A stretch of DNA of 64,000 nt, taken from assembly GCF_011682045.1 (NCBI RefSeq), contig NZ_VVIW01000015.1:1-64000 (forward strand). The letters run 5' to 3'. Positions 1 to 64,000 of the stretch are shown piece by piece. This DNA comes from Massilia aquatica. Lineage in GTDB: Bacteria; Pseudomonadota; Gammaproteobacteria; Burkholderiales; Burkholderiaceae_D. The first letter of the stretch is position 1. Each line of letters opens with the position of its first letter. The notes under the pieces were generated by a model that was not told the DNA's origin, did not search any database, and saw nothing but the letters and a program-made list of their open reading frames with translations. Both the position numbers and the translations under genes were made by a program.

Positions 1-63
1 GATCATTCGAACCACTTCCAGCTTCAGGCTGGGATCGAATGTCTTCCGCTTTCTTGTTGCCAT
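1..63 (-). CDS. IS3-family transposase OrfA, N-terminal fragment (cut by window start)
   Basis: Twenty-one codons are visible, beginning MATRKRKTFDPSLKLEVVR. This matches the usual start of IS3-group OrfA proteins, which begin with a short basic stretch and then the first helix of an HTH that binds the element's ends. A strong ribosome binding site (GAGGAG) sits six bases before the ATG, which fixes the start. In this family OrfA and OrfB are joined by programmed frameshifting to give the active DDE transposase; that part cannot be seen here. The gene runs off the window. Confidence 0.7.
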   Translation of the reverse strand, partial: MATRKRKTFDPSLKLEVVRMI

Positions 64-124
64 GTATTACTCCTCAGATGGTGGATTTTCCACCTATTGA
101 GGTGTCCGAGCAAATTAGACCACA
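1..124 (-). mobile_element. End of an IS3-family insertion sequence (rest lies left of the window)
   Basis: The segment carries the first codons of an IS3-type OrfA transposase reading leftward out of the window. Between that gene and about base 124 lies a short non-coding leader that, read on the minus strand, begins TGTGGTCTAATTTGCTCGG, which I take as the terminal repeat by analogy with IS3-family ends starting in TG. The neighbouring ScoMcrA-like reading frame loses its family similarity at exactly this point, which supports an insertion boundary at about 122-130. The other IS end, the second transposase frame and the target duplication are outside the window, so the exact boundary is inferred. 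Confidence 0.65.
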
Positions 125-551
125 GCACCTTGAGTACCTGACGCAAGGCGGCGTTACGTTCCGACTTGTTGAATTTCTCCTGTTTTGCTTCCAGGAGCAG
201 CATTTCGAAGTAAGCCGTAACGGTAGCGTCCACTTCTTACTGTGACCAGTCTTCGCCGATTCGGACGACGTCGAATCCGAGGCTCTGCAGTTTGGGCGCG
301 ACGGTGGCCTCGCCTCGGAAGAAATCTGCTGGTTTCAGTGGCCCCTCGCCTGGGTACTGGAATCCGAAAGCGGCTCCTACGATGGCCTTGGAATCGCAAA
401 GCTCGCCGTTTGTCGGGTTTCGAACTAGGAAATCGCGCGACTTTCCAAACCCGTAGCGGGCAAGGAATCCAGTTCGGCCGAGTGACGAGAACTCATCCAA
501 AGCACTTTGCACCGCCGATGGGCTCTGGAGGCGGGACAGGTCAGACGCCAC
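125..551 (-). pseudogene. ScoMcrA-type N-terminal head-domain protein, broken by a stop codon and an IS
   Basis: The frame opens at the ATG ending at 551 and encodes a domain typical of the N-terminal head of ScoMcrA-like modification-dependent restriction enzymes, with recognisable pieces such as RYGFGKSRDFLVRNP, CDSKAIVGAAFGFQ and GEATVAPKLQSLGFDVVR. At 237-239 the frame meets TAA, yet the same frame continues beyond it with EVDATVTAYFEMLLLEAKQE and NKSERNAALRQVLK, the expected continuation of the family. A single GAA-to-TAA change would explain the break. The frame is then cut near 125 by the IS end. No HNH nuclease or SRA domain follows, so the fragment is very probably dead. It starts 3 bp after the H-NS stop codon and may once have been co-transcribed with it. 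Confidence 0.7.
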
Positions 552-554
552 GGC

Positions 555-848
555 TTATTTCTTGATTCGGAACTGTTCCCTATCTTTGCCATCAAGCCAG
601 CGCGGCGCGCGGCCACGGCCCGTCCAAGTCTCGCCCGATTCAGGGTTCTTAAATTGCGCGGCAACTGTGCCTTTGACTTTCGTGGCTTTCGCAGTGCGCG
701 CGGAGGAGAGGTCGTCGACGGTTACGCCGTGCAGTTGCATCAGTTCCTTAATTTTCTTGATGGCGTCATCAATTTCATTTTTGCGGGCAGCTTCTGCCAA
801 CGATTGCAATTTTTCGATTTGTTCAACATACTCTGCGTAAGATGTCAT
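555..848 (-). CDS. hns: H-NS family nucleoid-associated protein
   Basis: The 97-aa product has the two-part layout of short proteobacterial H-NS proteins: an N-terminal coiled-coil oligomerisation segment (about residues 5-45, e.g. EQIEKLQSLAEAARKNEIDD) and a C-terminal DNA-binding domain with the signature GETWTGRGRAPRWL (about residues 73-86). Proteins of this family bind AT-rich, curved DNA and silence foreign genes. It sits in an accessory island, next to a broken restriction-type gene and a divergent HNH gene, so a role in silencing island genes is plausible but inferred. The start is the first ATG and the length is normal for the family. Confidence 0.9.
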   Translation of the reverse strand: MTSYAEYVEQIEKLQSLAEAARKNEIDDAIKKIKELMQLHGVTVDDLSSARTAKATKVKGTVAAQFKNPESGETWTGRGRAPRWLDGKDREQFRIKK

Positions 849-924
849 GTTTTCTCCGAAAAATTGAATGGACTTAATTCTGCAAAAGAGTATATGTGCA
901 ATTTAACATGCCAGCGCCAAACCT

Positions 925-1470
925 ATGCCAACGAAACGCCTTGAACGCCTTATGTTTGTCCAGGGCGGAAACTGCTTCTTCTGTAAATCATCGCTGGTCA
1001 AGGCCGACGCCAGTATTGAGCACCTCTTTGCCACCGCAAACGGTGGAGGCAATAATGAGGAAAACTGTGTTGTCTGCTGCAAATCGCTGAACGCAATCTT
1101 GGGGAGCATGTCGCTCAAAGAAAAAGTTCAGGTCGTCCTCAACCAGAAGGGCAACTTCAAGTGCCCAAGAGGTGTTGGCGCTGCCCAAGACGCGGCCGAC
1201 GCAGCCATAGTCAAGGCCAAGTTGCCGCCCATCGTTTCGTCGAATGAGTCTGCCAGTAAGAGTGCCAGGCCCGACAACCTCGCACTTGTTGTCGCCAATC
1301 TTAAGCTGCGCGGCAACGCTAGACCCCGTACAATTAGAACGCTGACAACCAGCATTGCCACGATTTTTCCGAACGGGATAGCCGGAGACGAAATCGCAGC
1401 GATTATTCAGAAATTGCAGTCAACGGGGACGGTCACCCTCAACGAGGGCAAGCTCTCTTACGTACTTTGA
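925..1470 (+). CDS. HNH-type zinc-binding protein with a C-terminal LOTUS-like/winged-helix tail
   Basis: The 181-aa protein begins with a compact HNH-like zinc module: GGNCFFCKSSL supplies a CxxC pair, ADASIEHLFATANGG contains the EH of the HNH core, and NNEENCVVCCKSLNA supplies the second cysteine pair and asparagines. A linker of about 60 residues follows. The last 60 residues (RPRTIRTLTTSIATIF to the end) resemble the winged-helix tail found on NYN/OST-HTH-type proteins, which usually bind RNA or nucleic acid. It could be a nuclease or a non-catalytic nucleic-acid binder. It diverges from the H-NS gene with a 76-bp gap. The fusion is my reading of the motifs; the exact substrate is unknown. 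Confidence 0.7.
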   Translation: MPTKRLERLMFVQGGNCFFCKSSLVKADASIEHLFATANGGGNNEENCVVCCKSLNAILGSMSLKEKVQVVLNQKGNFKCPRGVGAAQDAADAAIVKAKLPPIVSSNESASKSARPDNLALVVANLKLRGNARPRTIRTLTTSIATIFPNGIAGDEIAAIIQKLQSTGTVTLNEGKLSYVL

Positions 1471-1513
1471 GTCGCTGGTGTCAAGGTGGTGACCGCTTCA
1501 GGAACCAGGTTTC

Positions 1514-2743
1514 TCAGTCCGTCAACTGTCGGTTCAGAATTCTTAAAACGAAGTCGCCGCCGGTACCGCTGCCAGCAATCAACGCCCGCACATTCGCTTT
1601 CACCACGCTCTCATCCACTCCCGCATTGCCGGTCGCCGCCATCACGGCCGCGTAAGCGTCCAGCACGTCGATACCCGTAATGTCGTAACCCCAACCATTG
1701 GCGATACCACGTAGCGCTGTCATTCCGGCCGCCAGTGCAAACTCCGGCCGCTCCGCCGCATAGTCCCGCGCAGCCCGTATGAGCGTCCGCGGGTCTGACG
1801 GGCTTCGATTAGCTAGTTCGAGAGCAAGCTCAAAGAAGCCCGCATCCTTGGCTGCGGCAAACCATTTGCCTTCATTCCCCGGCTGGCTCGCCACCAGGTC
1901 ACGCAAAATAGTCTCCCGTGGCTTACCCGGGTACTTCTTCACAATGGCCTTGAATGTCGCCAGATTGGTCGTCGCGTATGTTGCCTCGACTGCATAGCGC
2001 GCGTACGCCTCATCTGCAAACCCTGAGCCCAGCAAGATTCCCTCACAGAAGGCCGCAATGGCCGTGAGAGGCGCGTTCAGCCCCTTCGAGTCCTCGGCGT
2101 AACGGATGGCCTCTGCGTGCTTGCCGGCTGCGGTCAGGGCCTTGGCGCCCCACACTCGGTTGTGCCATGACTTGTGCCGGTACTCAGACTTTGCAATCAG
2201 CTCTAACAGCTCGTCGTGACGACCAGATGCGTACAACGCGCTCAGACAAGCTGCCGTACCTTTGTAGTATCCGTATTCTCCAGTGCGTGCGCAGTGGTCC
2301 CACATTGTTTCCAGCGTCGGCGACGTATAGTCAGCCCACTTGGAAGCAATCTCCGGCGTCGCGCAAAGGTCGCCCCAAAACTCCCCGAGGTACTCGAGGT
2401 AGGGCATGTCGTCTTCCTGGAGTGCGTCCCACAGACGCTCTAGCCATTTCTCGCGCACCGCGCGGGTGACGTCGGCCCTCGCGATGATAGGGACGAGCGT
2501 TTCGATGGCGCGGTTCACTGCGCTGCCTATGCCTCCCGAGGAACTGTCGACCTGCTCAATTGCCGGCGCTAGCTTCTCCAAGAACAGCACCGCGCCTTCG
2601 GCGGCCAGGACTGGTTCCTTCTTGGCGATGGGCTTGATTTCAGTGAGCGCTTCTTTGATGCGCTGGATGGGCGTGTCGGACTTCCAGCCGAAGGCGTTGC
2701 GACGGAAGCGCGGGGCGAACTGCCATTTGTGGGGTGTGGCCAT
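1514..2743 (-). CDS. Conserved 409-aa alpha-helical repeat protein of unknown function
   Basis: I do not recognise a characterised family, though the opening (KWQFAPRFRRNAFGWKSD) and PVLAAEGAVLFLEKLAPAIE match what I recall of an uncharacterised proteobacterial family. The sequence is mostly helical, with TPR/HEAT-like helix pairs rich in Ala and Leu through residues 150-380 (for example GAKALTAAGKHAEAIRYAED). There is no signal peptide, membrane segment or obvious catalytic motif. It converges with the HNH gene (44 bp between the two stop codons). Helical-repeat proteins usually act as binding scaffolds; that is all that can be inferred. GC is intermediate between the recombinase operon and the rest of the chromosome. 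Confidence 0.75.
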   Translation of the reverse strand: MATPHKWQFAPRFRRNAFGWKSDTPIQRIKEALTEIKPIAKKEPVLAAEGAVLFLEKLAPAIEQVDSSSGGIGSAVNRAIETLVPIIARADVTRAVREKWLERLWDALQEDDMPYLEYLGEFWGDLCATPEIASKWADYTSPTLETMWDHCARTGEYGYYKGTAACLSALYASGRHDELLELIAKSEYRHKSWHNRVWGAKALTAAGKHAEAIRYAEDSKGLNAPLTAIAAFCEGILLGSGFADEAYARYAVEATYATTNLATFKAIVKKYPGKPRETILRDLVASQPGNEGKWFAAAKDAGFFELALELANRSPSDPRTLIRAARDYAAERPEFALAAGMTALRGIANGWGYDITGIDVLDAYAAVMAATGNAGVDESVVKANVRALIAGSGTGGDFVLRILNRQLTD

Positions 2744-2937
2744 TGTTCGAAAATTACCTTTGAAAATTGAGCTTTATACTCGCCTTGCGGGCATATCGTA
2801 TAAACGATTTACTTTGTTTTATGCTCGGTGGCGCCATCGACCGTCCTCGGTGCAGTGAGAAGCTCTACGATGTCCCCAATCACTTTCTCCAGGCTCTTGT
2901 TGCCGAGCGATGTGGTCAGATACTCGGGCCGCCCGGG

Positions 2938-3088
2938 GTGTTGGCGCCGACGCCAAATTGGCCCACAGCGCCGATTATGCCTGACCCTAGCACTGCCGCC
3001 GGGAGTCGCGTGGCGCCTGCGTTTGCGCGCATTCGTCTGGGTCAGCGGATTTCGGCATCATGGGTCAATCTGGTGTCGGCGCCAACAC
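2938..3088. repeat. 151-bp imperfect inverted repeat (two 50-nt arms) inside a 509-bp non-coding gap
   Basis: The gap 2744-3252 has no convincing gene. Within it the arm 2938-2987 pairs in register with 3039-3088. The outer 14 bp are perfect (GTGTTGGCGCCGAC against its complement), the inner 7 bp are perfect (CTGACCC/GGGTCAG), and the middle pairs imperfectly, with a 51-nt loop. Core-site orientation is opposite to that of integron attC sites (GTT outermost 5', AAC outermost 3'). It could be a miniature inverted-repeat element, a recombination or structured site of the neighbouring recombinase module, or a large hairpin. No target duplication is obvious. Confidence 0.7.
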
Positions 3089-3252
3089 TTGGTCCTCACT
3101 TCTCTATTTACGTCACTCACAGCAGGCATTATGGTCTTGGGAGCAACCGGAACTAATACAGCAAATTCTGATGCTGAGGCAAGCCATTCAGCATCCTGGA
3201 TTTATTGAAAAAACCTGCATTCGGTCGGGCTCAAACTCCACTGGCGACATGC

Positions 3253-3870
3253 TCACTGCACTAGGGATAAAGCATTTATCCGCTCCTCTCGTGAAATCCG
3301 CTTCAGTCGCCGTCCATCCGTATGTCGGCCTTGCTCGTATGCTAAAGCTGTGATGACGATTTTTGCGTAGAGAGCATCTCTTCTTGCTATCGTCTTCTCA
3401 ATGTTCTGGTTTAGCAGCCTAACCAATTTAATCTGAACTCTGAGCGGGCTGGCCGTTTTCGAGAGCGGTGTGGACCTAGTGATACGAATTGTAGACGCTC
3501 GTGGCAACAACGTTGGAGCATCTGGCGGGCGTGCTTTTTGTCCTAACTTTGAAAATAGGAGACCTAAGCTGTGCCTTTGAAGCTTAAGCGTAGTCAGCAA
3601 CTGTTCATTTCGAAGAATCAAGCCATCTAAGGTTTGTACTAAAGGCGTTTTGCTAGGACGTAGTGCCGAGATTTCATCCCGAATGTGCGGGTACGTACAG
3701 TCATCGCCGCTTATCAGCGTGCGCGATACACCAGCTTCTTCAGCGACGGCTGAAGAACTAAATCTAAGCTTATTGACCGCAGCCAATTTTGCCAGTCTCT
3801 CATTCTTAGGACATCCGTTGTAGACCGCCTGAATCGCGGCCCGAAGAACTTCGTTTTTTGATTGGCTCAT
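3253..3870 (-). CDS. Small HTH accessory protein of the recombinase operon (TnpC/DUF6262-like)
   Basis: This 205-aa protein is the last gene of the recombinase operon; its ATG overlaps the preceding stop by 4 bp (ATGA), implying translational coupling. Residues about 35-70 (FSSSAVAEEAGVSRTLISGD and the following segment) look like the short HTH of Tn554 TnpC/DUF6262 proteins, which accompany multi-recombinase transposons. The middle (about residues 75-105) is predicted coiled coil, and the C-terminus is basic. In Tn554, TnpC is a small auxiliary factor, not the catalyst, affecting efficiency or orientation of insertion. Assignment rests on position plus this motif. Confidence 0.65.
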   Translation of the reverse strand: MSQSKNEVLRAAIQAVYNGCPKNERLAKLAAVNKLRFSSSAVAEEAGVSRTLISGDDCTYPHIRDEISALRPSKTPLVQTLDGLILRNEQLLTTLKLQRHSLGLLFSKLGQKARPPDAPTLLPRASTIRITRSTPLSKTASPLRVQIKLVRLLNQNIEKTIARRDALYAKIVITALAYEQGRHTDGRRLKRISREERINALSLVQ

Positions 3871-6089
3871 GGAGAAACCTCATTCAAAATTTCGTCAGAG
3901 CCTATGCGCGCGGATTCGTTATCAAACATTTTTAACACGTTTTTTGCCTGCTCTAACCTTACTTGGTGGACCCTAAACCCACGAGATTGTTGTTCAGTGC
4001 TCGCTGCATTTACAACCAATGTCATTTTATGAACCCGGTTTTCCCAAAAAGGACGATGCGTCGAGTCCATGGCGAAACATCCACAGCCAGCACATAATCC
4101 GGGAGACCTTGCTGAAAAGTCTGGCGTCGTCGCATCCCACGACACAGTGTCGGTGGCGGCTCTGCATCGGGAGTGCAATGGATTCGTTTTAATTAGACAA
4201 TTTCCGTAGGAGGAGAAAAATATGCGCAAATCGTGCACCTGCACCAATTCTGTAACCTTATTCTCCAATTCGCGAAGCGACATGGTCTCTCTCCATTCCT
4301 TGCCACCAAAATACCGTTCCACTACATCCCCCATCCGACCGTACACCTTTTTACCTTGTGCCGCCTCAACGAAGAACGCAACTGATTGGGCAAAACGCAT
4401 TGACTCCGCATCGCCTCTGAGCCTACTTACAGCAGGGAAGTAAGCGGCTTCCGTAATGGCGACGCTCATGTGCTTAAAGTGCTCACTAACTGGCCTAAGC
4501 AGTGAAGTCTTGGACTCAAGAACGTATGCGGCGAACGTCTTCCGTCCTTGATGAGTCCGGATACATAGGCCTTTTGAATCCCTATATGTTTCCAAATCTT
4601 CATCATGGATGTTGGTGTCGGGCAAATGCGAAAGGTCAACTTCTGAGAAGATAAATCGCTTGGTACCTCGCAGAAGAGCGCCGGACATTATCTTCGAGAT
4701 AGACTCGGACGCCAGTGGGAGGCCTTTCTTCTGCGCAAAGCTTACAATCAGGTCGCCATTACTACCCAATTTTCGCCAAGGTCTATAGAGGCGCTCCAGT
4801 AGCATCAATGCCCTAACCGGCATAGGGAAGTAGGACGAGCCTACAGGCCTGCAGCCTAGTAACCATTCCTCGTCCCTAGGATGCGGCACGCCCTTGGATA
4901 AAATACCTTTGAAGAAAAACATTTCTACGATACCATTTTTGGAATAGCGTCGAATTACGCAATCTGGAAGGTCGTTTCCTGCAGCCCAGCCCCCCTTGGC
5001 TGAACATATTTCGCTGGCACGTAGCCCTACCATATACTGCAACGCGATGACGCTTGCGTCCCTTGCCCTCATAACCATGTTTCGGAGATTTTGTGTAGAG
5101 TCATACTCCATTTCCGCTTTCGCTGGATGACTAACCCTTTCTAATTTAGGTAGGGGTTCTCTCCACGGGAATTCGTTGTTCTCAGCCTTAGAAAACTCAA
5201 AACTTTGCAATATTTTGTTGGTCCGGTTTATCGCTCTGCTGTTACTGAGGCCAGCGGCAATTGCGTCGTTGCGACAGGTGACAAATTCGGTCTGCAGATG
5301 TAATATGTCCTTTGCTTTAAAATCAATCCAGATTAATGCTTTTTTTAAGAGCGGAAGGGCAACTTCATCTGGCAGCGGCGGAATCCTTTTTACTAAATAC
5401 TTTGAGATTTTCGAGGTAACACTACCGACCAATTTTCCTTCGAAGGGTGAGGCGAGCAGAGCCGACAATCCGCAAGACAACAAAGCCTTCTGTTGATAAA
5501 ATATATGGTAGAACGTGTTGATACGATACACCACTTGGCTGTAGCTAAATGTCTCCTCATCATCTGCATCATTCGGTACGTCGAAATCTGATGTCGCTGA
5601 CGCTCCGGTAACGAGGGCGGTATCACCGTAATCGTTAACATCGACGATGCTAGAGCCGTAGAACCTTCGACGATTGGCTAAGATGATTGGTAAGTCTAAA
5701 AGAAAGTCTGCCTGAGCCGCCGCGTCAAGCTCCGCAAAGCTTGAATAATTACAGTGAACCATCCACCTAAACAGTTCCCGCATTCCGACGCCCATAGAAA
5801 TAACACTTCCGGGTTTAAGAGATTTACCGTAGGTGCCACCATGAGAAAGCATACCCCAGATTACTACCTTGAAACATTCGAGCAGCATTGCGTTGCATTC
5901 GTGGGTTGAATACGTCCCGTCGGGCAGTTGAAATTTCCAGCCGATAGAGTACCGTTGTCCCGGAGTCTTCGTGTCCAGCCGCCACACTTCGTCCGGCCAT
6001 AAGGATATGCTCGATATCGCGAACGTCGCACGGCCAGTCTTAGGACGGGGCAACTTTTGTGCAAACTCGTCTACTTTTGTTTTCTTCAT
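3867..6089 (-). CDS. Large tyrosine recombinase (third of three, 740 aa)
   Basis: This is a tyrosine recombinase/integrase with a long N-terminal region and the catalytic domain in the middle to C-terminal part. Box I arginine is in YMVGLRASEICS, the H-x-x-R motif is in RTHQGRKTFAAYV, and the downstream histidine and nucleophile are in SEHFKHMSVAITEAAYF, so the R-H-R-H-Y set looks complete. After the catalytic domain comes a cysteine-rich tail (NCLIKTNPLHSRCRA, PGLCAGCGCFAM) that may bind zinc. At 740 aa it is much longer than ordinary phage integrases and fits the large subunits of multi-recombinase modules. It overlaps both neighbours by 4 bp. Confidence 0.85.
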   Translation of the reverse strand: MKKTKVDEFAQKLPRPKTGRATFAISSISLWPDEVWRLDTKTPGQRYSIGWKFQLPDGTYSTHECNAMLLECFKVVIWGMLSHGGTYGKSLKPGSVISMGVGMRELFRWMVHCNYSSFAELDAAAQADFLLDLPIILANRRRFYGSSIVDVNDYGDTALVTGASATSDFDVPNDADDEETFSYSQVVYRINTFYHIFYQQKALLSCGLSALLASPFEGKLVGSVTSKISKYLVKRIPPLPDEVALPLLKKALIWIDFKAKDILHLQTEFVTCRNDAIAAGLSNSRAINRTNKILQSFEFSKAENNEFPWREPLPKLERVSHPAKAEMEYDSTQNLRNMVMRARDASVIALQYMVGLRASEICSAKGGWAAGNDLPDCVIRRYSKNGIVEMFFFKGILSKGVPHPRDEEWLLGCRPVGSSYFPMPVRALMLLERLYRPWRKLGSNGDLIVSFAQKKGLPLASESISKIMSGALLRGTKRFIFSEVDLSHLPDTNIHDEDLETYRDSKGLCIRTHQGRKTFAAYVLESKTSLLRPVSEHFKHMSVAITEAAYFPAVSRLRGDAESMRFAQSVAFFVEAAQGKKVYGRMGDVVERYFGGKEWRETMSLRELENKVTELVQVHDLRIFFSSYGNCLIKTNPLHSRCRAATDTVSWDATTPDFSARSPGLCAGCGCFAMDSTHRPFWENRVHKMTLVVNAASTEQQSRGFRVHQVRLEQAKNVLKMFDNESARIGSDEILNEVSP

Positions 6090-7921
6090 TCCAATACTCC
6101 TATGGGTCCAAGGTTTGCGAGAGATGCATCGTCGAGAACCGCAGGATTAGTAAAAGATGGTATCCACTTGTTTATCAAGATTGCCATGACAGGCTCGTAC
6201 ACTACCCGCCATCGGGTTGCGTCGAGATAGAAGCGGGCGTGGCGAATCTCATCGGCTAGCTGTAGCGTTCTCGCAAGGGCATACCCAGACTCCCTGTCTA
6301 TACCTCCCAGTGGGCAGCCGGGACACTGCCCGAACGCCTGGCATAGCCTGCCTGTTTTCTCGCCCGGAATCGGAGAGTCGTATGGGTCCAAACAATTCCA
6401 CCCCGGTGTAGCTGCGTGCATGTCTGCGGTGTCCGGGCTCGCCCTGATGTCGCGGATGCCACCGGTGTCGACCCATCTTTCCTGCGTCGACATCACCTCC
6501 GAGAGGCCCTCGGTTCCTCGGCGTTTTGCACCCGGGCCGTTATAGTGCAAGTCGATGGTGCCCTCAGCTGTTTGACCGCCCGCGGCCATGACTGCTCTGA
6601 TATCGTTGCCGTTTTGTTCCCGAACGATGTCGAGTCCCGTCATCCTCAATATCTTTATGGTTGTGTACGGAAGTCCGTGGCATTTGCAGAATGTTTTAAG
6701 CACGCTATTCCACGTGTTGTCCGAGTCGTCTCCGTTATCTTGCGATGAGAAAAAACCGCGTACCGTTTGGGTGAACGTTTTAAATATGTAGATGTTGTCA
6801 GCGAAGAGCCCTGCGTGGGCTCGGATTGAAGAAGTCCACTTCTTCAAAAACTGATGCAGCTCATAGGGCGAAAAGATTTCACCGACCTGAATCGGGAAAC
6901 TTCGTTTATACGTAAGGTGAGCCCGCGGTTTTACAAACGTGTACCGTACCCGTCGCGACTCAAGTATTTCAACGAGCTCGACATTTCCCCATTTCAGCGC
7001 CCGGAGGGCGCCAGTATTTGCCGACGTGTAAACTGAATGAAGTACGACGAATGGAATAATGTCTTCTGCCCTAGGATAGAAAGCGCGAGTTATCGCGTCC
7101 TTTCCGTGGGTGTGCTGAATGGCGTCCGCTAGCGCCGGATTGATTTTTCGGATGTCGACCATACTGGGAATAGTGGCGCCAAATGTACGCTTCACCTCCC
7201 AGAGTGTAGCTTCCAGTGACGAGTATTGACCCCGGCCTCGACGAGTAAGGTCGGGAAAAATCTCGTGTCCCCCTAGAGTTTTCCATCCTGCCAACACTTG
7301 CGAGATAATCTCAATAATGGCGTCACGACAAGCTAAGATAATCCTAGTCCAATCGATATCGTCGATTACCTCCGTCTGCTTGGTTGAGCCATGCGCCCCT
7401 AAATAAAAATTCTGGGGGTAGCTCAAGTCAGCCGACATCAACTTTTTGCTTTCTTTGTTTTCAGCTAATATGTCAAGTAGAGCTTTCAGTACACCGAACT
7501 GCTTCCTTTGCGTATTTTCGCTTGAGATTTTCCCAGTAGCTGGATTTGGTGAGGCGAGGCCGTTGCGGAATGAAGTGATAAAATCTGAATCGATTTGATT
7601 TAAAATTACTGCGGTATGTTTTTTTGCCAAAATAAAGCGCGCAAAGCCGTTTACGAAATTTGTGGCGCCTGTTGCTATCGTCCTGGGCGACTCTCTCTCT
7701 TCGTTATTACACCAAGTCGCAAAGGCTTGCGTGAAATATTGCTGGGTGGCCCACCCCTCTGTGACTGCGCGAACTTTCGACAGAGCTTTCTGGAAAGCTT
7801 TTACATTTTTCGCTTTTCCTAGGTACGAGTTTAATTCTTCACGTATGACGACATTCTTGCCGCTGTCAGTGATTTCGATTCGCTGCTCTTTAGTAAGCTG
7901 CGTGTAACGTGACTTACGCAT
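6086..7921 (-). CDS. Tyrosine recombinase-like protein (second of three, 611 aa), partly degenerate active site
   Basis: The protein has the overall layout of Tn554 TnpB-like recombinases: an N-terminal SAM-like core-binding region (about 50-170) and a C-terminal catalytic fold. The active-site boxes are unusual. Where box I arginine is expected the sequence reads TSANTGALRALKWG, the H-x-x-R box appears as KILRMTGLDI with lysine in place of histidine, and the last box reads GGQTAEGTIDLHYNG with a candidate tyrosine. A cysteine cluster (CQAFGQCPGCPLGG) lies near the C-terminus. It may be a structural or regulatory partner of the two complete recombinases. It overlaps its upstream gene by 8 bp and its downstream gene by 4 bp. 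Confidence 0.8.
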   Translation of the reverse strand: MRKSRYTQLTKEQRIEITDSGKNVVIREELNSYLGKAKNVKAFQKALSKVRAVTEGWATQQYFTQAFATWCNNEERESPRTIATGATNFVNGFARFILAKKHTAVILNQIDSDFITSFRNGLASPNPATGKISSENTQRKQFGVLKALLDILAENKESKKLMSADLSYPQNFYLGAHGSTKQTEVIDDIDWTRIILACRDAIIEIISQVLAGWKTLGGHEIFPDLTRRGRGQYSSLEATLWEVKRTFGATIPSMVDIRKINPALADAIQHTHGKDAITRAFYPRAEDIIPFVVLHSVYTSANTGALRALKWGNVELVEILESRRVRYTFVKPRAHLTYKRSFPIQVGEIFSPYELHQFLKKWTSSIRAHAGLFADNIYIFKTFTQTVRGFFSSQDNGDDSDNTWNSVLKTFCKCHGLPYTTIKILRMTGLDIVREQNGNDIRAVMAAGGQTAEGTIDLHYNGPGAKRRGTEGLSEVMSTQERWVDTGGIRDIRASPDTADMHAATPGWNCLDPYDSPIPGEKTGRLCQAFGQCPGCPLGGIDRESGYALARTLQLADEIRHARFYLDATRWRVVYEPVMAILINKWIPSFTNPAVLDDASLANLGPIGVLE

Positions 7922-9233
7922 TTGGCTTCACTAATTTCAAATATCGGTCGGAAATGTCAGGTTCAAAATCGCTTGCGAGCTTTAGATATCTCTGTAGCGT
8001 AGTTTTTAAGTCGACGTGACCAAGTCGTGCTTGGATATAAAGCCATGGTTCCGGGTCGGTTTTTTTGCGCGTATAGTAGGTCCAAACGGCATATGTATGA
8101 CGCGTATCGTGATAGTTAAAAAGCGGTGTATCGACGTGGTGAACGGTCAGAACACCCGACGAATCAAACTTCTGTATTTTCTCGACTTTAGTCTCTCCAG
8201 CGCTCCGACAAGCGTTTAAAAATGCACGTTGGAGTGTCCTAACCTGAAGGGGCTTCCCGGCATGAGTACCCGCTGATAGGGGATTAATAAAAAGCGCTTG
8301 TGGTTCGTTGGACCCATTCAACGCTGTCAATATCTCTTGACTCTCGCAACGGATATAGTTTTTTATTTCCAGAATTAACCAACCCGGAAAGTCGACGCGT
8401 CGGCTTTTATTGCCTTTGCCGATGATTTTTATGTGTACGTCAACAGTATCGCTCGCTGGGTCTGCGAGACGGGCAAACTTTTTTAGCGGTAATCCGCAGA
8501 CTTCCGATATGCGCATTCCGGTTTCTAAGGAAACCTGCGTAGCAATCCGGTCGCGTGACGATTTCGGCTTAGGAATAATTTCACCAGTAACAGGAGGTGC
8601 TGAATTTTGATTAAAATCTCTTTGAGCGGTACGCTCACTCGGCAGAGGCCCTAATGCTTTCAGAATCTTTTGGGATTGCGTGGCCTGTATTACCGATACC
8701 TCTTTGTTTTCGTCTGCTGCCACTTTCAACGGTTTTCTGATGCGTGCGTTGACTGCGGTGAAATCCAATTCAGGGTCAAGCAGGGAATCGGCGGGAGGTG
8801 CTTTACGATACATCTTATTACCACGGGCCCAGACATAGAATTGACGGATGGTTGTTTTTCGTCGATTAATAGTTGCAGTTTTGTATCGTTGTCCCGTTAA
8901 AGGCGATATAGTTGCGCGCATAGCTTTATTGAACGCAGTAATGTCACTTTCAGATGCGAAAGTCCACGGAAGTCCGAACTCTTCACAGAAGCGGAACCAT
9001 TCCTTTAAATCTTCAGCGGAAGCATCTAGCGTATTTTCAACAATCTTATTTGAATTATTCTTGACGAACTTTTCGTATAAATATAGAAGGGCCGGCTCGC
9101 ATACAACTCGAGTTAGTTCGTCAACAATGATGGGAAACCTTTCTGGCAAAACCGAGCTTGCCGGTGCATGGCTGATAACCCAATATATCGAATCATCTGG
9201 TGCATGTGCTTCTGTTGAATTAAGTTCAGACAT
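7914..9233 (-). CDS. Site-specific tyrosine recombinase/integrase (first of three, 439 aa)
   Basis: This is a canonical phage-type integrase and the first gene of the recombinase operon. The N-terminal SAM-like core-binding domain spans about residues 50-150. The catalytic domain carries box I in SLETGMRISEVCGLP, the H-x-x-R motif in YHDTRHTYAVW, and the final histidine and tyrosine in LGHVDLKTTLQRYLKL, so it should be able to cut and rejoin DNA. The K-beta hairpin segment (IKIIGKGNKSRRVDFPGW) is also clear. The start is the ATG ending at 9233; the promoter presumably lies in the AT-rich gap between it and the helicase fragment. Lower GC than the chromosome to the right marks it as acquired DNA. 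Confidence 0.92.
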   Translation of the reverse strand: MSELNSTEAHAPDDSIYWVISHAPASSVLPERFPIIVDELTRVVCEPALLYLYEKFVKNNSNKIVENTLDASAEDLKEWFRFCEEFGLPWTFASESDITAFNKAMRATISPLTGQRYKTATINRRKTTIRQFYVWARGNKMYRKAPPADSLLDPELDFTAVNARIRKPLKVAADENKEVSVIQATQSQKILKALGPLPSERTAQRDFNQNSAPPVTGEIIPKPKSSRDRIATQVSLETGMRISEVCGLPLKKFARLADPASDTVDVHIKIIGKGNKSRRVDFPGWLILEIKNYIRCESQEILTALNGSNEPQALFINPLSAGTHAGKPLQVRTLQRAFLNACRSAGETKVEKIQKFDSSGVLTVHHVDTPLFNYHDTRHTYAVWTYYTRKKTDPEPWLYIQARLGHVDLKTTLQRYLKLASDFEPDISDRYLKLVKPNA

Positions 9234-9675
9234 ATTAGTAGTGTTGTCACACGGAACGGGTCAAAAAATGAATATCTTAACCCGCCGCTCGAAGAATTGC
9301 AAGTATGATAATAATGCTATATTAAACAAAACTGGTGGACTCCCTATTGCATAAAGTTTAGGTTAGCGGAATTTATATGGCCTTAATGAAGATAAAGTTA
9401 GTTCGAAACCGCCGCTGAACGTTTTTTAGAGCTATCCGCCGTAAGTCGGGCCTAATGCACACTGTAGGCCCAAGCTTTAGAGGGGTGGTTTGTGACCCTT
9501 TTGGTGGTGATTAGTGTATTATTTTGATTAATGAGTCAACCACTTGCTACGCTATTTCTTATTAAGCGAATTACGTAGGAGGCGAAGTCCTTTATGTTTT
9601 TTGCGTTGCAAGGTTTCAAAAATGGCGTCGTCGCGGCCAACACAGAGAGTGAACAGTTTTTCGTGTCGTATAACG
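9234..9675. other. AT-rich island edge between recombinase operon and helicase fragment
   Basis: No gene is convincing here. The stretch contains an inverted repeat GGGCCTA (9448-9454) / TAGGCCC (9465-9471) with a 10-nt spacer that could be an operator or recombinase arm site. Base composition shifts from AT-rich to GC-rich between about 9600 and 9680, and helicase-type protein similarity starts at about 9676-9679, so the island's junction with the chromosome is placed there. The matching left junction lies outside the window, so no direct repeat (att pair) can be checked. Confidence 0.5.
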
Positions 9676-10233
9676 CACCTGGAACGCATGCATGACGATG
9701 CACAGGTGCGCGTGGCCGACGTGGAACAGCTGGCGCGCCTCGCCTCTGGCCATGGCTCGCGCGAAACCTTTCTGGCCGAAATTACCCTCGACCCGCCCGA
9801 AGCGACCAGCGACCGCGCCGGGCCGCCCCATCTGGACGAGGATTACCTGATTCTCTCGACCATCCATTCTTCCAAAGGGCAGGAATGGAAATCGGTCCAT
9901 GTGCTCAACGTGGTCGACGGCTGCATCCCCTCGGATATGAGCACCGGCAATTCGGACGATATCGAGGAAGAGCGCCGCCTCTTGTACGTGGCCATGACGC
10001 GCGCCAAGGAGCATCTGCACCTGGTGGTGCCGAACCGGTTTTTCATCAAGCAGCAGGCGCAGATGGGCGACCGCCATGTGTATGCGGCGCGCTCGCGCTT
10101 CATCAGTCCGGCCATGCTCAAGCATTTCGAGGAATCGGTGTGGATGACGGCCGACACCCGGCAAAGCCGCAAACCCATGCCCGAGAGCGTGCGCATGCTG
10201 GTGCGCGACCGTGCCCGCAATGCCTGGAAGTAA
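9676..10233 (+). pseudogene. UvrD/Rep-type DNA helicase, C-terminal fragment left after island insertion
   Basis: From LERMHDDAQVR onward the frame is a normal superfamily 1 helicase C-terminus: DYLILSTIHSSKGQEWKSV is motif V-type sequence, and EEERRLLYVAMTRAKEHLHL is motif VI with its catalytic arginine finger. Everything N-terminal (Walker A, DEXX box and other motifs) is missing, and the residues before LERMHDD are AT-rich filler without helicase similarity. Full proteins of this kind have roughly 600-750 residues, so only the last quarter survives. The rest is either left of the window on the far side of the island or lost. The remaining 185 residues could not hydrolyse ATP alone. Confidence 0.8.
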
Positions 10234-10266
10234 GGTGCGAAGCAAGCGCGCGCCGCCGGCCCGCCG

Positions 10267-11157
10267 TTACACCAGCACGGTCGCGACCGCCACGTACTCG
10301 TAGGGCGCACCGCCCGGTTCGCTCAGCGCCTGCACGGAGCAGCGCAAGTGCAGGGCGCCGCCATCGGCCGCTTGCGTATGGATATCACCCGACCAGGCCC
10401 CATCGTAAGCCAGCGCCAGGCGGATCTGGCTGGTGAGCGGCTCTGGAAACGGTGCCGCGTGCAAGGCATCCAGCTCCCGCCCGATGAGTTGATCGCGCTG
10501 CTTTCCGCTCAGCTCGCACACACGTTCGCTCGCGTCGCGTAGGCGCCCCTGTGGATCGAAGGTGATCACCAGGGCTTGCTGCCCCAACAGTTCCTGCACC
10601 TTGCGCGCCTCGGCCAGCTGGATTTGCAGCGCAGCCCGGTCGGCAGCGGCCGCCTGCAGGCTGGCATAGGCGCGCAGCGAGGCGATCACGGTGGTGAACA
10701 ATTTGCGCGTGGTCAGGTCGGCCTTGCACCAGAAGTCGTTGATGTCGTAATCGCAAATGATGCTGTGTTCCAGCGTCTGGCCCGGCTGGCCGGTGCGCAG
10801 GACGATGCGCACCAGTTGGTTGTGCAGTTCCGAGCGCACCTTGTGCGCAACTTGCAGACCAGCATCTTCGGTTTCCATGATGACGTCGAGCAGCACCAGC
10901 GCGATATCGGGCATGGCGCGCAGGGTGTCGAGCGCTTCCTTCCCGCTGTAGGCGTGCAGGAAGCTCAGGCGCCGTCCCTGGAACTGGGTATTGCTGAGCG
11001 CGAACTTGGTGACCACGTGCACGTCGACATCGTCGTCCACGATCAGGATGCGCCAGGGCGGCTTTTCTTGCGCCGGGGACGCAAGCGGATCGGACGGGTC
11101 GTCGTCCTCGATGATCAGGAGGCCAAGATTTGCGTCGTCGGAAGCGGGAGCGGACAT
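10267..11157 (-). CDS. Response regulator with receiver and PAS-like domains
   Basis: The 296-aa protein has a 35-residue acidic leader, then a receiver domain (about 36-160) with the acidic pocket in ILIVDDDVDVHVV, the phosphoacceptor Asp in IALVLLDVIMETEDAG, and a conserved Lys in DFWCKADLT. The segment VIASLRAYASLQAAAADRA forms a helical linker, and residues 195-290 resemble a PAS fold (ALVITFDPQGRLRDASERV). There is no DNA-binding or output enzyme domain, so it probably acts through protein contacts, for example with a hybrid kinase. The receiver resembles those coupled to DUF3369-type modules. It is convergent with the helicase fragment and appears monocistronic. Confidence 0.8.
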   Translation of the reverse strand: MSAPASDDANLGLLIIEDDDPSDPLASPAQEKPPWRILIVDDDVDVHVVTKFALSNTQFQGRRLSFLHAYSGKEALDTLRAMPDIALVLLDVIMETEDAGLQVAHKVRSELHNQLVRIVLRTGQPGQTLEHSIICDYDINDFWCKADLTTRKLFTTVIASLRAYASLQAAAADRAALQIQLAEARKVQELLGQQALVITFDPQGRLRDASERVCELSGKQRDQLIGRELDALHAAPFPEPLTSQIRLALAYDGAWSGDIHTQAADGGALHLRCSVQALSEPGGAPYEYVAVATVLV

Positions 11158-11371
11158 GCAGCTACACTATGTCAGCCGGGGCACTTTGTCAAAGACCACA
11201 CGAGTTATCCCCTGTTTTGCCCGTTTGTAGGAATTTGCCGAATGGACAGTTTATAGTGGCGCTACCGCCAGTTTTAAGTGACTGATTTCATTCATGATTT
11301 TTTTTGCCTTTTGAACGGGCATTTTGTAGAAACCCGCTTGAATGCAGGCCTTAAGGGCTGCCGGGGGAGGC

Positions 11372-11405
11372 TTATCCACAATGTTATCCACACTTCTTGT
11401 GGATA
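11372..11405. promoter_or_regulatory. Cluster of DnaA-box-like 9-mers
   Basis: Two perfect TTATCCACA 9-mers lie at 11372-11380 and 11384-11392, and a third, inverted, near-match (TGTGGATAT) ends at about 11406. Three sites within 35 bp, with two in tandem at 12-bp spacing, are characteristic of DnaA-binding clusters at origins, dnaA promoters or titration sites. No dnaA, dnaN or parAB genes are nearby, so this is not the replication origin. It could be a DnaA-regulated promoter for the HD-hydrolase or response-regulator genes, or a titration locus. Confidence 0.5.
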
Positions 11406-11433
11406 TCCTCAAAAAGCCTGAAAAATCCGGGGC

Positions 11434-12045
11434 TTAGCCGATACCGGACGGCTGGGCAGCAGCACTGCGCCTGATTTTTTTGCGACTCGGCAACTGCGCC
11501 AGGTGTTTCAATTCCTCGAAGCGGTCGAGAAACAGCGTGTAGGCGCGATCCGGGCCGACGGGGATGATTCTGGCAGGGTGGGGCGGCGGCAGGTGGCCCC
11601 AGTCGATCCAGGCGGCCGGCAGCAAGTCGCGCAGTTCGGTGGCCATGCAGACCAGATCGGCCTCCTTGATCGCAGGCACATCGTCGTTGAAGCCGAATTG
11701 CTGCCGCAGTGCATTCTTGATGGGATGGACCCGTTGCTTCACATAATCTCGCCCCAGCATGACCTTGACCGGCGACGGCCAGTCGCCCAGGAATTCTTCG
11801 CAGTCGTGCATCAGCGCGGCGTATGCCAGCGCTGGCGGCACCAGGCGCGAACTCATCACCGAATGCTCGGCCACCGAATACCAGGGCCGCGCGGCACCGC
11901 CCCAGCGCGGTTGCGACGCCAGGCACAGGGCGATGTCGGTAATCGGCAGTCCGGTCGCGTCGGGCGTGAGCAGGTCGAGCACGAAGCCCGACGGCAGCAG
12001 GATCGCCGTGCGTCCGTCCGGCTTGTTGAGTAAATCGAATTGCAT
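11434..12045 (-). CDS. HD-domain phosphohydrolase-like protein
   Basis: This 203-aa protein carries HD-superfamily metal-binding features: YSVAEHSVMSSRLV supplies the first histidine, LMHDCEEFLGDWPSPVK supplies the HD pair with a following acidic residue, and KEADLVCMATELRDL supplies the last aspartate. The pattern matches YfbR-like hydrolases that dephosphorylate nucleoside monophosphates or similar compounds; the substrate here is unknown. I chose the ATG at 12045 (MQFDLLNKPDGR), where family-like sequence begins, rather than an upstream extension with unlike composition. The C-terminus is basic. Confidence 0.8.
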   Translation of the reverse strand: MQFDLLNKPDGRTAILLPSGFVLDLLTPDATGLPITDIALCLASQPRWGGAARPWYSVAEHSVMSSRLVPPALAYAALMHDCEEFLGDWPSPVKVMLGRDYVKQRVHPIKNALRQQFGFNDDVPAIKEADLVCMATELRDLLPAAWIDWGHLPPPHPARIIPVGPDRAYTLFLDRFEELKHLAQLPSRKKIRRSAAAQPSGIG

Positions 12046-12166
12046 GATGACAGTGATCGCGACAAGAGTTGGTCCTCCTGAAGTGTACTGTTTTTGCTCC
12101 CAAGGCGGCGTTTCGGACAGCCGGCGCCGCATAATAGGGGCTGGGAATGTGCTTGGCGGGAAGTCG

Positions 12167-12577
12167 ATGAACAAGAGAATGCTCAGTGAAGAAGCGTGGA
12201 CCGGCAGCGCTCTCAAGCCCGTCGTGCATGAGGACTGGAACCCGGCGCTGGCACAAGCTGCCCTGGCGCGGCTGGATGGACGACGGCTGACGCAATTGCA
12301 ACTCGATGTGGGGCAGGAGCGCAGCATGCTCATCGGGGGCGGGGCCGGCCGTTTTTCGGTGATGATCTGCATCGATGTCGATCGGGAACTGCATACCTTG
12401 CTCGACCCCGGCAAGGCGGACACGGCGCACGAGGATTTGCTGGTCGGCGCCCAGCTGGGCAGTTTTCCGGCCAACCAGATCGTGTCCACGGCCGTAGCAC
12501 TGGCTGCGATACACTATTTTCACGCTGCGGGAGAGGCCTCGCCGCAGTTGTCCTGGCAAACCGAAGGAGCACGATGA
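12167..12577 (+). CDS. Imm1-family-like immunity protein, no cognate toxin in view
   Basis: The 136-aa product fits the Imm1 immunity family: an alpha/beta protein with GGGAGRFSVMICID, a middle GAQLGSFPANQIV segment, and the closing AAIHYFHAAGE followed by a conserved tryptophan near the end. Imm1 proteins usually neutralise toxins delivered by contact-dependent or type VI systems. No polymorphic toxin, Rhs or VgrG gene is nearby, so this would be an orphan. The start ATG at 12167 follows a weak purine-rich stretch. Its stop overlaps the start of the next small ORF by 4 bp (ATGA). Confidence 0.6.
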   Translation: MNKRMLSEEAWTGSALKPVVHEDWNPALAQAALARLDGRRLTQLQLDVGQERSMLIGGGAGRFSVMICIDVDRELHTLLDPGKADTAHEDLLVGAQLGSFPANQIVSTAVALAAIHYFHAAGEASPQLSWQTEGAR

Positions 12578-12705
12578 CGCGGCTGAAACGACTGACCTTC
12601 TGGGGCGCGCATGACGATGTGCGCTGCCTGCCGCATCTGGACTTGCATGACCGCTTCGAATTCGTCACCCTGCATTTCGCGCTGGTCGATATCATCTTGC
12701 CGTAG
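12574..12705 (+). CDS. 43-aa small ORF coupled to the Imm1-like gene, possibly a truncated remnant
   Basis: The ORF begins at an ATG overlapping the upstream stop codon (ATGA) and encodes MTRLKRLTFWGAHDDVRC and 25 further residues ending VDIILP. Third-position GC matches chromosomal genes, and the coupling argues it is translated. It ends inside the 3' end of the convergent MFS gene (14-bp overlap). It may be a real small protein or the start of a longer gene cut when the MFS gene arrived. No family is recognised and no function is proposed. Confidence 0.4.
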   Translation: MTRLKRLTFWGAHDDVRCLPHLDLHDRFEFVTLHFALVDIILP

Positions 12706-13891
12706 CCGGACGCGCGCGCGCCATCGCCAGCGCCAGCACGATCGCCAGCACGGCAATCCCGGCGGCAAGGAAGCTCAGCGACGGCAGGCCGATCTGGTGG
12801 ATGGCCGCACCGCCGGCAATCGCGCCCAGTCCGGTGCCGGCATTTGCCGCCGAAATGTTCATGCTCGCCGCCAATGCCTGCGCCGACGAGCCGGCTTTCA
12901 TCACGCGCACCTGGCAGATCGGGAACAGCGCGGTGTACGCCAGTCCCCATACCGCCAGCGCCAGTGCCAGCCAGGCGTGGCTGCCCACCGCCAGCAAGGT
13001 CGCGAGCATGCCGCCGATTAACAGCAGCAGGAACACCACGGTCGAGCCGAGCGGGCTGCCGTCGACCACCCTCCCGCCGATCCAGTTGCCGATCATGCCG
13101 ACCGCGCCGAATCCCATCAGCCACCAGCCGACCTGGGCTGCGGGAATGCCGGCCAGGCGTTCGAGCATGTCGGCCAGGTAAGTGTAGGCGGTGAACATGG
13201 CGGTAAACACCAGCACCGACAGGGCCACGTGCGCCAAAAAGCGGCGGTCCTTGAAAATCGCGGTCTGCTGTTCACCGGCTTTCGTGGCCGGCGCCGGCAG
13301 GGTTGGCATGAAGGTCTGGATCATGGCCGCCATCAGCACCGACAAGCCGCACAGGATCCAGAAGGTGTTGCGCCAGCCAAAGGTGTCGGCCGCGAGTGTG
13401 CCCAGCGGAATGCCGAACACCAGGGCGGCGGATATGCCCAGGTACACCTTGGCCACGGCGCGGCCCGCGTTCTTGGGGCCGGCCAGTTGCCCGGCGGTTT
13501 CGCTGGCAGTGCCCCAGAACACGGGCAGCATCAGTGCCGGGATGAAGCGCGCCAGCGCCAGCACCCAGATGTTGGCGGACAGGGCCGCCAGCGCATTCGA
13601 GGCGCCGAACACCAGCAGGATCGCCACGAACAGTCCCTTGCGCCCGACATGCGACAGGCGCGCCGTGAGGAAGGGGCCGAACAGCATGACCGTGAATGCG
13701 AACAGGGTCACCAGTTGCCCGGCGGCCGAAATGGAAATTTTCAGGTCTTGCGCCAGGGCCGGCAACAGGCCCAGGATCAGGTATTCGGTGGTGACGATGA
13801 CAAACGCCGCCACCGCCATGATGGCAATCTGCAGGCCGGAGCGCGGCTTGTCCAGCTCGGCCGTACCGGCGGTCAGTGTTGATGTATTCAT
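12692..13891 (-). CDS. MFS efflux transporter (AraJ/YdhP-type, DHA1 family)
   Basis: The 399-aa inner-membrane protein shows about twelve hydrophobic segments and the typical opening TEYLILGLLPALAQDLKIS of DHA1 drug/sugar efflux pumps. The loop between helices 2 and 3 carries ARLSHVGRKGLF, an MFS motif A variant with the basic residues. These proton antiporters export arabinose-like sugars, drugs or metabolites; the substrate cannot be told from sequence. The gene is divergent from a LysR regulator across a gap holding two palindromes, the classic arrangement for a LysR-controlled pump. Confidence 0.88.
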   Translation of the reverse strand: MNTSTLTAGTAELDKPRSGLQIAIMAVAAFVIVTTEYLILGLLPALAQDLKISISAAGQLVTLFAFTVMLFGPFLTARLSHVGRKGLFVAILLVFGASNALAALSANIWVLALARFIPALMLPVFWGTASETAGQLAGPKNAGRAVAKVYLGISAALVFGIPLGTLAADTFGWRNTFWILCGLSVLMAAMIQTFMPTLPAPATKAGEQQTAIFKDRRFLAHVALSVLVFTAMFTAYTYLADMLERLAGIPAAQVGWWLMGFGAVGMIGNWIGGRVVDGSPLGSTVVFLLLLIGGMLATLLAVGSHAWLALALAVWGLAYTALFPICQVRVMKAGSSAQALAASMNISAANAGTGLGAIAGGAAIHQIGLPSLSFLAAGIAVLAIVLALAMARARPATAR

Positions 13892-13950
13892 ATGATTCTA
13901 TGCGAAAGGAACAAGGCCGTCAGTGTATTGGGGAATCACGTTCGTATTGA

Positions 13951-13987
13951 TGGTAAGATTTACCAATATCAATGAATTGGATTCATT
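13951..13987. promoter_or_regulatory. Two adjacent palindromes between MFS gene and LysR gene
   Basis: TGGTAAGATTTACCA (13951-13965) is a perfect 6-bp inverted repeat with a 3-nt spacer; five bases later AATGAATTGGATTCATT (13971-13987) is a perfect 7-bp inverted repeat with a 3-nt spacer. Both lie just before the likely LysR start. LysR regulators typically bind an interrupted palindrome of the T-N11-A type plus a second site near the -35 of the target, so these are good candidates for autoregulation and control of the pump. Confidence 0.6.
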
Positions 13988-13991
13988 AATC

Positions 13992-14918
13992 GTGTTCTCT
14001 TCGGAACGCCTCAAAGGCATCGACGTCTTCGTCAGCGTGGTCGAGCGCGGCAGCTTTGCCTCGGCCGCCGGTCGCCTCAACCTGACCAGCTCCGCTGTCA
14101 GCAAGAGCATTGCGCGGCTCGAAAGCCGGCTGGGCACGCGCCTGTTCACCCGCACCACGCGGCGCCTGGCGCTGACCGACGCCGGCAGCCTGTTCTACCA
14201 GACCTGCCTGCGCGTGCTGGCCGACCTGGAAGAAGCCGAGACCCTGATCGGCGCCGAATACGTGGAACCGACGGGAAGAGTGCGCATCGACCTGCCGGCC
14301 TCGTACGGACGCCTGCACGCCTTGCCGGTGATCCTGCGCTGCCTGGCCGGCCACGAACGCTTGCTGCCGCACATTTCCTTTTCCGACCATTTCATCGACC
14401 TGGTCGAGGAGCGGGTTGACATCGTGGTGCGCATCGGCGGCTCGAACGTGTGGCCGGCGGCGCTGGGACATCGCTATCTCGGCTCGGAGCGCCTGGTGTT
14501 CTGCGCTTCACCAGCCTATCTGGAGCGCAAGGGCGTGCCGCTGACCGACGCCGACCTCGACCAGCACGAGCGGGTGGTGTACGGCCGCGCGGACGGGCTG
14601 GTCAATTCATGGTTGTTCGCGGGCAGCGAGCAGGGCGCGATGGAGCAGCGCTTCATGCCGGGACGCATTGCCGTGGGTGATGGGGAAGGGCAGACTGCCG
14701 CCGTGCTCGCCGGCCTGGGCATCGCCCAGTTGCCGACCTGGCTGGTCCGGCAGCCGATCGAGCGCGGCTTGCTGGTCGAGGTCTTGCCGCAGCTGGCGAC
14801 CGACGGTTTGCCGATGAACGTGGTCTGGCTCAAGGCGCGCCAGCATCTTCCCAAGGTCAAATTGCTGCTCGATGTGCTGGGCAGCGCGCTGACGCCGGCC
14901 GGGGCCGTGCCGGCCTGA
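13992..14918 (+). CDS. LysR-family transcriptional regulator
   Basis: This is a 308-aa LysR protein. Residues 5-65 form the winged HTH (GSFASAAGRLNLTSSAVSKS, then LESRLGTRLFTRTTRRLALT). The rest is the periplasmic-binding-like effector domain of the CrgA/DmlR-like group. GTG at 13992 is preferred because LysR proteins normally begin 5-8 residues before the sequence GIDVFVSV; upstream ATG 13950 and GTG 13923 would place the N-terminus across the palindromes. No clear ribosome binding site supports any of the three. It most likely controls the divergent MFS gene. Confidence 0.88.
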   Translation: MFSSERLKGIDVFVSVVERGSFASAAGRLNLTSSAVSKSIARLESRLGTRLFTRTTRRLALTDAGSLFYQTCLRVLADLEEAETLIGAEYVEPTGRVRIDLPASYGRLHALPVILRCLAGHERLLPHISFSDHFIDLVEERVDIVVRIGGSNVWPAALGHRYLGSERLVFCASPAYLERKGVPLTDADLDQHERVVYGRADGLVNSWLFAGSEQGAMEQRFMPGRIAVGDGEGQTAAVLAGLGIAQLPTWLVRQPIERGLLVEVLPQLATDGLPMNVVWLKARQHLPKVKLLLDVLGSALTPAGAVPA

Positions 14919-15039
14919 GCGCCTGCCGTTGTTGATGGTTGTCACCGAAAACGGCCGTTGCGCTGGCACTTGCGTAGCCATTCAATTACTGTGAATGCGG
15001 CAACTTCATTGCCATCCCCCTTACTCCGGAGAATCCAGC

Positions 15040-15327
15040 ATGGAATCACACGATCTGGCGTTAACGATGTTCCTCATGTTCATGTGCGCTCTGTACATGA
15101 TGTACTTGAAGCAGGAAGAGCAGTACAAGAAGCTCACCCGCCTCGAGAACATGCTCAGCTCGGTTCCTGGCGTTGGCGACGGCTACAAGGATATTCACCC
15201 GCGGGTCATGGCCAAGATTGTCGCCGGCGAGATCAGCGCGGCCATCATCCTGCATCGGAGCATCGAGGCGATTTCGTTCGGCGAGGCCGAGTCCGTTATC
15301 AGAAGCTACATCGCGCACCGCGATTGA
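15040..15327 (+). CDS. Small membrane-anchored protein with L7/L12 C-terminal-like domain (copy 1)
   Basis: The 95-aa product starts with one N-terminal membrane helix (ALTMFLMFMCALYMMYL), then a charged coiled linker (KQEEQYKKLTRLENML), then about 35 residues (RVMAKIVAGEISAAIILHRS onward) that resemble the helix-turn-helix part of the ribosomal L7/L12 C-terminal domain, where the usual form is an 'I..G.KI.AIK..RE.TG' pattern. A GGAGA ribosome binding site precedes the ATG by eight bases. A second gene with the same layout lies 138 bp downstream. Function unknown; an inner-membrane adaptor is possible. Confidence 0.65.
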   Translation: MESHDLALTMFLMFMCALYMMYLKQEEQYKKLTRLENMLSSVPGVGDGYKDIHPRVMAKIVAGEISAAIILHRSIEAISFGEAESVIRSYIAHRD

Positions 15328-15465
15328 TCGGCGGTGCCTGGTCCGCAGCCAGCAGGGCCATGAACTCCTCGGCATCGGCCGGCTGGACGGCCAAATAGAC
15401 AATTACCTTGCCGGCAAGGGGCAGCGCCACCTCGTTCCCCTGGCCGACACCACAAGGAGTAAAGA

Positions 15466-15756
15466 ATGGACACTTTAGATACGGGTTGGATATTAAATTT
15501 CGCAATTTTGGCAGGTGTTATTTTTTTAATCTCCAAGGCCGGTACGCAATCCGAGAGATTGAAAAAAATCGAGATGCTGTTAATGTCGCACCCGGATATC
15601 GATACCTCGGTCCTTGACCTCTCTGCGCAAGCCAAGAAAATGATCATGGATGGGCATAAATACCGCGCGATGGCACTGCATCGAGAGCAAACCGATTCGA
15701 CTGCGCGTAGCGCCGAGCTGGCGGTTGAAAAATTCATTGCGCAACAGAGCTCATGA
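15466..15756 (+). CDS. Small membrane-anchored protein with L7/L12 C-terminal-like domain (copy 2)
   Basis: This 96-aa product has the same plan as the gene upstream: a membrane helix (WILNFAILAGVIFLISK), a coiled linker with RLKKIEMLLMSHPDID, then KKMIMDGHKYRAMALHRE and a closing helix with AELAVEKFI, close to the L7/L12 C-terminal helix pattern. AAGGAG lies seven bases before the ATG. The pair probably arose by an old duplication, since layout is kept but identity is low. Its GC is lower than that of the neighbours in the first half. The gap between the two genes contains nothing else I can support. No function known. Confidence 0.65.
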   Translation: MDTLDTGWILNFAILAGVIFLISKAGTQSERLKKIEMLLMSHPDIDTSVLDLSAQAKKMIMDGHKYRAMALHREQTDSTARSAELAVEKFIAQQSS

Positions 15757-15784
15757 AGACGTCTCCGCTCGTCTCACCAGTCCA

Positions 15785-18700
15785 CTAGCCCATCTTTTCG
15801 GGTGCCTCCAGCAGGGCCACGAACTCCCCGGCCGGCACCGGCCGGCTGAAGAAATAGCCCTGCACTTCATCGCAGCCCGCGTCGTCCAGATAATCGAGCT
15901 GTTCGCGGGTTTCCACGCCTTCCGCCACCACCGTGATGCCAAGGCCATGCGCCAGCGCAATGGTGGCCTTGGCGATCGCCGCGCTTTTCGCATCGTCGGT
16001 AATATTGCGCACGAAACTCTGGTCGATCTTCAGCTTGTCCAGCGCGAAGCGGCTCAGGTAGCTGAGCGACGAATAACCGGTGCCGAAGTCGTCCAGCGCC
16101 ACCGCCACCCCCATCCCGCGCAACTCGGCGATCTGGGCCATGGCCAGCTCCGCTTCCTGCATCAGCACGCTTTCGGTCAGTTCAATGGCCAGGTAGCGCG
16201 CCTTCATGCCGCTGGTGCGCAGCGCGCTACGCACGATCGCGGGCAGGGTGCCGGCCGTGATCTGGTGCGCCGACACGTTCACCGCCACTGGCAGCGCGCA
16301 CAGGCCGGCATCCTGCCACGCCTTGTTCTGCGCGCAGGCGGTGCGGATCACCCATTCGCCGATTTCGATGATCAGGCCAGAATCTTCCGCCAGCGGAATG
16401 AACTCGGCCGGCGAAATCATGCCCAGCTCGGCGCTGCGCCAGCGGATCAACGCTTCCGCGCCGCATACCCGCTTGTCGGCCAGCCGCACCTGGGGCTGGT
16501 AGAACAGCGAAAACTCGGCGCGCCCCAGGGCATTGCGCAGCCGGTGCTCCAGCGCCATCCAGTGCAAGGCCCGCGTGTTCATTTCGGATGTGAAATAGCG
16601 GAAACTGTTGCGGCCGCTGTTCTTGACGTGCGACAGGGCCGTATCCGCATTCCTGATCAGGTCGCCGGGAGTAACGCCGTCGAGCGGGAACAGCGCAATC
16701 CCCACGCTGGCCGTGACCACCACCTCGTGTCCCAGCAGCTGGCAGGGCGCGGCCACCGTGTCGAGCATTTGCTGGGCGGCGGCGTTGATGTCGTCGTTGT
16801 CGTCCATGTGCGAAAGCACCAGCACGAACTCGTCGCTGCCGATGCGCGCCAGGGTGTCGCCCGGACGCAGGCGCGCCAGCAGGCGCTGCGCCATTTCGCG
16901 CAGCAGCAGGTCGCCGGCGTCGTGGCCGATGCTGTCGTTGACCCGCTGCAAGCGGTCGATATTGAGCAGCAGCACGGCGATCGCCCGCTGCCCCTGGTGC
17001 GCGGCCTCGATCGCCTGTTCCAGCCGGTCGTTCAGCAGCGAGCGGTTCGGCAAGCGCGTCAGGGGATCGTGGTTGACCATGAACTGCAACTGTTCATTGG
17101 CTTCAGTGATATCGCTCAGGTCGGTGAACACGCCCACATAGCCGGCCGCGCCGTGTTCCGCGCTCGCCACCGCGCTCACCGTCAGCCACTCGGGAAACAC
17201 TTCGCCATTCTTGCGCCGGTTCCAGATTTCGCCGCGCCAATGCCCGTCGCGCGCCACGGTGTTCCATAGTTGCCGGTAGAAATCCATATCGTGCAGGTTC
17301 GAGCGCAGCATACGGATATTGCGTCCCAGCACGTCGGCCTCGCTGTACAGGGTGATGCGCTCGAACGCCGCGTTGACGGCCACGATGTTGCCGGCCGCAT
17401 CGGTCACCACGATGCCGTCGTGCGTGTACTCGAACACGCGCGCGGCCAGTGCCAGCTTGTCGTCGGACTGGCGGCGCTCGGTGACATCCTGCAAGGTGCC
17501 CATCAGCGCGATCACGTTGCCGGCCGCGTCATGCACGCCCGTGCTGCGCGAATGAAAGTAGCGCTGCGGACCGAGCGCGGGATTGCTGCGCAGTTCGCCC
17601 GACCAGTTCATGCCATGCTGCACCGCCGACTCGACCAGATGGCGGTCGTCCGGGTGGATTTTTTGCAGGAACACGTCGAGCGGCGGCGGCTGCTCCGCCA
17701 GCGGCAGTCCCAGCAGCCGATACATTTCCTGCGACCAGTGCCCGCTGCGGGTCGTCAGATCGAGCCGCCAGCTGCCGATCAGCGCCAGTTGCTGGGCCGC
17801 CCGCAGGGCATCGTCGCTGTTGCGCAGCGCCTGGTTCAGGCTGTAGCGCTTGTGCAACTCGCGCAGGGCCAGGGTGCTCATGCCCGCCAGCACCGCCAAA
17901 AAGGCCAGCGACACGCCGATGTAGGCGCCGGCCATGCCGTACCAGTCGGCCAGCAGTTCAGCCTCGCCCAGCCCGACCACCACCACCAGCGGACGCCCGC
18001 TGACGCGCTGGTAGAAATACAGGCGCCGGATCCCGTCGATGCCGCTGTCGGCCGTGTAGCTGCCGGCGTCGGGCGCGCCGGGCGTATCGTGGAAATTCGG
18101 AAAGAAAGTCAGTCGCTTGCCTTCGGCCATGGTGGCCACCGGCATGCGCAGCACCAGCACGCCATCGGTGCGCACCAGCGCCACCACGCCATCCTTGCCG
18201 ACCTTGATCGCATCGTAAAAGCGGCGCAGATACTTCGGCTCCAGCGCGGCCACGATGACCCCGCCAAAGCTGCCGTCGGGCCGGTTGATGCGGCGGCTGA
18301 AACTGATGAAGGGCACGCCCAGCTTGCTGATGATCGGCCCTTCGATGTGCATGCCGTAGCTCGGCTGGTCGCGGTGCACGCGGAAATATGCGCGGTCCGA
18401 CAGGTTGTAGCTACCTGGCAATTTCTGGCTGTCGTGAATCATCTTGCCGTCCGCATCGAGCAGCCAGATGGCGCGGATGAAGGGCAGGTTGGTGATACTG
18501 CTGTCGAGCAATTCATCGACCAGGCGGTCGCGCTCGGCAGGTCCCTGCGGCACCATCTGCACCGCCTTGATGGTGGTCTGCATGGCCAGGTCGACCGCGA
18601 AAATGCTGTCGACCGCCTGTTCCTCGAGCACCTTGACCAGCACGCGCGCGCTGTTGCTTTTTTGGGTGATGAGGTTGTCGCGCGACTGGACCAGCTCGAA

Positions 18701-18811
18701 CACGAGATTGACGACGATGCCGACGAAGATCAGTCCGGCAAAGCCGAGCACCAGCAACGTGACCCCGCGCTCGCCGCGGCTGGCGAGCCGGAGAGAAAAA
18801 AAGGGGTTCAT
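15785..18811 (-). CDS. Membrane c-di-GMP enzyme: Cache-PAS-PAS-GGDEF-EAL
   Basis: The 1008-aa protein has an N-terminal membrane helix (about 18-43), a periplasmic Cache-type sensor region (about 45-285), a second membrane helix (about 292-315), two PAS domains (about 335-570), GGDEF (about 580-745) and EAL (about 755-1003). The EAL set looks complete: AEALIRW, AVNVSAHQ, ELTES, LDDFGTGYSS, KLKIDQSF and VVAEGVET. The GGDEF signature reads RIGSDEF, i.e. GSDEF, so synthase activity is uncertain while c-di-GMP breakdown is likely. It probably links an external small molecule to motility or biofilm control. Monocistronic. Confidence 0.9.
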   Translation of the reverse strand: MNPFFSLRLASRGERGVTLLVLGFAGLIFVGIVVNLVFELVQSRDNLITQKSNSARVLVKVLEEQAVDSIFAVDLAMQTTIKAVQMVPQGPAERDRLVDELLDSSITNLPFIRAIWLLDADGKMIHDSQKLPGSYNLSDRAYFRVHRDQPSYGMHIEGPIISKLGVPFISFSRRINRPDGSFGGVIVAALEPKYLRRFYDAIKVGKDGVVALVRTDGVLVLRMPVATMAEGKRLTFFPNFHDTPGAPDAGSYTADSGIDGIRRLYFYQRVSGRPLVVVVGLGEAELLADWYGMAGAYIGVSLAFLAVLAGMSTLALRELHKRYSLNQALRNSDDALRAAQQLALIGSWRLDLTTRSGHWSQEMYRLLGLPLAEQPPPLDVFLQKIHPDDRHLVESAVQHGMNWSGELRSNPALGPQRYFHSRSTGVHDAAGNVIALMGTLQDVTERRQSDDKLALAARVFEYTHDGIVVTDAAGNIVAVNAAFERITLYSEADVLGRNIRMLRSNLHDMDFYRQLWNTVARDGHWRGEIWNRRKNGEVFPEWLTVSAVASAEHGAAGYVGVFTDLSDITEANEQLQFMVNHDPLTRLPNRSLLNDRLEQAIEAAHQGQRAIAVLLLNIDRLQRVNDSIGHDAGDLLLREMAQRLLARLRPGDTLARIGSDEFVLVLSHMDDNDDINAAAQQMLDTVAAPCQLLGHEVVVTASVGIALFPLDGVTPGDLIRNADTALSHVKNSGRNSFRYFTSEMNTRALHWMALEHRLRNALGRAEFSLFYQPQVRLADKRVCGAEALIRWRSAELGMISPAEFIPLAEDSGLIIEIGEWVIRTACAQNKAWQDAGLCALPVAVNVSAHQITAGTLPAIVRSALRTSGMKARYLAIELTESVLMQEAELAMAQIAELRGMGVAVALDDFGTGYSSLSYLSRFALDKLKIDQSFVRNITDDAKSAAIAKATIALAHGLGITVVAEGVETREQLDYLDDAGCDEVQGYFFSRPVPAGEFVALLEAPEKMG

Positions 18812-19014
18812 TGAATTGCACCTTGATCGATTGAGCGGGCCTGCGCGGCGCCTGCCATGGCATTCTTGACCCTGTTTTCACGTCTGTTATATCAGATCGG
18901 GCAGGAGTAATAAAGCGCGAATTGTTGTGTTCGATGAAAGTGTTGGCAGGCTGTTCCGGGGCAGCCGGCGCCCGACCATTTAAAATAGCGGGTTTGCTCC
19001 CTGAAAAGTCCGCC

Positions 19015-19998
19015 GTGAATGCCCGCCCGCCCATCTGCCCGCCCATGCCCGCCGCCCGCCGCGCACTGGCCCGCGCACGCGCGCTGGTCGCACCAGGCGA
19101 ACTGGCCGGCTTGCTGCGCGATCCGGCGCTGCGCCTGCTGGAAGCCGGCTGCGCCGGCGCTGCCGTCTTCGAGCAGGCCCACATCGACGGCGCCGGCTAC
19201 CTCGACACGCGCGAGCTGGAAGCGGCGCCGCTGTTCAACAAGGTCGACGACGCCGCCCTGCTGCGGGTGCTGCTCGCACACGGCGTGCGCCATGACACCA
19301 CCGTCGTCGTCTACAGCCGTAATCCGCTGGCGGCCGCGCGCGCGGCGCACCTGATGCTGTACGCCGGCGTGACCGACGTGCGCATGCTCGACGGCGGCTT
19401 TGCGGCATGGGGCGCGGCCGGCCTGCCGGGCGTCGCGGGCCCTGCCGCGGTAGCGCTGGCGGCGACCGACTTCGGCGCGCCGTTTCCCGGCCGTCCCGAC
19501 TACCTGACCGGCATGGCGCAGGCGCGCGCGATGCAGGCGCGGCCCGATTGCGCCCTGGTCAGCATCCGCACCTGGAACGAATACACCGGCGCCACCTCGG
19601 GCTACAGCTACATAGAGGCGCGCGGCGAGATTCCGGGCGCGTTGTGGGGCAGGGCCGGGCGCGAGGGGGATGTGAACAGCATGAGCCACTTCCAGCACCC
19701 GGACGGGCGCATGCTCGACGGCGCGGCGATCGAGGCACTGTGGCGCGCCGGCGGCATCCATCGCGCCAGCCACAATGCCTTTTACTGCGGTACCGGCTGG
19801 CGCGCCTCGCTGGCCTTCTTTTACGCGTGGGTGATGGGCTGGGAGCGCATCAGCGTGTACGACGGCGGCTGGTACGAGTGGAGCACCGACCCGGGCAATC
19901 CGATCGCCATCAACCCTGCGGCGCCGCCACGATGCGGAACGCCAGTTCCATCGGGTCTTGCACCGTCAGCGCCCCACCCATCACCGACATCGGCGTGA
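19015..19998 (+). CDS. Two-domain rhodanese (thiosulfate/3-mercaptopyruvate-type sulfurtransferase)
   Basis: The protein has two rhodanese domains. The first is inactive-looking (VVVYSRNPLAAAR, no loop cysteine), and the second carries the catalytic cysteine in NAFYCGTGWRAS. Such enzymes move sulfane sulfur from thiosulfate or mercaptopyruvate to cyanide or thiols. The long Gly/Ala-rich first part and the FSH-like HFQHPDGRMLD segment fit the family. The start is unsure: GTG 19015 or ATG 19045, neither with a good ribosome binding site; a TAAAAT box lies about 35 bp upstream. The last ~90 bp overlap the convergent YceI gene, unusual enough that the C-terminal tail may be an extension. Confidence 0.82.
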   Translation: MNARPPICPPMPAARRALARARALVAPGELAGLLRDPALRLLEAGCAGAAVFEQAHIDGAGYLDTRELEAAPLFNKVDDAALLRVLLAHGVRHDTTVVVYSRNPLAAARAAHLMLYAGVTDVRMLDGGFAAWGAAGLPGVAGPAAVALAATDFGAPFPGRPDYLTGMAQARAMQARPDCALVSIRTWNEYTGATSGYSYIEARGEIPGALWGRAGREGDVNSMSHFQHPDGRMLDGAAIEALWRAGGIHRASHNAFYCGTGWRASLAFFYAWVMGWERISVYDGGWYEWSTDPGNPIAINPAAPPRCGTPVPSGLAPSAPHPSPTSA

Positions 19999-20596
19999 TC
20001 CCGAAATCGCTCTGGTTCAGGATGAATGTGCCGCTGGCGGTCAGGCCGCCGGCGCCGCGTTCGATCGTGGTCGGCACGTCGAGCGTGCGCGAGACGCCAT
20101 GCAGCGTCACGGTCAGGCGCAAGGTTTGAACCTTGTCGCCCTTGCCGGCGGCGCGTTCGGCGTGCAGTTCCACCAGCGGAAAGCGCTCTGCGTCGAGCAC
20201 CCGCGTGAGCATGTTGGTGCGGGTGCCGGCGATAGCGTCAGGGTCGGGCTGGGTGGCCAGGCCGGCCTTGGTGCGCAAGTCGGTCTCGTCGACCGTCATC
20301 TGGTCGAGCCGGAAGCGAAAGTCGGCGCGCCCTGCATCGGGTGCGACAAAGCCCTCGATGCTGCGGCTGGCGACAACGTGGTCATGGCCCATGCGCGCAA
20401 ACGTGCCGCCGCGCCGTACCGTCACGGTGATGAGCGAGAGCGCCGCATCGATGCGCAGCACCTGCTGCGCGCGCGCGGCGTCCCGGTACCAGCCAAAAGC
20501 CGGGGCGGCGGGCGTGGGCGCCGGCGGCGGCGCGGTCGTGCTGGCGCATCCGGCGACGAGGACCAGCAGCGCAAGGTAGGTTCGGATCGGTTTCAT
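19910..20596 (-). CDS. YceI-family lipoprotein
   Basis: The 228-aa product begins with a lipoprotein signal ending LLVLVAGCAST (lipobox L-V-A-G-C, acylated Cys at about residue 17), followed by a Pro/Ala-rich spacer. The remainder is the YceI lipocalin-like barrel: VTVRRGGTFARMGHDHVV, VDETDLRTKAG, LVELHAER, LTLHGVSRTL-like repeats and ILNQSDFGITPMSV are typical. YceI proteins bind isoprenoid-type lipids in the periplasm. Here it would be anchored to a membrane. It is followed upstream by the GspF-like gene in the same orientation (36 bp apart). Confidence 0.88.
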   Translation of the reverse strand: MKPIRTYLALLVLVAGCASTTAPPPAPTPAAPAFGWYRDAARAQQVLRIDAALSLITVTVRRGGTFARMGHDHVVASRSIEGFVAPDAGRADFRFRLDQMTVDETDLRTKAGLATQPDPDAIAGTRTNMLTRVLDAERFPLVELHAERAAGKGDKVQTLRLTVTLHGVSRTLDVPTTIERGAGGLTASGTFILNQSDFGITPMSVMGGALTVQDPMELAFRIVAAPQG

Positions 20597-20632
20597 GGCA
20601 CGATTGTGGCACGAATCGGGCCACTGCGCGGC

Positions 20633-21613
20633 TCACAAGGGCGCCACCGGACCCGGCGAACTGCCGAGGATGCCCAGCGCCATCCACAGCGCCACCAGCG
20701 CGTAGAACACGCGCGGCAGCCAGGCCATCATCTCGAGCTGGAAGCGGTTGATGGTGTCGCTCTCGCTGGCGGCGTGGCGGCGCAGCATCTCGGGCAGGGT
20801 GCCGCTTTGTTCGCCGGTGAGCGCCAACGCGTGCCACTGGCCGGTATCGGCCAGGCGCAGCGTCCGGATGGCCTGCGCCAGGGTCGCGCCGGCGATCAGC
20901 TGCGGCAGCATCGCCGCCAGGTCGGCGCGCACCAGGCGGTTGTCGACCGTGTCCAGCGCCACCGGCATGGCGTCGAACAGCGGCAGGCCGGCGTCGAGCA
21001 GCAGCGCCAGGCTGTCGACGAAGTCGCGCATGTTGCGGCGCACATGCATCGGGCCGAAGACCGGGAGCGCCATCAGCGCGCGTTCGACCGTCGCGCGCGG
21101 CGGCGACGCGCCGCCGCCGAACCATTCGATTGCCCGCGCCGCCAGCAGCGCCGCGCCGCCGAGCACCAGCAAGGGCGCCAGCACGCGCCACAAGTAGCCG
21201 CCCACTGACAGCGTGCCGCCCGCCAGCGCCGGCAGCGGCTGGACCAACAGGGCGAGCGTCAGGATCGCCACCGGCAGCACCATGCGCGAGCGCAGCGTGG
21301 ACAGTTGGCGCGCCCTGGCGGCATGAAAATCGGCCAGCCGCTGATAGGTCGGCAGCGGGCTGCCGGCGGCGAACGCCGCGCGCAGCAGGCGCGCTTCGAA
21401 CTGGGTGAACAAGCCGCTTGCCAGGCCGGCGCCGGCCGGCTCGTTGCGGCGCGCCGCCAGCTTGCGAAAAGCCGCCACCCGTGCGCTCCCGGCGCGGCCC
21501 AGGTCGAGCAGCGCATATGCCCGGTCGGGCGGCAGGCCGGCCTTTTCCATCGCCGCCAGGTGCTGGTAAAGCTGCGCGCGCAGCAGGGCGGGAAGAGGGC
21601 GGTGGCGGGTCAT
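20633..21613 (-). CDS. Type II secretion/pilus F-family inner-membrane protein, solitary
   Basis: The 326-aa protein resembles GspF/PilC platform proteins: two T2SSF repeats (about 60-180 and 195-315), the second with SLALLLDAGLPLFDAMPVA and LALTGEQSGTLPEML, and hydrophobic segments near residues 115-170 and 300-320. GspF proteins normally sit at the base of a type II secretion or type IV pilus machine. No ATPase, secretin or pilin gene is in the window, so this is an orphan. ATG 21613 (MTRHRPLPALL) is favoured over an upstream extension with non-family sequence. Confidence 0.8.
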   Translation of the reverse strand: MTRHRPLPALLRAQLYQHLAAMEKAGLPPDRAYALLDLGRAGSARVAAFRKLAARRNEPAGAGLASGLFTQFEARLLRAAFAAGSPLPTYQRLADFHAARARQLSTLRSRMVLPVAILTLALLVQPLPALAGGTLSVGGYLWRVLAPLLVLGGAALLAARAIEWFGGGASPPRATVERALMALPVFGPMHVRRNMRDFVDSLALLLDAGLPLFDAMPVALDTVDNRLVRADLAAMLPQLIAGATLAQAIRTLRLADTGQWHALALTGEQSGTLPEMLRRHAASESDTINRFQLEMMAWLPRVFYALVALWMALGILGSSPGPVAPL

Positions 21614-21702
21614 GCGGCGATTGTGGCACAGCGTGAGCATGGCCGCCAAATTGGCGCTATGATGCGACTTGCTGTTTCGTCATCAACCACGAAAGGAATG
21701 CC

Positions 21703-22407
21703 ATGATCGACCTGTATTCGGCGCCCACGCCGAACGGCCACAAAGTCTCCATCGCGCTCGAAGAACTGGCTTTGCCGTACAGCTTGCACGCCCTGGAACT
21801 CAATCAGAACCAGCAGAAGGAAGACTGGTTCCTGGCGATTAATCCGAACGGCCGGATTCCGGCGATCGTCGACCGCGCCGAAGACAACTTCGCGGTGTTC
21901 GAGTCGGGCGCCATCCTGGTCTACCTGGCCGAAAAGACCGGACAGCTGATGCCGGCGGACGCCAAGGGCCGTTCGCAGGTCATGCAGTGGCTGATGTTCC
22001 AGATGGGCGGGGTCGGTCCGATGATGGGGCAGGCCAATGTGTTCTTCCGCTACTTCCCCGAAAAGATCCAGCCCGCGATCGACCGTTACCAGGGGGAGAG
22101 CCGGCGCCTGTTCAAGGTGCTCGACGGCCGCTTGCGCGATCACGAATTCTTGGCCGGCGATTATTCGATTGCCGATATCGCCAACTGGGCCTGGGTGCGC
22201 ACGCACAAATGGTCGGGTGTCTCGATCGAGGAACTGCCGCACCTGGCGCGCTGGATCGAGGCCATCCGCGCCCGCCCGGCCGTGGAAAAGGGCTTGCAGA
22301 TGCCGCCATCGCCACGCGAACTGAATTCGTCGAACGAAGAAGAAGCCGCCAAATTTTCCGCCGCCGCCCGCACCATGCTCGAAACCGGCCAGTCGCGCAA
22401 CAACTAA
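21703..22407 (+). CDS. Glutathione S-transferase (YfcG/Ure2p-like)
   Basis: This 234-aa cytosolic protein has an N-terminal thioredoxin-like glutathione-binding domain ([32 protein letters not shown] with the cis-Pro; [15 protein letters not shown]) and an all-helical C-terminal domain. The TPNGHKV start and the long C-terminal tail match the YfcG/nu-class disulfide-bond oxidoreductases. AAGGA lies six bases before the ATG. The next GST begins 17 bp after the stop, so the two are likely co-transcribed. Likely role: peroxide or disulfide reduction with glutathione. Confidence 0.92.
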
Positions 22408-22424
22408 CCACTCGCAAGGATGCC

Positions 22425-23045
22425 ATGAAACTGTACGTCAGCACGTTTGCGCCCAACCCACGCCGGGTCACCATGTTCATCGCCGAAAAAGGCATCGCCG
22501 GGATCGAACAGGTGATGATCGACCTGGCCGCCAATGAACACAAGAGCGAGGCGTTCGTGGCCAAGAACCCGCTGGCGCGCGTGCCGGCGCTGGAACTGGC
22601 CGACGGCCGCGTGCTGTGCGAAACGCGCGCCATCTGCACCTATCTGGAAGGGCTGCATCCGGAACCGAACCTGATGGGCGAGGGTTTCGAGGAGCGCGCC
22701 TTTATCGAGATGGCCGACCGCCGCGTGGAGATGCATCTGTTCCTCGGCATCGCCAACAGCGTGCGCCACACGCATCCGGGGCTGGCGGTGCTGGAGCAGC
22801 CGCAGTTTCCCGAGTTTGGCGCGTCGCAGGGCGAGAAGATGCGCGAGCACGCGCGCTGGCTCGATGGCGAACTGGCCAGGCATTCGTTCGTGGCCGGCGC
22901 GCGCTTCACGGTGGCCGATATCACGGCCTGGTGCGCGCTCGAATTTGCGCGCGGGCTGATGAAATTCAGGCCGGGCGCGGAAGGCATGCCGCACTTGCAG
23001 GCCTGGCGCGACCGGATGGCCGAGCGGCCGTCGGCGGGGCGGTAG
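22425..23045 (+). CDS. Glutathione S-transferase family protein
   Basis: This 206-aa GST has the N-terminal thioredoxin-like domain (NPRRVTMFIAEKGI; NPLARVPALELADGRVLCET with cis-Pro; AICTYLEGLHPEPNL) and the helical C-terminal domain with the N-capping motif GARFTVADITAW. The substrate class is not evident. AAGGA precedes the ATG by five bases, and it directly follows the other GST, with which it probably forms a two-gene detoxification operon. The two are not close duplicates, so they probably handle different substrates. Confidence 0.9.
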   Translation: MKLYVSTFAPNPRRVTMFIAEKGIAGIEQVMIDLAANEHKSEAFVAKNPLARVPALELADGRVLCETRAICTYLEGLHPEPNLMGEGFEERAFIEMADRRVEMHLFLGIANSVRHTHPGLAVLEQPQFPEFGASQGEKMREHARWLDGELARHSFVAGARFTVADITAWCALEFARGLMKFRPGAEGMPHLQAWRDRMAERPSAGR

Positions 23046-23118
23046 GTCCGAATTGCTGCGGCCCCCTTCAATCGCGAGCAGGTGTGCGGCGTATGGATAG
23101 TGCGCCACCGTTAGTTCG

Positions 23119-23409
23119 TCATGTCGGCGGTTTAGGCGGCCAGCGTTGCGCCGTGTGTTTTACTCGCAGGATCTCAACCATCTCTTTCCTTATTCGGTAG
23201 ACGACAAGGTAGTGAGGATGGACAACCATCTCGCGGGTACCACGCTGGCGGCCAGTCCGATACAACTGAGGTCGACCAAGCAGCTTTTCGGCTTTGCTTT
23301 CTATTAATTTGACAAATTGCTCAGCAGCGTGCTCGTTATTTTCCGCAATATATTCAACGATCTCGAGCAGATCGTTCTTGGCCTGCTTTTTCCATTCAAG
23401 CCGGTACAC
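23119..23409 (-). CDS. parE: RelE/ParE-family toxin
   Basis: The 96-aa protein has the ParE fold signature: a helical hairpin at the start (WKKQAKNDLLEIVEYIAENN) and the C-terminal beta strands with GTREMVVHPHYLVVYRI. ParE toxins poison DNA gyrase, while RelE relatives cut mRNA; the RxxxxxxxYxxVYR pattern favours ParE. It overlaps the upstream antitoxin gene by 14 bp, the standard toxin-antitoxin arrangement. It could act as a stabiliser of nearby acquired DNA. Confidence 0.88.
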   Translation of the reverse strand: MYRLEWKKQAKNDLLEIVEYIAENNEHAAEQFVKLIESKAEKLLGRPQLYRTGRQRGTREMVVHPHYLVVYRIRKEMVEILRVKHTAQRWPPKPPT

Positions 23410-23845
23410 GTTTCGACCTTACCGCCTTGATGGCTGCGCGAACACTACGCATTACCTCATCATGGGGGATTGTCGGACTAGTATCATTGATGGCTTCTTG
23501 CACTTCAGCTCTAAGCCACTTGTCGTAGGCGGCCGCTTCATGCGCCTGTTTCATGGCGACGGATGTATCCGGACGTTGTCGGGTCGTGAGGGTGTCAGCA
23601 TTCCAGTTGGCGGCGTCAACATCGAAGTGAACGATTCCAACTGACTTGAGATAGCCGACCAGTGTTTCGAATTTCCGGAAAAGGCGAATCTCTTGACTGC
23701 GTTGGGTCGTCAGAACGTGTTCCGTTGTGCCTTGCTTGATGACGATCCCCCAGCCGCCAGGCTGACCTACAATGCGAGCTCGGCGCACACTTTTGGTTCC
23801 CACCAGCATAAATAAGGTGGCGTGATCAATGGGTTCCTGTGTCAT
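23396..23845 (-). CDS. Antitoxin: ParC-like N-terminal domain fused to a PaaA-type antitoxin tail
   Basis: This 149-aa protein precedes the ParE toxin. The last 50 residues (AAYDKWLRAEVQEAINDT, then IPHDEVM) match the PaaA2/StbD-type antitoxin that binds ParE2. The first ~90 residues (VRRARIVGQPGGWGIVIK; LFRKFETLVGYLKSVGIVHF) resemble a domain seen in plasmid partition-associated ParC proteins. In the E. coli paaR2-paaA2-parE2 system the regulator is a separate protein, so here one polypeptide may combine autoregulation and neutralisation. Function of the N-terminal domain is inferred. Confidence 0.72.
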   Translation of the reverse strand: MTQEPIDHATLFMLVGTKSVRRARIVGQPGGWGIVIKQGTTEHVLTTQRSQEIRLFRKFETLVGYLKSVGIVHFDVDAANWNADTLTTRQRPDTSVAMKQAHEAAAYDKWLRAEVQEAINDTSPTIPHDEVMRSVRAAIKAVRSKRVPA

Positions 23846-24103
23846 ACATTGCTCCTTTCCAACGACAGCGTGTATGCCTTCACTGCTATTCTTGTCGCAA
23901 ATTGTAGATCATTGCAAGGGATTTTGTCAGGCGGGGGTGCTGGTGCGACGGGCCGACACTAACTTTGCCCTGGGCATGGCGACAAAGGCGATACGGCGCT
24001 CCCGGAAAAGGACGGGACTGATGGAGAGGGGGGCTGATTGCCTGATTGCCTGATCGATGACGATGCGGAAAAGCTTGAAAATTGACTGGCGTCGCGCGAT
24101 TGC

Positions 24104-25114
24104 TCACCCGCCGCTCGCCCCGGTGCACGCAAAGCGCGCCTTATATTCGCTGGGCAGCACCCCCAGCTGCGCCGCAAACGCCCGCCGCAGATTGTATTGC
24201 GTGCCGTGGCCGCTCTCGCGTGCCACCTGCTTGACCATCATTCCCGGCTGTTCCAGCAGCATGCAGGCTACCTCCAGCCGCAGGCGCGCCAGCAGTTGCG
24301 CCGGCGTCAGGCCGGCTTCCTCGCGCAGCTTGCGGTACAGCGAGCGTACCGACAGCGCGCAGGCGCTGGCCATCTGGCCGATATCGAGCGATTGCGCCAG
24401 CCGTGGGCGCAGCCATGCGGTCAGCTGCGCGCTCACGCCCTGAGCCTGCGACTGCGCCAGCAGCTCGGAACTGAACTGGCGCTGCCCGCCCGGTCGCTTC
24501 AGAAATAACACCATCCGCTTGGCGACGGCCAGCGCCGCCGCACGTCCCAGGTCTTCTTCGACCAGGCTCAGTGCGAGGTCCATGCCCGCGCTGATGCCGG
24601 CTGACGTATAAAACTTGCCGTCCCTGACGTGCAGCGCATCGTCCAGCACCGACAGGCAGGGATGCTCGGCGCGCAGCGCCGCCACGTCGGCCCAGTGTGT
24701 CACTACCAGCTCACTGTCAAGCAGGCCTGCCCGCGCCAGCACAAAACTGCCCGTACAGACGGAGCAGCAGCGCGCAACCGTAGCGCCCGCATCTGCGACC
24801 CAGGCCAGCGTCGCGCTGCCATTCGCCTGCGCGGCCGCCGGCAGCGCCTCGATTCGGCCGCCGGACACGATCAAGGTCGCGCCATGCAAGTCCGGATCCG
24901 GCAAGGGAGACGTGAGCAGGCTCACACCGGACGACGACGCGACCGCGCCGCCACCGGCAGCGACCAGATGGAGCCGATACGGTGGCGCCAGGCCGGCATC
25001 GCGCGCCTCGTCATTCGCGCTCGAAAAAACCTGGACAGGACCGGTGGCGTCGAGCAGCAAGAAATCAGGAAAAACCAGGAGCCAGATGTCAATCGTGGCA
25101 GTAGATGCGTTCAT
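24104..25114 (-). CDS. GlxA-type transcriptional regulator (DJ-1/PfpI domain plus AraC HTH)
   Basis: The 336-aa protein has a DJ-1/PfpI-like domain (about 8-190) with the nucleophile-elbow cysteine in CCSVCTGSFVLARAG, then an AraC-type DNA-binding domain (about 225-325) with two HTHs, GQMASACALSVRSLYRKLRE and QVARESGHGTQYNLRRAF. Such regulators control amidase, arginine or glycine-betaine catabolism genes in various bacteria; the DJ-1 part probably senses a metabolite without catalysis. It is divergent from the M23 peptidase gene (88 bp apart), its most likely neighbour target, though this is not proved. Confidence 0.9.
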   Translation of the reverse strand: MNASTATIDIWLLVFPDFLLLDATGPVQVFSSANDEARDAGLAPPYRLHLVAAGGGAVASSSGVSLLTSPLPDPDLHGATLIVSGGRIEALPAAAQANGSATLAWVADAGATVARCCSVCTGSFVLARAGLLDSELVVTHWADVAALRAEHPCLSVLDDALHVRDGKFYTSAGISAGMDLALSLVEEDLGRAAALAVAKRMVLFLKRPGGQRQFSSELLAQSQAQGVSAQLTAWLRPRLAQSLDIGQMASACALSVRSLYRKLREEAGLTPAQLLARLRLEVACMLLEQPGMMVKQVARESGHGTQYNLRRAFAAQLGVLPSEYKARFACTGASGG

Positions 25115-25202
25115 ATTGGCAAATATTCAACCATGACAGACATTTCTGTCAAGGCCAATTCCTATAAGCTGCCGGCTTGTGCAACCAGAGAAACGCTCTT
25201 CC

Positions 25203-26351
25203 ATGTCCACCACCGTTTTCAAGCCAGCCGCGCGCCATAGCGTCTTTCGCTACCTCGTCGCAGCCGTCGCCTGCGCGCTGGCCGGCACCGCGGCGGCGGC
25301 CAAGGTGCCGCTTCCCGCTGGATGCAACAGCGCTGGCACGAGCAAGCCCGCGCCAACGGCGGTAGCGCTTGTCCAGTCGGTGTTCCCGCCGGTTCAGGTG
25401 CAGGTACGCACGCCGGTCCAGCCGACTGTGCTGCCCAGCGGCGGTCGCAATTATCTGCTCTACGAACTACATGTGCAGAATTTTTCGATGGAAGCCGTGA
25501 CCGTGCGCGGCATCGAGGTCCTCGACGCCGGCCAGCCTGACTCGGCCCCCATCGCCGAAATCAGGGATGGACAGATAGGCGCGCAATTGCGCCAGGTAAG
25601 CATCGGCGACAACCCGGCCATTCTGCAGCGCCTGGGTGTGGGCCAGGGCGCCGTTGCCTTCCTGTGCCTGGCGTTCGACGACAAGGTGGCGGTGCCAGCG
25701 ACACTGCGCCATCGCGTGCTGCTCGACAAAGCGGTGGCCGACGGTCCCGTGATCGGCACGCATGCCACGCCGCTGCTGGTACTGGGACGGCCGCTGGTCG
25801 GTACCAACTGGACGCCAGGTAACAACCCGAGCCTGCATTCGCATCATCGGATGGGCTTGTGGGTGGTCGATGGCAGCGCGCAGATTTCGCGCCGCTATGC
25901 GATCGACTGGAAGAAGTTCGACGCCGGGCGCAAACCGTATTCCGGCGACGCGCGTGATGTGCGCGCCTACTACGCCTACGGCCAGAAGGTGCTGGCCGTG
26001 GCCGACGGCACCGTGGTCAGCGCACGCGACGGCTTTCCGGACAATATTCCAAAGACCGAAGCCGGGTTCGAGACAGCGCTCCCGGTCACCCTGGATACCA
26101 TCGGCGGCAACCAGGTCATCATCGACCTGGGCAACGGGCAGTTCGCGGCGTATTACCATCTCCAGCCCGGCAGCGTCGGCGTCAAGGCCGGCGACCGGGT
26201 GCGGCGAGGGCAGTTGCTGGCGCGCGTCGGCAATTCGGGCGATGCTCGCTGGCCGCACCTGCACTTTCAGGTGACGGACAAGCCGGACGTCATGGCCAGC
26301 GAGGGCTTGCCGCAACTGTTCGAGAGCTACCGCGCCAAAAGCGGCGACTAA
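25203..26351 (+). CDS. Secreted M23-family (LytM-like) peptidase, probably shortened at its C-terminus
   Basis: The 382-aa precursor starts with a signal peptide (RYLVAAVACALAGTAAAA) and ends with an M23 domain: RRYAIDWKKF supplies the metal-binding Asp, IIDLGNGQFAAYYHLQPGS and DARWPHLHFQV supply the catalytic and metal-binding histidines. M23 enzymes cut peptidoglycan cross-bridges or related substrates. After the TAA at 26349-26351 the same frame stays open for 22 more residues (AWETRGGEYPMGDVVLDF and four more) before TAG at about 26420, and those residues resemble the usual tail of this family. The TAA is therefore a probable premature stop; the active site is complete, so activity may be retained. 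The start is ATG 25203. Confidence 0.85.
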   Translation: MSTTVFKPAARHSVFRYLVAAVACALAGTAAAAKVPLPAGCNSAGTSKPAPTAVALVQSVFPPVQVQVRTPVQPTVLPSGGRNYLLYELHVQNFSMEAVTVRGIEVLDAGQPDSAPIAEIRDGQIGAQLRQVSIGDNPAILQRLGVGQGAVAFLCLAFDDKVAVPATLRHRVLLDKAVADGPVIGTHATPLLVLGRPLVGTNWTPGNNPSLHSHHRMGLWVVDGSAQISRRYAIDWKKFDAGRKPYSGDARDVRAYYAYGQKVLAVADGTVVSARDGFPDNIPKTEAGFETALPVTLDTIGGNQVIIDLGNGQFAAYYHLQPGSVGVKAGDRVRRGQLLARVGNSGDARWPHLHFQVTDKPDVMASEGLPQLFESYRAKSGD

Positions 26352-26445
26352 GCGTGGGAGACGCGCGGCGGCGAATATCCGATGGGCGATGTGGTGCTCG
26401 ACTTCGGGCCAGATACTTAGTAGACGTAGCCTGCGACACTTTTCG

Positions 26446-27281
26446 CTACGCGACGCGCTTGTACCAAGCCTGGTGCGCAAACACCGGCCGGTAGCTGGCC
26501 GCCAGCGTGTCGCCCGGCGCCAGTTCGCGGTCGATGCCCAGCACCCCGAACAGCGCCAGGCTGTCATGGAACAGGCGCAGGGCGCGCTGGCGCAGCAGCG
26601 GCCCGAAATCGGCCAGCGCGTGCCGGCACACGATCAGCTGGAATTCGTTGAACGAGGCATCCGTCACCAGGTTGTACTGCGCCCACGTGATGCGGCTGCG
26701 CAGCGCCGGCAGCAGCACCGCGTGCTTGCCGCGCACCTCGAAATAGTCGGCCAGCTTGGCCGTGCCGCCGCTTTTCAGGTAATTCTCCTGGTACTGCGCC
26801 ATGCGCTCCATCGGAATGCTGGCCTCCAGCGCTTCCGCCAGCAGTTCCTCGTTGGCGACCGTGGCAAAAATCTCGGTCCGATGGTGCATCCGCTGCTCGG
26901 CCAGCAGAATCGCCAGCGACCACGCTTGCTCCGCATGCGCGCATTCGGCCAGCCACACTTTCGGCAGCGCCGACGCGCCGAGGCATGCGAGCACCTCGCG
27001 CGTCTGGCGCACCTGCTCCGGGTCGTCGAACAAGAGCGCCGGGCGCACGCTCAGCGCGCGCAGCAGGGCCGCCGCCGTTGGCGGGTCGTGCAGCACCCGG
27101 TCCTGCAGCAGCGACACCGTCGCCAGTGCGCGCTCGCCCATCAGCCCCAGCACCCGCCGTGTCAGGCCGGGCCGGTCGTAGGCGCGGAAGTCGAAGCCGT
27201 AGCGCTGGAACACGCCTTCGAGCAGCAGCGCGATTTCCAGCTCCTCGACGGCCGGCGCACTGGCCTGCCGAACGGGCCCGT

Positions 27282-27285
<4 letters not shown>
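26446..27285 (-). CDS. CheR-like protein with degenerate SAM-binding motifs
   Basis: The 279-aa protein has the CheR chemoreceptor-methyltransferase fold, but the SAM-binding motif, normally like A-C-S-T-G-E-E, reads LAECAHAEQAWSLAIL with the glycine and paired glutamates lost; the CRNVLIYF-type motif reads CRHALADFG; and the RPTEMFRD-type motif reads RPALLFDD. Methylation is therefore doubtful. The likely start is TTG 27285, overlapping the stop of the giant hybrid kinase by 4 bp (TTGA), so the two are translationally coupled. CheR next to hybrid kinases often works as a module with CheB and a kinase. Confidence 0.65.
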
Positions 27286-32173
<4,888 letters not shown>

Positions 32174-32177
<4 letters not shown>

Positions 32178-34084
32178 CGGCTTTGTCCTCGTTTTTTGGG
32201 AGTTGAAAGAGCGGCTTGATGCGGGTTCAAGCTCGTTATCTGGTGGGTTGTCCGGGCCTGCAGCAGTGCCAGCATGGCCGCTGCGGGCAGGGGAGGGCTG
32301 AGCAGTTCGCCCTGGTATTCGTCGCAGCCGAGCGACTTTAAAACGGCCAGCTGTTCGGTGGTATGCACGCCCTGGGCCAGCACGCGCAGGCCGAGCGCGC
32401 GCCCGAGATGGACGATGGCGGCAGCCATGTCCGTGCCGCGATCGATGCCGATGGCGCGCACGAAGGCGCGGTCGATCTTGATGGCGTCGAGCGGCAGGTC
32501 GCGCAGCATGGCCAGGGCTGCGCCGGCGCTGCCGAAGTCGTCGACCGTCAGGCGCACCCCGGCCGCTTTCAGCTCGTGCAGCACGGCGGCGCTGTCGCGC
32601 GTGTCGAACAGCAGGTGCTCGGGAATTTCGAGTTCCAGCCAGCCGGCCAACAGCTTGCAGCCGCGCAGGTGCGCCAGCACGCGCGCGGCCAGTTCGGGGC
32701 GGATCTGGAGCAGCGCCAGGTCGACCGCCATGACTACCTGCGCCACTTGCGCCGCTGCCGGGGATGAAGCGGCGCGCCAGGCCGCCACTTCGGCGCAGGC
32801 CGCGCCCAGCATCCATTCGCACACCTGTTCGAGCAGCAGGTTGTCGGCCACGTCGGGCAAGAAGCGCGCGGCGGCGATCAGGCCGTGGCGTGGATGGCGC
32901 CAGTACAGCAGCGCTTCGACCGCTACGACCGCGCCATCGGGCAGGGCGGCGCGCGGCTGGAACAGCAGTTCGAATTGCCTGCCTTCGAGCGCGGCGTGCA
33001 GTTCGGCCACCCACTGGGCGCGCTCGCGTTCGCGCGTGTTGAGCTCTTCGCGGAAGAATTCGATGCTGCCGCGCCGGTGCTGCTTGGCGTGGTACATGGC
33101 GGTGTCGGCGTTTTTCATCAGCTGCGCGGCGCTGTTGGCATCCTGCGGATACAGGCCGATGCCGATGCTGGTGGAAGTGGCGATGCGCTGGCCATTGATT
33201 TCGAAGGGGCGCGTGTGGGCCTGCTCGATCTTGCGCGCCACCCGGGCCGCGTTGGCCCCCGCCCCGCGCCCCTCCAGCAGCACCACGAATTCGTCGCCGC
33301 CCAGGCGCGCCACCACGTCCGATACGCGCACCGCCGCCAGCAGGCGCGCGGCCACCTGGCGCAGCAATTCGTCGCCGACTTCGTGCCCCAGGGTGTCGTT
33401 GATCTGCTTGAAGCGGTCCAGGTCGAGGAACAGCAGCGCGAATTCGCCGCCGTGGCGGTCGGCCGCAGCGACCGCGTGTTCGAGCTGGGCGATCAGCGAG
33501 CGCCGGTTGACCAGGTTGGTCAGCGGATCGCGGATCGAGAGCGCCTGCGCGCGCTGCTCGGCCACCTTGCGTTCGGCGACTTCCTGCTCCAGGGCGCGGT
33601 TGATGCGCTCGAGGTCCTGCACGCGCTGCACGCGCAGGTCCTGGTTGAGCAGCGACAGTTCGCGCGTTTTCGCTTGCAGTTCCAGGTTCTTGCGGGTCAG
33701 GTCGACGAACACCGCCACCTTCGTTTGCAGCACCTGCGGGATCACCGGCGTAAACAAATAGTCGGCCGCGCCCTTGCTGTAGGCTTCCAGCCGGTGGCGT
33801 TCGTCGCCGTAGTGGGCGGTGATGAAGATGATCGGCACGGCGCAGGAGCGCGGGTGCGAATGAATCGCCTCGGCGGTCTCGAAGCCGTCCATGCCGGGCA
33901 TGTTCGCGTCCAGCAGGATCACGGCGAAATCGTGGGTCAGCACCATGCGCAGCGCTTCATGGCCGGAACTGGCCTTGAGCAGCTGGTAGTGCTGCGCGCG
34001 CGTGGCCTCGGAGAGCAGGCTTTCGAGCGCCAGCAGGCTGGCTGCGTCATCGTTGACTAGTAATACTTTCGGAATGATCTGCAC
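32174..34084 (-). CDS. Response regulator REC-GGDEF-EAL with degenerate EAL domain
   Basis: The 636-aa protein has an N-terminal receiver domain (about 5-120; acceptor Asp in [13 protein letters not shown]), a coiled linker, GGDEF (about 180-345; [10 protein letters not shown] intact) and EAL (about 370-615). In the EAL part the initial glutamate is kept ([10 protein letters not shown]), but the usual N and final E-G-V-E-T read VDLALLQ and [10 protein letters not shown], and the DDFGTGYS loop reads DDFGSAGAA, so phosphodiesterase activity is probably lost. It likely makes c-di-GMP in response to phosphorylation, probably by the kinase in the same operon. Confidence 0.85.
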
Positions 34085-34200
34085 GGTGCGGTAGGTCTGG
34101 TTGTCATTGGCTGCCGATCACATTCTTTACGACGGGAACAGCAACTGTATACCAGTGCGCCAGCCAGTCAAGGGGCCGGGATATCGCAGCCTCATCAGCG

Positions 34201-34241
34201 TCCCGGACGGGCACGTCCCGGACGGGCATGTCCCGGTCGGG
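34201..34241. repeat. Short tandem repeats in the 485-bp gap before the luxR gene
   Basis: The gap 34085-34569 has no gene. TCCCGGACGGGCACG (34201-34215) is followed by TCCCGGACGGGCATG (34216-34230) and a partial unit TCCCGGTCGGG (34231-34241). Each unit contains the small inverted repeat CCCG/CGGG. Further right, CATTGC (34321-34326) and GCAATG (34335-34340) form a 20-bp interrupted palindrome that might be an operator. A ribosome binding site for the LuxR gene lies at about 34554-34560. Nothing else supportable was found. Confidence 0.6.
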
Positions 34242-34569
34242 TAGCTTACCCTATTCGAATACTATGGTAACGTTGAGTTGCCAGAGCCTACCTGAGAATA
34301 AATTTCCACGACGCACAGTTCATTGCCATTCAATGCAATGTTGTGATTGCGCTACGGGTTTGGCCGCATGGCTGAAGTCAACCCGACGTAACTGTTAGTT
34401 TCATTTCCTCTTGGAATCGTGAAGCAAATTTGTCCAACACAGCCATGGTGAACAGCCTAAAATGCTAACAAATGGTTACATTCTTCAGCGTTTTAGTTAA
34501 TCACAAAGCACCCGCTAGTGTCATTACGCGATATTTGTGTAAAATGGGCAACAAAAGGGAGTGACGGCA

Positions 34570-35307
34570 ATGGTGAAAATGGGACAACTGATGACGCTTT
34601 TGAAAAGCGACCAGGAGAATGGCTGGAGTTCGGCCCTGTTTTCGCTGGCACACGACCAGGGATTCGACCAGGTATTGTATGGCGCGGTCGGGTCCAAGCA
34701 TGTCAAGCTCGAGACCGCTTTTCTGCACAGCAATTACGCGCCTGCCTGGCGCACCCGCTACGACGCCGACAAGCTCCACTACGTCGATCCGACCGTCGCC
34801 CACTGCATGACCAGCTCGCTGCCGATCGTGTGGGAACCGGATACCTTCCACGCGCCCGGCCAGCGCGAGATGTACGAGGAAGCCTGCGGCTACGGCATCC
34901 GCTCCGGCATTACCTTCCCGATCCACGGGCCGAGCGGGGAGTTCGGGGTGGTCAGCTTTGCTTCCGACGCCCCGCCCAACGGCGAGTTCGACAGTACCAT
35001 CAGCCAGCTGATGCCGTCGCTGTCGCTGATCCGCGACTATGCCTTCGAGTCCTCGCTCAAATTCGTCGCGCCCAAGCCGGGCGCCGAAGCGCTGCCGCGC
35101 CTGACCAAGCGCGAGCTGGAGGTGCTCAACTGGGTCATGGTCGGCAAGTCGTCATGGGAAATCTCGAAGATCGTGCTCTGCTCCGAGGCGACGGTGAATT
35201 TTCACATCGGTAACATCCGCGTGAAATTCAACGTCAACACCCGGCAGCAGGCACTGGTCAAGGCGATCAGCATGGGCATCATCAGCCCGGAAGATCCCCA
35301 TCGCTGA
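34570..35307 (+). CDS. luxR: LuxR-type quorum-sensing regulator with autoinducer-binding domain
   Basis: The 245-aa protein has an N-terminal autoinducer-binding domain (about 10-160) with the expected aromatic and acidic residues (YAPAWRTRYDADKLHYVDPTV; PIVWEPDTF), then a LuxR-type HTH (about 175-240: RLTKRELEVLNWVMVGKSSW, then EISKIVL-SEATVNFHIGNIR). An AGGGAG ribosome binding site lies eight bases before ATG 34570, which fixes the start. It is 410 bp upstream of, and convergent-paired with, an HTH gene, and a LuxI synthase lies beyond it, so it probably senses the product of that synthase. Confidence 0.94.
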   Translation: MVKMGQLMTLLKSDQENGWSSALFSLAHDQGFDQVLYGAVGSKHVKLETAFLHSNYAPAWRTRYDADKLHYVDPTVAHCMTSSLPIVWEPDTFHAPGQREMYEEACGYGIRSGITFPIHGPSGEFGVVSFASDAPPNGEFDSTISQLMPSLSLIRDYAFESSLKFVAPKPGAEALPRLTKRELEVLNWVMVGKSSWEISKIVLCSEATVNFHIGNIRVKFNVNTRQQALVKAISMGIISPEDPHR

Positions 35308-35572
35308 GCTTACCCTTCACATACAGCTTGACCAGGATGGCCACCGGCGCTGGAATACCCAGCCCGGTTTCGAAGCGGCTGCCGCTCGACTGCGTCACGC
35401 CGAAGCGTCCCCAGAATTTTTCCTGGCTTTCGCGCTTGCTGATCCTGAACCGTTTTAACTCGCTGTGGGGCGTGCTGGCCATGGTACCTGCAAGCGCAGC
35501 GCCGCCATCGTGATCGATCTCACCGCGCTGTTCTGCCACGGCCGTCGTCTGGTAGTTGAAATCCTGAGCCAT
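35282..35572 (-). CDS. Small helix-turn-helix protein between luxR and luxI
   Basis: The 96-aa protein opens on the opposite strand to its neighbours. The C-terminal 60 residues (SELKRFRISKRESQEKFWGR, FGVTQSSGSRFETGL) resemble the XRE-like HTH that sits between luxR and luxI genes in several betaproteobacteria and modulates the circuit. A GAGGA ribosome binding site sits shortly before ATG 35572, which I choose over an upstream extension. Its 3' end overlaps luxR by 26 bp, and its 5' side faces the lux-box-like palindrome, so it may be a repressor or antisense-overlapping tuner of the system. Confidence 0.7.
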   Translation of the reverse strand: MAQDFNYQTTAVAEQRGEIDHDGGAALAGTMASTPHSELKRFRISKRESQEKFWGRFGVTQSSGSRFETGLGIPAPVAILVKLYVKGKLSDGDLPG

Positions 35573-35642
35573 ACCGTTCCTCGCAAACAAAAGGGCAGTA
35601 TTCCATTCACTGTCCTTACAAGCCACCTAGCAACTCTACTAG

Positions 35643-35688
35643 TTATGCTAATGCAATTTTTGCATGATTCTTCATGCAAGCAGCATAA
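35643..35688. promoter_or_regulatory. lux-box-like palindrome cluster between the HTH gene and luxI
   Basis: TTGCATGATTCTTCATGCAA (35660-35679) is a perfect 8-bp inverted repeat with a 4-nt spacer, i.e. exactly 20 bp, the size of classical lux boxes. It overlaps a second palindrome ATGCAATTTTTGCAT (35651-35665), and both sit inside an outer inverted repeat TTATGCT (35643-35649) / AGCATAA (35682-35688). The luxI ATG is 37 bp beyond the main palindrome. I infer LuxR binding and activation of luxI; the HTH protein is an alternative binder. Confidence 0.72.
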
Positions 35689-35716
35689 CTTTTATATATA
35701 AAGCGAGGTACCTAAG

Positions 35717-36304
35717 ATGGCTCTGCATATTCGAATCGCTGCACGGCGCGAATTCAAGTCGCGCGACCTGTGGGAGATGCACAAACTGCGCGCCAAGGTC
35801 TTCAAGGACCGGCTGGGCTGGGAAGTGCCGATCATGAGCGGCATGGAGATTGACGGTTACGACGCCCTCGAGCCGCTGTACATGATGATCCGCGAGCCGG
35901 GCGGCGGACCCCTGCGCGGCTGCTGGCGCATCTTGCCGACCGAAGGCCCGTACATGCTCAAGGATTCCTTTGCGCAGCTCCTGCATGGCCAGGACGCGCC
36001 CGAGAACGCCCGTATCTGGGAACTGTCGCGCTTCGCCATCGAAACCGACGGCAACCCGCGCTTCGGCTTTTCCGAGATTACCATGGAATCGATTGGCGAA
36101 ATCATCAGTTATGGCCATCACGCCGGGCTCGACCAGTATGTGACGGTCACCACGGTCGCCATCGAGCGCCTGCTGCGCCGCGCCGGGGTGCTGACCACGC
36201 GCTTCGGCGATCCGGTCCAGATCGGCGTGGAGCGCGCGGTGGCCCTGTATGTGGACATCGCGGGCACCTACGAAGCGATGTTCGAGTCGCGCCTGGCGTC
36301 CTGA
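35717..36304 (+). CDS. luxI: Acyl-homoserine-lactone synthase
   Basis: The 195-aa protein carries LuxI-family hallmarks: MHKLRAKVFKDRLGWEVP in the N-terminal part with the conserved R-x2-F-x2-R-L-x-W pattern, then GCWRILPTEGPYML, ELSRFAIETD and a long beta-sheet core. It makes an N-acyl-homoserine lactone from S-adenosylmethionine and acyl-ACP; the acyl chain cannot be told. A GAGGT ribosome binding site lies nine bases before the ATG. It converges with the next gene with only 1 nt between stop codons, and it faces a lux-box-like site. Confidence 0.95.
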   Translation: MALHIRIAARREFKSRDLWEMHKLRAKVFKDRLGWEVPIMSGMEIDGYDALEPLYMMIREPGGGPLRGCWRILPTEGPYMLKDSFAQLLHGQDAPENARIWELSRFAIETDGNPRFGFSEITMESIGEIISYGHHAGLDQYVTVTTVAIERLLRRAGVLTTRFGDPVQIGVERAVALYVDIAGTYEAMFESRLAS

Positions 36305-36305
36305 G

Positions 36306-37334
36306 TCACGCGCCGCCCACGGCCGGGGCGGACGGAAAGGCGGCAATGCGCGCCGCCAGCATGCGCCAGGACGGCAGGGCCGCCTGCAACTGGGCGTGCG
36401 CGCTGCCGCTCGCTGCGGGCCCGGCCAGCAACACGTTTTTCAGGTCGTCGAGCCCGGCGCGCAGGGTGCGCGTGCCGGCGGCGGCGATGCGGATGCCGGC
36501 GCCGATGCGGTCCATGCCGCTCAAGTAGGCCGACAGTGTCGGCAGCAAGCCCTGCAGATACACCGCTTCGGCCATCATCGCGCTCTGGCCCTCGCGGATA
36601 TGGTCGAGCTGGCGCATGACGCTGTCGAGTGCCCTGCCGTGCTTGTCGATATCGGCGCGCGCTTCCCCGGCATCCGGCCCGGCCAGCCAGTGGCTGTGGC
36701 AACGCGCATGCGCTTCGGCCAGCCGTCCCTGCAAGGTATTGACCTGTTGCGCCAGGATGAATGCGTGCACATGGTCGGCCTGCAGGCGCTGGGTCACCAC
36801 CACGGTGTCCGTTTCCAGGTCGCCCGAGGCGCGCCCCATCTGCGCTAGATAGCTGCCGACATCCTGCTCAAGGTCCGACAGGGCATCTGCCGGGGCGGCC
36901 AGGCGCCGCACCAGGCCGTCGATCAGGCGCACCGCGCCGCTGCCGTCCGAGGGGCGCCCGTGGAACATGTTCAGCAGCGCCGTGGCCAGCAGCGCGGCAT
37001 CCTGCGCAAGCAGGGTCTCGCCCAGGTGGCGCAGGCCGTCGAGGGCGGTGTGCAGGCCGGGCCGGCTGCGCGTGGCCCAGGCCGCCGCCAGGGTCTTGAC
37101 CATGAACAGGTACTGGGTGACCATCGGCCGGCCCCGTCCGGCACGCTCCGGCAACTGGGCGATGCGCTGCGACAGGCTGTCGATATCGCCCGCCAGTTCG
37201 AGGATTATGCCCGCGCCGAGGCCGATGCCGGGACTCCAGAACATGCCGCCGCCGGCCATGTGCGGGGACGGTTCGCGCAGGGCGGCCGGCTGGGCGGGAG
37301 AGAGCTGGGGAGAAAATGTTGCCAGGTGTGCCAT
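36306..37334 (-). CDS. Ala-rich all-helical protein, possible alpha-pore-forming-toxin relative
   Basis: The 342-aa protein is unusually rich in Ala/Leu and predicted to be long helices throughout: a first hydrophobic stretch (GIGLGAGIILELAG, about residues 36-50) and a second half with FILAQQVNTLQGRLAEAHAR and AVYLQGLLPTLSAYLSGMDR. The helix pattern with a central tryptophan is reminiscent of ClyA/HBL/Xax-type alpha-pore-forming toxins, but there is no diagnostic motif or signal peptide, so this is a hypothesis. It abuts luxI tail to tail (1 nt), and a GGAG ribosome binding site precedes the start. A 17-bp palindrome lies upstream at 37378-37394. Confidence 0.45.
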   Translation of the reverse strand: MAHLATFSPQLSPAQPAALREPSPHMAGGGMFWSPGIGLGAGIILELAGDIDSLSQRIAQLPERAGRGRPMVTQYLFMVKTLAAAWATRSRPGLHTALDGLRHLGETLLAQDAALLATALLNMFHGRPSDGSGAVRLIDGLVRRLAAPADALSDLEQDVGSYLAQMGRASGDLETDTVVVTQRLQADHVHAFILAQQVNTLQGRLAEAHARCHSHWLAGPDAGEARADIDKHGRALDSVMRQLDHIREGQSAMMAEAVYLQGLLPTLSAYLSGMDRIGAGIRIAAAGTRTLRAGLDDLKNVLLAGPAASGSAHAQLQAALPSWRMLAARIAAFPSAPAVGGA

Positions 37335-37377
37335 GGTGCTGGCTCCAGTCGTGGTTGGATTGATCGGCGGGTGGACA

Positions 37378-37394
37378 AGTTCGCTTGACGAACT
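37378..37394. promoter_or_regulatory. 17-bp palindrome upstream of the helical-protein gene
   Basis: AGTTCG-CTTGA-CGAACT (37378-37394) is a perfect 6-bp inverted repeat with a 5-nt spacer, 44 bp upstream of the gene starting at 37334. It could be an operator; it is not the same sequence as the lux-box-like site. The surrounding 205-bp gap (37335-37539) holds nothing else I can support. Confidence 0.5.
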
Positions 37395-37539
37395 ATTACA
37401 AACCCGTCCGTCCAGTGCGGAAAGCTGGCAGGATTGTCAGGGTGGGCGGGTGCGCAGCGGGGCGGGACGGGCGTCGTGGCGCCGCCGGGCACGCTGGCCT
37501 GGCGCAAACAATCGCGTGGAAGTTTGCGCCAGTCGATAT

Positions 37540-38220
37540 TCAGGAAGGATTTTTTTGCGCTGACGCGACAGCGGCGGGGTCATCCAGCCCCGCGGAGGCA
37601 TGGACCAGCGCCACGAATCCCTGTTCGAAAGCGCGCACGATGGATGCTGGCGTGAGCACGGTCACGGCCGTGGCGCCGTCAATGCGCTTTGCGGGGCCAT
37701 AACCGTCGAACGACCAGGGCAGGTAGCCTGCGGCGGTGACGAGAAAAGCAGCCGCGTCGAACTCGAACATTGTTCCTTTTGGCAACTCGCCGAGGGTCGC
37801 CGCGAACCTCGTTTTTCCCCCGCCGCGCACGCAACGCTCGGCGTGGAGTACGATGTCGACATCGTCCATTGATAGTGCCGAACGCAATTGCGCATCCACA
37901 TTGGCGGCGAGCCATTTTTCTTTGAAATCCAGGTGACGTGCCTTCTGGCAGTCACCGCACGGCCGGTGTCCGGCGGCAAAGGCAGTTGCTTCATCGAGGA
38001 AAAAGAGCTCCGAATAATTCCCTCGAGAAAAGGGTTTGGGGCGCTTGATTTGCTTAAACTCGAGCATGCACGTGACCCACCGCTTGTGCTTCCACGGCCG
38101 CACGATCTGATTGGCGTCGTTATGCAAGATGCCGCGGTTCCCCATCCGCGTCCCCCTGCTTGCAACGGTGCGCAATTGGCCCCATGGGTCGACGCGATTT
38201 TGCAGATGTTGTGTGACCAT
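37540..38220 (-). CDS. Uncharacterised conserved protein with CxxC motif
   Basis: The 226-aa protein contains segments I recall from a widespread uncharacterised family: QNRVDPWGQLRTVASRGT, MGNRGILH, ELFFLDEATAFAAGHRPC and the cysteine pair CGDCQKAR. It has no signal peptide. The HxxD-rich mid part (SMDDVDIVLHAERC) is also conserved in that family. I cannot name a function; the CxxC could bind zinc or serve as a redox pair. The ATG at 38220 lacks a clear ribosome binding site, but family similarity starts within ten residues of it. Confidence 0.7.
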   Translation of the reverse strand: MVTQHLQNRVDPWGQLRTVASRGTRMGNRGILHNDANQIVRPWKHKRWVTCMLEFKQIKRPKPFSRGNYSELFFLDEATAFAAGHRPCGDCQKARHLDFKEKWLAANVDAQLRSALSMDDVDIVLHAERCVRGGGKTRFAATLGELPKGTMFEFDAAAFLVTAAGYLPWSFDGYGPAKRIDGATAVTVLTPASIVRAFEQGFVALVHASAGLDDPAAVASAQKNPS

Positions 38221-38271
38221 TATATGATTCTAAAAAAGTGAAGGTGGCGCCGGGTCTGCCCTGATTGCCGC

Positions 38272-40344
38272 TCAGCGCAACTGCTCCAGCAAGAACGTGT
38301 AGGTCAACGCCCACATCTGCGCCTGCTGATCGTTGTTGGCCGCCCCCGCGTGCCCGCCCTCCAGGTTCTCCCAATACAGCACGTCATGGCCCTGCGCCTC
38401 CATCAGCGCCACCATTTTGCGCGCGTGCCCCGGGTGCACCCGGTCGTCCCTGGTCGAGGTGGTCAGCAGCATGCGCGGATAGCGCTTGTCCTCGGCCACA
38501 TTGTGATACGGCGAATAGCGCGCAATATACTCCCACTCGCTAGCGACGTCCGGATCGCCGTATTCGTCCATCCAGGAGCTGCCGGCCAGCAGCTTGTGAT
38601 AGCGCCGCATGTCGAGCAGCGGCACCTGGCACACCACCGCGTTGAACAGGTCCGGCCGCTGCGTCATGGCCGCCCCGACCAGCAAGCCGCCATTGCTGCC
38701 GCCCATGATGCCCAGATGGCGCGCACTGGTCACCTTGCGCTCGATCAGGTCTTGCGCCACCGCCAAAAAATCGTCGAAAGCGCGCTGGCGCTGGTCCTTC
38801 AGCGCCGCCTGGTGCCAGCGCGGGCCGAATTCGCCGCCACCGCGGATATTGGCCAGCACGTACACGCCGCCCTTGGCCAGCCAGGCTTCCCCGGTCACGC
38901 CGCTATAGAACGGCTTCATGGCGATCTCAAAACCGCCATAGCCGTACAAGACGGTGGGATTGCGCCCGTCCATGGGCGTGTTGCGATCCATGACCACGAA
39001 ATACGGCACCCGCGTGCCATCGGTCGATACCGCCTCGAACTGCTTGACGACGTAGTGGGCGGCCTCGAAAAACGCCGGCATCGCCTTGAGCGGCTGGCGC
39101 TCGTCGCTGCCGGCCTGGCCCAGGTACAGGCTGGTCGGGGTCAGGAAGTCGGTCACGGTCAGAAAATACTGGTCCGAAGCGGCCGGATCGAGCGCGCTCA
39201 CGGCCAGCGCGCCGAAGGCGGGCGCGGCCACCTCACGGCGCAGCCACTGGCCGTCCGCATGGCGCAGCTCGACGATGCGGTTTTTCACATTATCGAGCTC
39301 GGTCAGGAGCAGGGCGCTGGCCGTCATCGCCACCCCGTCCAGCGAACTGGTGGCGCTCGGCGCGAACAGCACGGCAAGATCGCGTTCGCCGGCCATGAAG
39401 CGGGCGAAATCGGTGGCCACCAGCGACCCTTGCGCATAGGTGCGCCCGCCCACCCGCCAGTCCGAGCGCAGTTCGATCACCAGCTGGTCGCGCACGGTGT
39501 AGGCGTTGGCGTCGTCGGGCTTGTCGACCCGCGCCAGCCGGTCCCCGCTGCGCAGGAACAGTTCGCTGCTGTAAAAACCGGTCTGGCGCTCGACGAATTC
39601 GTGCTCGAACCCCGGCGTGAAGTCCTTGTAGGCCGATACGCTCAGGTCGTCGGCGCGCGCTTCGAACAGGGTCACGGCGTCGGCCAGCGCCGTGCCGCGC
39701 CGCCATTCCTTGACGATGCGCGGATAGCCGGATGTGGTCATGCTGCCCTCGCCAAAGTCGGTGGCCACGGCCAGGCGGTCGATGTCGAGCCAGCGCGCGC
39801 TGCATTTGGACTCGGGCAGCGCAAAGCCGCCGGCCACGAAGGCCCTGGCGGCCAGGTCGAATTCGCGCACCACGTGGGCGTCGCCGCCGCCGCGCGAGAG
39901 CAACAGCAAACAGCGCATGCCGGCCGGCGGCAGCGAAGAAGCGCCGGCCCAGACCCAGTTTTCGCCTTCGTCGATGGCCAGCCGGTCGAGGTCGAGCACC
40001 GTTTCCCATTCCGGCGCCTCGGCGCGGTAACGCTCCAGGGTGGTGCGCCGCCAGACCCCGCGCACATGCACGGCGTCGCGCCAGAAGTTGTAGACCAGCC
40101 CGGCGTGCTCGCTGATATAGGGAATCCGGGCCTTGTCGTTGAGGATGGTGCCGAGGCGCGCGCGCAGCGCCGCAAAGCCGCCGCGGCCTTCGAGTTCGCG
40201 CTCGCACACGGCGTTGCGCGCGCGCACCCAGTCCAGCGCCGCGCCGGAGCTGGTGTCTTCCAGCCACAGATGGGGATCGTCGGCGCCATCGCTGCGCGCC
40301 ATTGTGCTCGTTTCCGATATAGTTTCACCAATCAATTGCCGCAT
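38272..40344 (-). CDS. Prolyl oligopeptidase family serine peptidase (S9)
   Basis: The 690-aa protein has an N-terminal beta-propeller part and a C-terminal alpha/beta-hydrolase domain: the nucleophile serine in MGGSNGGLLVGAA, the Asp near TRDDRVHPGHARKM, and the closing histidine in EGGHAGAANNDQQ. Such enzymes cleave short peptides after proline. Start: ATG 40344 (MRQLIGETI) is chosen because an AGGAG ribosome binding site sits five bases before it; ATG 40302 (MARSDGADD) is also possible. No signal peptide is seen, so it is probably cytoplasmic. It is divergent from the hybrid kinase gene. Confidence 0.92.
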   Translation of the reverse strand: MRQLIGETISETSTMARSDGADDPHLWLEDTSSGAALDWVRARNAVCERELEGRGGFAALRARLGTILNDKARIPYISEHAGLVYNFWRDAVHVRGVWRRTTLERYRAEAPEWETVLDLDRLAIDEGENWVWAGASSLPPAGMRCLLLLSRGGGDAHVVREFDLAARAFVAGGFALPESKCSARWLDIDRLAVATDFGEGSMTTSGYPRIVKEWRRGTALADAVTLFEARADDLSVSAYKDFTPGFEHEFVERQTGFYSSELFLRSGDRLARVDKPDDANAYTVRDQLVIELRSDWRVGGRTYAQGSLVATDFARFMAGERDLAVLFAPSATSSLDGVAMTASALLLTELDNVKNRIVELRHADGQWLRREVAAPAFGALAVSALDPAASDQYFLTVTDFLTPTSLYLGQAGSDERQPLKAMPAFFEAAHYVVKQFEAVSTDGTRVPYFVVMDRNTPMDGRNPTVLYGYGGFEIAMKPFYSGVTGEAWLAKGGVYVLANIRGGGEFGPRWHQAALKDQRQRAFDDFLAVAQDLIERKVTSARHLGIMGGSNGGLLVGAAMTQRPDLFNAVVCQVPLLDMRRYHKLLAGSSWMDEYGDPDVASEWEYIARYSPYHNVAEDKRYPRMLLTTSTRDDRVHPGHARKMVALMEAQGHDVLYWENLEGGHAGAANNDQQAQMWALTYTFLLEQLR

Positions 40345-40557
40345 TCCTGCTCCTGTAGTGTGTCTGTATTGACGTTCTGCCATGGCGCGGACGCGACAGT
40401 AAAATTTATCAATTGCATGTTCTCTTGCTGCAAAGTACCCTTGCGTTAGTGATGCATGCGTGCGGCCGGGCCGCGCGCGCCTTCTGTTTCGTCAATAGTA
40501 TGCCGCCTGCCGGGGTGTTTCGACCCACCGGCGAGCGAAAATTAACGGGGTTGGACA

Positions 40558-43500
40558 ATGACGCAAGCGATCAAGCGCAGCATGACGGGCACCGTCGGCG
40601 GCCGTCCTGTTTCGCGCCTGGTGTGGTGGGGCGTGGGACTGTCGCTGTCGACGCTGGTCGCGGCGCTGCTGCACGTGGGCGCGACCAGGCTGGTCGATGC
40701 CGATGCGCGCCAGCGTTTCGACGCGCTCGCGCGCAGCGCGCAATCGAGCCTGTCGACCCGCATCAAGTCGTATTCCGACCTGGCGCGCGGCTTGTCGGCC
40801 CTGTTCCAGAGCACCGAGGCGCCCAACCGCCTGCATTTTCACCGCTACGTGCAGGCCCTGGGCATGCGCACCCATTATCCGGCCATCGAAAGCGTTACCT
40901 TTGCCCGTCACGTGACGGCGGCCGGGCGCGCTGAACTGGTCGCGACGGTAGCCGCCGACCGCAGCGTCGACGCCGGCGGCTACCCCGGCTTCCGCATCCA
41001 TCCCGAAGGCGAGCGCCCCGGCTACACGGTGCTGACCTATATCGAGCCGCAGGCCGCGCGCGCCAACGGCCGCCTGGGCCTGGACATCGGCGCCAATCCG
41101 CTCGCCGCGATCCACCTCGACCAGGCACGCGACAGCGGCAAGATCAGCGCCTCCGGCCTGCCGATCCTGGTCAACGAACCGCGCCCGCACCTGGCGCTGG
41201 GCATGCGCATGCCGGTGTACCGCAGCGGCGCGCTGCTCTATAGCGTGGAGGCGCGCCGCGCGGCCTACATCGGCAGCGTGGGCGTGGGGTTTTCGGTGCC
41301 GGCGCTGGTCGGCAGCGCGCTCGAAGAAATGCCGCAGCGGCGCCTGCGGCTTGCCCTGTTCGCCGACGGCGCCAGCGACCCCGAGCGCCGTACCCTGGCC
41401 CTGGGCAGCGACGACCGCCAGCTGTACAACGACCATGATCCGGTGGCCGTCGGCGAGACCGAGGACGATCGCTTCGACACCGTGCTCCCGGTGGACTACA
41501 ACGGCAGCCTGTGGAAGGCCCATTTCCGCATCGCCCGCGCAGACCTGTACAGCGAGTTCGACGTGATCCTGCCGCCGGCCGCCTTCGCCGCCGGCTTCCT
41601 GGTGACGATGCTGGCCTACGCCTACTTCTTTACCCTGTACCGCTCGCGCCGCACCGCCATCGAACAGCGCGTGCTGCTCGATTCGGTCCTCGACAGCATC
41701 GACGCCCACGTGTACATGAAGGACCGCGAGCGCCGCTACATCTACGTCAACGCGCGCACCGCCGAAGCGATGGGCCAGCCGGCCGAAGACATCATCGGCA
41801 AGCTCGATCGCGAGGTGATGACGCCGGAGCAGGCCGATTTCTACTGGCGCCAGGACAGCCGGATCTTCGTCGACGGCGCGCGCCACGCCAGCCAGGTCGA
41901 ATTCGCCCAGCCCGACGGCGAGGTGCGCCAGCTCTGGACCGTCAAGGTGCCGGTGCTGCTCGATGGGGAGGTGAGCGCCGTGATCGGCCTGTCGACCGAC
42001 GTGACCGAACTGCACAAGCTCAAGGCGCAGGCCGACGCCGCCAACCAGGCCAAGAGCAACTTCCTGTCCAACATGAGCCACGAGATCCGCACGCCGATGA
42101 ACAGCATCATCGGCATGTCGCACCTGGCGCTGCGCACCGTGGCCAATCCGAAGCAGCGCGATTACCTGGAAAAGATCCATCATTCGAGCCAGCACCTGCT
42201 CGGCATCATCAACGACATTCTCGATTTTTCCAAGATCGAAGCGGGCAAGCTGGAACTCGAAGTGCTCGATTTCGGCTTGAACGCGCTGATGCAGAACATC
42301 GCCAACCAGCTTGGCGACGCTGCCGCCAACAAGCACCTGGCGCTCGAATTCGAGATCGACCCGGCGCTGGCGCAGCAGTTGCGGGGCGACCCGCTGCGGC
42401 TCGAACAGGTGCTGCTCAACTTCACGTCGAACGCGATCAAGTTCTCGGAAAACGGCCGTATCCGCGTGCGCGCGCTGGCCGGCGGCGAGAGCGGGAGCGC
42501 AAGCGGGAGCGAAAGTGAGATCATGGTGCGCTTCGAAGTCGAAGACGCCGGCATCGGCATGAGCGAGGCCGAAATCGCCGACCTGTTCAAGTCCTTCCAC
42601 CAGGCCGACCCCTCGACCACGCGCAAGTACGGCGGCACGGGCCTGGGCCTGGTGATCAGCAAGCAGCTGGCGGAGCTGATGGGCGGCACCGTCGGCGTCG
42701 ATTCCATTCCCGGCCACGGCAGCTGCTTCTGGTTCACCGCGCGCCTGGGCAAGGCGGTCAACTTCCTGCAGGGCGGCGGCAGTGCGGTCGACCCGGCGGT
42801 GCTCGACCAGCTGCGCGGCGCCTATATCCTTCTGGTCGAAGACAATATCTTCAGCCAGCAGGTGGGCCAGGAATTGCTCGAAGAAGCCGGGTCCACGGTG
42901 GTGGTGGCCAATAACGGCAAGGAAGCGATCGACCTGATGCTCAAAGAGCGCTTCGACTGCGTTCTGATGGACGTGCAGATGCCGGTGATGGACGGTTTTG
43001 AAGCGACCCGCATGATCCGCTCCGACCCGCGCCTGCGCGACGCGCTGGTGATCGCCATGACCGCCAACGCCGGCCGCGACGACCAGGCGCGCTGCCTGGA
43101 GGCGGGCATGAACGAGTTCGTGACCAAGCCGATTTCGCCCAAGCTGCTGTTCGAAGTCATCGCCCGCTGGCTGGCCACGCGCCCTGCGCGCAACGGGCGG
43201 CGGCGGGTGGCGGTGGCGGCCGACCAGGCGCCGACCCGCATGTCGGCCGCGCCGGTGGTCTCGACCGACGCCGGCCTGCTCGACATGAGCGCGCTGTCGC
43301 TCACGTTCGGGGCCAATCCGGTCAAGATGCGCAAATACGCGTTCATGTTCCTCGACTCGGCGCGCGACGGCCTGGCCGACGTGAGCGAAGCGCTCGACCG
43401 CGCCGATGTGGAGCGCATGGCGGACCTGGGGCACCGCATCAAGGCCTCGGCCAAGGCGGTGGGGGCGATGCGGTTTGCGGGCCTGTGCCAGGACCTGGAG

Positions 43501-43617
43501 CGCCTGCGCGACGGCGGCACGATGGACCAGGCGCGCACCCTGGTGGCGAACATGTATACATTGCTCGACCAGCTGAACGAGCACATCGCGCACGAACTGA
43601 CCGAATCGGCAAGCTGA
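40558..43617 (+). CDS. Membrane hybrid histidine kinase: CHASE-PAS-HisKA-HATPase-REC-Hpt
   Basis: The 1019-aa protein has a membrane helix (about 20-42), a periplasmic CHASE-type sensor (about 75-310; [20 protein letters not shown]), a second helix (about 340-362), PAS (about 375-480), HisKA ([16 protein letters not shown], His near 507), HATPase ([15 protein letters not shown]), receiver ([15 protein letters not shown]) and a C-terminal Hpt domain with [14 protein letters not shown]. It can run an internal His-Asp-His phosphorelay. CHASE domains often sense cytokinin-like or other small ligands. Its partner regulator is not adjacent. Confidence 0.92.
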
Positions 43618-43636
43618 GCCCGCTTGCCGTAGAGCC

Positions 43637-43663
43637 GTCATTTCTGCCATTGGCAGAAATGAC
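43637..43663. terminator. Perfect hairpin between the hybrid kinase and recC
   Basis: GTCATTTCTGCC-ATT-GGCAGAAATGAC is a perfect 12-bp stem with a 3-nt loop, 19 bp after the kinase stop codon. It is the right place for transcription termination, but no T-run follows on either strand, so it could be a Rho-linked or attenuating hairpin or a protein-binding palindrome instead. Confidence 0.5.
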
Positions 43664-43822
43664 TTCCCGCGCCAAGGCGGCCTCGGCGGGAATTCAAGGC
43701 ACTTTTCCGTCGAAAAAAAAGCAAACTTGCGGTATTCGCAACCCGAAGCCGAGCCCGCTTTGAACCGTTGACCGCACGTATCACCCTACCGCGCCCAGCC
43801 CAAAGCTAGTATGCTGTGCGCC

Positions 43823-46800
43823 ATGTCTTCCTCTGTCACACCCGGCCTCCTTATCCTTCACGGAAACCAGATGGAGCAACTGCGCGCCGCGCTGTTTGCC
43901 TGGCTGCGCAACCACCCGCTCGACCCGCTCGAAACCGAAATCATCCTGGTGCAATCGAACGGCGTGGCCGAGTGGCTGAAAATCGCCCTGGCCGAAGAAA
44001 TGGGCGTGTGCGCGGCCACCCGCGTGGCGCTGCCGGCGCGGTTTTTGTGGGAAGCCTACCGTGGCATGCTTGGCCGCGAACGGGTGCCAACCCGCTCCCC
44101 GTACGACAAGGGCCCGCTCACCTGGCGCCTGATGCGCCTCTTGCCGCAGCTGCTGGCCGACGACGCCTTCGCCCCGCTGCGCCACTTCCTGGGCGACGGC
44201 GACCCCGAACGGCGCCTGCAACTGGCCGAACGCCTGGCCGACCTGTACGACCAGTACCAGGTGTACCGCGCCGACTGGCTCGACGACTGGAGCGCGGGGC
44301 GCGACCGCCTGCGCAGCGCGCGCGGCGAGCTGATTCCCCTCACGCCCGACCAGCGCTGGCAGGGCTGCCTGTGGCGCGCCGTGAACGACAGCCTGCCGCC
44401 CCAGTTGCGCGACTCGGGCCGCGCCACCATCCACCAGCAGTTCGTGCGCGCGGCCGACAGCGGCGAAGCGCCGGCCGGGCGCCTGCCGCGCCGCGTGGTG
44501 CTGTTCGGGATGTCGGCCTTGCCGTACCAGACCTTGCAGGCGATTGCCTCGCTCTCGCACCACACCCAGGTGCTGCTGGCGGTCCCGAACCCATGCCAGT
44601 TCTACTGGGGCGACATCATCGAAGGGCGCGAACTGCTCAAGGCCGCCCACAAACGCCAGCGCCAGCGCGGCGGCATCGACTTATCAGGCGTGCCGCTCGA
44701 AGAACTGCACGCGCACAGCCATCCGCTGCTGGCCAGCTGGGGCAGGCAAGGGCGCGACTTCATCCGCATGCTCGACGAATTCGACACCGAGTCCGCCGAG
44801 CGCGCCGACAAGCTGCGCATCGACCTGTTCAGCGAAGGCGAGGGCGACACGCTGCTGGCGCAGGTGCAGGCGGCCGTGCGCGACATGCTGCCGCTGCGCG
44901 AGCACCCGTGCGCGCGCGGACAGGCGGAACCCGACTGCGCGCCCAAAGACGACTCGATCGAATTCCACGTCGCCCATAGTGTGCAGCGCGAAGTCGAAGT
45001 CCTGCACGACCAGTTGCTGTCGTGGTTCGGTACGCCCGGCGCCAGACTGCGTCCGCGCGACGTGGTGGTCATGGTGCCCGACATCGATACCTTTTCGGCC
45101 GCCATCCACGCCGTCTTCGACCAGCACAAGCGCAGCGATGCGCGCTTCATCCCGTTCGAAATCGGGGATGTGAAGGACCGCAGCGTCAACCCGCTGCTGG
45201 TGGCGCTCGAATGGCTCCTGCGGCTGCCGCAGCAGCGCTGCCGCCAGAGCGAAGTGCGCGACCTGCTCGACGTACCGGCGCTGGCCGCGCGCTTTGGCCT
45301 GACCGAGGACGAACTGCCGATCCTCGGCAACTGGATCGAAGGCGCCAGCGTGCGCTGGGGCCTCGACCAGCAGCACCGCGACGGCCTCGGTCTCGGTTCG
45401 GCGGGCGAACAGAATGCCTGGATTTTCGGGGTGCGGCGCATGCTGCTCGGTTACGCCAGCGGCGCCGGCGGCAGCTTCCAGCAAATCGAACCGTACGCCG
45501 AAGTGGGCGGACTGGACGCCGCCCTGGCCGGCTCGCTGGCGCAGCTGATCGAAACCCTGCTGGCCTGGCGCGCCACCCTGGCCGAGACGCGCACGCCGGC
45601 GCAGTGGGGCGAGCAGGCACGCGCGCTGCTGGCGGCGTTTTTCGCCGCCTCCGAAGAAAGCGACCGCCTCACCCTGGTGCAACTGATTGATGCCCTGCAA
45701 AGCTGGCTCGAGACCTGCGACAGCGCCGGTTTTGACGAAGCGGTGCCGCTCGCGGTGCTGCGCGAAGCGTGGCTGGGCGCGCTTGATGAACCGACCCTGA
45801 ACCACCAGTTCGTCTCCGGCGGCGTGACCTTCTGCACCCTGATGCCGATGCGCGCCGTGCCGTTCCGGGTAGTGTGCCTGCTCGGCATGAACGATGGCGA
45901 CTTCCCGCGCCGCGCGCGCCAGGCCGATTTTGATTTGCTGGCGCTGCCCGGCATGGCGCGCCCGGGCGACCGCTCGCGCCGCGACGACGACCGTTACCTC
46001 ATGTTAGAGGCCGTGCTGGCCGCGCGCGACAAGCTGTATGTGAGCTGGGTCGGGCGCAATGTGCGCGACAACAGCGAGCAGCCGGCGTCGGTGCTGGTCT
46101 CGCAACTGCGCGACTACCTGGCCGAAGGCTGGGACCTGGACCTGGCCGCCATGACCACCGAGCACGCGCTGCAACCGTTCAGCCGGCGCTACTTCGAGCA
46201 GGGCGGCATGCTCACGTATGCGGCCGAATGGCGCGCCGCGCACGGCGCCGGCGACACATTGGACGACGCGGTGCTGCCGCCGTTCGAGCTCGAAGCCGAA
46301 TACCGCCTCAAGCTGGGCGAACTGGCGAATTTTTTACGCCAGCCGGCGCGCTACTTCTTCCGGCGCCGTCTTGGCGTGGCCTTCGGCGACGCCCAGGCCG
46401 TGGGCGAGGACGAAGAACCGTTCTCGCTCGACGCGCTGGAACGCTATTTTTTGGAAGACAGCCTGCTCGACGACGCCGCCACCCCCGAGGAACTGCACGA
46501 AGTGCGCGACAGCCTGACGGCGCGCGCCGAACGCCTCAAGCGCGAAGGCGTACTGCCGATTGGCCTGGTCGGCAAGCAGTGGCAGGAGCAGCTGGTCGAG
46601 GGCCTGGTGCCGGTGCGTACCGCCTGGCTGACCCTGGGCGCGCGCTTCGGCGACATCGCGCCCAAGCTGGCGGTGAGCCTGGACCTGAACGGCGTGCACC
46701 TTGACGACTGGGTCGACAAACTGCGCAGCAACGCCAGCGAAACGGCGTGGCTGCTGCAAATCTCGTCCAAGGTGCTCGATAAAAAAGGCGCGCCGCGCGG

Positions 46801-47224
46801 CGACAAACTGATCGCCCCGTGGCTGCGCCAGCTGGCGGCGGCGGCAGTCGGCCAGCCGGTCACCGGCTATCTGGTGGCGCGCGACGCCATCGTCATGCTG
46901 GCGCCGCTCGATCGCGACGAATCGCTGGCGCAGTTGACCGCACTGGTGGCACTGTGGCGCCGCAACATGGATCAGCCGCTGCCGGTGGCTTGCAAGACTG
47001 CGCTGGCCTTGTTGCAGCAGGGCGAACCGCGCAGCACCTACGATGGCGGCTTCGAGCTGTCCGGCGAAGTGCTGGACCAGTGCCTGGCGCGCCTGTGGCC
47101 CGACTACGCGGCCTTGAGCGCCAGCGGCGAGTTTCCGGCGGTGGCCGAAGCGCTGTACGGGCCATTGGCGAGCTGGCTCGGCCAGCACATCGAAGTCGCG
47201 CCCATGGACAGGGATGCGCCATGA
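43823..47224 (+). CDS. recC: RecBCD exonuclease V gamma subunit
   Basis: The 1133-aa RecC recognises Chi and holds the RecBCD complex; it is a helicase-like fold without working ATPase motifs. Recognisable segments are LHGNQMEQLRAALFAWL and VQSNGVAEWLKIALAE near the start and RVVCLLGMNDGDFPR in the middle, all typical of RecC. Length is close to E. coli RecC. The start is most likely ATG 43823; ATG 43811, just 12 bp upstream, is an alternative. The stop overlaps recB by 4 bp (ATGA). Confidence 0.95.
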   Translation: MSSSVTPGLLILHGNQMEQLRAALFAWLRNHPLDPLETEIILVQSNGVAEWLKIALAEEMGVCAATRVALPARFLWEAYRGMLGRERVPTRSPYDKGPLTWRLMRLLPQLLADDAFAPLRHFLGDGDPERRLQLAERLADLYDQYQVYRADWLDDWSAGRDRLRSARGELIPLTPDQRWQGCLWRAVNDSLPPQLRDSGRATIHQQFVRAADSGEAPAGRLPRRVVLFGMSALPYQTLQAIASLSHHTQVLLAVPNPCQFYWGDIIEGRELLKAAHKRQRQRGGIDLSGVPLEELHAHSHPLLASWGRQGRDFIRMLDEFDTESAERADKLRIDLFSEGEGDTLLAQVQAAVRDMLPLREHPCARGQAEPDCAPKDDSIEFHVAHSVQREVEVLHDQLLSWFGTPGARLRPRDVVVMVPDIDTFSAAIHAVFDQHKRSDARFIPFEIGDVKDRSVNPLLVALEWLLRLPQQRCRQSEVRDLLDVPALAARFGLTEDELPILGNWIEGASVRWGLDQQHRDGLGLGSAGEQNAWIFGVRRMLLGYASGAGGSFQQIEPYAEVGGLDAALAGSLAQLIETLLAWRATLAETRTPAQWGEQARALLAAFFAASEESDRLTLVQLIDALQSWLETCDSAGFDEAVPLAVLREAWLGALDEPTLNHQFVSGGVTFCTLMPMRAVPFRVVCLLGMNDGDFPRRARQADFDLLALPGMARPGDRSRRDDDRYLMLEAVLAARDKLYVSWVGRNVRDNSEQPASVLVSQLRDYLAEGWDLDLAAMTTEHALQPFSRRYFEQGGMLTYAAEWRAAHGAGDTLDDAVLPPFELEAEYRLKLGELANFLRQPARYFFRRRLGVAFGDAQAVGEDEEPFSLDALERYFLEDSLLDDAATPEELHEVRDSLTARAERLKREGVLPIGLVGKQWQEQLVEGLVPVRTAWLTLGARFGDIAPKLAVSLDLNGVHLDDWVDKLRSNASETAWLLQISSKVLDKKGAPRGDKLIAPWLRQLAAAAVGQPVTGYLVARDAIVMLAPLDRDESLAQLTALVALWRRNMDQPLPVACKTALALLQQGEPRSTYDGGFELSGEVLDQCLARLWPDYAALSASGEFPAVAEALYGPLASWLGQHIEVAPMDRDAP

Positions 47225-50200
47225 GCCAGCTGCTCGACGCCCTGCATTTTCCGCTGTTCGGCACGCGCCTGATCGAGGCGTCGGCCGGCACCGGAAAAAC
47301 CTGGACCATCGCCGCCCTGTACCTGCGCCTGGTGCTCGGCCACGGCGGCGAGAACGGCTTTGCGCGCGCGCTGCTGCCGTCCGAAATCCTGGTGATGACC
47401 TTCACCCGCGCCGCCACGCGCGAGCTGTCGAACCGGGTGCGCGAGCGCCTGGTCGAAGCCGCGGGATTTTTCCGGGGCGAGCTCGATCTGGATGACCCTT
47501 ACCTGAACGACCTGGCCGGCGCCTGCGGCAGCGAAGGCGAACGCATGGTCGCCGCGCACCGCCTGATGCTGGCCGCCGACACCATGGACGAAGCGGCGAT
47601 CTTCACCATCGACGCCTGGTGCCAGCGCATGCTGCGCGAGCACGCGTTCGATAGCGGCAGCCTGTTCGACGAAGAACTGGTCAGCGACGAACACGCGCTG
47701 TTCGAAGACGCCGCGCACGATTACTGGCGCCAGAACGTGTACCCGCTCGACAGTGGTGCGCTCGGCGCGCTGCTGGCGTGCTGGCCCGACGTGCGCGCCC
47801 TCAAGAACACCGTGCGCGAACTGGTGCGCCGGGTGGCCGTGCTGGGCGAGGCGCCCGACGAATCGCTGGAAGAAGCCATCGACCGGGTCGAGCGCACGCA
47901 GGCGGCCGAACTGGCCAAACTCAAAGCCGGTTGGGTAGAACGCGCCGACGCCATGGAGCAGTGGATCGCCGGCCAGCGCGAGATTGCCGCCAAGTGCTTC
48001 AACGGCAACAAGCTGCGCGCCGATTCGCTGGTGAAGTGGTTCGACGCGCTGCGCAGCTGGGCGCGCGCACCGGCCATGCTGATGCCGGCCCTGACCGACA
48101 CGGCCTGGCACCGCTTGACGCCCGACGGCATCACGGACGCTTTCAGCAAGGGCTTTAGCGCCGAGATTCCGCCCTGTTTCGAGGCCACCACCGACCTGTG
48201 GGAAGCGCTCAAGGCGATCGACCCGCTGGCGCACGCGCTGTACCGGCACGCCGCCTTTCATATCGCGCGGCGCATGATGGAACTGAAACGCCGCAAGCGC
48301 CAGTTCGGCTTTGCCGACATGCTCGAGCGCCTGAAAAGCGCCCTCGAAGGCGCCAACGGCGAAGCGCTGCGCCAGCGCATCGTCGACCAGTTCCCGGTGG
48401 CGATGGTCGACGAATTCCAGGATACTTCGCCCGACCAGTATGCGATCTTCAACCTGCTGTACCGGGTGGCCGACAACGATCCGTCGCGCGGCCTGTTCCT
48501 GATCGGCGACCCGAAGCAGTCGATCTACGGCTTTCGCGGCGCCGACATCCACAGCTACCTGGACGCGCGCAGCGCCACCGAAGGGCGCCACTACCAGCTC
48601 GGCACCAATTACCGCTCGACGGCGGCGCTGGTCGAAGCGGTCAACCAGCTGTTCCTGCACGCCGAAGGGCGCGACGGCCATCCTGGATTTCCCGCCGGCG
48701 CCTTCCGCTTCCGCAAAGGCGCGCTCAATCCGCTGCCGTTCGACGCGGTGGCGGCCAGGGGCCGCGACCAGCAACTGGTGGGCGTCGACGGGCCGTACCA
48801 GGCGCTGGCCATTTGCAGCACCGACCGCGACGACCTGAAAGCCGACGATTACCGCGAATTTTTTGCCCACCACAGCGCCGAGCATATCGTCGGCCTGCTG
48901 AACGACCCGCAGGCGGGCTTTGTCGAAAACGGCGCCTTCACGCGCCTGGTGCCGGCCGATATCGCCATCCTGGTGCGCGACCGGCGCGAGGCGACCGCGA
49001 TCCGGCGCGCGCTGGCGCAGCGCAAGATCCCGAGCGTGTACCTGTCGGACAAGGACTCGGTGATCGAAAGCGAAGAAGCGGCCGACGTGCTGCGCTGGCT
49101 GCAGGCGGTGGCCAATCCGCTCGACGGGGCGCTGGCGCGGGCGGCATTCGCCACCCGCACCTCCGGCCTGTCGCTGGGCGAACTGGCGCGCCTCTCATCC
49201 GACGAACTGGCCTGGGAAGTGCGGGTCGAGCAGTTGAAGGGTTTGCACATCGTGTGGCAGCGCCAGGGCGTGCTGGCCATGCTGCGCCGCTTCATCCACG
49301 ACATGCGCCTGCCCGCCGCGCTGCTGCGTCAGGCCGGTGGCGAGCGGCGCCTGACCAACCTGCTGCACCTGGCCGAACTGCTGCAAAGCGCCAGCAGCCA
49401 GCTCGAAGGCGAGCAGGCCCTGATCCGCTGGTTCGCCGAACAGCTGGCCGGGGTGGGCGAGGGCGGCGACGAACGCGTGCTTCGCCTCGAAAGCGACGCG
49501 GAGCTGGTCAAGGTGGTCACCGTGCACAAGTCCAAGGGACTGGAGTATCCACTGGTGTACCTGCCGTTCGCGGTCACGGCGCGCACCACCGACCGGCGCA
49601 ACCGCAGCTTTTTCGAATTCGTCGGCCGCGACGGCGTGCGCCGCATCGACCTGGCGCTGTCGGACGAAGCGATGCATGCCGTCGACCGCGCCCGTATCGA
49701 AGAAGACCTGCGCCTGCTGTACGTGGCGCTCACGCGTGCGCGCCATTTCCTGTGGCTGGGCGTGGCGGCGGTCACGGCGCGCAAGGCGGGCGACAACAAG
49801 CTGCACGAATCGGCGCTCGGTTACCTGCTCACCGGCGGGCAGCCGATCGGCGCGGCCGACATCGCCCCGCGCTGGGAGGCGCTGCGCGGCGGCTCGCAGG
49901 CGATCGACCTGCAAGCGCTCGACACGCCGCAGCACATCACCATGCTGGCGCGCGATGAAGCCCGCCCGGCGCTGGTGGACGCCGCCGCCTTTGGCGCCAG
50001 TTTCGAGCGTAATTGGGCGGTGGGGTCGTTTACGTCCCTCACGCGCCAGACCAACGCGGCGCCCATGCGCGCGCAGGAAGAGACGCTGTTCGACGAAGAA
50101 CAGCAGCAACAGGCGCCGCGCACCGACGACGCGCCCTGGCACCGCTTCCCGCGCGGTTCCGTGCCCGGTAATTTTTTGCACGAACAGCTTGAGTGGATGG

Positions 50201-50862
50201 GGCAGGAAGGGTTTTCGATCGCCGACGACGAGCAGTTCAGCGTCCGTCTTGGCCAGCGCTGCGAGCGCGCCGGCTGGGGCCATCGCCAGGAAGATGCCGT
50301 GACCTGGCTGCACGCGGTGGCGACCACGCCATTGCCGCAGCTGGGCGCGCCGCTGGCGGCGATCGGGCGCGTGATCCCCGAGATGGAATTCTGGTTCCCC
50401 AGCGAGCACTTGAACAGCGCCGCGCTGGACCGGCTGTGCAGCGCCAACCTGCTCGGCAAGACAGCGCGCCCGTCGCTGCCGGAGCGCTACCTGCACGGCA
50501 TGCTCAAGGGCTTTGCCGACCTGGTATTCGAGCACGAGGGGCGCTACTGGGTAATCGACTACAAATCGAACGCGCTCGGCACCGGTGACGCCGCCTACAG
50601 CAAGGCCGGGATGGCGCTGGGGATGGCGGCGCACCGCTACGATATCCAGGGCGCCATCTACATGCTGGCCCTGCATCGCCTGCTCAAGAGCCGCCTCGGC
50701 GACGCTTACCAGCCGGCGCGCCAGCTCGGTGGCGCGATCTTCCTATTCCTGCGCGGGATCGCCAACACCAGCACGCGCGGCTGCTACCTGCTGGAGCCGG
50801 ACGTGATGCTGCTCGACGCCCTGGATGCGCTGCTTGGCGTCTCAAAGCGGGGTGACGCATGA
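47221..50862 (+). CDS. recB: RecBCD exonuclease V beta subunit (helicase-nuclease)
   Basis: The 1213-aa RecB is a superfamily 1A 3'-5' helicase with C-terminal nuclease. Walker A is EASAGTGKTWTIAALYLR; MTFTRAATRELSNRVRERL, MVDEFQDTSPDQY and VVTVHKSKGLEYPLVY are the further helicase motifs; the nuclease domain has the VIDYKSNAL motif near the C-terminus, with the catalytic Asp and Lys. With RecC and RecD it resects double-strand ends and loads RecA. It overlaps both recC and recD by 4 bp. Start ATG 47221 gives MSQLLDALHFP, the family's usual opening. Confidence 0.97.
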   Translation: MSQLLDALHFPLFGTRLIEASAGTGKTWTIAALYLRLVLGHGGENGFARALLPSEILVMTFTRAATRELSNRVRERLVEAAGFFRGELDLDDPYLNDLAGACGSEGERMVAAHRLMLAADTMDEAAIFTIDAWCQRMLREHAFDSGSLFDEELVSDEHALFEDAAHDYWRQNVYPLDSGALGALLACWPDVRALKNTVRELVRRVAVLGEAPDESLEEAIDRVERTQAAELAKLKAGWVERADAMEQWIAGQREIAAKCFNGNKLRADSLVKWFDALRSWARAPAMLMPALTDTAWHRLTPDGITDAFSKGFSAEIPPCFEATTDLWEALKAIDPLAHALYRHAAFHIARRMMELKRRKRQFGFADMLERLKSALEGANGEALRQRIVDQFPVAMVDEFQDTSPDQYAIFNLLYRVADNDPSRGLFLIGDPKQSIYGFRGADIHSYLDARSATEGRHYQLGTNYRSTAALVEAVNQLFLHAEGRDGHPGFPAGAFRFRKGALNPLPFDAVAARGRDQQLVGVDGPYQALAICSTDRDDLKADDYREFFAHHSAEHIVGLLNDPQAGFVENGAFTRLVPADIAILVRDRREATAIRRALAQRKIPSVYLSDKDSVIESEEAADVLRWLQAVANPLDGALARAAFATRTSGLSLGELARLSSDELAWEVRVEQLKGLHIVWQRQGVLAMLRRFIHDMRLPAALLRQAGGERRLTNLLHLAELLQSASSQLEGEQALIRWFAEQLAGVGEGGDERVLRLESDAELVKVVTVHKSKGLEYPLVYLPFAVTARTTDRRNRSFFEFVGRDGVRRIDLALSDEAMHAVDRARIEEDLRLLYVALTRARHFLWLGVAAVTARKAGDNKLHESALGYLLTGGQPIGAADIAPRWEALRGGSQAIDLQALDTPQHITMLARDEARPALVDAAAFGASFERNWAVGSFTSLTRQTNAAPMRAQEETLFDEEQQQQAPRTDDAPWHRFPRGSVPGNFLHEQLEWMGQEGFSIADDEQFSVRLGQRCERAGWGHRQEDAVTWLHAVATTPLPQLGAPLAAIGRVIPEMEFWFPSEHLNSAALDRLCSANLLGKTARPSLPERYLHGMLKGFADLVFEHEGRYWVIDYKSNALGTGDAAYSKAGMALGMAAHRYDIQGAIYMLALHRLLKSRLGDAYQPARQLGGAIFLFLRGIANTSTRGCYLLEPDVMLLDALDALLGVSKRGDA

Positions 50863-52787
50863 AACCGGCGATCACCCTCGACGCCCTGTGGATCCAGGTC
50901 GCCGCGCTGACCGAAGACGGCCAGTTGCGGCGCCTGTCCGGCACCTTTGCGCGCTTCGTCGGCTCGCTCGGCACGGCCACGCCGGCGCTGATGGTCGCCT
51001 GCGTGCTGCTGTCGGAACTGGAGGGGCGCGGCCACAGCTGCCTGATGCTCGACCAGCTGGCGCTCGACCCGGCCACCCTGATGGCCTGGGACAAGGAGCA
51101 GTGGGATGCGCTGGCCAGGTCGGCCGGGGCACTGCCGAAGAACCGCAAGGGCTGGATCGACCAGTTGACGGCCTCCGACCAGGTGTGGCGCGTGGGCGAC
51201 CTCGATTTCGACCAGCCTTTGGTGCTCGACGGCGAGCGCCTGTACCTGCGCCGCTACTGGCGCGACGAAACGCTGGTCGCGCACACCATCCGCGCGCGCG
51301 CCGGGCAAGTGCGCGAGGTCGATGCGCCGGCGGTGCGCATCTGGCTCGATGTGCTGTTTGCGTCCGAGCGCCGTACCAAGGGGCCGGACTGGCAAAAGCT
51401 GGCCTGCGCGATCGCGCTGCGCGGTTCGATCGCCATCATCACCGGCGGGCCGGGCACCGGCAAGACCTACACCGTGGCGCGCCTGCTGGCATTGCTGTTC
51501 GCGATGGCGCCGGACGCCGGACGCCAGCGCATCGCCCTGGCCGCGCCGACCGGCAAGGCGGCGGCGCGCCTCAAGCAATCGATCGACAAGGCGCTCACCG
51601 AGCTGGCCGACAAGGTCGGCACCACCTTGCCGCTGCGCGACCTGACTGCCCGCATGGGCGCGGCGCGCACCCTGCATAGTTTGCTCGGTGCGCGTCCCGA
51701 CACCCGCACCTTCGCGCACAACAAGGGTAATCCGCTCGATATCGATGTGCTCATTGTCGACGAAGCGTCGATGGTGCATCTGGAGATGATGGCGTCGCTG
51801 CTGGACGCGCTGCCCGCCGGCGCGACCTTGATCCTGCTTGGCGACAAAGACCAGCTGGCGTCGGTGGAAGCGGGTGCGGTGCTGGGCGACTTGTGCCGCG
51901 ACGCCCAGGCCGGCGGCTACTCGGCGGCCACCATGGCGTATGCGCTGGCGGCCAGCGGCGAGACCATTCCGGCCGACTATGGCGGCACGGGCGGAGCGCT
52001 GGCGCAGCAGACCGTCATGCTGCGCAGCAGCCGCCGTTTCAGTGGCCCGATCGGGCAACTGGCGCTGGCGGTGAATGCGGGCGACGTGGCGCGCGCCGAG
52101 GAAGTGCTGCGCGCTGGCGACGGCACGGTGCGCTGGATCGAGCAGGGCCACCAGCAGCATGTGGTGCAGCTGGCCTTCGACGGCTATGCGCCGTATCTGT
52201 CGCTGTTGAAAGAGGGCGATGGCGGCGCCGCGCACGAGACCTGGGTGCGCGCGGTGCTGCACCGTTTCGAGGCATTCCGCGTGCTGTGCGCGGTGCGCGA
52301 GGGTGAGTGGGGCGTGGGCGGCCTGAACGAGGCGATCGAACAGCGGCTCGACGGCGCGGGACTGATCCGGCGCCGCGGCGAGTGGTATGTGGGGCGGCCG
52401 GTCATGATTACCCGGAACGACTACGGCACCGGCGTATTCAATGGCGATATCGGGCTGACCCTGGGCGACCCGGCGCGTCCGGGATCGCTGCGCGTGTACT
52501 TCCTGGAGGGCGACAAGGTGCGCAGCGTGCTGGCGACCAGGTTGCGGCATGTGGAAACGGCGTTCGCGATGACGGTGCACAAATCGCAGGGCTCGGAGTT
52601 TGCCCACACGGTGCTGGTGCTGCCGCGCGAGCGCGGGGCGATGATTGCGCGCGAGCTGATTTATACGGGGATTACGCGGGCCAGCGCGCAGTTCACGCTG
52701 GTGTCGCCGGGGACGGCGATTCTGGGTGAGTCGATTGCGCAGCGCACGCAGCGGGCCAGCGGACTCAGGGAGATGATTGCAGGGTGA
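50859..52787 (+). CDS. recD: RecBCD exonuclease V alpha subunit (5'-3' helicase)
   Basis: The 642-aa RecD carries Walker A in IITGGPGTGKTYTVARLLAL, Walker B in DVLIVDEASMVHLEMM, the later helicase motifs KDQLASVEAGAVLGDL and AMTVHKSQGSEF, and the usual N-terminal RecC-binding domain. It is the fast 5'-3' motor of RecBCD. It begins on an ATG that overlaps the recB stop by 4 bp, completing a three-gene translationally coupled operon in the order recC-recB-recD. Confidence 0.96.
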   Translation: MKPAITLDALWIQVAALTEDGQLRRLSGTFARFVGSLGTATPALMVACVLLSELEGRGHSCLMLDQLALDPATLMAWDKEQWDALARSAGALPKNRKGWIDQLTASDQVWRVGDLDFDQPLVLDGERLYLRRYWRDETLVAHTIRARAGQVREVDAPAVRIWLDVLFASERRTKGPDWQKLACAIALRGSIAIITGGPGTGKTYTVARLLALLFAMAPDAGRQRIALAAPTGKAAARLKQSIDKALTELADKVGTTLPLRDLTARMGAARTLHSLLGARPDTRTFAHNKGNPLDIDVLIVDEASMVHLEMMASLLDALPAGATLILLGDKDQLASVEAGAVLGDLCRDAQAGGYSAATMAYALAASGETIPADYGGTGGALAQQTVMLRSSRRFSGPIGQLALAVNAGDVARAEEVLRAGDGTVRWIEQGHQQHVVQLAFDGYAPYLSLLKEGDGGAAHETWVRAVLHRFEAFRVLCAVREGEWGVGGLNEAIEQRLDGAGLIRRRGEWYVGRPVMITRNDYGTGVFNGDIGLTLGDPARPGSLRVYFLEGDKVRSVLATRLRHVETAFAMTVHKSQGSEFAHTVLVLPRERGAMIARELIYTGITRASAQFTLVSPGTAILGESIAQRTQRASGLREMIAG

Positions 52788-52821
52788 TCGCTTGCGCGAG
52801 CACCCCGGAGCCGTGCCGTGT

Positions 52822-53850
52822 CTATCGAGCGCGGCGGTGAACGTGGATGACGGGCTTGTTCTGCTTTAACTTCGCGCGGCTGGTCAGGCGCGCCTTGACC
52901 ACCGGGGTTTTGGCCGAGGCCACCAGTCGCGGCTGATGGCGTCCGTGACCGCGCAGGCTGGCCTTGATCACCGGCGCACGCGCCGCCGACGCCAGCACGA
53001 TCACCGGCGCGTTGCTGCGCTGGCGCGTCCTGGCGCGCGCAATCACCGGCGCCGGCGCTTCATCGCCGGCGATAAAACGGCGAATACTCAGCGCATCGAC
53101 GATGCGCGCCGAACTGGCTTTGGCATTGAGCAGCACCAACGTCGCATTCTTGCCCGCCGATTTGATTTTCATGATCAGGCAGCGGCCCGCTTCTTCAGTA
53201 TACCCGGTCTTCGACAGGCCGATTTCCCAGCCCTTGGCGCCGACCAGGCGGTTGGTGTTGCGGTACTCCACATCGCGCCCGCTGATATTGATCGTGTCGC
53301 TCGACTCGGTCGTGATGCGCGCAATTTCCGGATACGCCGACGCCGCCCGGGCCATTTTGACCAAATCCAGCGCCGTCGACTTGTTGTTCGGCGACAGGCC
53401 GGTCGGCTCCTCGATGACCGTCTGCGTCATGCCCAGCGCAGCCACCTTGGCGCGCACGGCCGACTTGAAGGCGACCACGCCGCCCGGAAAGGTGCGGCCC
53501 AGGGCGGCGGCGGCACGGTTGTCGGAGCTCATCAGGGCCAGGGTGAGCACGTCCTGGCGGCTGATCACGCCACCGACCGGCACGCGCGAGCTGCTGTGCT
53601 TGACGATGTCGACATCGCGCTCGTCGATGGCGATCAGCTCGTTCATGTTCTGCTTTGCGTCGAGCACGACCATGGCGGTCATCAGCTTGGTCAGCGAGGC
53701 GATCGAGACGACCTGGTTTGAATTCTTTTCGAGGAGCACCTTGCCGGTGGCGTCCTCAATCACCAGTACCGATTGCGAGCCGAAAGGCACGGCCACGGCG
53801 GCCGCGGCCGACATCGACATCAGTAGGGTGACAAGCAATTTCTTGATCAT
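52822..53850 (-). CDS. pbpG: D-alanyl-D-alanine endopeptidase / low-molecular-weight PBP
   Basis: The 342-aa precursor has a signal peptide (LLVTLLMSMSAAAAVAVP) and the penicillin-binding serine-peptidase motifs SLTK (in SIASLTKLMTAMVVLD), SDN (in MSSDNRAAAALG) and KTG (in GLSKTGYTEEAG). It resembles PBP7/PbpG, which cleaves peptidoglycan cross-links. The C-terminus after about residue 255 is a long basic, low-complexity tail (many Arg, Lys, Ala), not typical for PbpG and possibly used to bind the wall or membrane. Start ATG 53850 (MIKKLLVTLL) is chosen because the signal peptide begins there. Confidence 0.85.
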   Translation of the reverse strand: MIKKLLVTLLMSMSAAAAVAVPFGSQSVLVIEDATGKVLLEKNSNQVVSIASLTKLMTAMVVLDAKQNMNELIAIDERDVDIVKHSSSRVPVGGVISRQDVLTLALMSSDNRAAAALGRTFPGGVVAFKSAVRAKVAALGMTQTVIEEPTGLSPNNKSTALDLVKMARAASAYPEIARITTESSDTINISGRDVEYRNTNRLVGAKGWEIGLSKTGYTEEAGRCLIMKIKSAGKNATLVLLNAKASSARIVDALSIRRFIAGDEAPAPVIARARTRQRSNAPVIVLASAARAPVIKASLRGHGRHQPRLVASAKTPVVKARLTSRAKLKQNKPVIHVHRRAR

Positions 53851-54118
53851 GTGGTGGGTCTTTGCAGTAGGGCTTGGGTCAAGGGCGGCGCGAGGTGCGC
53901 GGCAGTTGCTGAATGGATTAATTCTATGCGGCAACTACTATAGGGGCACGATAGCATCAAAGGCGCGGACATGTCTAGCGTGCACGCGGCAAAACGAGCG
54001 CGAGCGCAATAAACACCTTAATAAAGTCGCGTAAGTGACTGAATTATTTCAAGAAAGCAAAGTTTCTCGTATGCTATTCGGGTGGTAAAAATGCTACCGG
54101 AAGGGGGAAGAGGGGTGT

Positions 54119-54151
54119 TGAAAACCGCTTCCGCGCCGATGGCGGAAGCGG
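54119..54151 (-). terminator. Rho-independent terminator of the sulfate-binding protein gene
   Basis: A perfect 11-bp stem ACCGCTTCCGC (54123-54133) / GCGGAAGCGGT (54141-54151) with a 7-nt loop lies 10 bp after the stop codon of the gene at 54161. On the minus strand it is followed by TTTTC. The rest of the 310-bp gap between 53851 and 54160 holds only the leader of the endopeptidase gene. Confidence 0.75.
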
Positions 54152-54160
54152 TGGCCATGC

Positions 54161-55177
54161 TTACTTGGCCTGGTAGATTTTGTCGAACTCGCCACCGTCG
54201 TCGAAGTGGGTTTTCTGGGCTTTTTTCCAGCCGCCGAAGACGTCGTCCACGGTGAACAGCGAGATCGGCTTGTAGTTGGCGGCGAACTTCCTGGCCACCG
54301 CTTCCGAGCGTGGACGCAGGAAGTGCCTGGCGCCGATGGTCTGGCCCGCATCGGAGTACAGGAAGTTCAGGTAGGCGGTGGCCTGCTTGCGCAAGCCGCG
54401 CTTGTCGACCACCTTGTCCACCACCGCCACCGGCGACTCGGCCAGGATCGACACGGGCGGATAGACCACCTCGAAGTTGTCGCCGAATTCGGTGCGCACC
54501 ATCTGCACTTCGCTCTCGAACGTCACCAGGGCGTCGCCAATGTCGCGCTGGGTAAAGGTGGTGGTGGCCGCGCGCCCGCCGCCGTCGAGTACCGGGACGT
54601 TCTTGAAGATGCGCGTGACCAGTTCGCGCGCCTGCGCTTCGGTGCCGCCCTTTTTGATGGTGGCGCCCCAGGCGGCCAGATAGGTATAGCGGCCGTTGCC
54701 CGCCGTTTTCGGGTTCGGAATCACCACTTTGACGCCCGGCTTGGCCAGGTCGTCCCAGTTCTTGATCTGTTTCGGGTTGCCTTTACGCACCAAAAAAATC
54801 ATCGTGGAATAAAACGGTGCCGCATTGTGGGGAAATTTCTTGGCCCAGTCGGGCGACACGGCGCCGCGGTCGGCCAGCATGTCGATGTCGTTGGCCTGGT
54901 TCATGGTCACGACCGACGCTTCTAGGCCGTCCGCGACCGAGCGCGCCTGCTTGCTCGAACCGCCGTGCGACATGTTGATGCTGACCGTTTCGCCGGTGGT
55001 CTTTTTATAGTCGGCAATGAAGGCCGGATTGATTTCCTTGTACAGCTCGCGGGCCACGTCGTAGGACACGTTGAGCAACTGGGCGTCGGCGGCGCTGGCG
55101 CCGAGCGGCAGGATGGCCAGGCCGGCCGCCAGCGCCAGCAGGGCGCGGCGGGTACGCAAATTGCATGTTGTTTTCAT
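54161..55177 (-). CDS. sbp: Periplasmic sulfate/thiosulfate-binding protein
   Basis: The 338-aa precursor starts with a signal peptide (RRALLALAAGLAILPLGASA) and matches Sbp/CysP: LLNVSYDVARELYKEINPAF at the mature N-terminus, VSINMSHGGSSKQARSV, VIPNPKTAGNGRYTYLAAWG and FLRPRSEAVA, regions known to bind the sulfate anion. It delivers sulfate to the CysTWA importer. No cysTWA genes are adjacent, so it is an orphan that must use a transporter encoded elsewhere. It is ended by a clear terminator. Confidence 0.94.
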   Translation of the reverse strand: MKTTCNLRTRRALLALAAGLAILPLGASAADAQLLNVSYDVARELYKEINPAFIADYKKTTGETVSINMSHGGSSKQARSVADGLEASVVTMNQANDIDMLADRGAVSPDWAKKFPHNAAPFYSTMIFLVRKGNPKQIKNWDDLAKPGVKVVIPNPKTAGNGRYTYLAAWGATIKKGGTEAQARELVTRIFKNVPVLDGGGRAATTTFTQRDIGDALVTFESEVQMVRTEFGDNFEVVYPPVSILAESPVAVVDKVVDKRGLRKQATAYLNFLYSDAGQTIGARHFLRPRSEAVARKFAANYKPISLFTVDDVFGGWKKAQKTHFDDGGEFDKIYQAK

Positions 55178-55458
55178 GGTGTTCTCTTGGGCTTTCTATT
55201 GTAGGAACCAAGACGCATGGTCTAAAATCCGCAGCCAAAACGGAAGGATTGTTTTGTCATATGCTTAGACAGCACGATGCGGGTAGTGTCGCATAAGCTT
55301 CCTTGATTTTCTTCGTTGGGTTCGGCCGCGGGTCGGGGTAGGCTGATTGGATTGGGCTGATTCGCAACAGGCCACTTCGTCGATTCTTGGTATAGTTGGT
55401 GAGTTGCGCTTGAGTATTGGCAACAATTATTTCTTCTTGTTATTGGTTATGACTGCAC

Positions 55459-55986
55459 ATGGGTATTGAGATTCGCATAGCTGGGCCGGATGACGCGTTC
55501 GCCGCGTGCGATGTGTTGCGCCGCTCGATTGCCGAGTGCTGCGTGGCGGATCATCGCAACGATCCCGAGCGGCTCAAGGCGTGGCTGGGCAACAAGACGC
55601 CGCAGAATGTGGCGAGCTGGTTCGTGTCGCCCGCCAACCACGTCCTCATCGCCGAGCGCGACGGGGTGGTGGTGGGCGTGGCCCTGCTGACCCAGGCCGG
55701 CAAATTGTCTCTGTGCTACGTGCTGCCCGAAGCGCTGTACTGCGGCGTCGGCAAGGCGCTGTTGCAAGGCGTGGAAGCCCAGGCCCGCGCCTGGGGCGTG
55801 AGCGTGTTGCGCCTGAATAGCACGGTCACCGCCAGCAAGTTTTACGAGCGCAATGGCTACATCCTCGCGGGCAAGGAAATGAGCTGTTACGGGCTGGAAT
55901 GCGACTTCTTCTGGAAGAAGCTGAACGTGACCGACGCCTGCAACCCGGCCCCGAGCAAGCGTTTTTGTCAATGTAGCGGTCAATAA
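55459..55986 (+). CDS. GNAT-family N-acetyltransferase
   Basis: The 175-aa protein is a GNAT acetyltransferase: VLIAERDGVVVGVALLTQ (beta 2-4), then the acetyl-CoA-binding turn in LYCGVGKALLQGVEAQ, a Q/R-x-x-G-x-G/A variant, and FYERNGYILAG at the end of the fold. It transfers an acetyl group to an amine; the substrate is not evident. A Cys-containing tail (FCQCSGQ) is unusual. It appears monocistronic, and the ATG gives the typical family start IRIAGPDDAFA. Confidence 0.85.
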   Translation: MGIEIRIAGPDDAFAACDVLRRSIAECCVADHRNDPERLKAWLGNKTPQNVASWFVSPANHVLIAERDGVVVGVALLTQAGKLSLCYVLPEALYCGVGKALLQGVEAQARAWGVSVLRLNSTVTASKFYERNGYILAGKEMSCYGLECDFFWKKLNVTDACNPAPSKRFCQCSGQ

Positions 55987-56054
55987 GGCGCGTGCGCCCT
56001 GTGCGCAAGGCAAGCTTGCGCTATAGTGTGCGCCTTGTTTACTGAGTATTCGAC

Positions 56055-56798
56055 ATGGCCACGCGCAGAGATTTTTTACATCAAGGTTTATGCCTGTCCA
56101 CCATGGGCATGATTTCCGTTCCACTGATTGGCTGCGGCAGCGCAAGCGCTGCGCCGTCGGCGGCGGACAAACCCAAACGCCCGGTCCAGGCCAGCAAAGC
56201 GGGCAAGAGCGCCCCGCTGGCCCCGGCGTCCCGTGCGGCGGTGCCGGGCGCGGCGTCCGCGTCGACCGAACTGGCGCCGCCTCCCGACATTTTCGATGCG
56301 CAAGCACTCGATCTCGATTTCTGGCTCAAGCCGCGCGTGCTGACGATGATTCGTCCGCAAAGCGGCGAAAAAACCAAGGTGCTGTACTGGAAGGATGGCC
56401 ATGTCATCGATGCCGCCTATCAGGAGTTGTGCCACTTGATGCGTGACGTCAATGGCAAGGAAACCGCGCCGATCGATCCCAAGCTGTTCGAAACCTTGTG
56501 GGGCACCCAGGCTTTCCTGGAACGCTACGGGATCGAGCAGCCGCTGGAGATTTTGTCTGGCTACCGCACCTCCAGGTCGAACGACAAGCTGCGCGAAGCG
56601 GGTGTACCGGCGGCGCGCCAGTCGCTGCATATCGAAGGCAAAGCGGCCGATATCCGCATCGCCAACCTCAACAGCGAAGTGCTCGGCGGGCTGGTGCGCA
56701 GCTTCCGCCAGGGCGGCGTGGGCTACTACTACCGTTCCGGACCGCGCGGCGGCTGGATTCATGCCGATACCGGGCTGAAACGGACCTGGAAAGGTTAA
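56055..56798 (+). CDS. DUF882/YcbK-like murein-associated protein, probably Tat-exported
   Basis: The 247-aa protein has a twin-arginine-like leader (TRRDFLHQGL followed by a hydrophobic stretch), a Pro/Ala/Ser-rich linker of about 60 residues, and then a peptidase M15-related DUF882 domain (about 95-245) with the metal-binding pattern in ILSGYRTSRSN, SLHIEGKAADIR and WIHADTG. These are D,D-carboxypeptidase-like folds acting on peptidoglycan. The leader ends in a Cys-bearing motif (LIGCGSASA), so it might also be a lipoprotein. Confidence 0.85.
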   Translation: MATRRDFLHQGLCLSTMGMISVPLIGCGSASAAPSAADKPKRPVQASKAGKSAPLAPASRAAVPGAASASTELAPPPDIFDAQALDLDFWLKPRVLTMIRPQSGEKTKVLYWKDGHVIDAAYQELCHLMRDVNGKETAPIDPKLFETLWGTQAFLERYGIEQPLEILSGYRTSRSNDKLREAGVPAARQSLHIEGKAADIRIANLNSEVLGGLVRSFRQGGVGYYYRSGPRGGWIHADTGLKRTWKG

Positions 56799-56865
56799 TT
56801 GCCGCGCCGCTTTCCATTCGGCTGTATTTATGTCACTATGGATTTTTAATTGCCGAGTGACAATC

Positions 56866-57348
56866 ATGCGTCTGTTTTTCGCCATCGTTGCGTTGAGTGC
56901 AGCATCCGGCTTGGCTACCCTGGCCTGGTCGGCTGACAAGGCTCGGCAGGCCACGCCTGCGGCTGGCCAGTCCGCCCCCGACCCGGAAGTGACAAAGCGC
57001 GCCGGGGAAGGGGAGCGCGATGCGCGCATGGCGATTGCCCAAGGCAAGGACCGGTTGCAACTGAGTGCGGGTGGCGGGCCACCGCCGCGTCCGGAAGAAG
57101 TGGAGCCCATGCGGCTGCACGCCGAGATTCCGGTGCAGGTCATGAAAAAGCATGGCATCGAGGCGGTCGTCAGCTCCACCGGCTGCGATATGCAGGCGGC
57201 GAGCCGGCAGGCGGCCTATGCTACGGCTTACAACGCTGTCATGGACGCGCATTTGCGCAAAAAGCGCGGCCCCGACTACCGCAAGGACATCGACGCCGAG
57301 ATCGCGGCGCAGTTGAGCACGGCACTTGCCGCGTTGGACAAGCGCTAA
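56866..57348 (+). CDS. Small secreted protein, paralogue 1
   Basis: The 160-aa protein begins with a signal peptide (LFFAIVALSAASGLATLAWS). The mature part is unknown, with GERDARMAIAQGKDRLQL, GGGPPPRP and NAVMDAHLRKKRGPDYRKDI. The same layout occurs in the gene at 58132, and the 5' flanks are also similar, so this is a tandem duplication split by other genes. One Cys is conserved (STGCDM / GAGCDP). No function can be proposed; periplasmic location is likely. Confidence 0.7.
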   Translation: MRLFFAIVALSAASGLATLAWSADKARQATPAAGQSAPDPEVTKRAGEGERDARMAIAQGKDRLQLSAGGGPPPRPEEVEPMRLHAEIPVQVMKKHGIEAVVSSTGCDMQAASRQAAYATAYNAVMDAHLRKKRGPDYRKDIDAEIAAQLSTALAALDKR

Positions 57349-57400
57349 GTGTCACACCCGGCCGGCGCCATGCGTAGCGCGGGCGCCGGCCGGGCAAGCG

Positions 57401-57632
57401 TTACTTCGTGCCGTTCAGCATGATGGTTTTGGTTTCGCCAGCAGCAACATCTTCCTTCGAGGTCAACAAGCCGCCCTGAACGCCGTGAAATGGCACGGTC
57501 CAGGTCAATTCGCTACGCATGTACTATGAGCCCGCAGGCAACTTGGTGAATGTGAAGTGGCCGTCCGCATCCGCAGTGGCGCTGCGGCGCGCTTTGGTAA
57601 AACCTTCGGAGGGCGGCAGGCAAGCGCGGTGC
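57401..57632 (-). pseudogene. Decayed carboxypeptidase-regulatory-like (prealbumin-type) protein fragment
   Basis: Read leftward from about 57632, the frame encodes PPSEGFTKARRSATADADG then HFTFTKLPAGS, an in-frame TAG, then YMRSELTWTVPFHGVQGG, LLTSKEDVAAGETKTIML and a final TAA at 57401. The pattern (ADADGHFTFTKLPAGSYY) is characteristic of carboxypeptidase-regulatory-like beta domains of secreted proteins. The TAG and the missing N-terminal part show it is not a working gene. It fills much of the gap between 57349 and 57777; the remaining ~145 bp before the I78-like gene look empty. Confidence 0.6.
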
Positions 57633-57777
57633 ATCCATACGCACGGTTGAGCACAGGATGCGGCCGACTGCGCAGATCGTTGATGTGCTCGCTATGCCGG
57701 AGTCGCCACGCCGCTATGATCGTTAAACAGCCTTGCTGGCTGCCGCAGTCCAACCATATCAATGAATGGAGAACGAC

Positions 57778-57987
57778 ATGGATCATCACACCTGGCCTTG
57801 GAAACTTCCGGAAAGCGTGCCGCTTTCGCTGCGCGATTTGATCGGCCGGCCTGTCCGCACGGTGCGGCCTGATGACGTGATTACGCTGGAATATATGGTT
57901 GGCCGGATTACCTTCTTCCTTGATGACGCCGGCCTGGTGACCGAGATCGGCTTCGAGCCGGAAGGGCCGGCCACGCGCATGGCTTAA
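57778..57987 (+). CDS. I78-family peptidase-inhibitor-like small protein
   Basis: The 69-aa protein resembles Inhibitor I78: LRDLIGRPVRTVRPDDVITL followed by VGRITFFLDDAGLVTEIGFEP, matching the family's G-x-P-V-x, R-P-G-D-x-x-T and V-D-x-x-G-x-x-T pattern. GGAG lies six bases before ATG 57778, supporting that start. Family members inhibit trypsin/subtilisin-like serine peptidases and are usually exported. This one has no visible signal peptide and lacks the usual cysteines, so it may be a cytoplasmic relative with a different role. Confidence 0.65.
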   Translation: MDHHTWPWKLPESVPLSLRDLIGRPVRTVRPDDVITLEYMVGRITFFLDDAGLVTEIGFEPEGPATRMA

Positions 57988-58131
57988 GACGTTTGCTTTC
58001 AGCACAGGCCGCCTCCAGTGGCCTGTTTGCCAGAGTGAGGACGCCAGCCCAGGCGCCAACATGCGCGCATGACAATTCCCAAACGCCTGTATTTATGCCA
58101 AGATGCATTTTTACTTGCTGATAGATTAAAT

Positions 58132-58596
58132 ATGCGCTCATTTTTCGCTCTCCTCGCGCTCAGCGCCGCGGCGTGGACCGCCACCCCGGCCTGCGCTGCC
58201 GACCGCGCCACATCGCCCGCCGAACAAGCGCTTGAGGAAATTGGACGCTTCTCGACCAAGCGCGGCGAGCGCGATGCCCGCATCGCGATTGCCCAAGGGG
58301 CGGAACGCCTGTACCAGTATAACGGCGGGGGCGCGCCGCGACCGCAGGAAGAACTGGAGAAAGAGCGGTTTGAACTGACGGTGAGACAGCGGGTCATGAA
58401 AGCCCGTGGCATCGCGTACGAGCCGAGCGGCGCCGGCTGCGACCCGAGGGATGCCGCTTCCGCGTATAACTACACGATGGCCTTCAATGCGGTGATGGAC
58501 GCGCATTTGCAGCAAAAATTGGGGCCAGATTACCGCAGGCGGATTGCCGCTCAGATCCAGGCCGAACTGGCGGTCGCGCGGATGCCTGGCCGCTGA
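58132..58596 (+). CDS. Small secreted protein, paralogue 2
   Basis: The 154-aa protein begins with a signal peptide (SFFALLALSAAAWTATPACA). The mature part shares GERDARIAIAQGAERL, NGGGAPRP, NAVMDAHLQQKLGPDYRR and one Cys with the paralogue at 56866. About 45 bp upstream of the ATG also match (CTGTATTTATG, then ATTTTTA and AT-rich leader), so promoter and leader were duplicated too. The duplicate probably arose with the intervening genes in between. No function is known. Confidence 0.7.
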   Translation: MRSFFALLALSAAAWTATPACAADRATSPAEQALEEIGRFSTKRGERDARIAIAQGAERLYQYNGGGAPRPQEELEKERFELTVRQRVMKARGIAYEPSGAGCDPRDAASAYNYTMAFNAVMDAHLQQKLGPDYRRRIAAQIQAELAVARMPGR

Positions 58597-58710
58597 GTTA
58601 GCCCTGGCCGAGCCCTTGCAAATGGCTTCAACCGCAAGCGCCACCCGGCCTGACGCGCCAGCCAGGACGGGTGGTGTCTCGACATCAGGACCATTTCTTT
58701 CAGGAAATGC

Positions 58711-59019
58711 TCAGGCGATGCTGTCCAGAATTCCTTTCATCACAAGTACGTCGGATGCGATCGCTTTGTCCGGCTTGCCTTTCTTCATGGAAGCGACCTT
58801 TACCGACAGGATCTCTTGCATCCTTTCCCTGGCCGGCGCATACACCCTGCCCAATAATCCCCACGCCTGGAAGCCGCACGCCCGCCGGAACACTTCCGAG
58901 ATGGGTTCGTCCGGCACCGGGTTGTCGTGCAGCCAGACGAATGCTTCCAGTGCGTCAGGGTAGTTGCCTTGCACGACTAACTGACATGCCCTGATATACG
59001 TTTCCTTCAGCTGCTCCAT
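58711..59019 (-). CDS. Small helical protein of unknown function
   Basis: The 102-aa protein looks like a single TPR-type helix pair at its start (TYIRACQLVVQGNYPDALEA FVWLHDNP), followed by helices with GFQAWGLLGRVYAPA and ending in DVLVMKGILDSIA. It has no signal peptide. A GGAG ribosome binding site lies upstream of the ATG. It is convergent with the paralogue-2 gene. I cannot assign a function. Confidence 0.6.
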   Translation of the reverse strand: MEQLKETYIRACQLVVQGNYPDALEAFVWLHDNPVPDEPISEVFRRACGFQAWGLLGRVYAPARERMQEILSVKVASMKKGKPDKAIASDVLVMKGILDSIA

Positions 59020-59088
59020 ATGCCATCTCCACGTTAGGGAAATGGATTGGACCGGGCAAGGGAACCGGGAGTTCGCGAGCGGCTTCTT

Positions 59089-59481
59089 TTAATAGGGCCC
59101 GCGATAGCTGTCCAGCCAGGTCCAGTCGCCGCTATGGCAGCTCGCCGCGCAATTTCGCAGGAAATCGTTGATCACCATCCTGCAGTTGTAGCGGCCCTCG
59201 CTGTCGCGCGCGGTGGTCAGCTCGCACACCACATCCAGATTGATCGAGGCGGGTATGCAAATCGATACCTTGCAGCGCTGCGGATCTTTGTGCGCGTCGC
59301 GCAGGTTGGCCAGCGGGTCGCCTCCGGCCACGTTGCGGATCAGGCCGGGAGGGGCGCACATCGGCCGCTGAGCGCCAAATGCCGGCTCCGTACGCCCAAT
59401 GGTCGCCGGTCCGGCGCTTGCCCGTGAAGCGCCGGGCGCCATCAACACCAGCATCACGCCAAGCGCGAGTTTGTTCTTCAT
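59089..59481 (-). CDS. Small secreted Cys-containing protein with an SOS-type promoter upstream
   Basis: The 130-aa precursor has a signal peptide (LALGVMLVLMAPGASRASAG) and about six cysteines in the mature part (PMCAPPGL, RCKVSICIPA, VVCELTT, NCRMVINDFLRNCAASCHSG), so it is probably disulfide-bonded in the periplasm or outside. I do not recognise the family. AGGG precedes ATG 59481, which starts the signal peptide. A sigma-70-type promoter whose 17-bp spacer coincides with a LexA box lies about 105 bp upstream. Confidence 0.65.
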   Translation of the reverse strand: MKNKLALGVMLVLMAPGASRASAGPATIGRTEPAFGAQRPMCAPPGLIRNVAGGDPLANLRDAHKDPQRCKVSICIPASINLDVVCELTTARDSEGRYNCRMVINDFLRNCAASCHSGDWTWLDSYRGPY

Positions 59482-59585
59482 AGCATCCCTGTCAAAATTG
59501 TTGAGCTCGAGACACAAGCGAAATGGACGCACGCCGGCGGCCAGGCCCTGTGGGTGGGAGCTGGAATTGGATGTAACCGGGAGTT

Positions 59586-59614
59586 AATATACTGTATGAA
59601 TGTACAGTAGTAAA
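59586..59614 (-). promoter_or_regulatory. LexA (SOS) box inside a minus-strand promoter
   Basis: TACTGTATGAATGTACAGTA (59590-59609) matches the LexA consensus TACTG-N10-CAGTA perfectly at all outer positions. On the minus strand the box lies between -35 TTTACT (59614-59609) and -10 TATATT (59591-59586) with an exact 17-bp spacer. The downstream gene is the secreted Cys-rich protein at 59089-59481. The + strand also offers a possible promoter, but the next + strand gene is over 1 kb away. Confidence 0.8.
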
Positions 59615-59726
59615 CTGGAAAAAACATGAGGGCGGCGGGTCAGGGGCGAAGTGCTACCTGAGACGATATGGTGTAGACCAGGCTGCCAGTGTGAAGATCG
59701 GAGCGGAGCGAATCGGGCGGCGGGTG

Positions 59727-60062
59727 TCAGTGGCGTTCGTCAGGCGTGTGCGAAGTCGAGCTGGCGGGGGAATCGCCTGGCATTGAGTGTGGAGCTGTCG
59801 GGATCGTAATCACGATCAGCGGCATCGCCGACGGGGCCTTTGGCGGCACCTTATTGAAAAGAAATGTCATGATAGCGAGTCCAATCGTCCCGAGTAACAG
59901 GACGATGCCGACAAGCCATTTGAGGGTGTCGGCCTGCGATTTGTGCAATGACGCCTCGAACCGCGCAAACTGCGCGTCCATATTGGTTTTTAGCGACGAG
60001 AGGCCGCTTTCAAGGGTGAGTTCGATCGAAGCGAGCCTGCCGTCGACTTTCGTCTCGAGCAC
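59727..60062 (-). CDS. Small coiled-coil membrane protein, possible N-terminal frameshift
   Basis: The 111-aa product has a coiled-coil (SIELTLESGLSSLKTNMDAQ FARFEASLHKSQ), one membrane helix (WLVGIVLLLGTIGLAIMTFLF) and a Pro/Ser/Thr-rich tail. I use GTG 60062 as start, but a better ATG with a GAAGG ribosome binding site lies at about 60104 in another frame (MMTKPKPRRS); from there, a one-base shift would join to EEVDAKLKVLETKVDG in the frame of the coiled coil. The gene thus may be frameshifted or the window may contain a base error. No function known. Confidence 0.5.
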   Translation of the reverse strand: MLETKVDGRLASIELTLESGLSSLKTNMDAQFARFEASLHKSQADTLKWLVGIVLLLGTIGLAIMTFLFNKVPPKAPSAMPLIVITIPTAPHSMPGDSPASSTSHTPDERH

Positions 60063-60189
60063 TTTCAGCTTTGCATCGACTTCTTCTCGGCTTGGGCTTT
60101 GTCATCATGCGACCTTCAGTCGCGCCGTGGCGATTGCCAGCCGGGGCGCGCAATGACTCCGCGATTGGCTGCGTGAACGCTGTCGAATC

Positions 60190-60277
60190 TGGTGCGTGGT
60201 CCAGGAATCGAACCTGGTTATCAGTCATTCGGCCTGAGACCTTCCCGACTGGGCTTTACCGGATAAGCGAACCGCGC
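60190..60277 (-). tRNA. tRNA-like structure, probable pseudo-tRNA (anticodon unassignable)
   Basis: An 88-nt segment folds as a near-complete tRNA: acceptor GCGCGGT/ACCACGC (6 of 7 pairs), D-stem GCTT/AAGC with GG in the loop, T-arm CCAGG-TTCGATT-CCTGG (perfect) and a 3'-terminal CCA encoded in the DNA. The anticodon stem CAGTC/GACTG is intact, but its loop is 20 nt instead of 7, so no anticodon can be named. Either a tRNA has gained about 13 nt and decayed, or the fold is wrong. It lies between two small genes on the same strand. Confidence 0.5.
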
Positions 60278-60340
60278 ACTTTCATCATAGTCAGAAAATT
60301 CAAAAATGCAATTAAAATTTACGTTTGTCAATAAACTGAT

Positions 60341-60553
60341 TCAATCGTACACATAGGGCTTGACCGGCAGCGCATTCTCGCGCTGCTTGTCGAGCTCATC
60401 GAGATCGACGCGCTGATCCCACCAGATATCCCAGCCGCGCCGGCGCTCCTGTTCCACTTCCGGATGGCGCGCCAGGAAGTCATGGATGAATCGATCGAAT
60501 TCGGACACGTAGCCCCTGCCCGCAGGACGGTATTTCTCGCTGTGCTTCATCAT
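60341..60553 (-). CDS. DUF3460-family small protein
   Basis: The 70-aa protein matches the betaproteobacterial DUF3460 family: a first helix (YVSEFDRFIHDFLARHPEVE), then RRGWDIWWDQRVDLDEL and the ending KPYVYD. GGAGG sits four bases before the ATG at 60553 and seven before the ATG at 60550; either could be used. Function is unknown. The family's restriction to betaproteobacteria supports the taxonomic placement. Confidence 0.8.
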   Translation of the reverse strand: MMKHSEKYRPAGRGYVSEFDRFIHDFLARHPEVEQERRRGWDIWWDQRVDLDELDKQRENALPVKPYVYD

Positions 60554-60675
60554 CAGTCCTCCGGTTAACGCTACTATGACCACCCATGCGCGCAATGGTT
60601 CCACGCTGGTTCCATGTACGCGCGGCTGAAAATGCCGTACGATACGCGCCGTTATCGCTTAACTGTCAGGACGCA

Positions 60676-61104
60676 ATGAACTCAGAAACATCCGGCCCAG
60701 CGCCAGCGCCGGCGCCGCGCTTTCGCCCCCGTCCCTGGACCGCCCTGGAAACCGCGCAAGACGTCGAGCTGTGGATCGACGAGCACAACCAGAGCCTGAC
60801 CGAACACATCGCCCCGCACGAAACCGGCTACGGCGTCTGCTTCACCCTGGCCGTGGGCGGCAATATCTATATGCAGACCAGCGCTGACGCCGTCATCCTC
60901 GATGTCGACGACGATGCCGCGTGGATCGCGCCGCTGATCATGGCCGCCACCGGCGTCGAGGCGCCGCAGGGCCAGCTATGGATCCTGCCGGACGACAAAC
61001 TGGTCCAGCTCATCATTGGCCTGTCGACCCTGGTTGAGAGCACCACCCTGGTGGTCGGACACAATTTTGGCGGACGCCACCGTAAGGCGAGCTATTCGCG
61101 CTAA
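60676..61104 (+). CDS. Uncharacterised 142-aa protein
   Basis: The product has a Pro/Ala-rich start, then an alpha/beta region with WTALETAQDVELWIDEHNQS, HETGYGVCFTLAVGGNIYMQ and a conserved-looking QGQLWILPDDKLVQLIIGLS. The C-terminus is basic. It has no signal peptide. ATG 60676 is used; no strong ribosome binding site stands before it. I do not recognise the family and assign no function. It lies between the DUF3460 gene and the amino-acid receptor gene. Confidence 0.6.
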   Translation: MNSETSGPAPAPAPRFRPRPWTALETAQDVELWIDEHNQSLTEHIAPHETGYGVCFTLAVGGNIYMQTSADAVILDVDDDAAWIAPLIMAATGVEAPQGQLWILPDDKLVQLIIGLSTLVESTTLVVGHNFGGRHRKASYSR

Positions 61105-61137
61105 ACTGTTTTTCTTTTCCATAACATTGCCGCTTCC

Positions 61138-61944
61138 ATGCCCATTCGCTCCCGCCGCTTTGCCTTGACCCTGATCCTCGGACTGATTGGCGCCGCCCTG
61201 GCCATGCCGGCTGGCGCTGCCGACCTGCTCGCCACCGTCAAGGCGCGCGGCACCTTGAAGATCGCCATGGAAGGCACTTATCCGCCCTTCAATTTCAAGG
61301 ACTTGAAGGCCAACCAGCTGGCCGGCTACGATGTCGATGTCGCCACCTTGCTGGCGGCGCGCATGGGCCTCAAGCCCGAGTTCGTCACGACCGAGTGGAG
61401 CGCCATCCTGGCCGGTCTGGCCGCCGGCAAGTTCGATGTGGTGATCAGCCAGGTCGGCATCAATCCCAAGCGCGAGCAAACCTTCGATTTTTCCGAGCCG
61501 TACACCTATTCCAACCCGCAACTGATCGTGCGCAAGAACGAAAAGGCGACCTACGCCGGCCTGGCCGAACTCAAGGGCAAGAAACTGGGCGTGGGGCAGG
61601 GCAGCGTGTACGAACAGCAGGCCAAGGCCGTGCCCGGCATCGAGGTGCGCAGCTACCCCGCCGCGCCGGAAGCGCTGCAGGACCTGGCGTTCGGCCGCAT
61701 CGACGCCGCCCTCAACGACAGCCTGATGGTGGCTTACCTGTTAAATCATTCCAAGCTGCCGATCCAGGCCGGCGCGCGCGTCGGCAATGTCGAGCGCATG
61801 GGCATTCCTCTCCGCAAAGGCAACCCGCAGCTCAAGGCCGCCTTGAACCGCGCGCTGGCCGAAGCCCAGGCCGACGGCAGCCTGAAAAAGATCTCGGTCA
61901 AGTGGTTCGGCAGCGACGTCAGCCGCCCGGCCGCACAGCCCTGA
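61138..61944 (+). CDS. Amino-acid ABC transporter substrate-binding protein
   Basis: The 268-aa precursor has a signal peptide (FALTLILGLIGAALAMPAGA) and the type-2 periplasmic amino-acid receptor fold: LKIAMEGTYPPFNFKD at the mature start, AGYDVDVATLLAARMG, then GLAAGKFDVVISQVG and NPKREQTFDFSEPY, the usual amino-acid-binding regions of the GlnH/FliY (cystine, Gln, Arg, His) family. The ligand is not clear. It lies 15 bp before a permease gene, with which it forms an ABC import operon lacking an ATPase gene in view. Confidence 0.92.
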   Translation: MPIRSRRFALTLILGLIGAALAMPAGAADLLATVKARGTLKIAMEGTYPPFNFKDLKANQLAGYDVDVATLLAARMGLKPEFVTTEWSAILAGLAAGKFDVVISQVGINPKREQTFDFSEPYTYSNPQLIVRKNEKATYAGLAELKGKKLGVGQGSVYEQQAKAVPGIEVRSYPAAPEALQDLAFGRIDAALNDSLMVAYLLNHSKLPIQAGARVGNVERMGIPLRKGNPQLKAALNRALAEAQADGSLKKISVKWFGSDVSRPAAQP

Positions 61945-61959
61945 TCCGGGGCGCTGCCG

Positions 61960-62625
61960 ATGGATTGGGCGGGACTGGCCGAACTGCTGCGCGATGCCGC
62001 GCCGTCGATGCTCAAGGGCACCGGCTACACGGTACTGTTTGCGCTGGCCTCGATGCTCGGCGGCCTGTTGCTGGGCTTTCCCACGGCGCTGATGCGCCTG
62101 TCGCGCTGGAAACTGGTGCGCGCCCCGGCCGAACTGTACGTCAGCGCCATGCGCGGCACGCCGCTGCTGGTGCAGTTGTACGTGATCTATTACTGGCTGC
62201 CCAGCATCGGCATTGACTTCCCGCCGGTGGTGGCGGGCGTGCTGGCGCTCTCGCTCAATGCCGGCGCGTTCCTGTCCGAGAGCATCCGCGGTGCCGTGCT
62301 CGGCGTGAGCCAGGGCCAGTGGCGCGCCAGCTTCAGCCTCGGCCTCGGTTACTGGCCGACCCTGTATCACGTGGTGCTGCCGCAAGCCTTGCGCGTGGCC
62401 GTGCCGTCGATGAGCAACACCTTGATCAGCCTGATCAAGGATACCTCGCTGGTCTCGGTCGTCACCATTAGCGAGCTCATGCTTGCGACCAAGGAAGCGG
62501 TCGCCGGCAGCGCCAATCCCTTGCCGCTGTATATGACAGCGGCCCTGATTTACTGGTGCCTGAGCCTGCTGTTCGAAGCGCTGCAGCGCCATCTGGAACG
62601 GCGCCTGAACCGCGCGCACCGCTAA
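61960..62625 (+). CDS. Amino-acid ABC transporter permease
   Basis: This 221-aa inner-membrane permease has several membrane helices, the MRGTPLLVQLYVIYYWLPS signature of the polar amino-acid family (HisMQ/GlnP/TcyL) and the EAA loop in SESIRGAVLGVSQGQW ... VVLPQAL, which contacts the ATPase. It would act as a homodimer. The ATP-binding subunit is not in the window after 62625, so it must be elsewhere. It directly follows the receptor gene. Confidence 0.93.
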   Translation: MDWAGLAELLRDAAPSMLKGTGYTVLFALASMLGGLLLGFPTALMRLSRWKLVRAPAELYVSAMRGTPLLVQLYVIYYWLPSIGIDFPPVVAGVLALSLNAGAFLSESIRGAVLGVSQGQWRASFSLGLGYWPTLYHVVLPQALRVAVPSMSNTLISLIKDTSLVSVVTISELMLATKEAVAGSANPLPLYMTAALIYWCLSLLFEALQRHLERRLNRAHR

Positions 62626-62805
62626 CGTTTCCAGCGCCCCGCGCGAATCTGCGGCGCGATCGCGGCTGTCGCTCGACATCGCGCTCGACATCGCGCCTTT
62701 GCCCATGCTAGTCTAGTCGACAGTGCTTCCACTCTCCGTTGTGCGCTGCTTGCGTGCCGCTGCGTGGCAGCTGTCCGCTGGCGTGTGCAATGTGTGCGAG
62801 GTGAG

Positions 62806-64000
62806 ATGGACAACGATCACGATCCGGCGGCACAAAGCAACTCCCCGCTAGCGCGCGCCCGCCGCGCCGACCATGCCTTGCCCGGCGGCGCTTTCGCTTT
62901 TCACGCCGGCCAGCCTGCGCCCGGTCCCGCCGATGCCGTCAGCGGCGTGCGCGCCGGCGCGCCGGCGCCGGCCCTCGATATCAGCACAGGCGTGACCGTC
63001 GAGCGCCTGCGTCACGAGCAAGACCTGGCGCGCTCGGGCGACCTGTACCTGCTGGCCCCGGTCGGCTACTTCCTGCTCGCCTTTGATACGACCATGCTGC
63101 AGGTCAACCTGGCTGGCGCCACCATGCTCGGGGTGGCGCGCGCCAATCCCGGCCTGCATCATTTCCGCTCGTTCGTGGCAGCCGCCTTCCTGGCCGATTT
63201 CGACGGCTTTTTTGCCCGTTCCCTCAACAGCGGCAAGGGCGAAACCTGCCGCATGCGGCTGCGTACGCCGGACAATGGCGGGCTTGATGTCACCCTGCAC
63301 GGCAGCGCCGACGGCAGCGGCCAGGCCTGCCGCCTGATCGTCGAGCGCGCCGAAGGCCGCCAGGCTGCGCTCGAACGCAGCGAAGAACGCTTCCGCCGCA
63401 TCGTCCACAGCGCCGGTGAAGGCATCTGGGAGATCGACGCGGCCGCCCGCACCACCTTTGTCAACCCGCGCATGGCGCAGATCCTTGGCTACAGCATCGA
63501 AGAGATGCTGGCGCGACCCTTGCTCTCGTTCATGGACGACGCCGGCATGGCCATGCTCGAGCAGTGCATCGCCGAACGCGCCCAGGGCGTACCGGTGTCC
63601 TGCGAATACCGATTCATCGGCAAGGATGGCAGGGAAGTCTGGACCACCATGTCGACCAGCCCCATCCTCGACGCCGACGGCGCCTGCCTCGGCGTACTGG
63701 CGCTGGTCACCGACATCACCGAGCGCAAGCAGTCAACCGAGCTGATCTGGCATCAAGCCAATTACGATACCCTCACCGGCCTGCCCAACCGCCACATGTT
63801 CATGGACCGGCTCGGGCACGAGACGCGCAAGGCCGATCGCGGCGCCGCCTTCCTGGCGCTGCTGTTCATCGACCTCGACGACTTCAGGCAAATCAACGGC
63901 CGCCTGGGCCATGCGCGCGGCGACCTGATCCTGATCGAGGCCAGCCGCCGCATCGCCAGCTGCGTGCGCTCGAGCGACACCCTGGCGCGCTTCGGCGGCG
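62806..64000 (+). CDS. PAS-GGDEF diguanylate cyclase, cut by the window end
   Basis: From ATG 62806, with a GAGGTGAG ribosome binding site, the frame stays open for 398 codons to the window end. A 60-residue leader precedes a first PAS-like domain (about 65-185), then a second PAS (about 195-310: FRRIVHSAGEGIWEIDAAAR; GYSIEEMLARP), then the start of GGDEF (YDTLTGLPNRHMFMDRLGHE; LLFIDLDDFRQINGRLG), ending at LARFGG, where GGDEF itself should follow. No membrane segment is seen in this part. Whether an EAL domain follows is unknown. Confidence 0.88.
   Translation, partial: MDNDHDPAAQSNSPLARARRADHALPGGAFAFHAGQPAPGPADAVSGVRAGAPAPALDISTGVTVERLRHEQDLARSGDLYLLAPVGYFLLAFDTTMLQVNLAGATMLGVARANPGLHHFRSFVAAAFLADFDGFFARSLNSGKGETCRMRLRTPDNGGLDVTLHGSADGSGQACRLIVERAEGRQAALERSEERFRRIVHSAGEGIWEIDAAARTTFVNPRMAQILGYSIEEMLARPLLSFMDDAGMAMLEQCIAERAQGVPVSCEYRFIGKDGREVWTTMSTSPILDADGACLGVLALVTDITERKQSTELIWHQANYDTLTGLPNRHMFMDRLGHETRKADRGAAFLALLFIDLDDFRQINGRLGHARGDLILIEASRRIASCVRSSDTLARFGG

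Follow-up and report, generated by a model that had tools for sequence, protein, structure and literature searches.

A GInt-like integrative element has, with high probability, inserted once and site-specifically into a chromosomal gene for a UvrD-like helicase in Massilia aquatica. The insertion lies in a window of 64,000 nucleotides (assembly GCF_011682045.1, contig NZ_VVIW01000015.1, positions 1 to 64,000), and its features are collected in Table 1. Its four-gene machine is of a known, GInt-like type; the accessible GInt literature makes no mention of a helicase gene as a target.

Table 1. Features of the inserted element and its target in the window.
Feature	Position	Strand	Details
Insertion-sequence end	1..127	.	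IS3-type by eye from translation; identical to start of contig C28
Cargo, H-NS family protein	555..848	-	Histone_HNS 5.3e-12
Cargo, HNH endonuclease-like protein	925..1470	+	HNH_5 9e-6, just below gathering score
Cargo, 409-aa protein	1514..2743	-	weak DUF6880 match (Pfam)
Gene 4 (ginD/srap/TnpC-like)	3253..3870	-	205 aa; small accessory protein, HTH-like by eye
Gene 3 (ginC/intB-like)	3867..6089	-	740 aa; large tyrosine recombinase, Cys-rich tail
Gene 2 (ginB/tfp-like)	6086..7921	-	611 aa; tyrosine-recombinase fold without full catalytic set (model)
Gene 1 (ginA/intA-like)	7914..9233	-	439 aa; ordinary tyrosine recombinase
Leader, element end to gene 1	9234..9661	.	has inner repeat AGTGAACA
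Terminal inverted repeat, gene-1 end	9662..9673	.	CGTGTCGTATAA; 11/12 bases match partner
Crossover spacer, target-native, kept at gene-1 side	9674..9679	.	CGCACC, 6 bp; empty-site comparison
UvrD-like helicase, C-terminal remainder of interrupted gene	9680..10233	+	UvrD_C; congener alignment

The recombinase operon

As a sequence-only reading of this DNA had reported, the operon consists of four overlapping ORFs. The overlaps are 8, 4 and 4 bp. That reading called the first three products large tyrosine recombinases, which stands for genes 1 and 3 but not fully for gene 2. Gene 1 is a clear Phage_integrase match (Pfam, 3.9e-15) with a complete catalytic set (R241, K273, H375, R378, H406 and Y416), each residue being present in 56 of 56 sequences. 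The Pfam recombinase match of gene 3 is weak (0.0026, below the cut-off), and its own catalytic set (R357, K399, H513, R516, H540 and Y550) is conserved in 64 of 64 sequences, with the tyrosine in 63 of 64. For gene 2, Pfam recognizes only an integrase SAM-like domain (7e-5), and the invariant residues are R426 and four cysteines near the C-terminus (59/59 sequences). When its predicted structure (pLDDT 77) was compared with the PDB, all eight matches at E <=0.001 were XerH or XerA recombinases, with XerH matching at E 2e-5. By this model gene 2 has a recombinase fold, but its active site is degenerate, so that only two of the three recombinases look active. It is homology and residue conservation, together with the predicted structure of gene 2, that mark genes 2 and 3 as recombinase-type. 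Gene 4 has no Pfam domain above the cut-off.

Related loci

A total of 132 related stretches occur in genome_contigs. The relatives listed are mostly alphaproteobacterial by name, with Massilia in addition, and the complete, ordered set of four genes occurs in 72 of 80 related loci. Searched on its own, gene 2 had no confirmed relative in genome_contigs (12 stretches) and none in phages. Six relatives of 6,534 bp are identical to one another, five in Bradyrhizobium BTAi1 and one in B. manausense. They have inverted ends matching at 10 of 12 bases and occupy different insertion sites, which shows that elements related to the present island move. A blind inverted-repeat search in 17 related loci was uninformative, with 18-24 of 26 bases matching everywhere and the true Bradyrhizobium ends scoring 20, within the noise. 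One related locus, L058, carries a RecJ-type gene.

Probable assignment to the GInt type

The closest gene-for-gene likeness is to an operon of pSY153-MDR, which, by indirect naming, we take to be a Tn6571-type GInt. In profile comparison genes 1 to 4 match this operon at 99.9, 99.8, 100 and 96.2% (for gene 4 an hhalign probability), and no off-diagonal pair exceeds 18.7%. Identity to the GInt-type proteins is 19% for gene 2 and 22% for gene 3. No E. coli genome gave a DNA match to the GInt-type operon, and the stretch of pRBL16 examined has no such operon.

Published GInts (Tn6571 family, ginABCD; Bardaji, 2017) have the same four-gene operon at one end with cargo behind gene 4, and likewise combine three recombinase-type proteins and a small protein with 6-nt staggered exchange and site-specific insertion. 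On sequence comparison the operon therefore appears to be of an already known, GInt-like type, and the earlier suggestion that three recombinases with a TnpC-like protein were undescribed is not supported. However, two published features differ. GInts are flanked by imperfect direct repeats of 10-17 nt, whereas none was found around the present element. Furthermore, the third GInt protein is degenerate (lacking the first Arg according to Bardaji and the Tyr according to Idola) and the first two have the catalytic core, whereas here gene 2 is degenerate and gene 3 complete. For these two reasons the element is called a GInt-like variant. In the pSY153 operon itself gene 2 scores better in Pfam than gene 3 (3.7e-7 and 8.1e-6), in agreement with Bardaji's text. 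The targets also differ: those named in the accessible GInt text are the end or start of ssb, the start of an ABC-transporter gene and the end of a ribonucleotide-reductase gene, whereas the present target lies inside a gene.

Could the operon instead represent a lineage of four-gene recombinase elements distinct from both GInts and SEs? This is unlikely. The low identities and the two differing features would fit, as would the many relatives in Alphaproteobacteria, where Idola found no GInts while finding them in Betaproteobacteria. However, the gene-by-gene profile matches to the GInt-type operon are very strong, and Bardaji (2017) gives 24-40% identity between GInt families and places GInts in Alphaproteobacteria too.

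It is more doubtful still that the element belongs with the SEs (strand-biased circularizing integrative elements; Idola, 2023) or is a beta- or alphaproteobacterial sister of them. The order active-degenerate-active-small is that of intA-tfp-intB-srap, the SE-style 6-bp rule and inverted repeats are present (see below), and the profiles match the SE of pAQU1 one-to-one (97.2, 17.0, 62.7 and 68.8% for genes 1 to 4, against single SE sequences and weakly for gene 2). Against this, the GInt-type matches are far stronger for every gene, and gene 3 is closer to the operon type of the island's left arm (X type, 85.6%) than to the SE. The SE survey reports no SE homologues in Alpha- or Betaproteobacteria. 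The X type also matches gene 1 (94.7%), and X-type gene 1 matches GInt-type gene 1 at 92%. Because genes 1 and 3 both match X-type operons as well, these two genes alone cannot separate the families. The idea that X-type operons are the true GInts was dropped, since the present operon family itself matches the GInt-type operon. NCBIfam has models named for the Gamma-Mobile-Trio (GmtX, GmtY and GmtZ), and this candidate was set aside after no such model matched at E <=1 and in view of the GInt papers.

Insertion into the helicase gene

A 229-aa ORF (9544-10233) includes the C-terminal portion of the UvrD-like helicase, with a Pfam match to UvrD_C (5.4e-19). DNA identity to congeners begins at 9674, where the last quarter of the helicase starts, and the first 43 codons of the ORF are therefore element DNA. 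GC content is 50.5% for 1-9673 and 64.7% for 9674-64000. Both the edge of lower-GC DNA beside the operon and the reduction of the helicase to its C-terminal quarter had been seen correctly in the first reading. Its proposal to look for the missing part was also rewarded: the N-terminal ~500 aa are encoded on contig C14 (15963-17467) of the same genome, with 94% identity to a congener's protein, the next best copies reaching 33-34%. The gene is a single frame of at least 697 aa in 15 of 16 congeners and two frames in the other (G006). All 11 relatives examined carry the insertion site uninterrupted. The N-terminal piece lacks motifs V and VI, and the interrupted helicase would on this sequence evidence be dead.

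Both element junctions are consistent with one 6-bp crossover, which with the missing half and the uninterrupted sites upholds insertion into the helicase gene. The partner terminal repeat, TTATGCGACACG, begins at C14:15957 and adjoins an imported spacer, CCATTC; the repeats lie at the outermost position of the element ends, which had been mapped independently of them. At empty sites the spacer is CGCACC in seven of 11 relatives and CGCAGC in the other four. The inner repeat AGTGAACA of the leader recurs, inverted, at the far end, and 440 bp separate the start of gene 1 from the junction. A direct repeat matching about 9650-9680, which the first reading had suggested looking for, was not found at the insertion flanks, where the best direct 10-mer (7/10) was equalled in 199 of 200 shuffles.

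Recombination between IS copies could have parted the helicase halves with the element at the break by chance, and contigs C6, C14 and C28 do all end in sequence that is IS-like by eye, but this is highly improbable, as it is the element and not an IS that adjoins both halves; its inverted repeats match there, and a single 6-bp crossover fits. A later IS rearrangement within the island is possible. The halves sit on different contigs and the middle of the island is not assembled through; identity of the first 127 bp to the start of C28 explains the contig break. The cargo genes (1-3252) lie behind gene 4, placing the operon at one element end. The island is a mosaic, with 25.6 kb in two arms, and its total size is possibly over 85 kb. 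A look-alike of the 409-aa cargo protein was seen by eye near the far end of C28 (58068-59201).

The same helicase was split in none of 95 related loci checked. Only two of these have a homologue of the helicase, neither of them split, so it is not a general target.

Proposed mechanism and known systems

Insertion of the GInt-like element may have proceeded as follows. The active recombinases of genes 1 and 3 would bind the element ends at their inverted repeats and carry out strand exchange over the 6-bp spacer. In the protein complex gene 2 would be a catalytically degenerate recombinase-fold partner, and gene 4 would assist as a small DNA-binding protein. The element would form a circle that brings along 6 bp of its own. 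Once it had integrated, CGCACC of the target would stay beside gene 1 and CCATTC of the circle would come to lie at the far end, as in SEs. This rule holds here, for one insertion, on which the strand order rests. Gene content, homology, catalytic residues, the modelled fold of gene 2, termini, spacer, uninterrupted sites and the split gene are direct observations; from them we infer the protein complex, the circular form, the order in which strands are exchanged and present-day mobility. GInts are reported to need all four genes and to pass through a circular intermediate.

BLAST matches between GInt-type and SE proteins (2.9e-9 for gene 4, 3e-5 for gene 3) suggest a common origin; the SE papers themselves mention no link by blast. 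Perhaps, and we hold this only tentatively, GInts, SEs and the present family belong to a single ancient class of transposons with four genes and two active recombinases, spread over Alpha-, Beta- and Gammaproteobacteria. Its members would move by the SE-type strand-biased 6-bp route and integrate within conserved genes (helicase, parB-like, recJ-like), some carrying a replacement for the broken gene, such as the RecJ-type gene in L058, to which bcp of SE-6283 can be likened.

RIT elements and the Gamma-Mobile-Trio share several adjacent recombinase genes with the present operon. However, RIT elements have three recombinases of similar size and no small fourth gene, whereas here the sizes are 439, 611 and 740 aa and a fourth gene follows. 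Tn554 has, according to Idola's text, two recombinases, a small TnpC-like protein, a 6-bp footprint and site specificity. Compared by description, it shares these recombinases, the TnpC-like protein and the footprint, but its layout (tnpA-tnpB-tnpC only) has no counterpart of gene 2. SEs share gene roles, order and inverted-repeat ends, and in them too the gene-1 side keeps the native 6 bp while the far side holds the imported ones. However, their sequence match is much weaker than that of the GInt type, and they are reported only from Gammaproteobacteria. Idola et al. call it elusive whether GInt recombination has a strand bias. The strand-biased 6-bp route is known only for SEs. The mapped insertion, with its termini, 6-bp footprint and uninterrupted sites, together with the related stretches, makes strand bias in GInts testable.

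The interrupted helicase gene

The genome (7.47 Mb) is in 99 contigs, and the window opens contig C6. The four minus-strand open reading frames lie where the sequence-only reading had placed them, with overlaps of 8, 4 and 4 bp, and GC content is 50.5% in window 1-9673 vs. 64.7% beyond. That reading had also proposed insertion into a UvrD-like helicase gene, and the missing part has now been located on another contig, C14. DNA similarity between the window fragment and full-length relatives begins at 9674. The first ~500 residues are encoded on C14 (94% identity to the congener protein used as query), and this part was also recovered by DNA comparison. The next longest matches to the query in this genome reach 33-34% identity. 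Therefore, this genome yielded no close helicase copy other than the cut one. The N-terminal piece, as we read its sequence, is without what we take to be motifs V and VI.

A helicase match occurs in 19 of 40 genomes, our own included: its fragment, 16/16 congeners, one sister-genus genome and one genome of another family in the same order. The gene is a single open frame of at least 697 aa in 15 of the 16 congeners and two frames in the other (G006, 48% completeness). From the 18 other genomes, the empty site was read in 11 fetched loci (10 congeners and the sister genus). It is uninterrupted in all 11, with the spacer CGCACC in seven and CGCAGC in four. With the element in place, the sequence is arm-CCATTC-TTATGCGACACG on the C14 side and CGTGTCGTATAA-CGCACC-arm on the window side. 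The element ends, placed from the comparison with the uninterrupted site and independently of any repeat search, form an inverted repeat with 11/12 matches, a score reached anywhere in 71-bp stretches by 1 of 200 shuffles. An inner TGTTCACT is also common to both ends. The direct repeat suggested near 9650-9680 did not materialize at the element flanks, where no 10-mer exceeds 7 matches, a score equalled by 199 of 200 shuffles.

Coordinates of features in the window, on contigs C14 and C28 of the same genome, and at related loci
Feature	Location	Remark
Gene 1	window 7914-9233 (-)	439 aa
Gene 2	window 6086-7921 (-)	611 aa
Gene 3	window 3867-6089 (-)	740 aa
Gene 4	window 3253-3870 (-)	205 aa
Helicase remainder	window 9680-10233 (+)	
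N-terminal helicase part	C14:15963-17467	
Left arm	C14:1-15957	54.9% GC
Decayed four-gene recombinase operon, X type	C14 (L031) 9093-14400	
Second part of further X-type operon	C14 (L031) 136-2585	
X-type operon genes 1 and 2, apparent gene-3 start	C28 (L160) 1-2943	gene-3 start by eye
KptA/Tpt1-type RNA 2'-phosphotransferase	L031 3733-4317	same arm as HAD_SAK_2 genes
Helicase homologue near related operon	L048 1109-3373	plasmid
Helicase homologue near related operon	L102 3111-5099	
RecJ-type gene	L058 6049-7905	DHH, DHHA1, RecJ_OB

The rest of the island

The left-arm operons are of another type (X type, with proteins of about 400, 500, 640 and 150 aa), akin to operons on Cupriavidus and Pseudomonas koreensis plasmids. 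By BLAST, only gene 1 matches the window operon, and weakly (0.003). C28 has an X-type operon start and, behind it, an IS end to which window 1-127 is identical, and the apparent opposite end of such an IS (by eye) lies at the start of C14. Therefore, C28 probably adjoins C14; one X-type operon is apparently split by the IS, with parts on both contigs. The two arms total 25.6 kb, and if C28 (59.9 kb, 54.2% GC) is inside the island, the island exceeds 85 kb.

The left arm also encodes KptA, along with an HTH protein and a pair of HAD_SAK_2 proteins; KptA and HAD_SAK_2 are possibly RNA-repair or defence cargo. On C14, a HAD_SAK_2 RNA-repair-like gene in the opposite orientation comes after the small gene of each X-type operon. 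The island also holds two look-alike proteins with similar N-termini (window 1514-2743 and C28 58068-59201, L162).

The recombinases and their relatives

The best 80 of 132 relatives, found among 143 stretches, were retained. Residue alignments drew on these 80, minus identical sequences and hits below 75% model coverage, with the window and a single GInt-type protein added. In gene 1, R, K, H, R, H and Y are conserved in 56/56 sequences; for gene 3, R, K, H, R and H are conserved in 64/64 and Tyr in 63. In gene 2, columns at least 93% conserved include the HxxR Arg and four Cys (59/59 each) and exclude the first catalytic Arg and the HxxR His. At the next-His position the window protein has Gln (His in 55/59). 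The predicted gene 2 structure (mean pLDDT 77, pTM 0.60, alignment of 31 sequences) best matches XerH (E 2.1e-5, 11% identity, TM 0.57 normalized to target length), and XerH and XerA chains account for all 8 matches with E <=0.001.

Genes 1-4 are in order in 72 of the 80 loci, near-identical copies counted. Six of the remaining eight reach a contig end; L059 and L092 do not. All four genes also occur at plasmid loci of Methylomonas, Sphingobium, Sphingomonas, Ancylobacter, Variovorax and Agrobacterium, with three of the four annotated at a Paraburkholderia plasmid locus. Of 399 genomes of the order, 3 others encode a relative of the 611-aa protein; of 369 genomes of the class, gene-3 profiles match in 2 and 3 others.

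Some relatives elsewhere appear to break other genes. Six copies identical over 6,534 bp (Bradyrhizobium BTAi1, five; B. manausense, one) have inverted ends (10/12 matches). In all six, the frames to the left and right of the element resemble parts of one parB-type protein (ENxxRxx / LHPLDQF or alike; family by eye). These copies (L081-L086) are cargo-free, at ~6.5 kb. The whole contigs L071, L074, L079 and L122 hold little beyond the element itself, which suggests multiple copies elsewhere too. In L058, the element breaks a recJ-like frame at the contig start (1-150, by eye), whose other half was looked for and not found. Behind gene 4 is a complete RecJ-type gene, cargo reminiscent of SE-6283, which carries bcp. 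Among the 95 loci examined, which include two of X type and some that are short or overlap, none has a split helicase, in a test limited by short contigs. A helicase homologue occurs in two, Ancylobacter pC and a Paracoccus contig (Alphaproteobacteria), as one unbroken match (61-63% identity) near the operon.

Relation to GInts and SEs

The combination of three recombinases, a TnpC-like protein and a helicase target had been thought undescribed. The operon type itself is not new: genes 1-4 match that of Pseudomonas plasmid pSY153-MDR by profile comparison (99.9, 99.8, 100 and 96.2%; off-diagonal pairs all <=18.7%). The values for the SE (strand-biased circularizing integrative element, intA-tfp-intB-srap) of pAQU1 are 97.2, 17.0, 62.7 and 68.8%, each reference being a single sequence. 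Assuming pSY153 to be an IncpRBL16 plasmid with a Tn6571-type element, we take its operon as a Tn6571-type GInt (four-gene ginABCD element). Accessible sources go no further than to place ginABCD in Tn6571 and Tn6488 and, citing the IncpRBL16 paper, to call GInt a Tn6571-family transposon. As to the target, no UvrD-like helicase is named for a GInt or SE in the literature searched, read partly in excerpt, with most subscription papers and all supplements outside it.

However, X-type operons match window genes 1 and 3 too (94.7 and 85.6%), and therefore genes 2 and 4 alone separate the families. In the accessible text, GInts were detected in Beta- and Gammaproteobacteria, not Alphaproteobacteria, and no blast link with SEs was seen (Idola, 2023). 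BLAST here connects pSY153 and SE proteins (gene 4, 2.9e-9; gene 3, 3e-5). Moreover, the imperfect direct repeats and the third protein without its first Arg, given for GInts in the available part of Bardaji (2017), are both absent from the window element. Since the pSY153-MDR match is strong, yet genes 1 and 3 match X type and these two features are missing, we call the element GInt-like. In SEs, according to the accessible text, the native 6 bp adjoins gene 1 and the imported 6 bp lies at the far end (Idola, 2023; PMC9345347). The window element is similar, with CGCACC (native) beside gene 1 and CCATTC (imported) at the far end.
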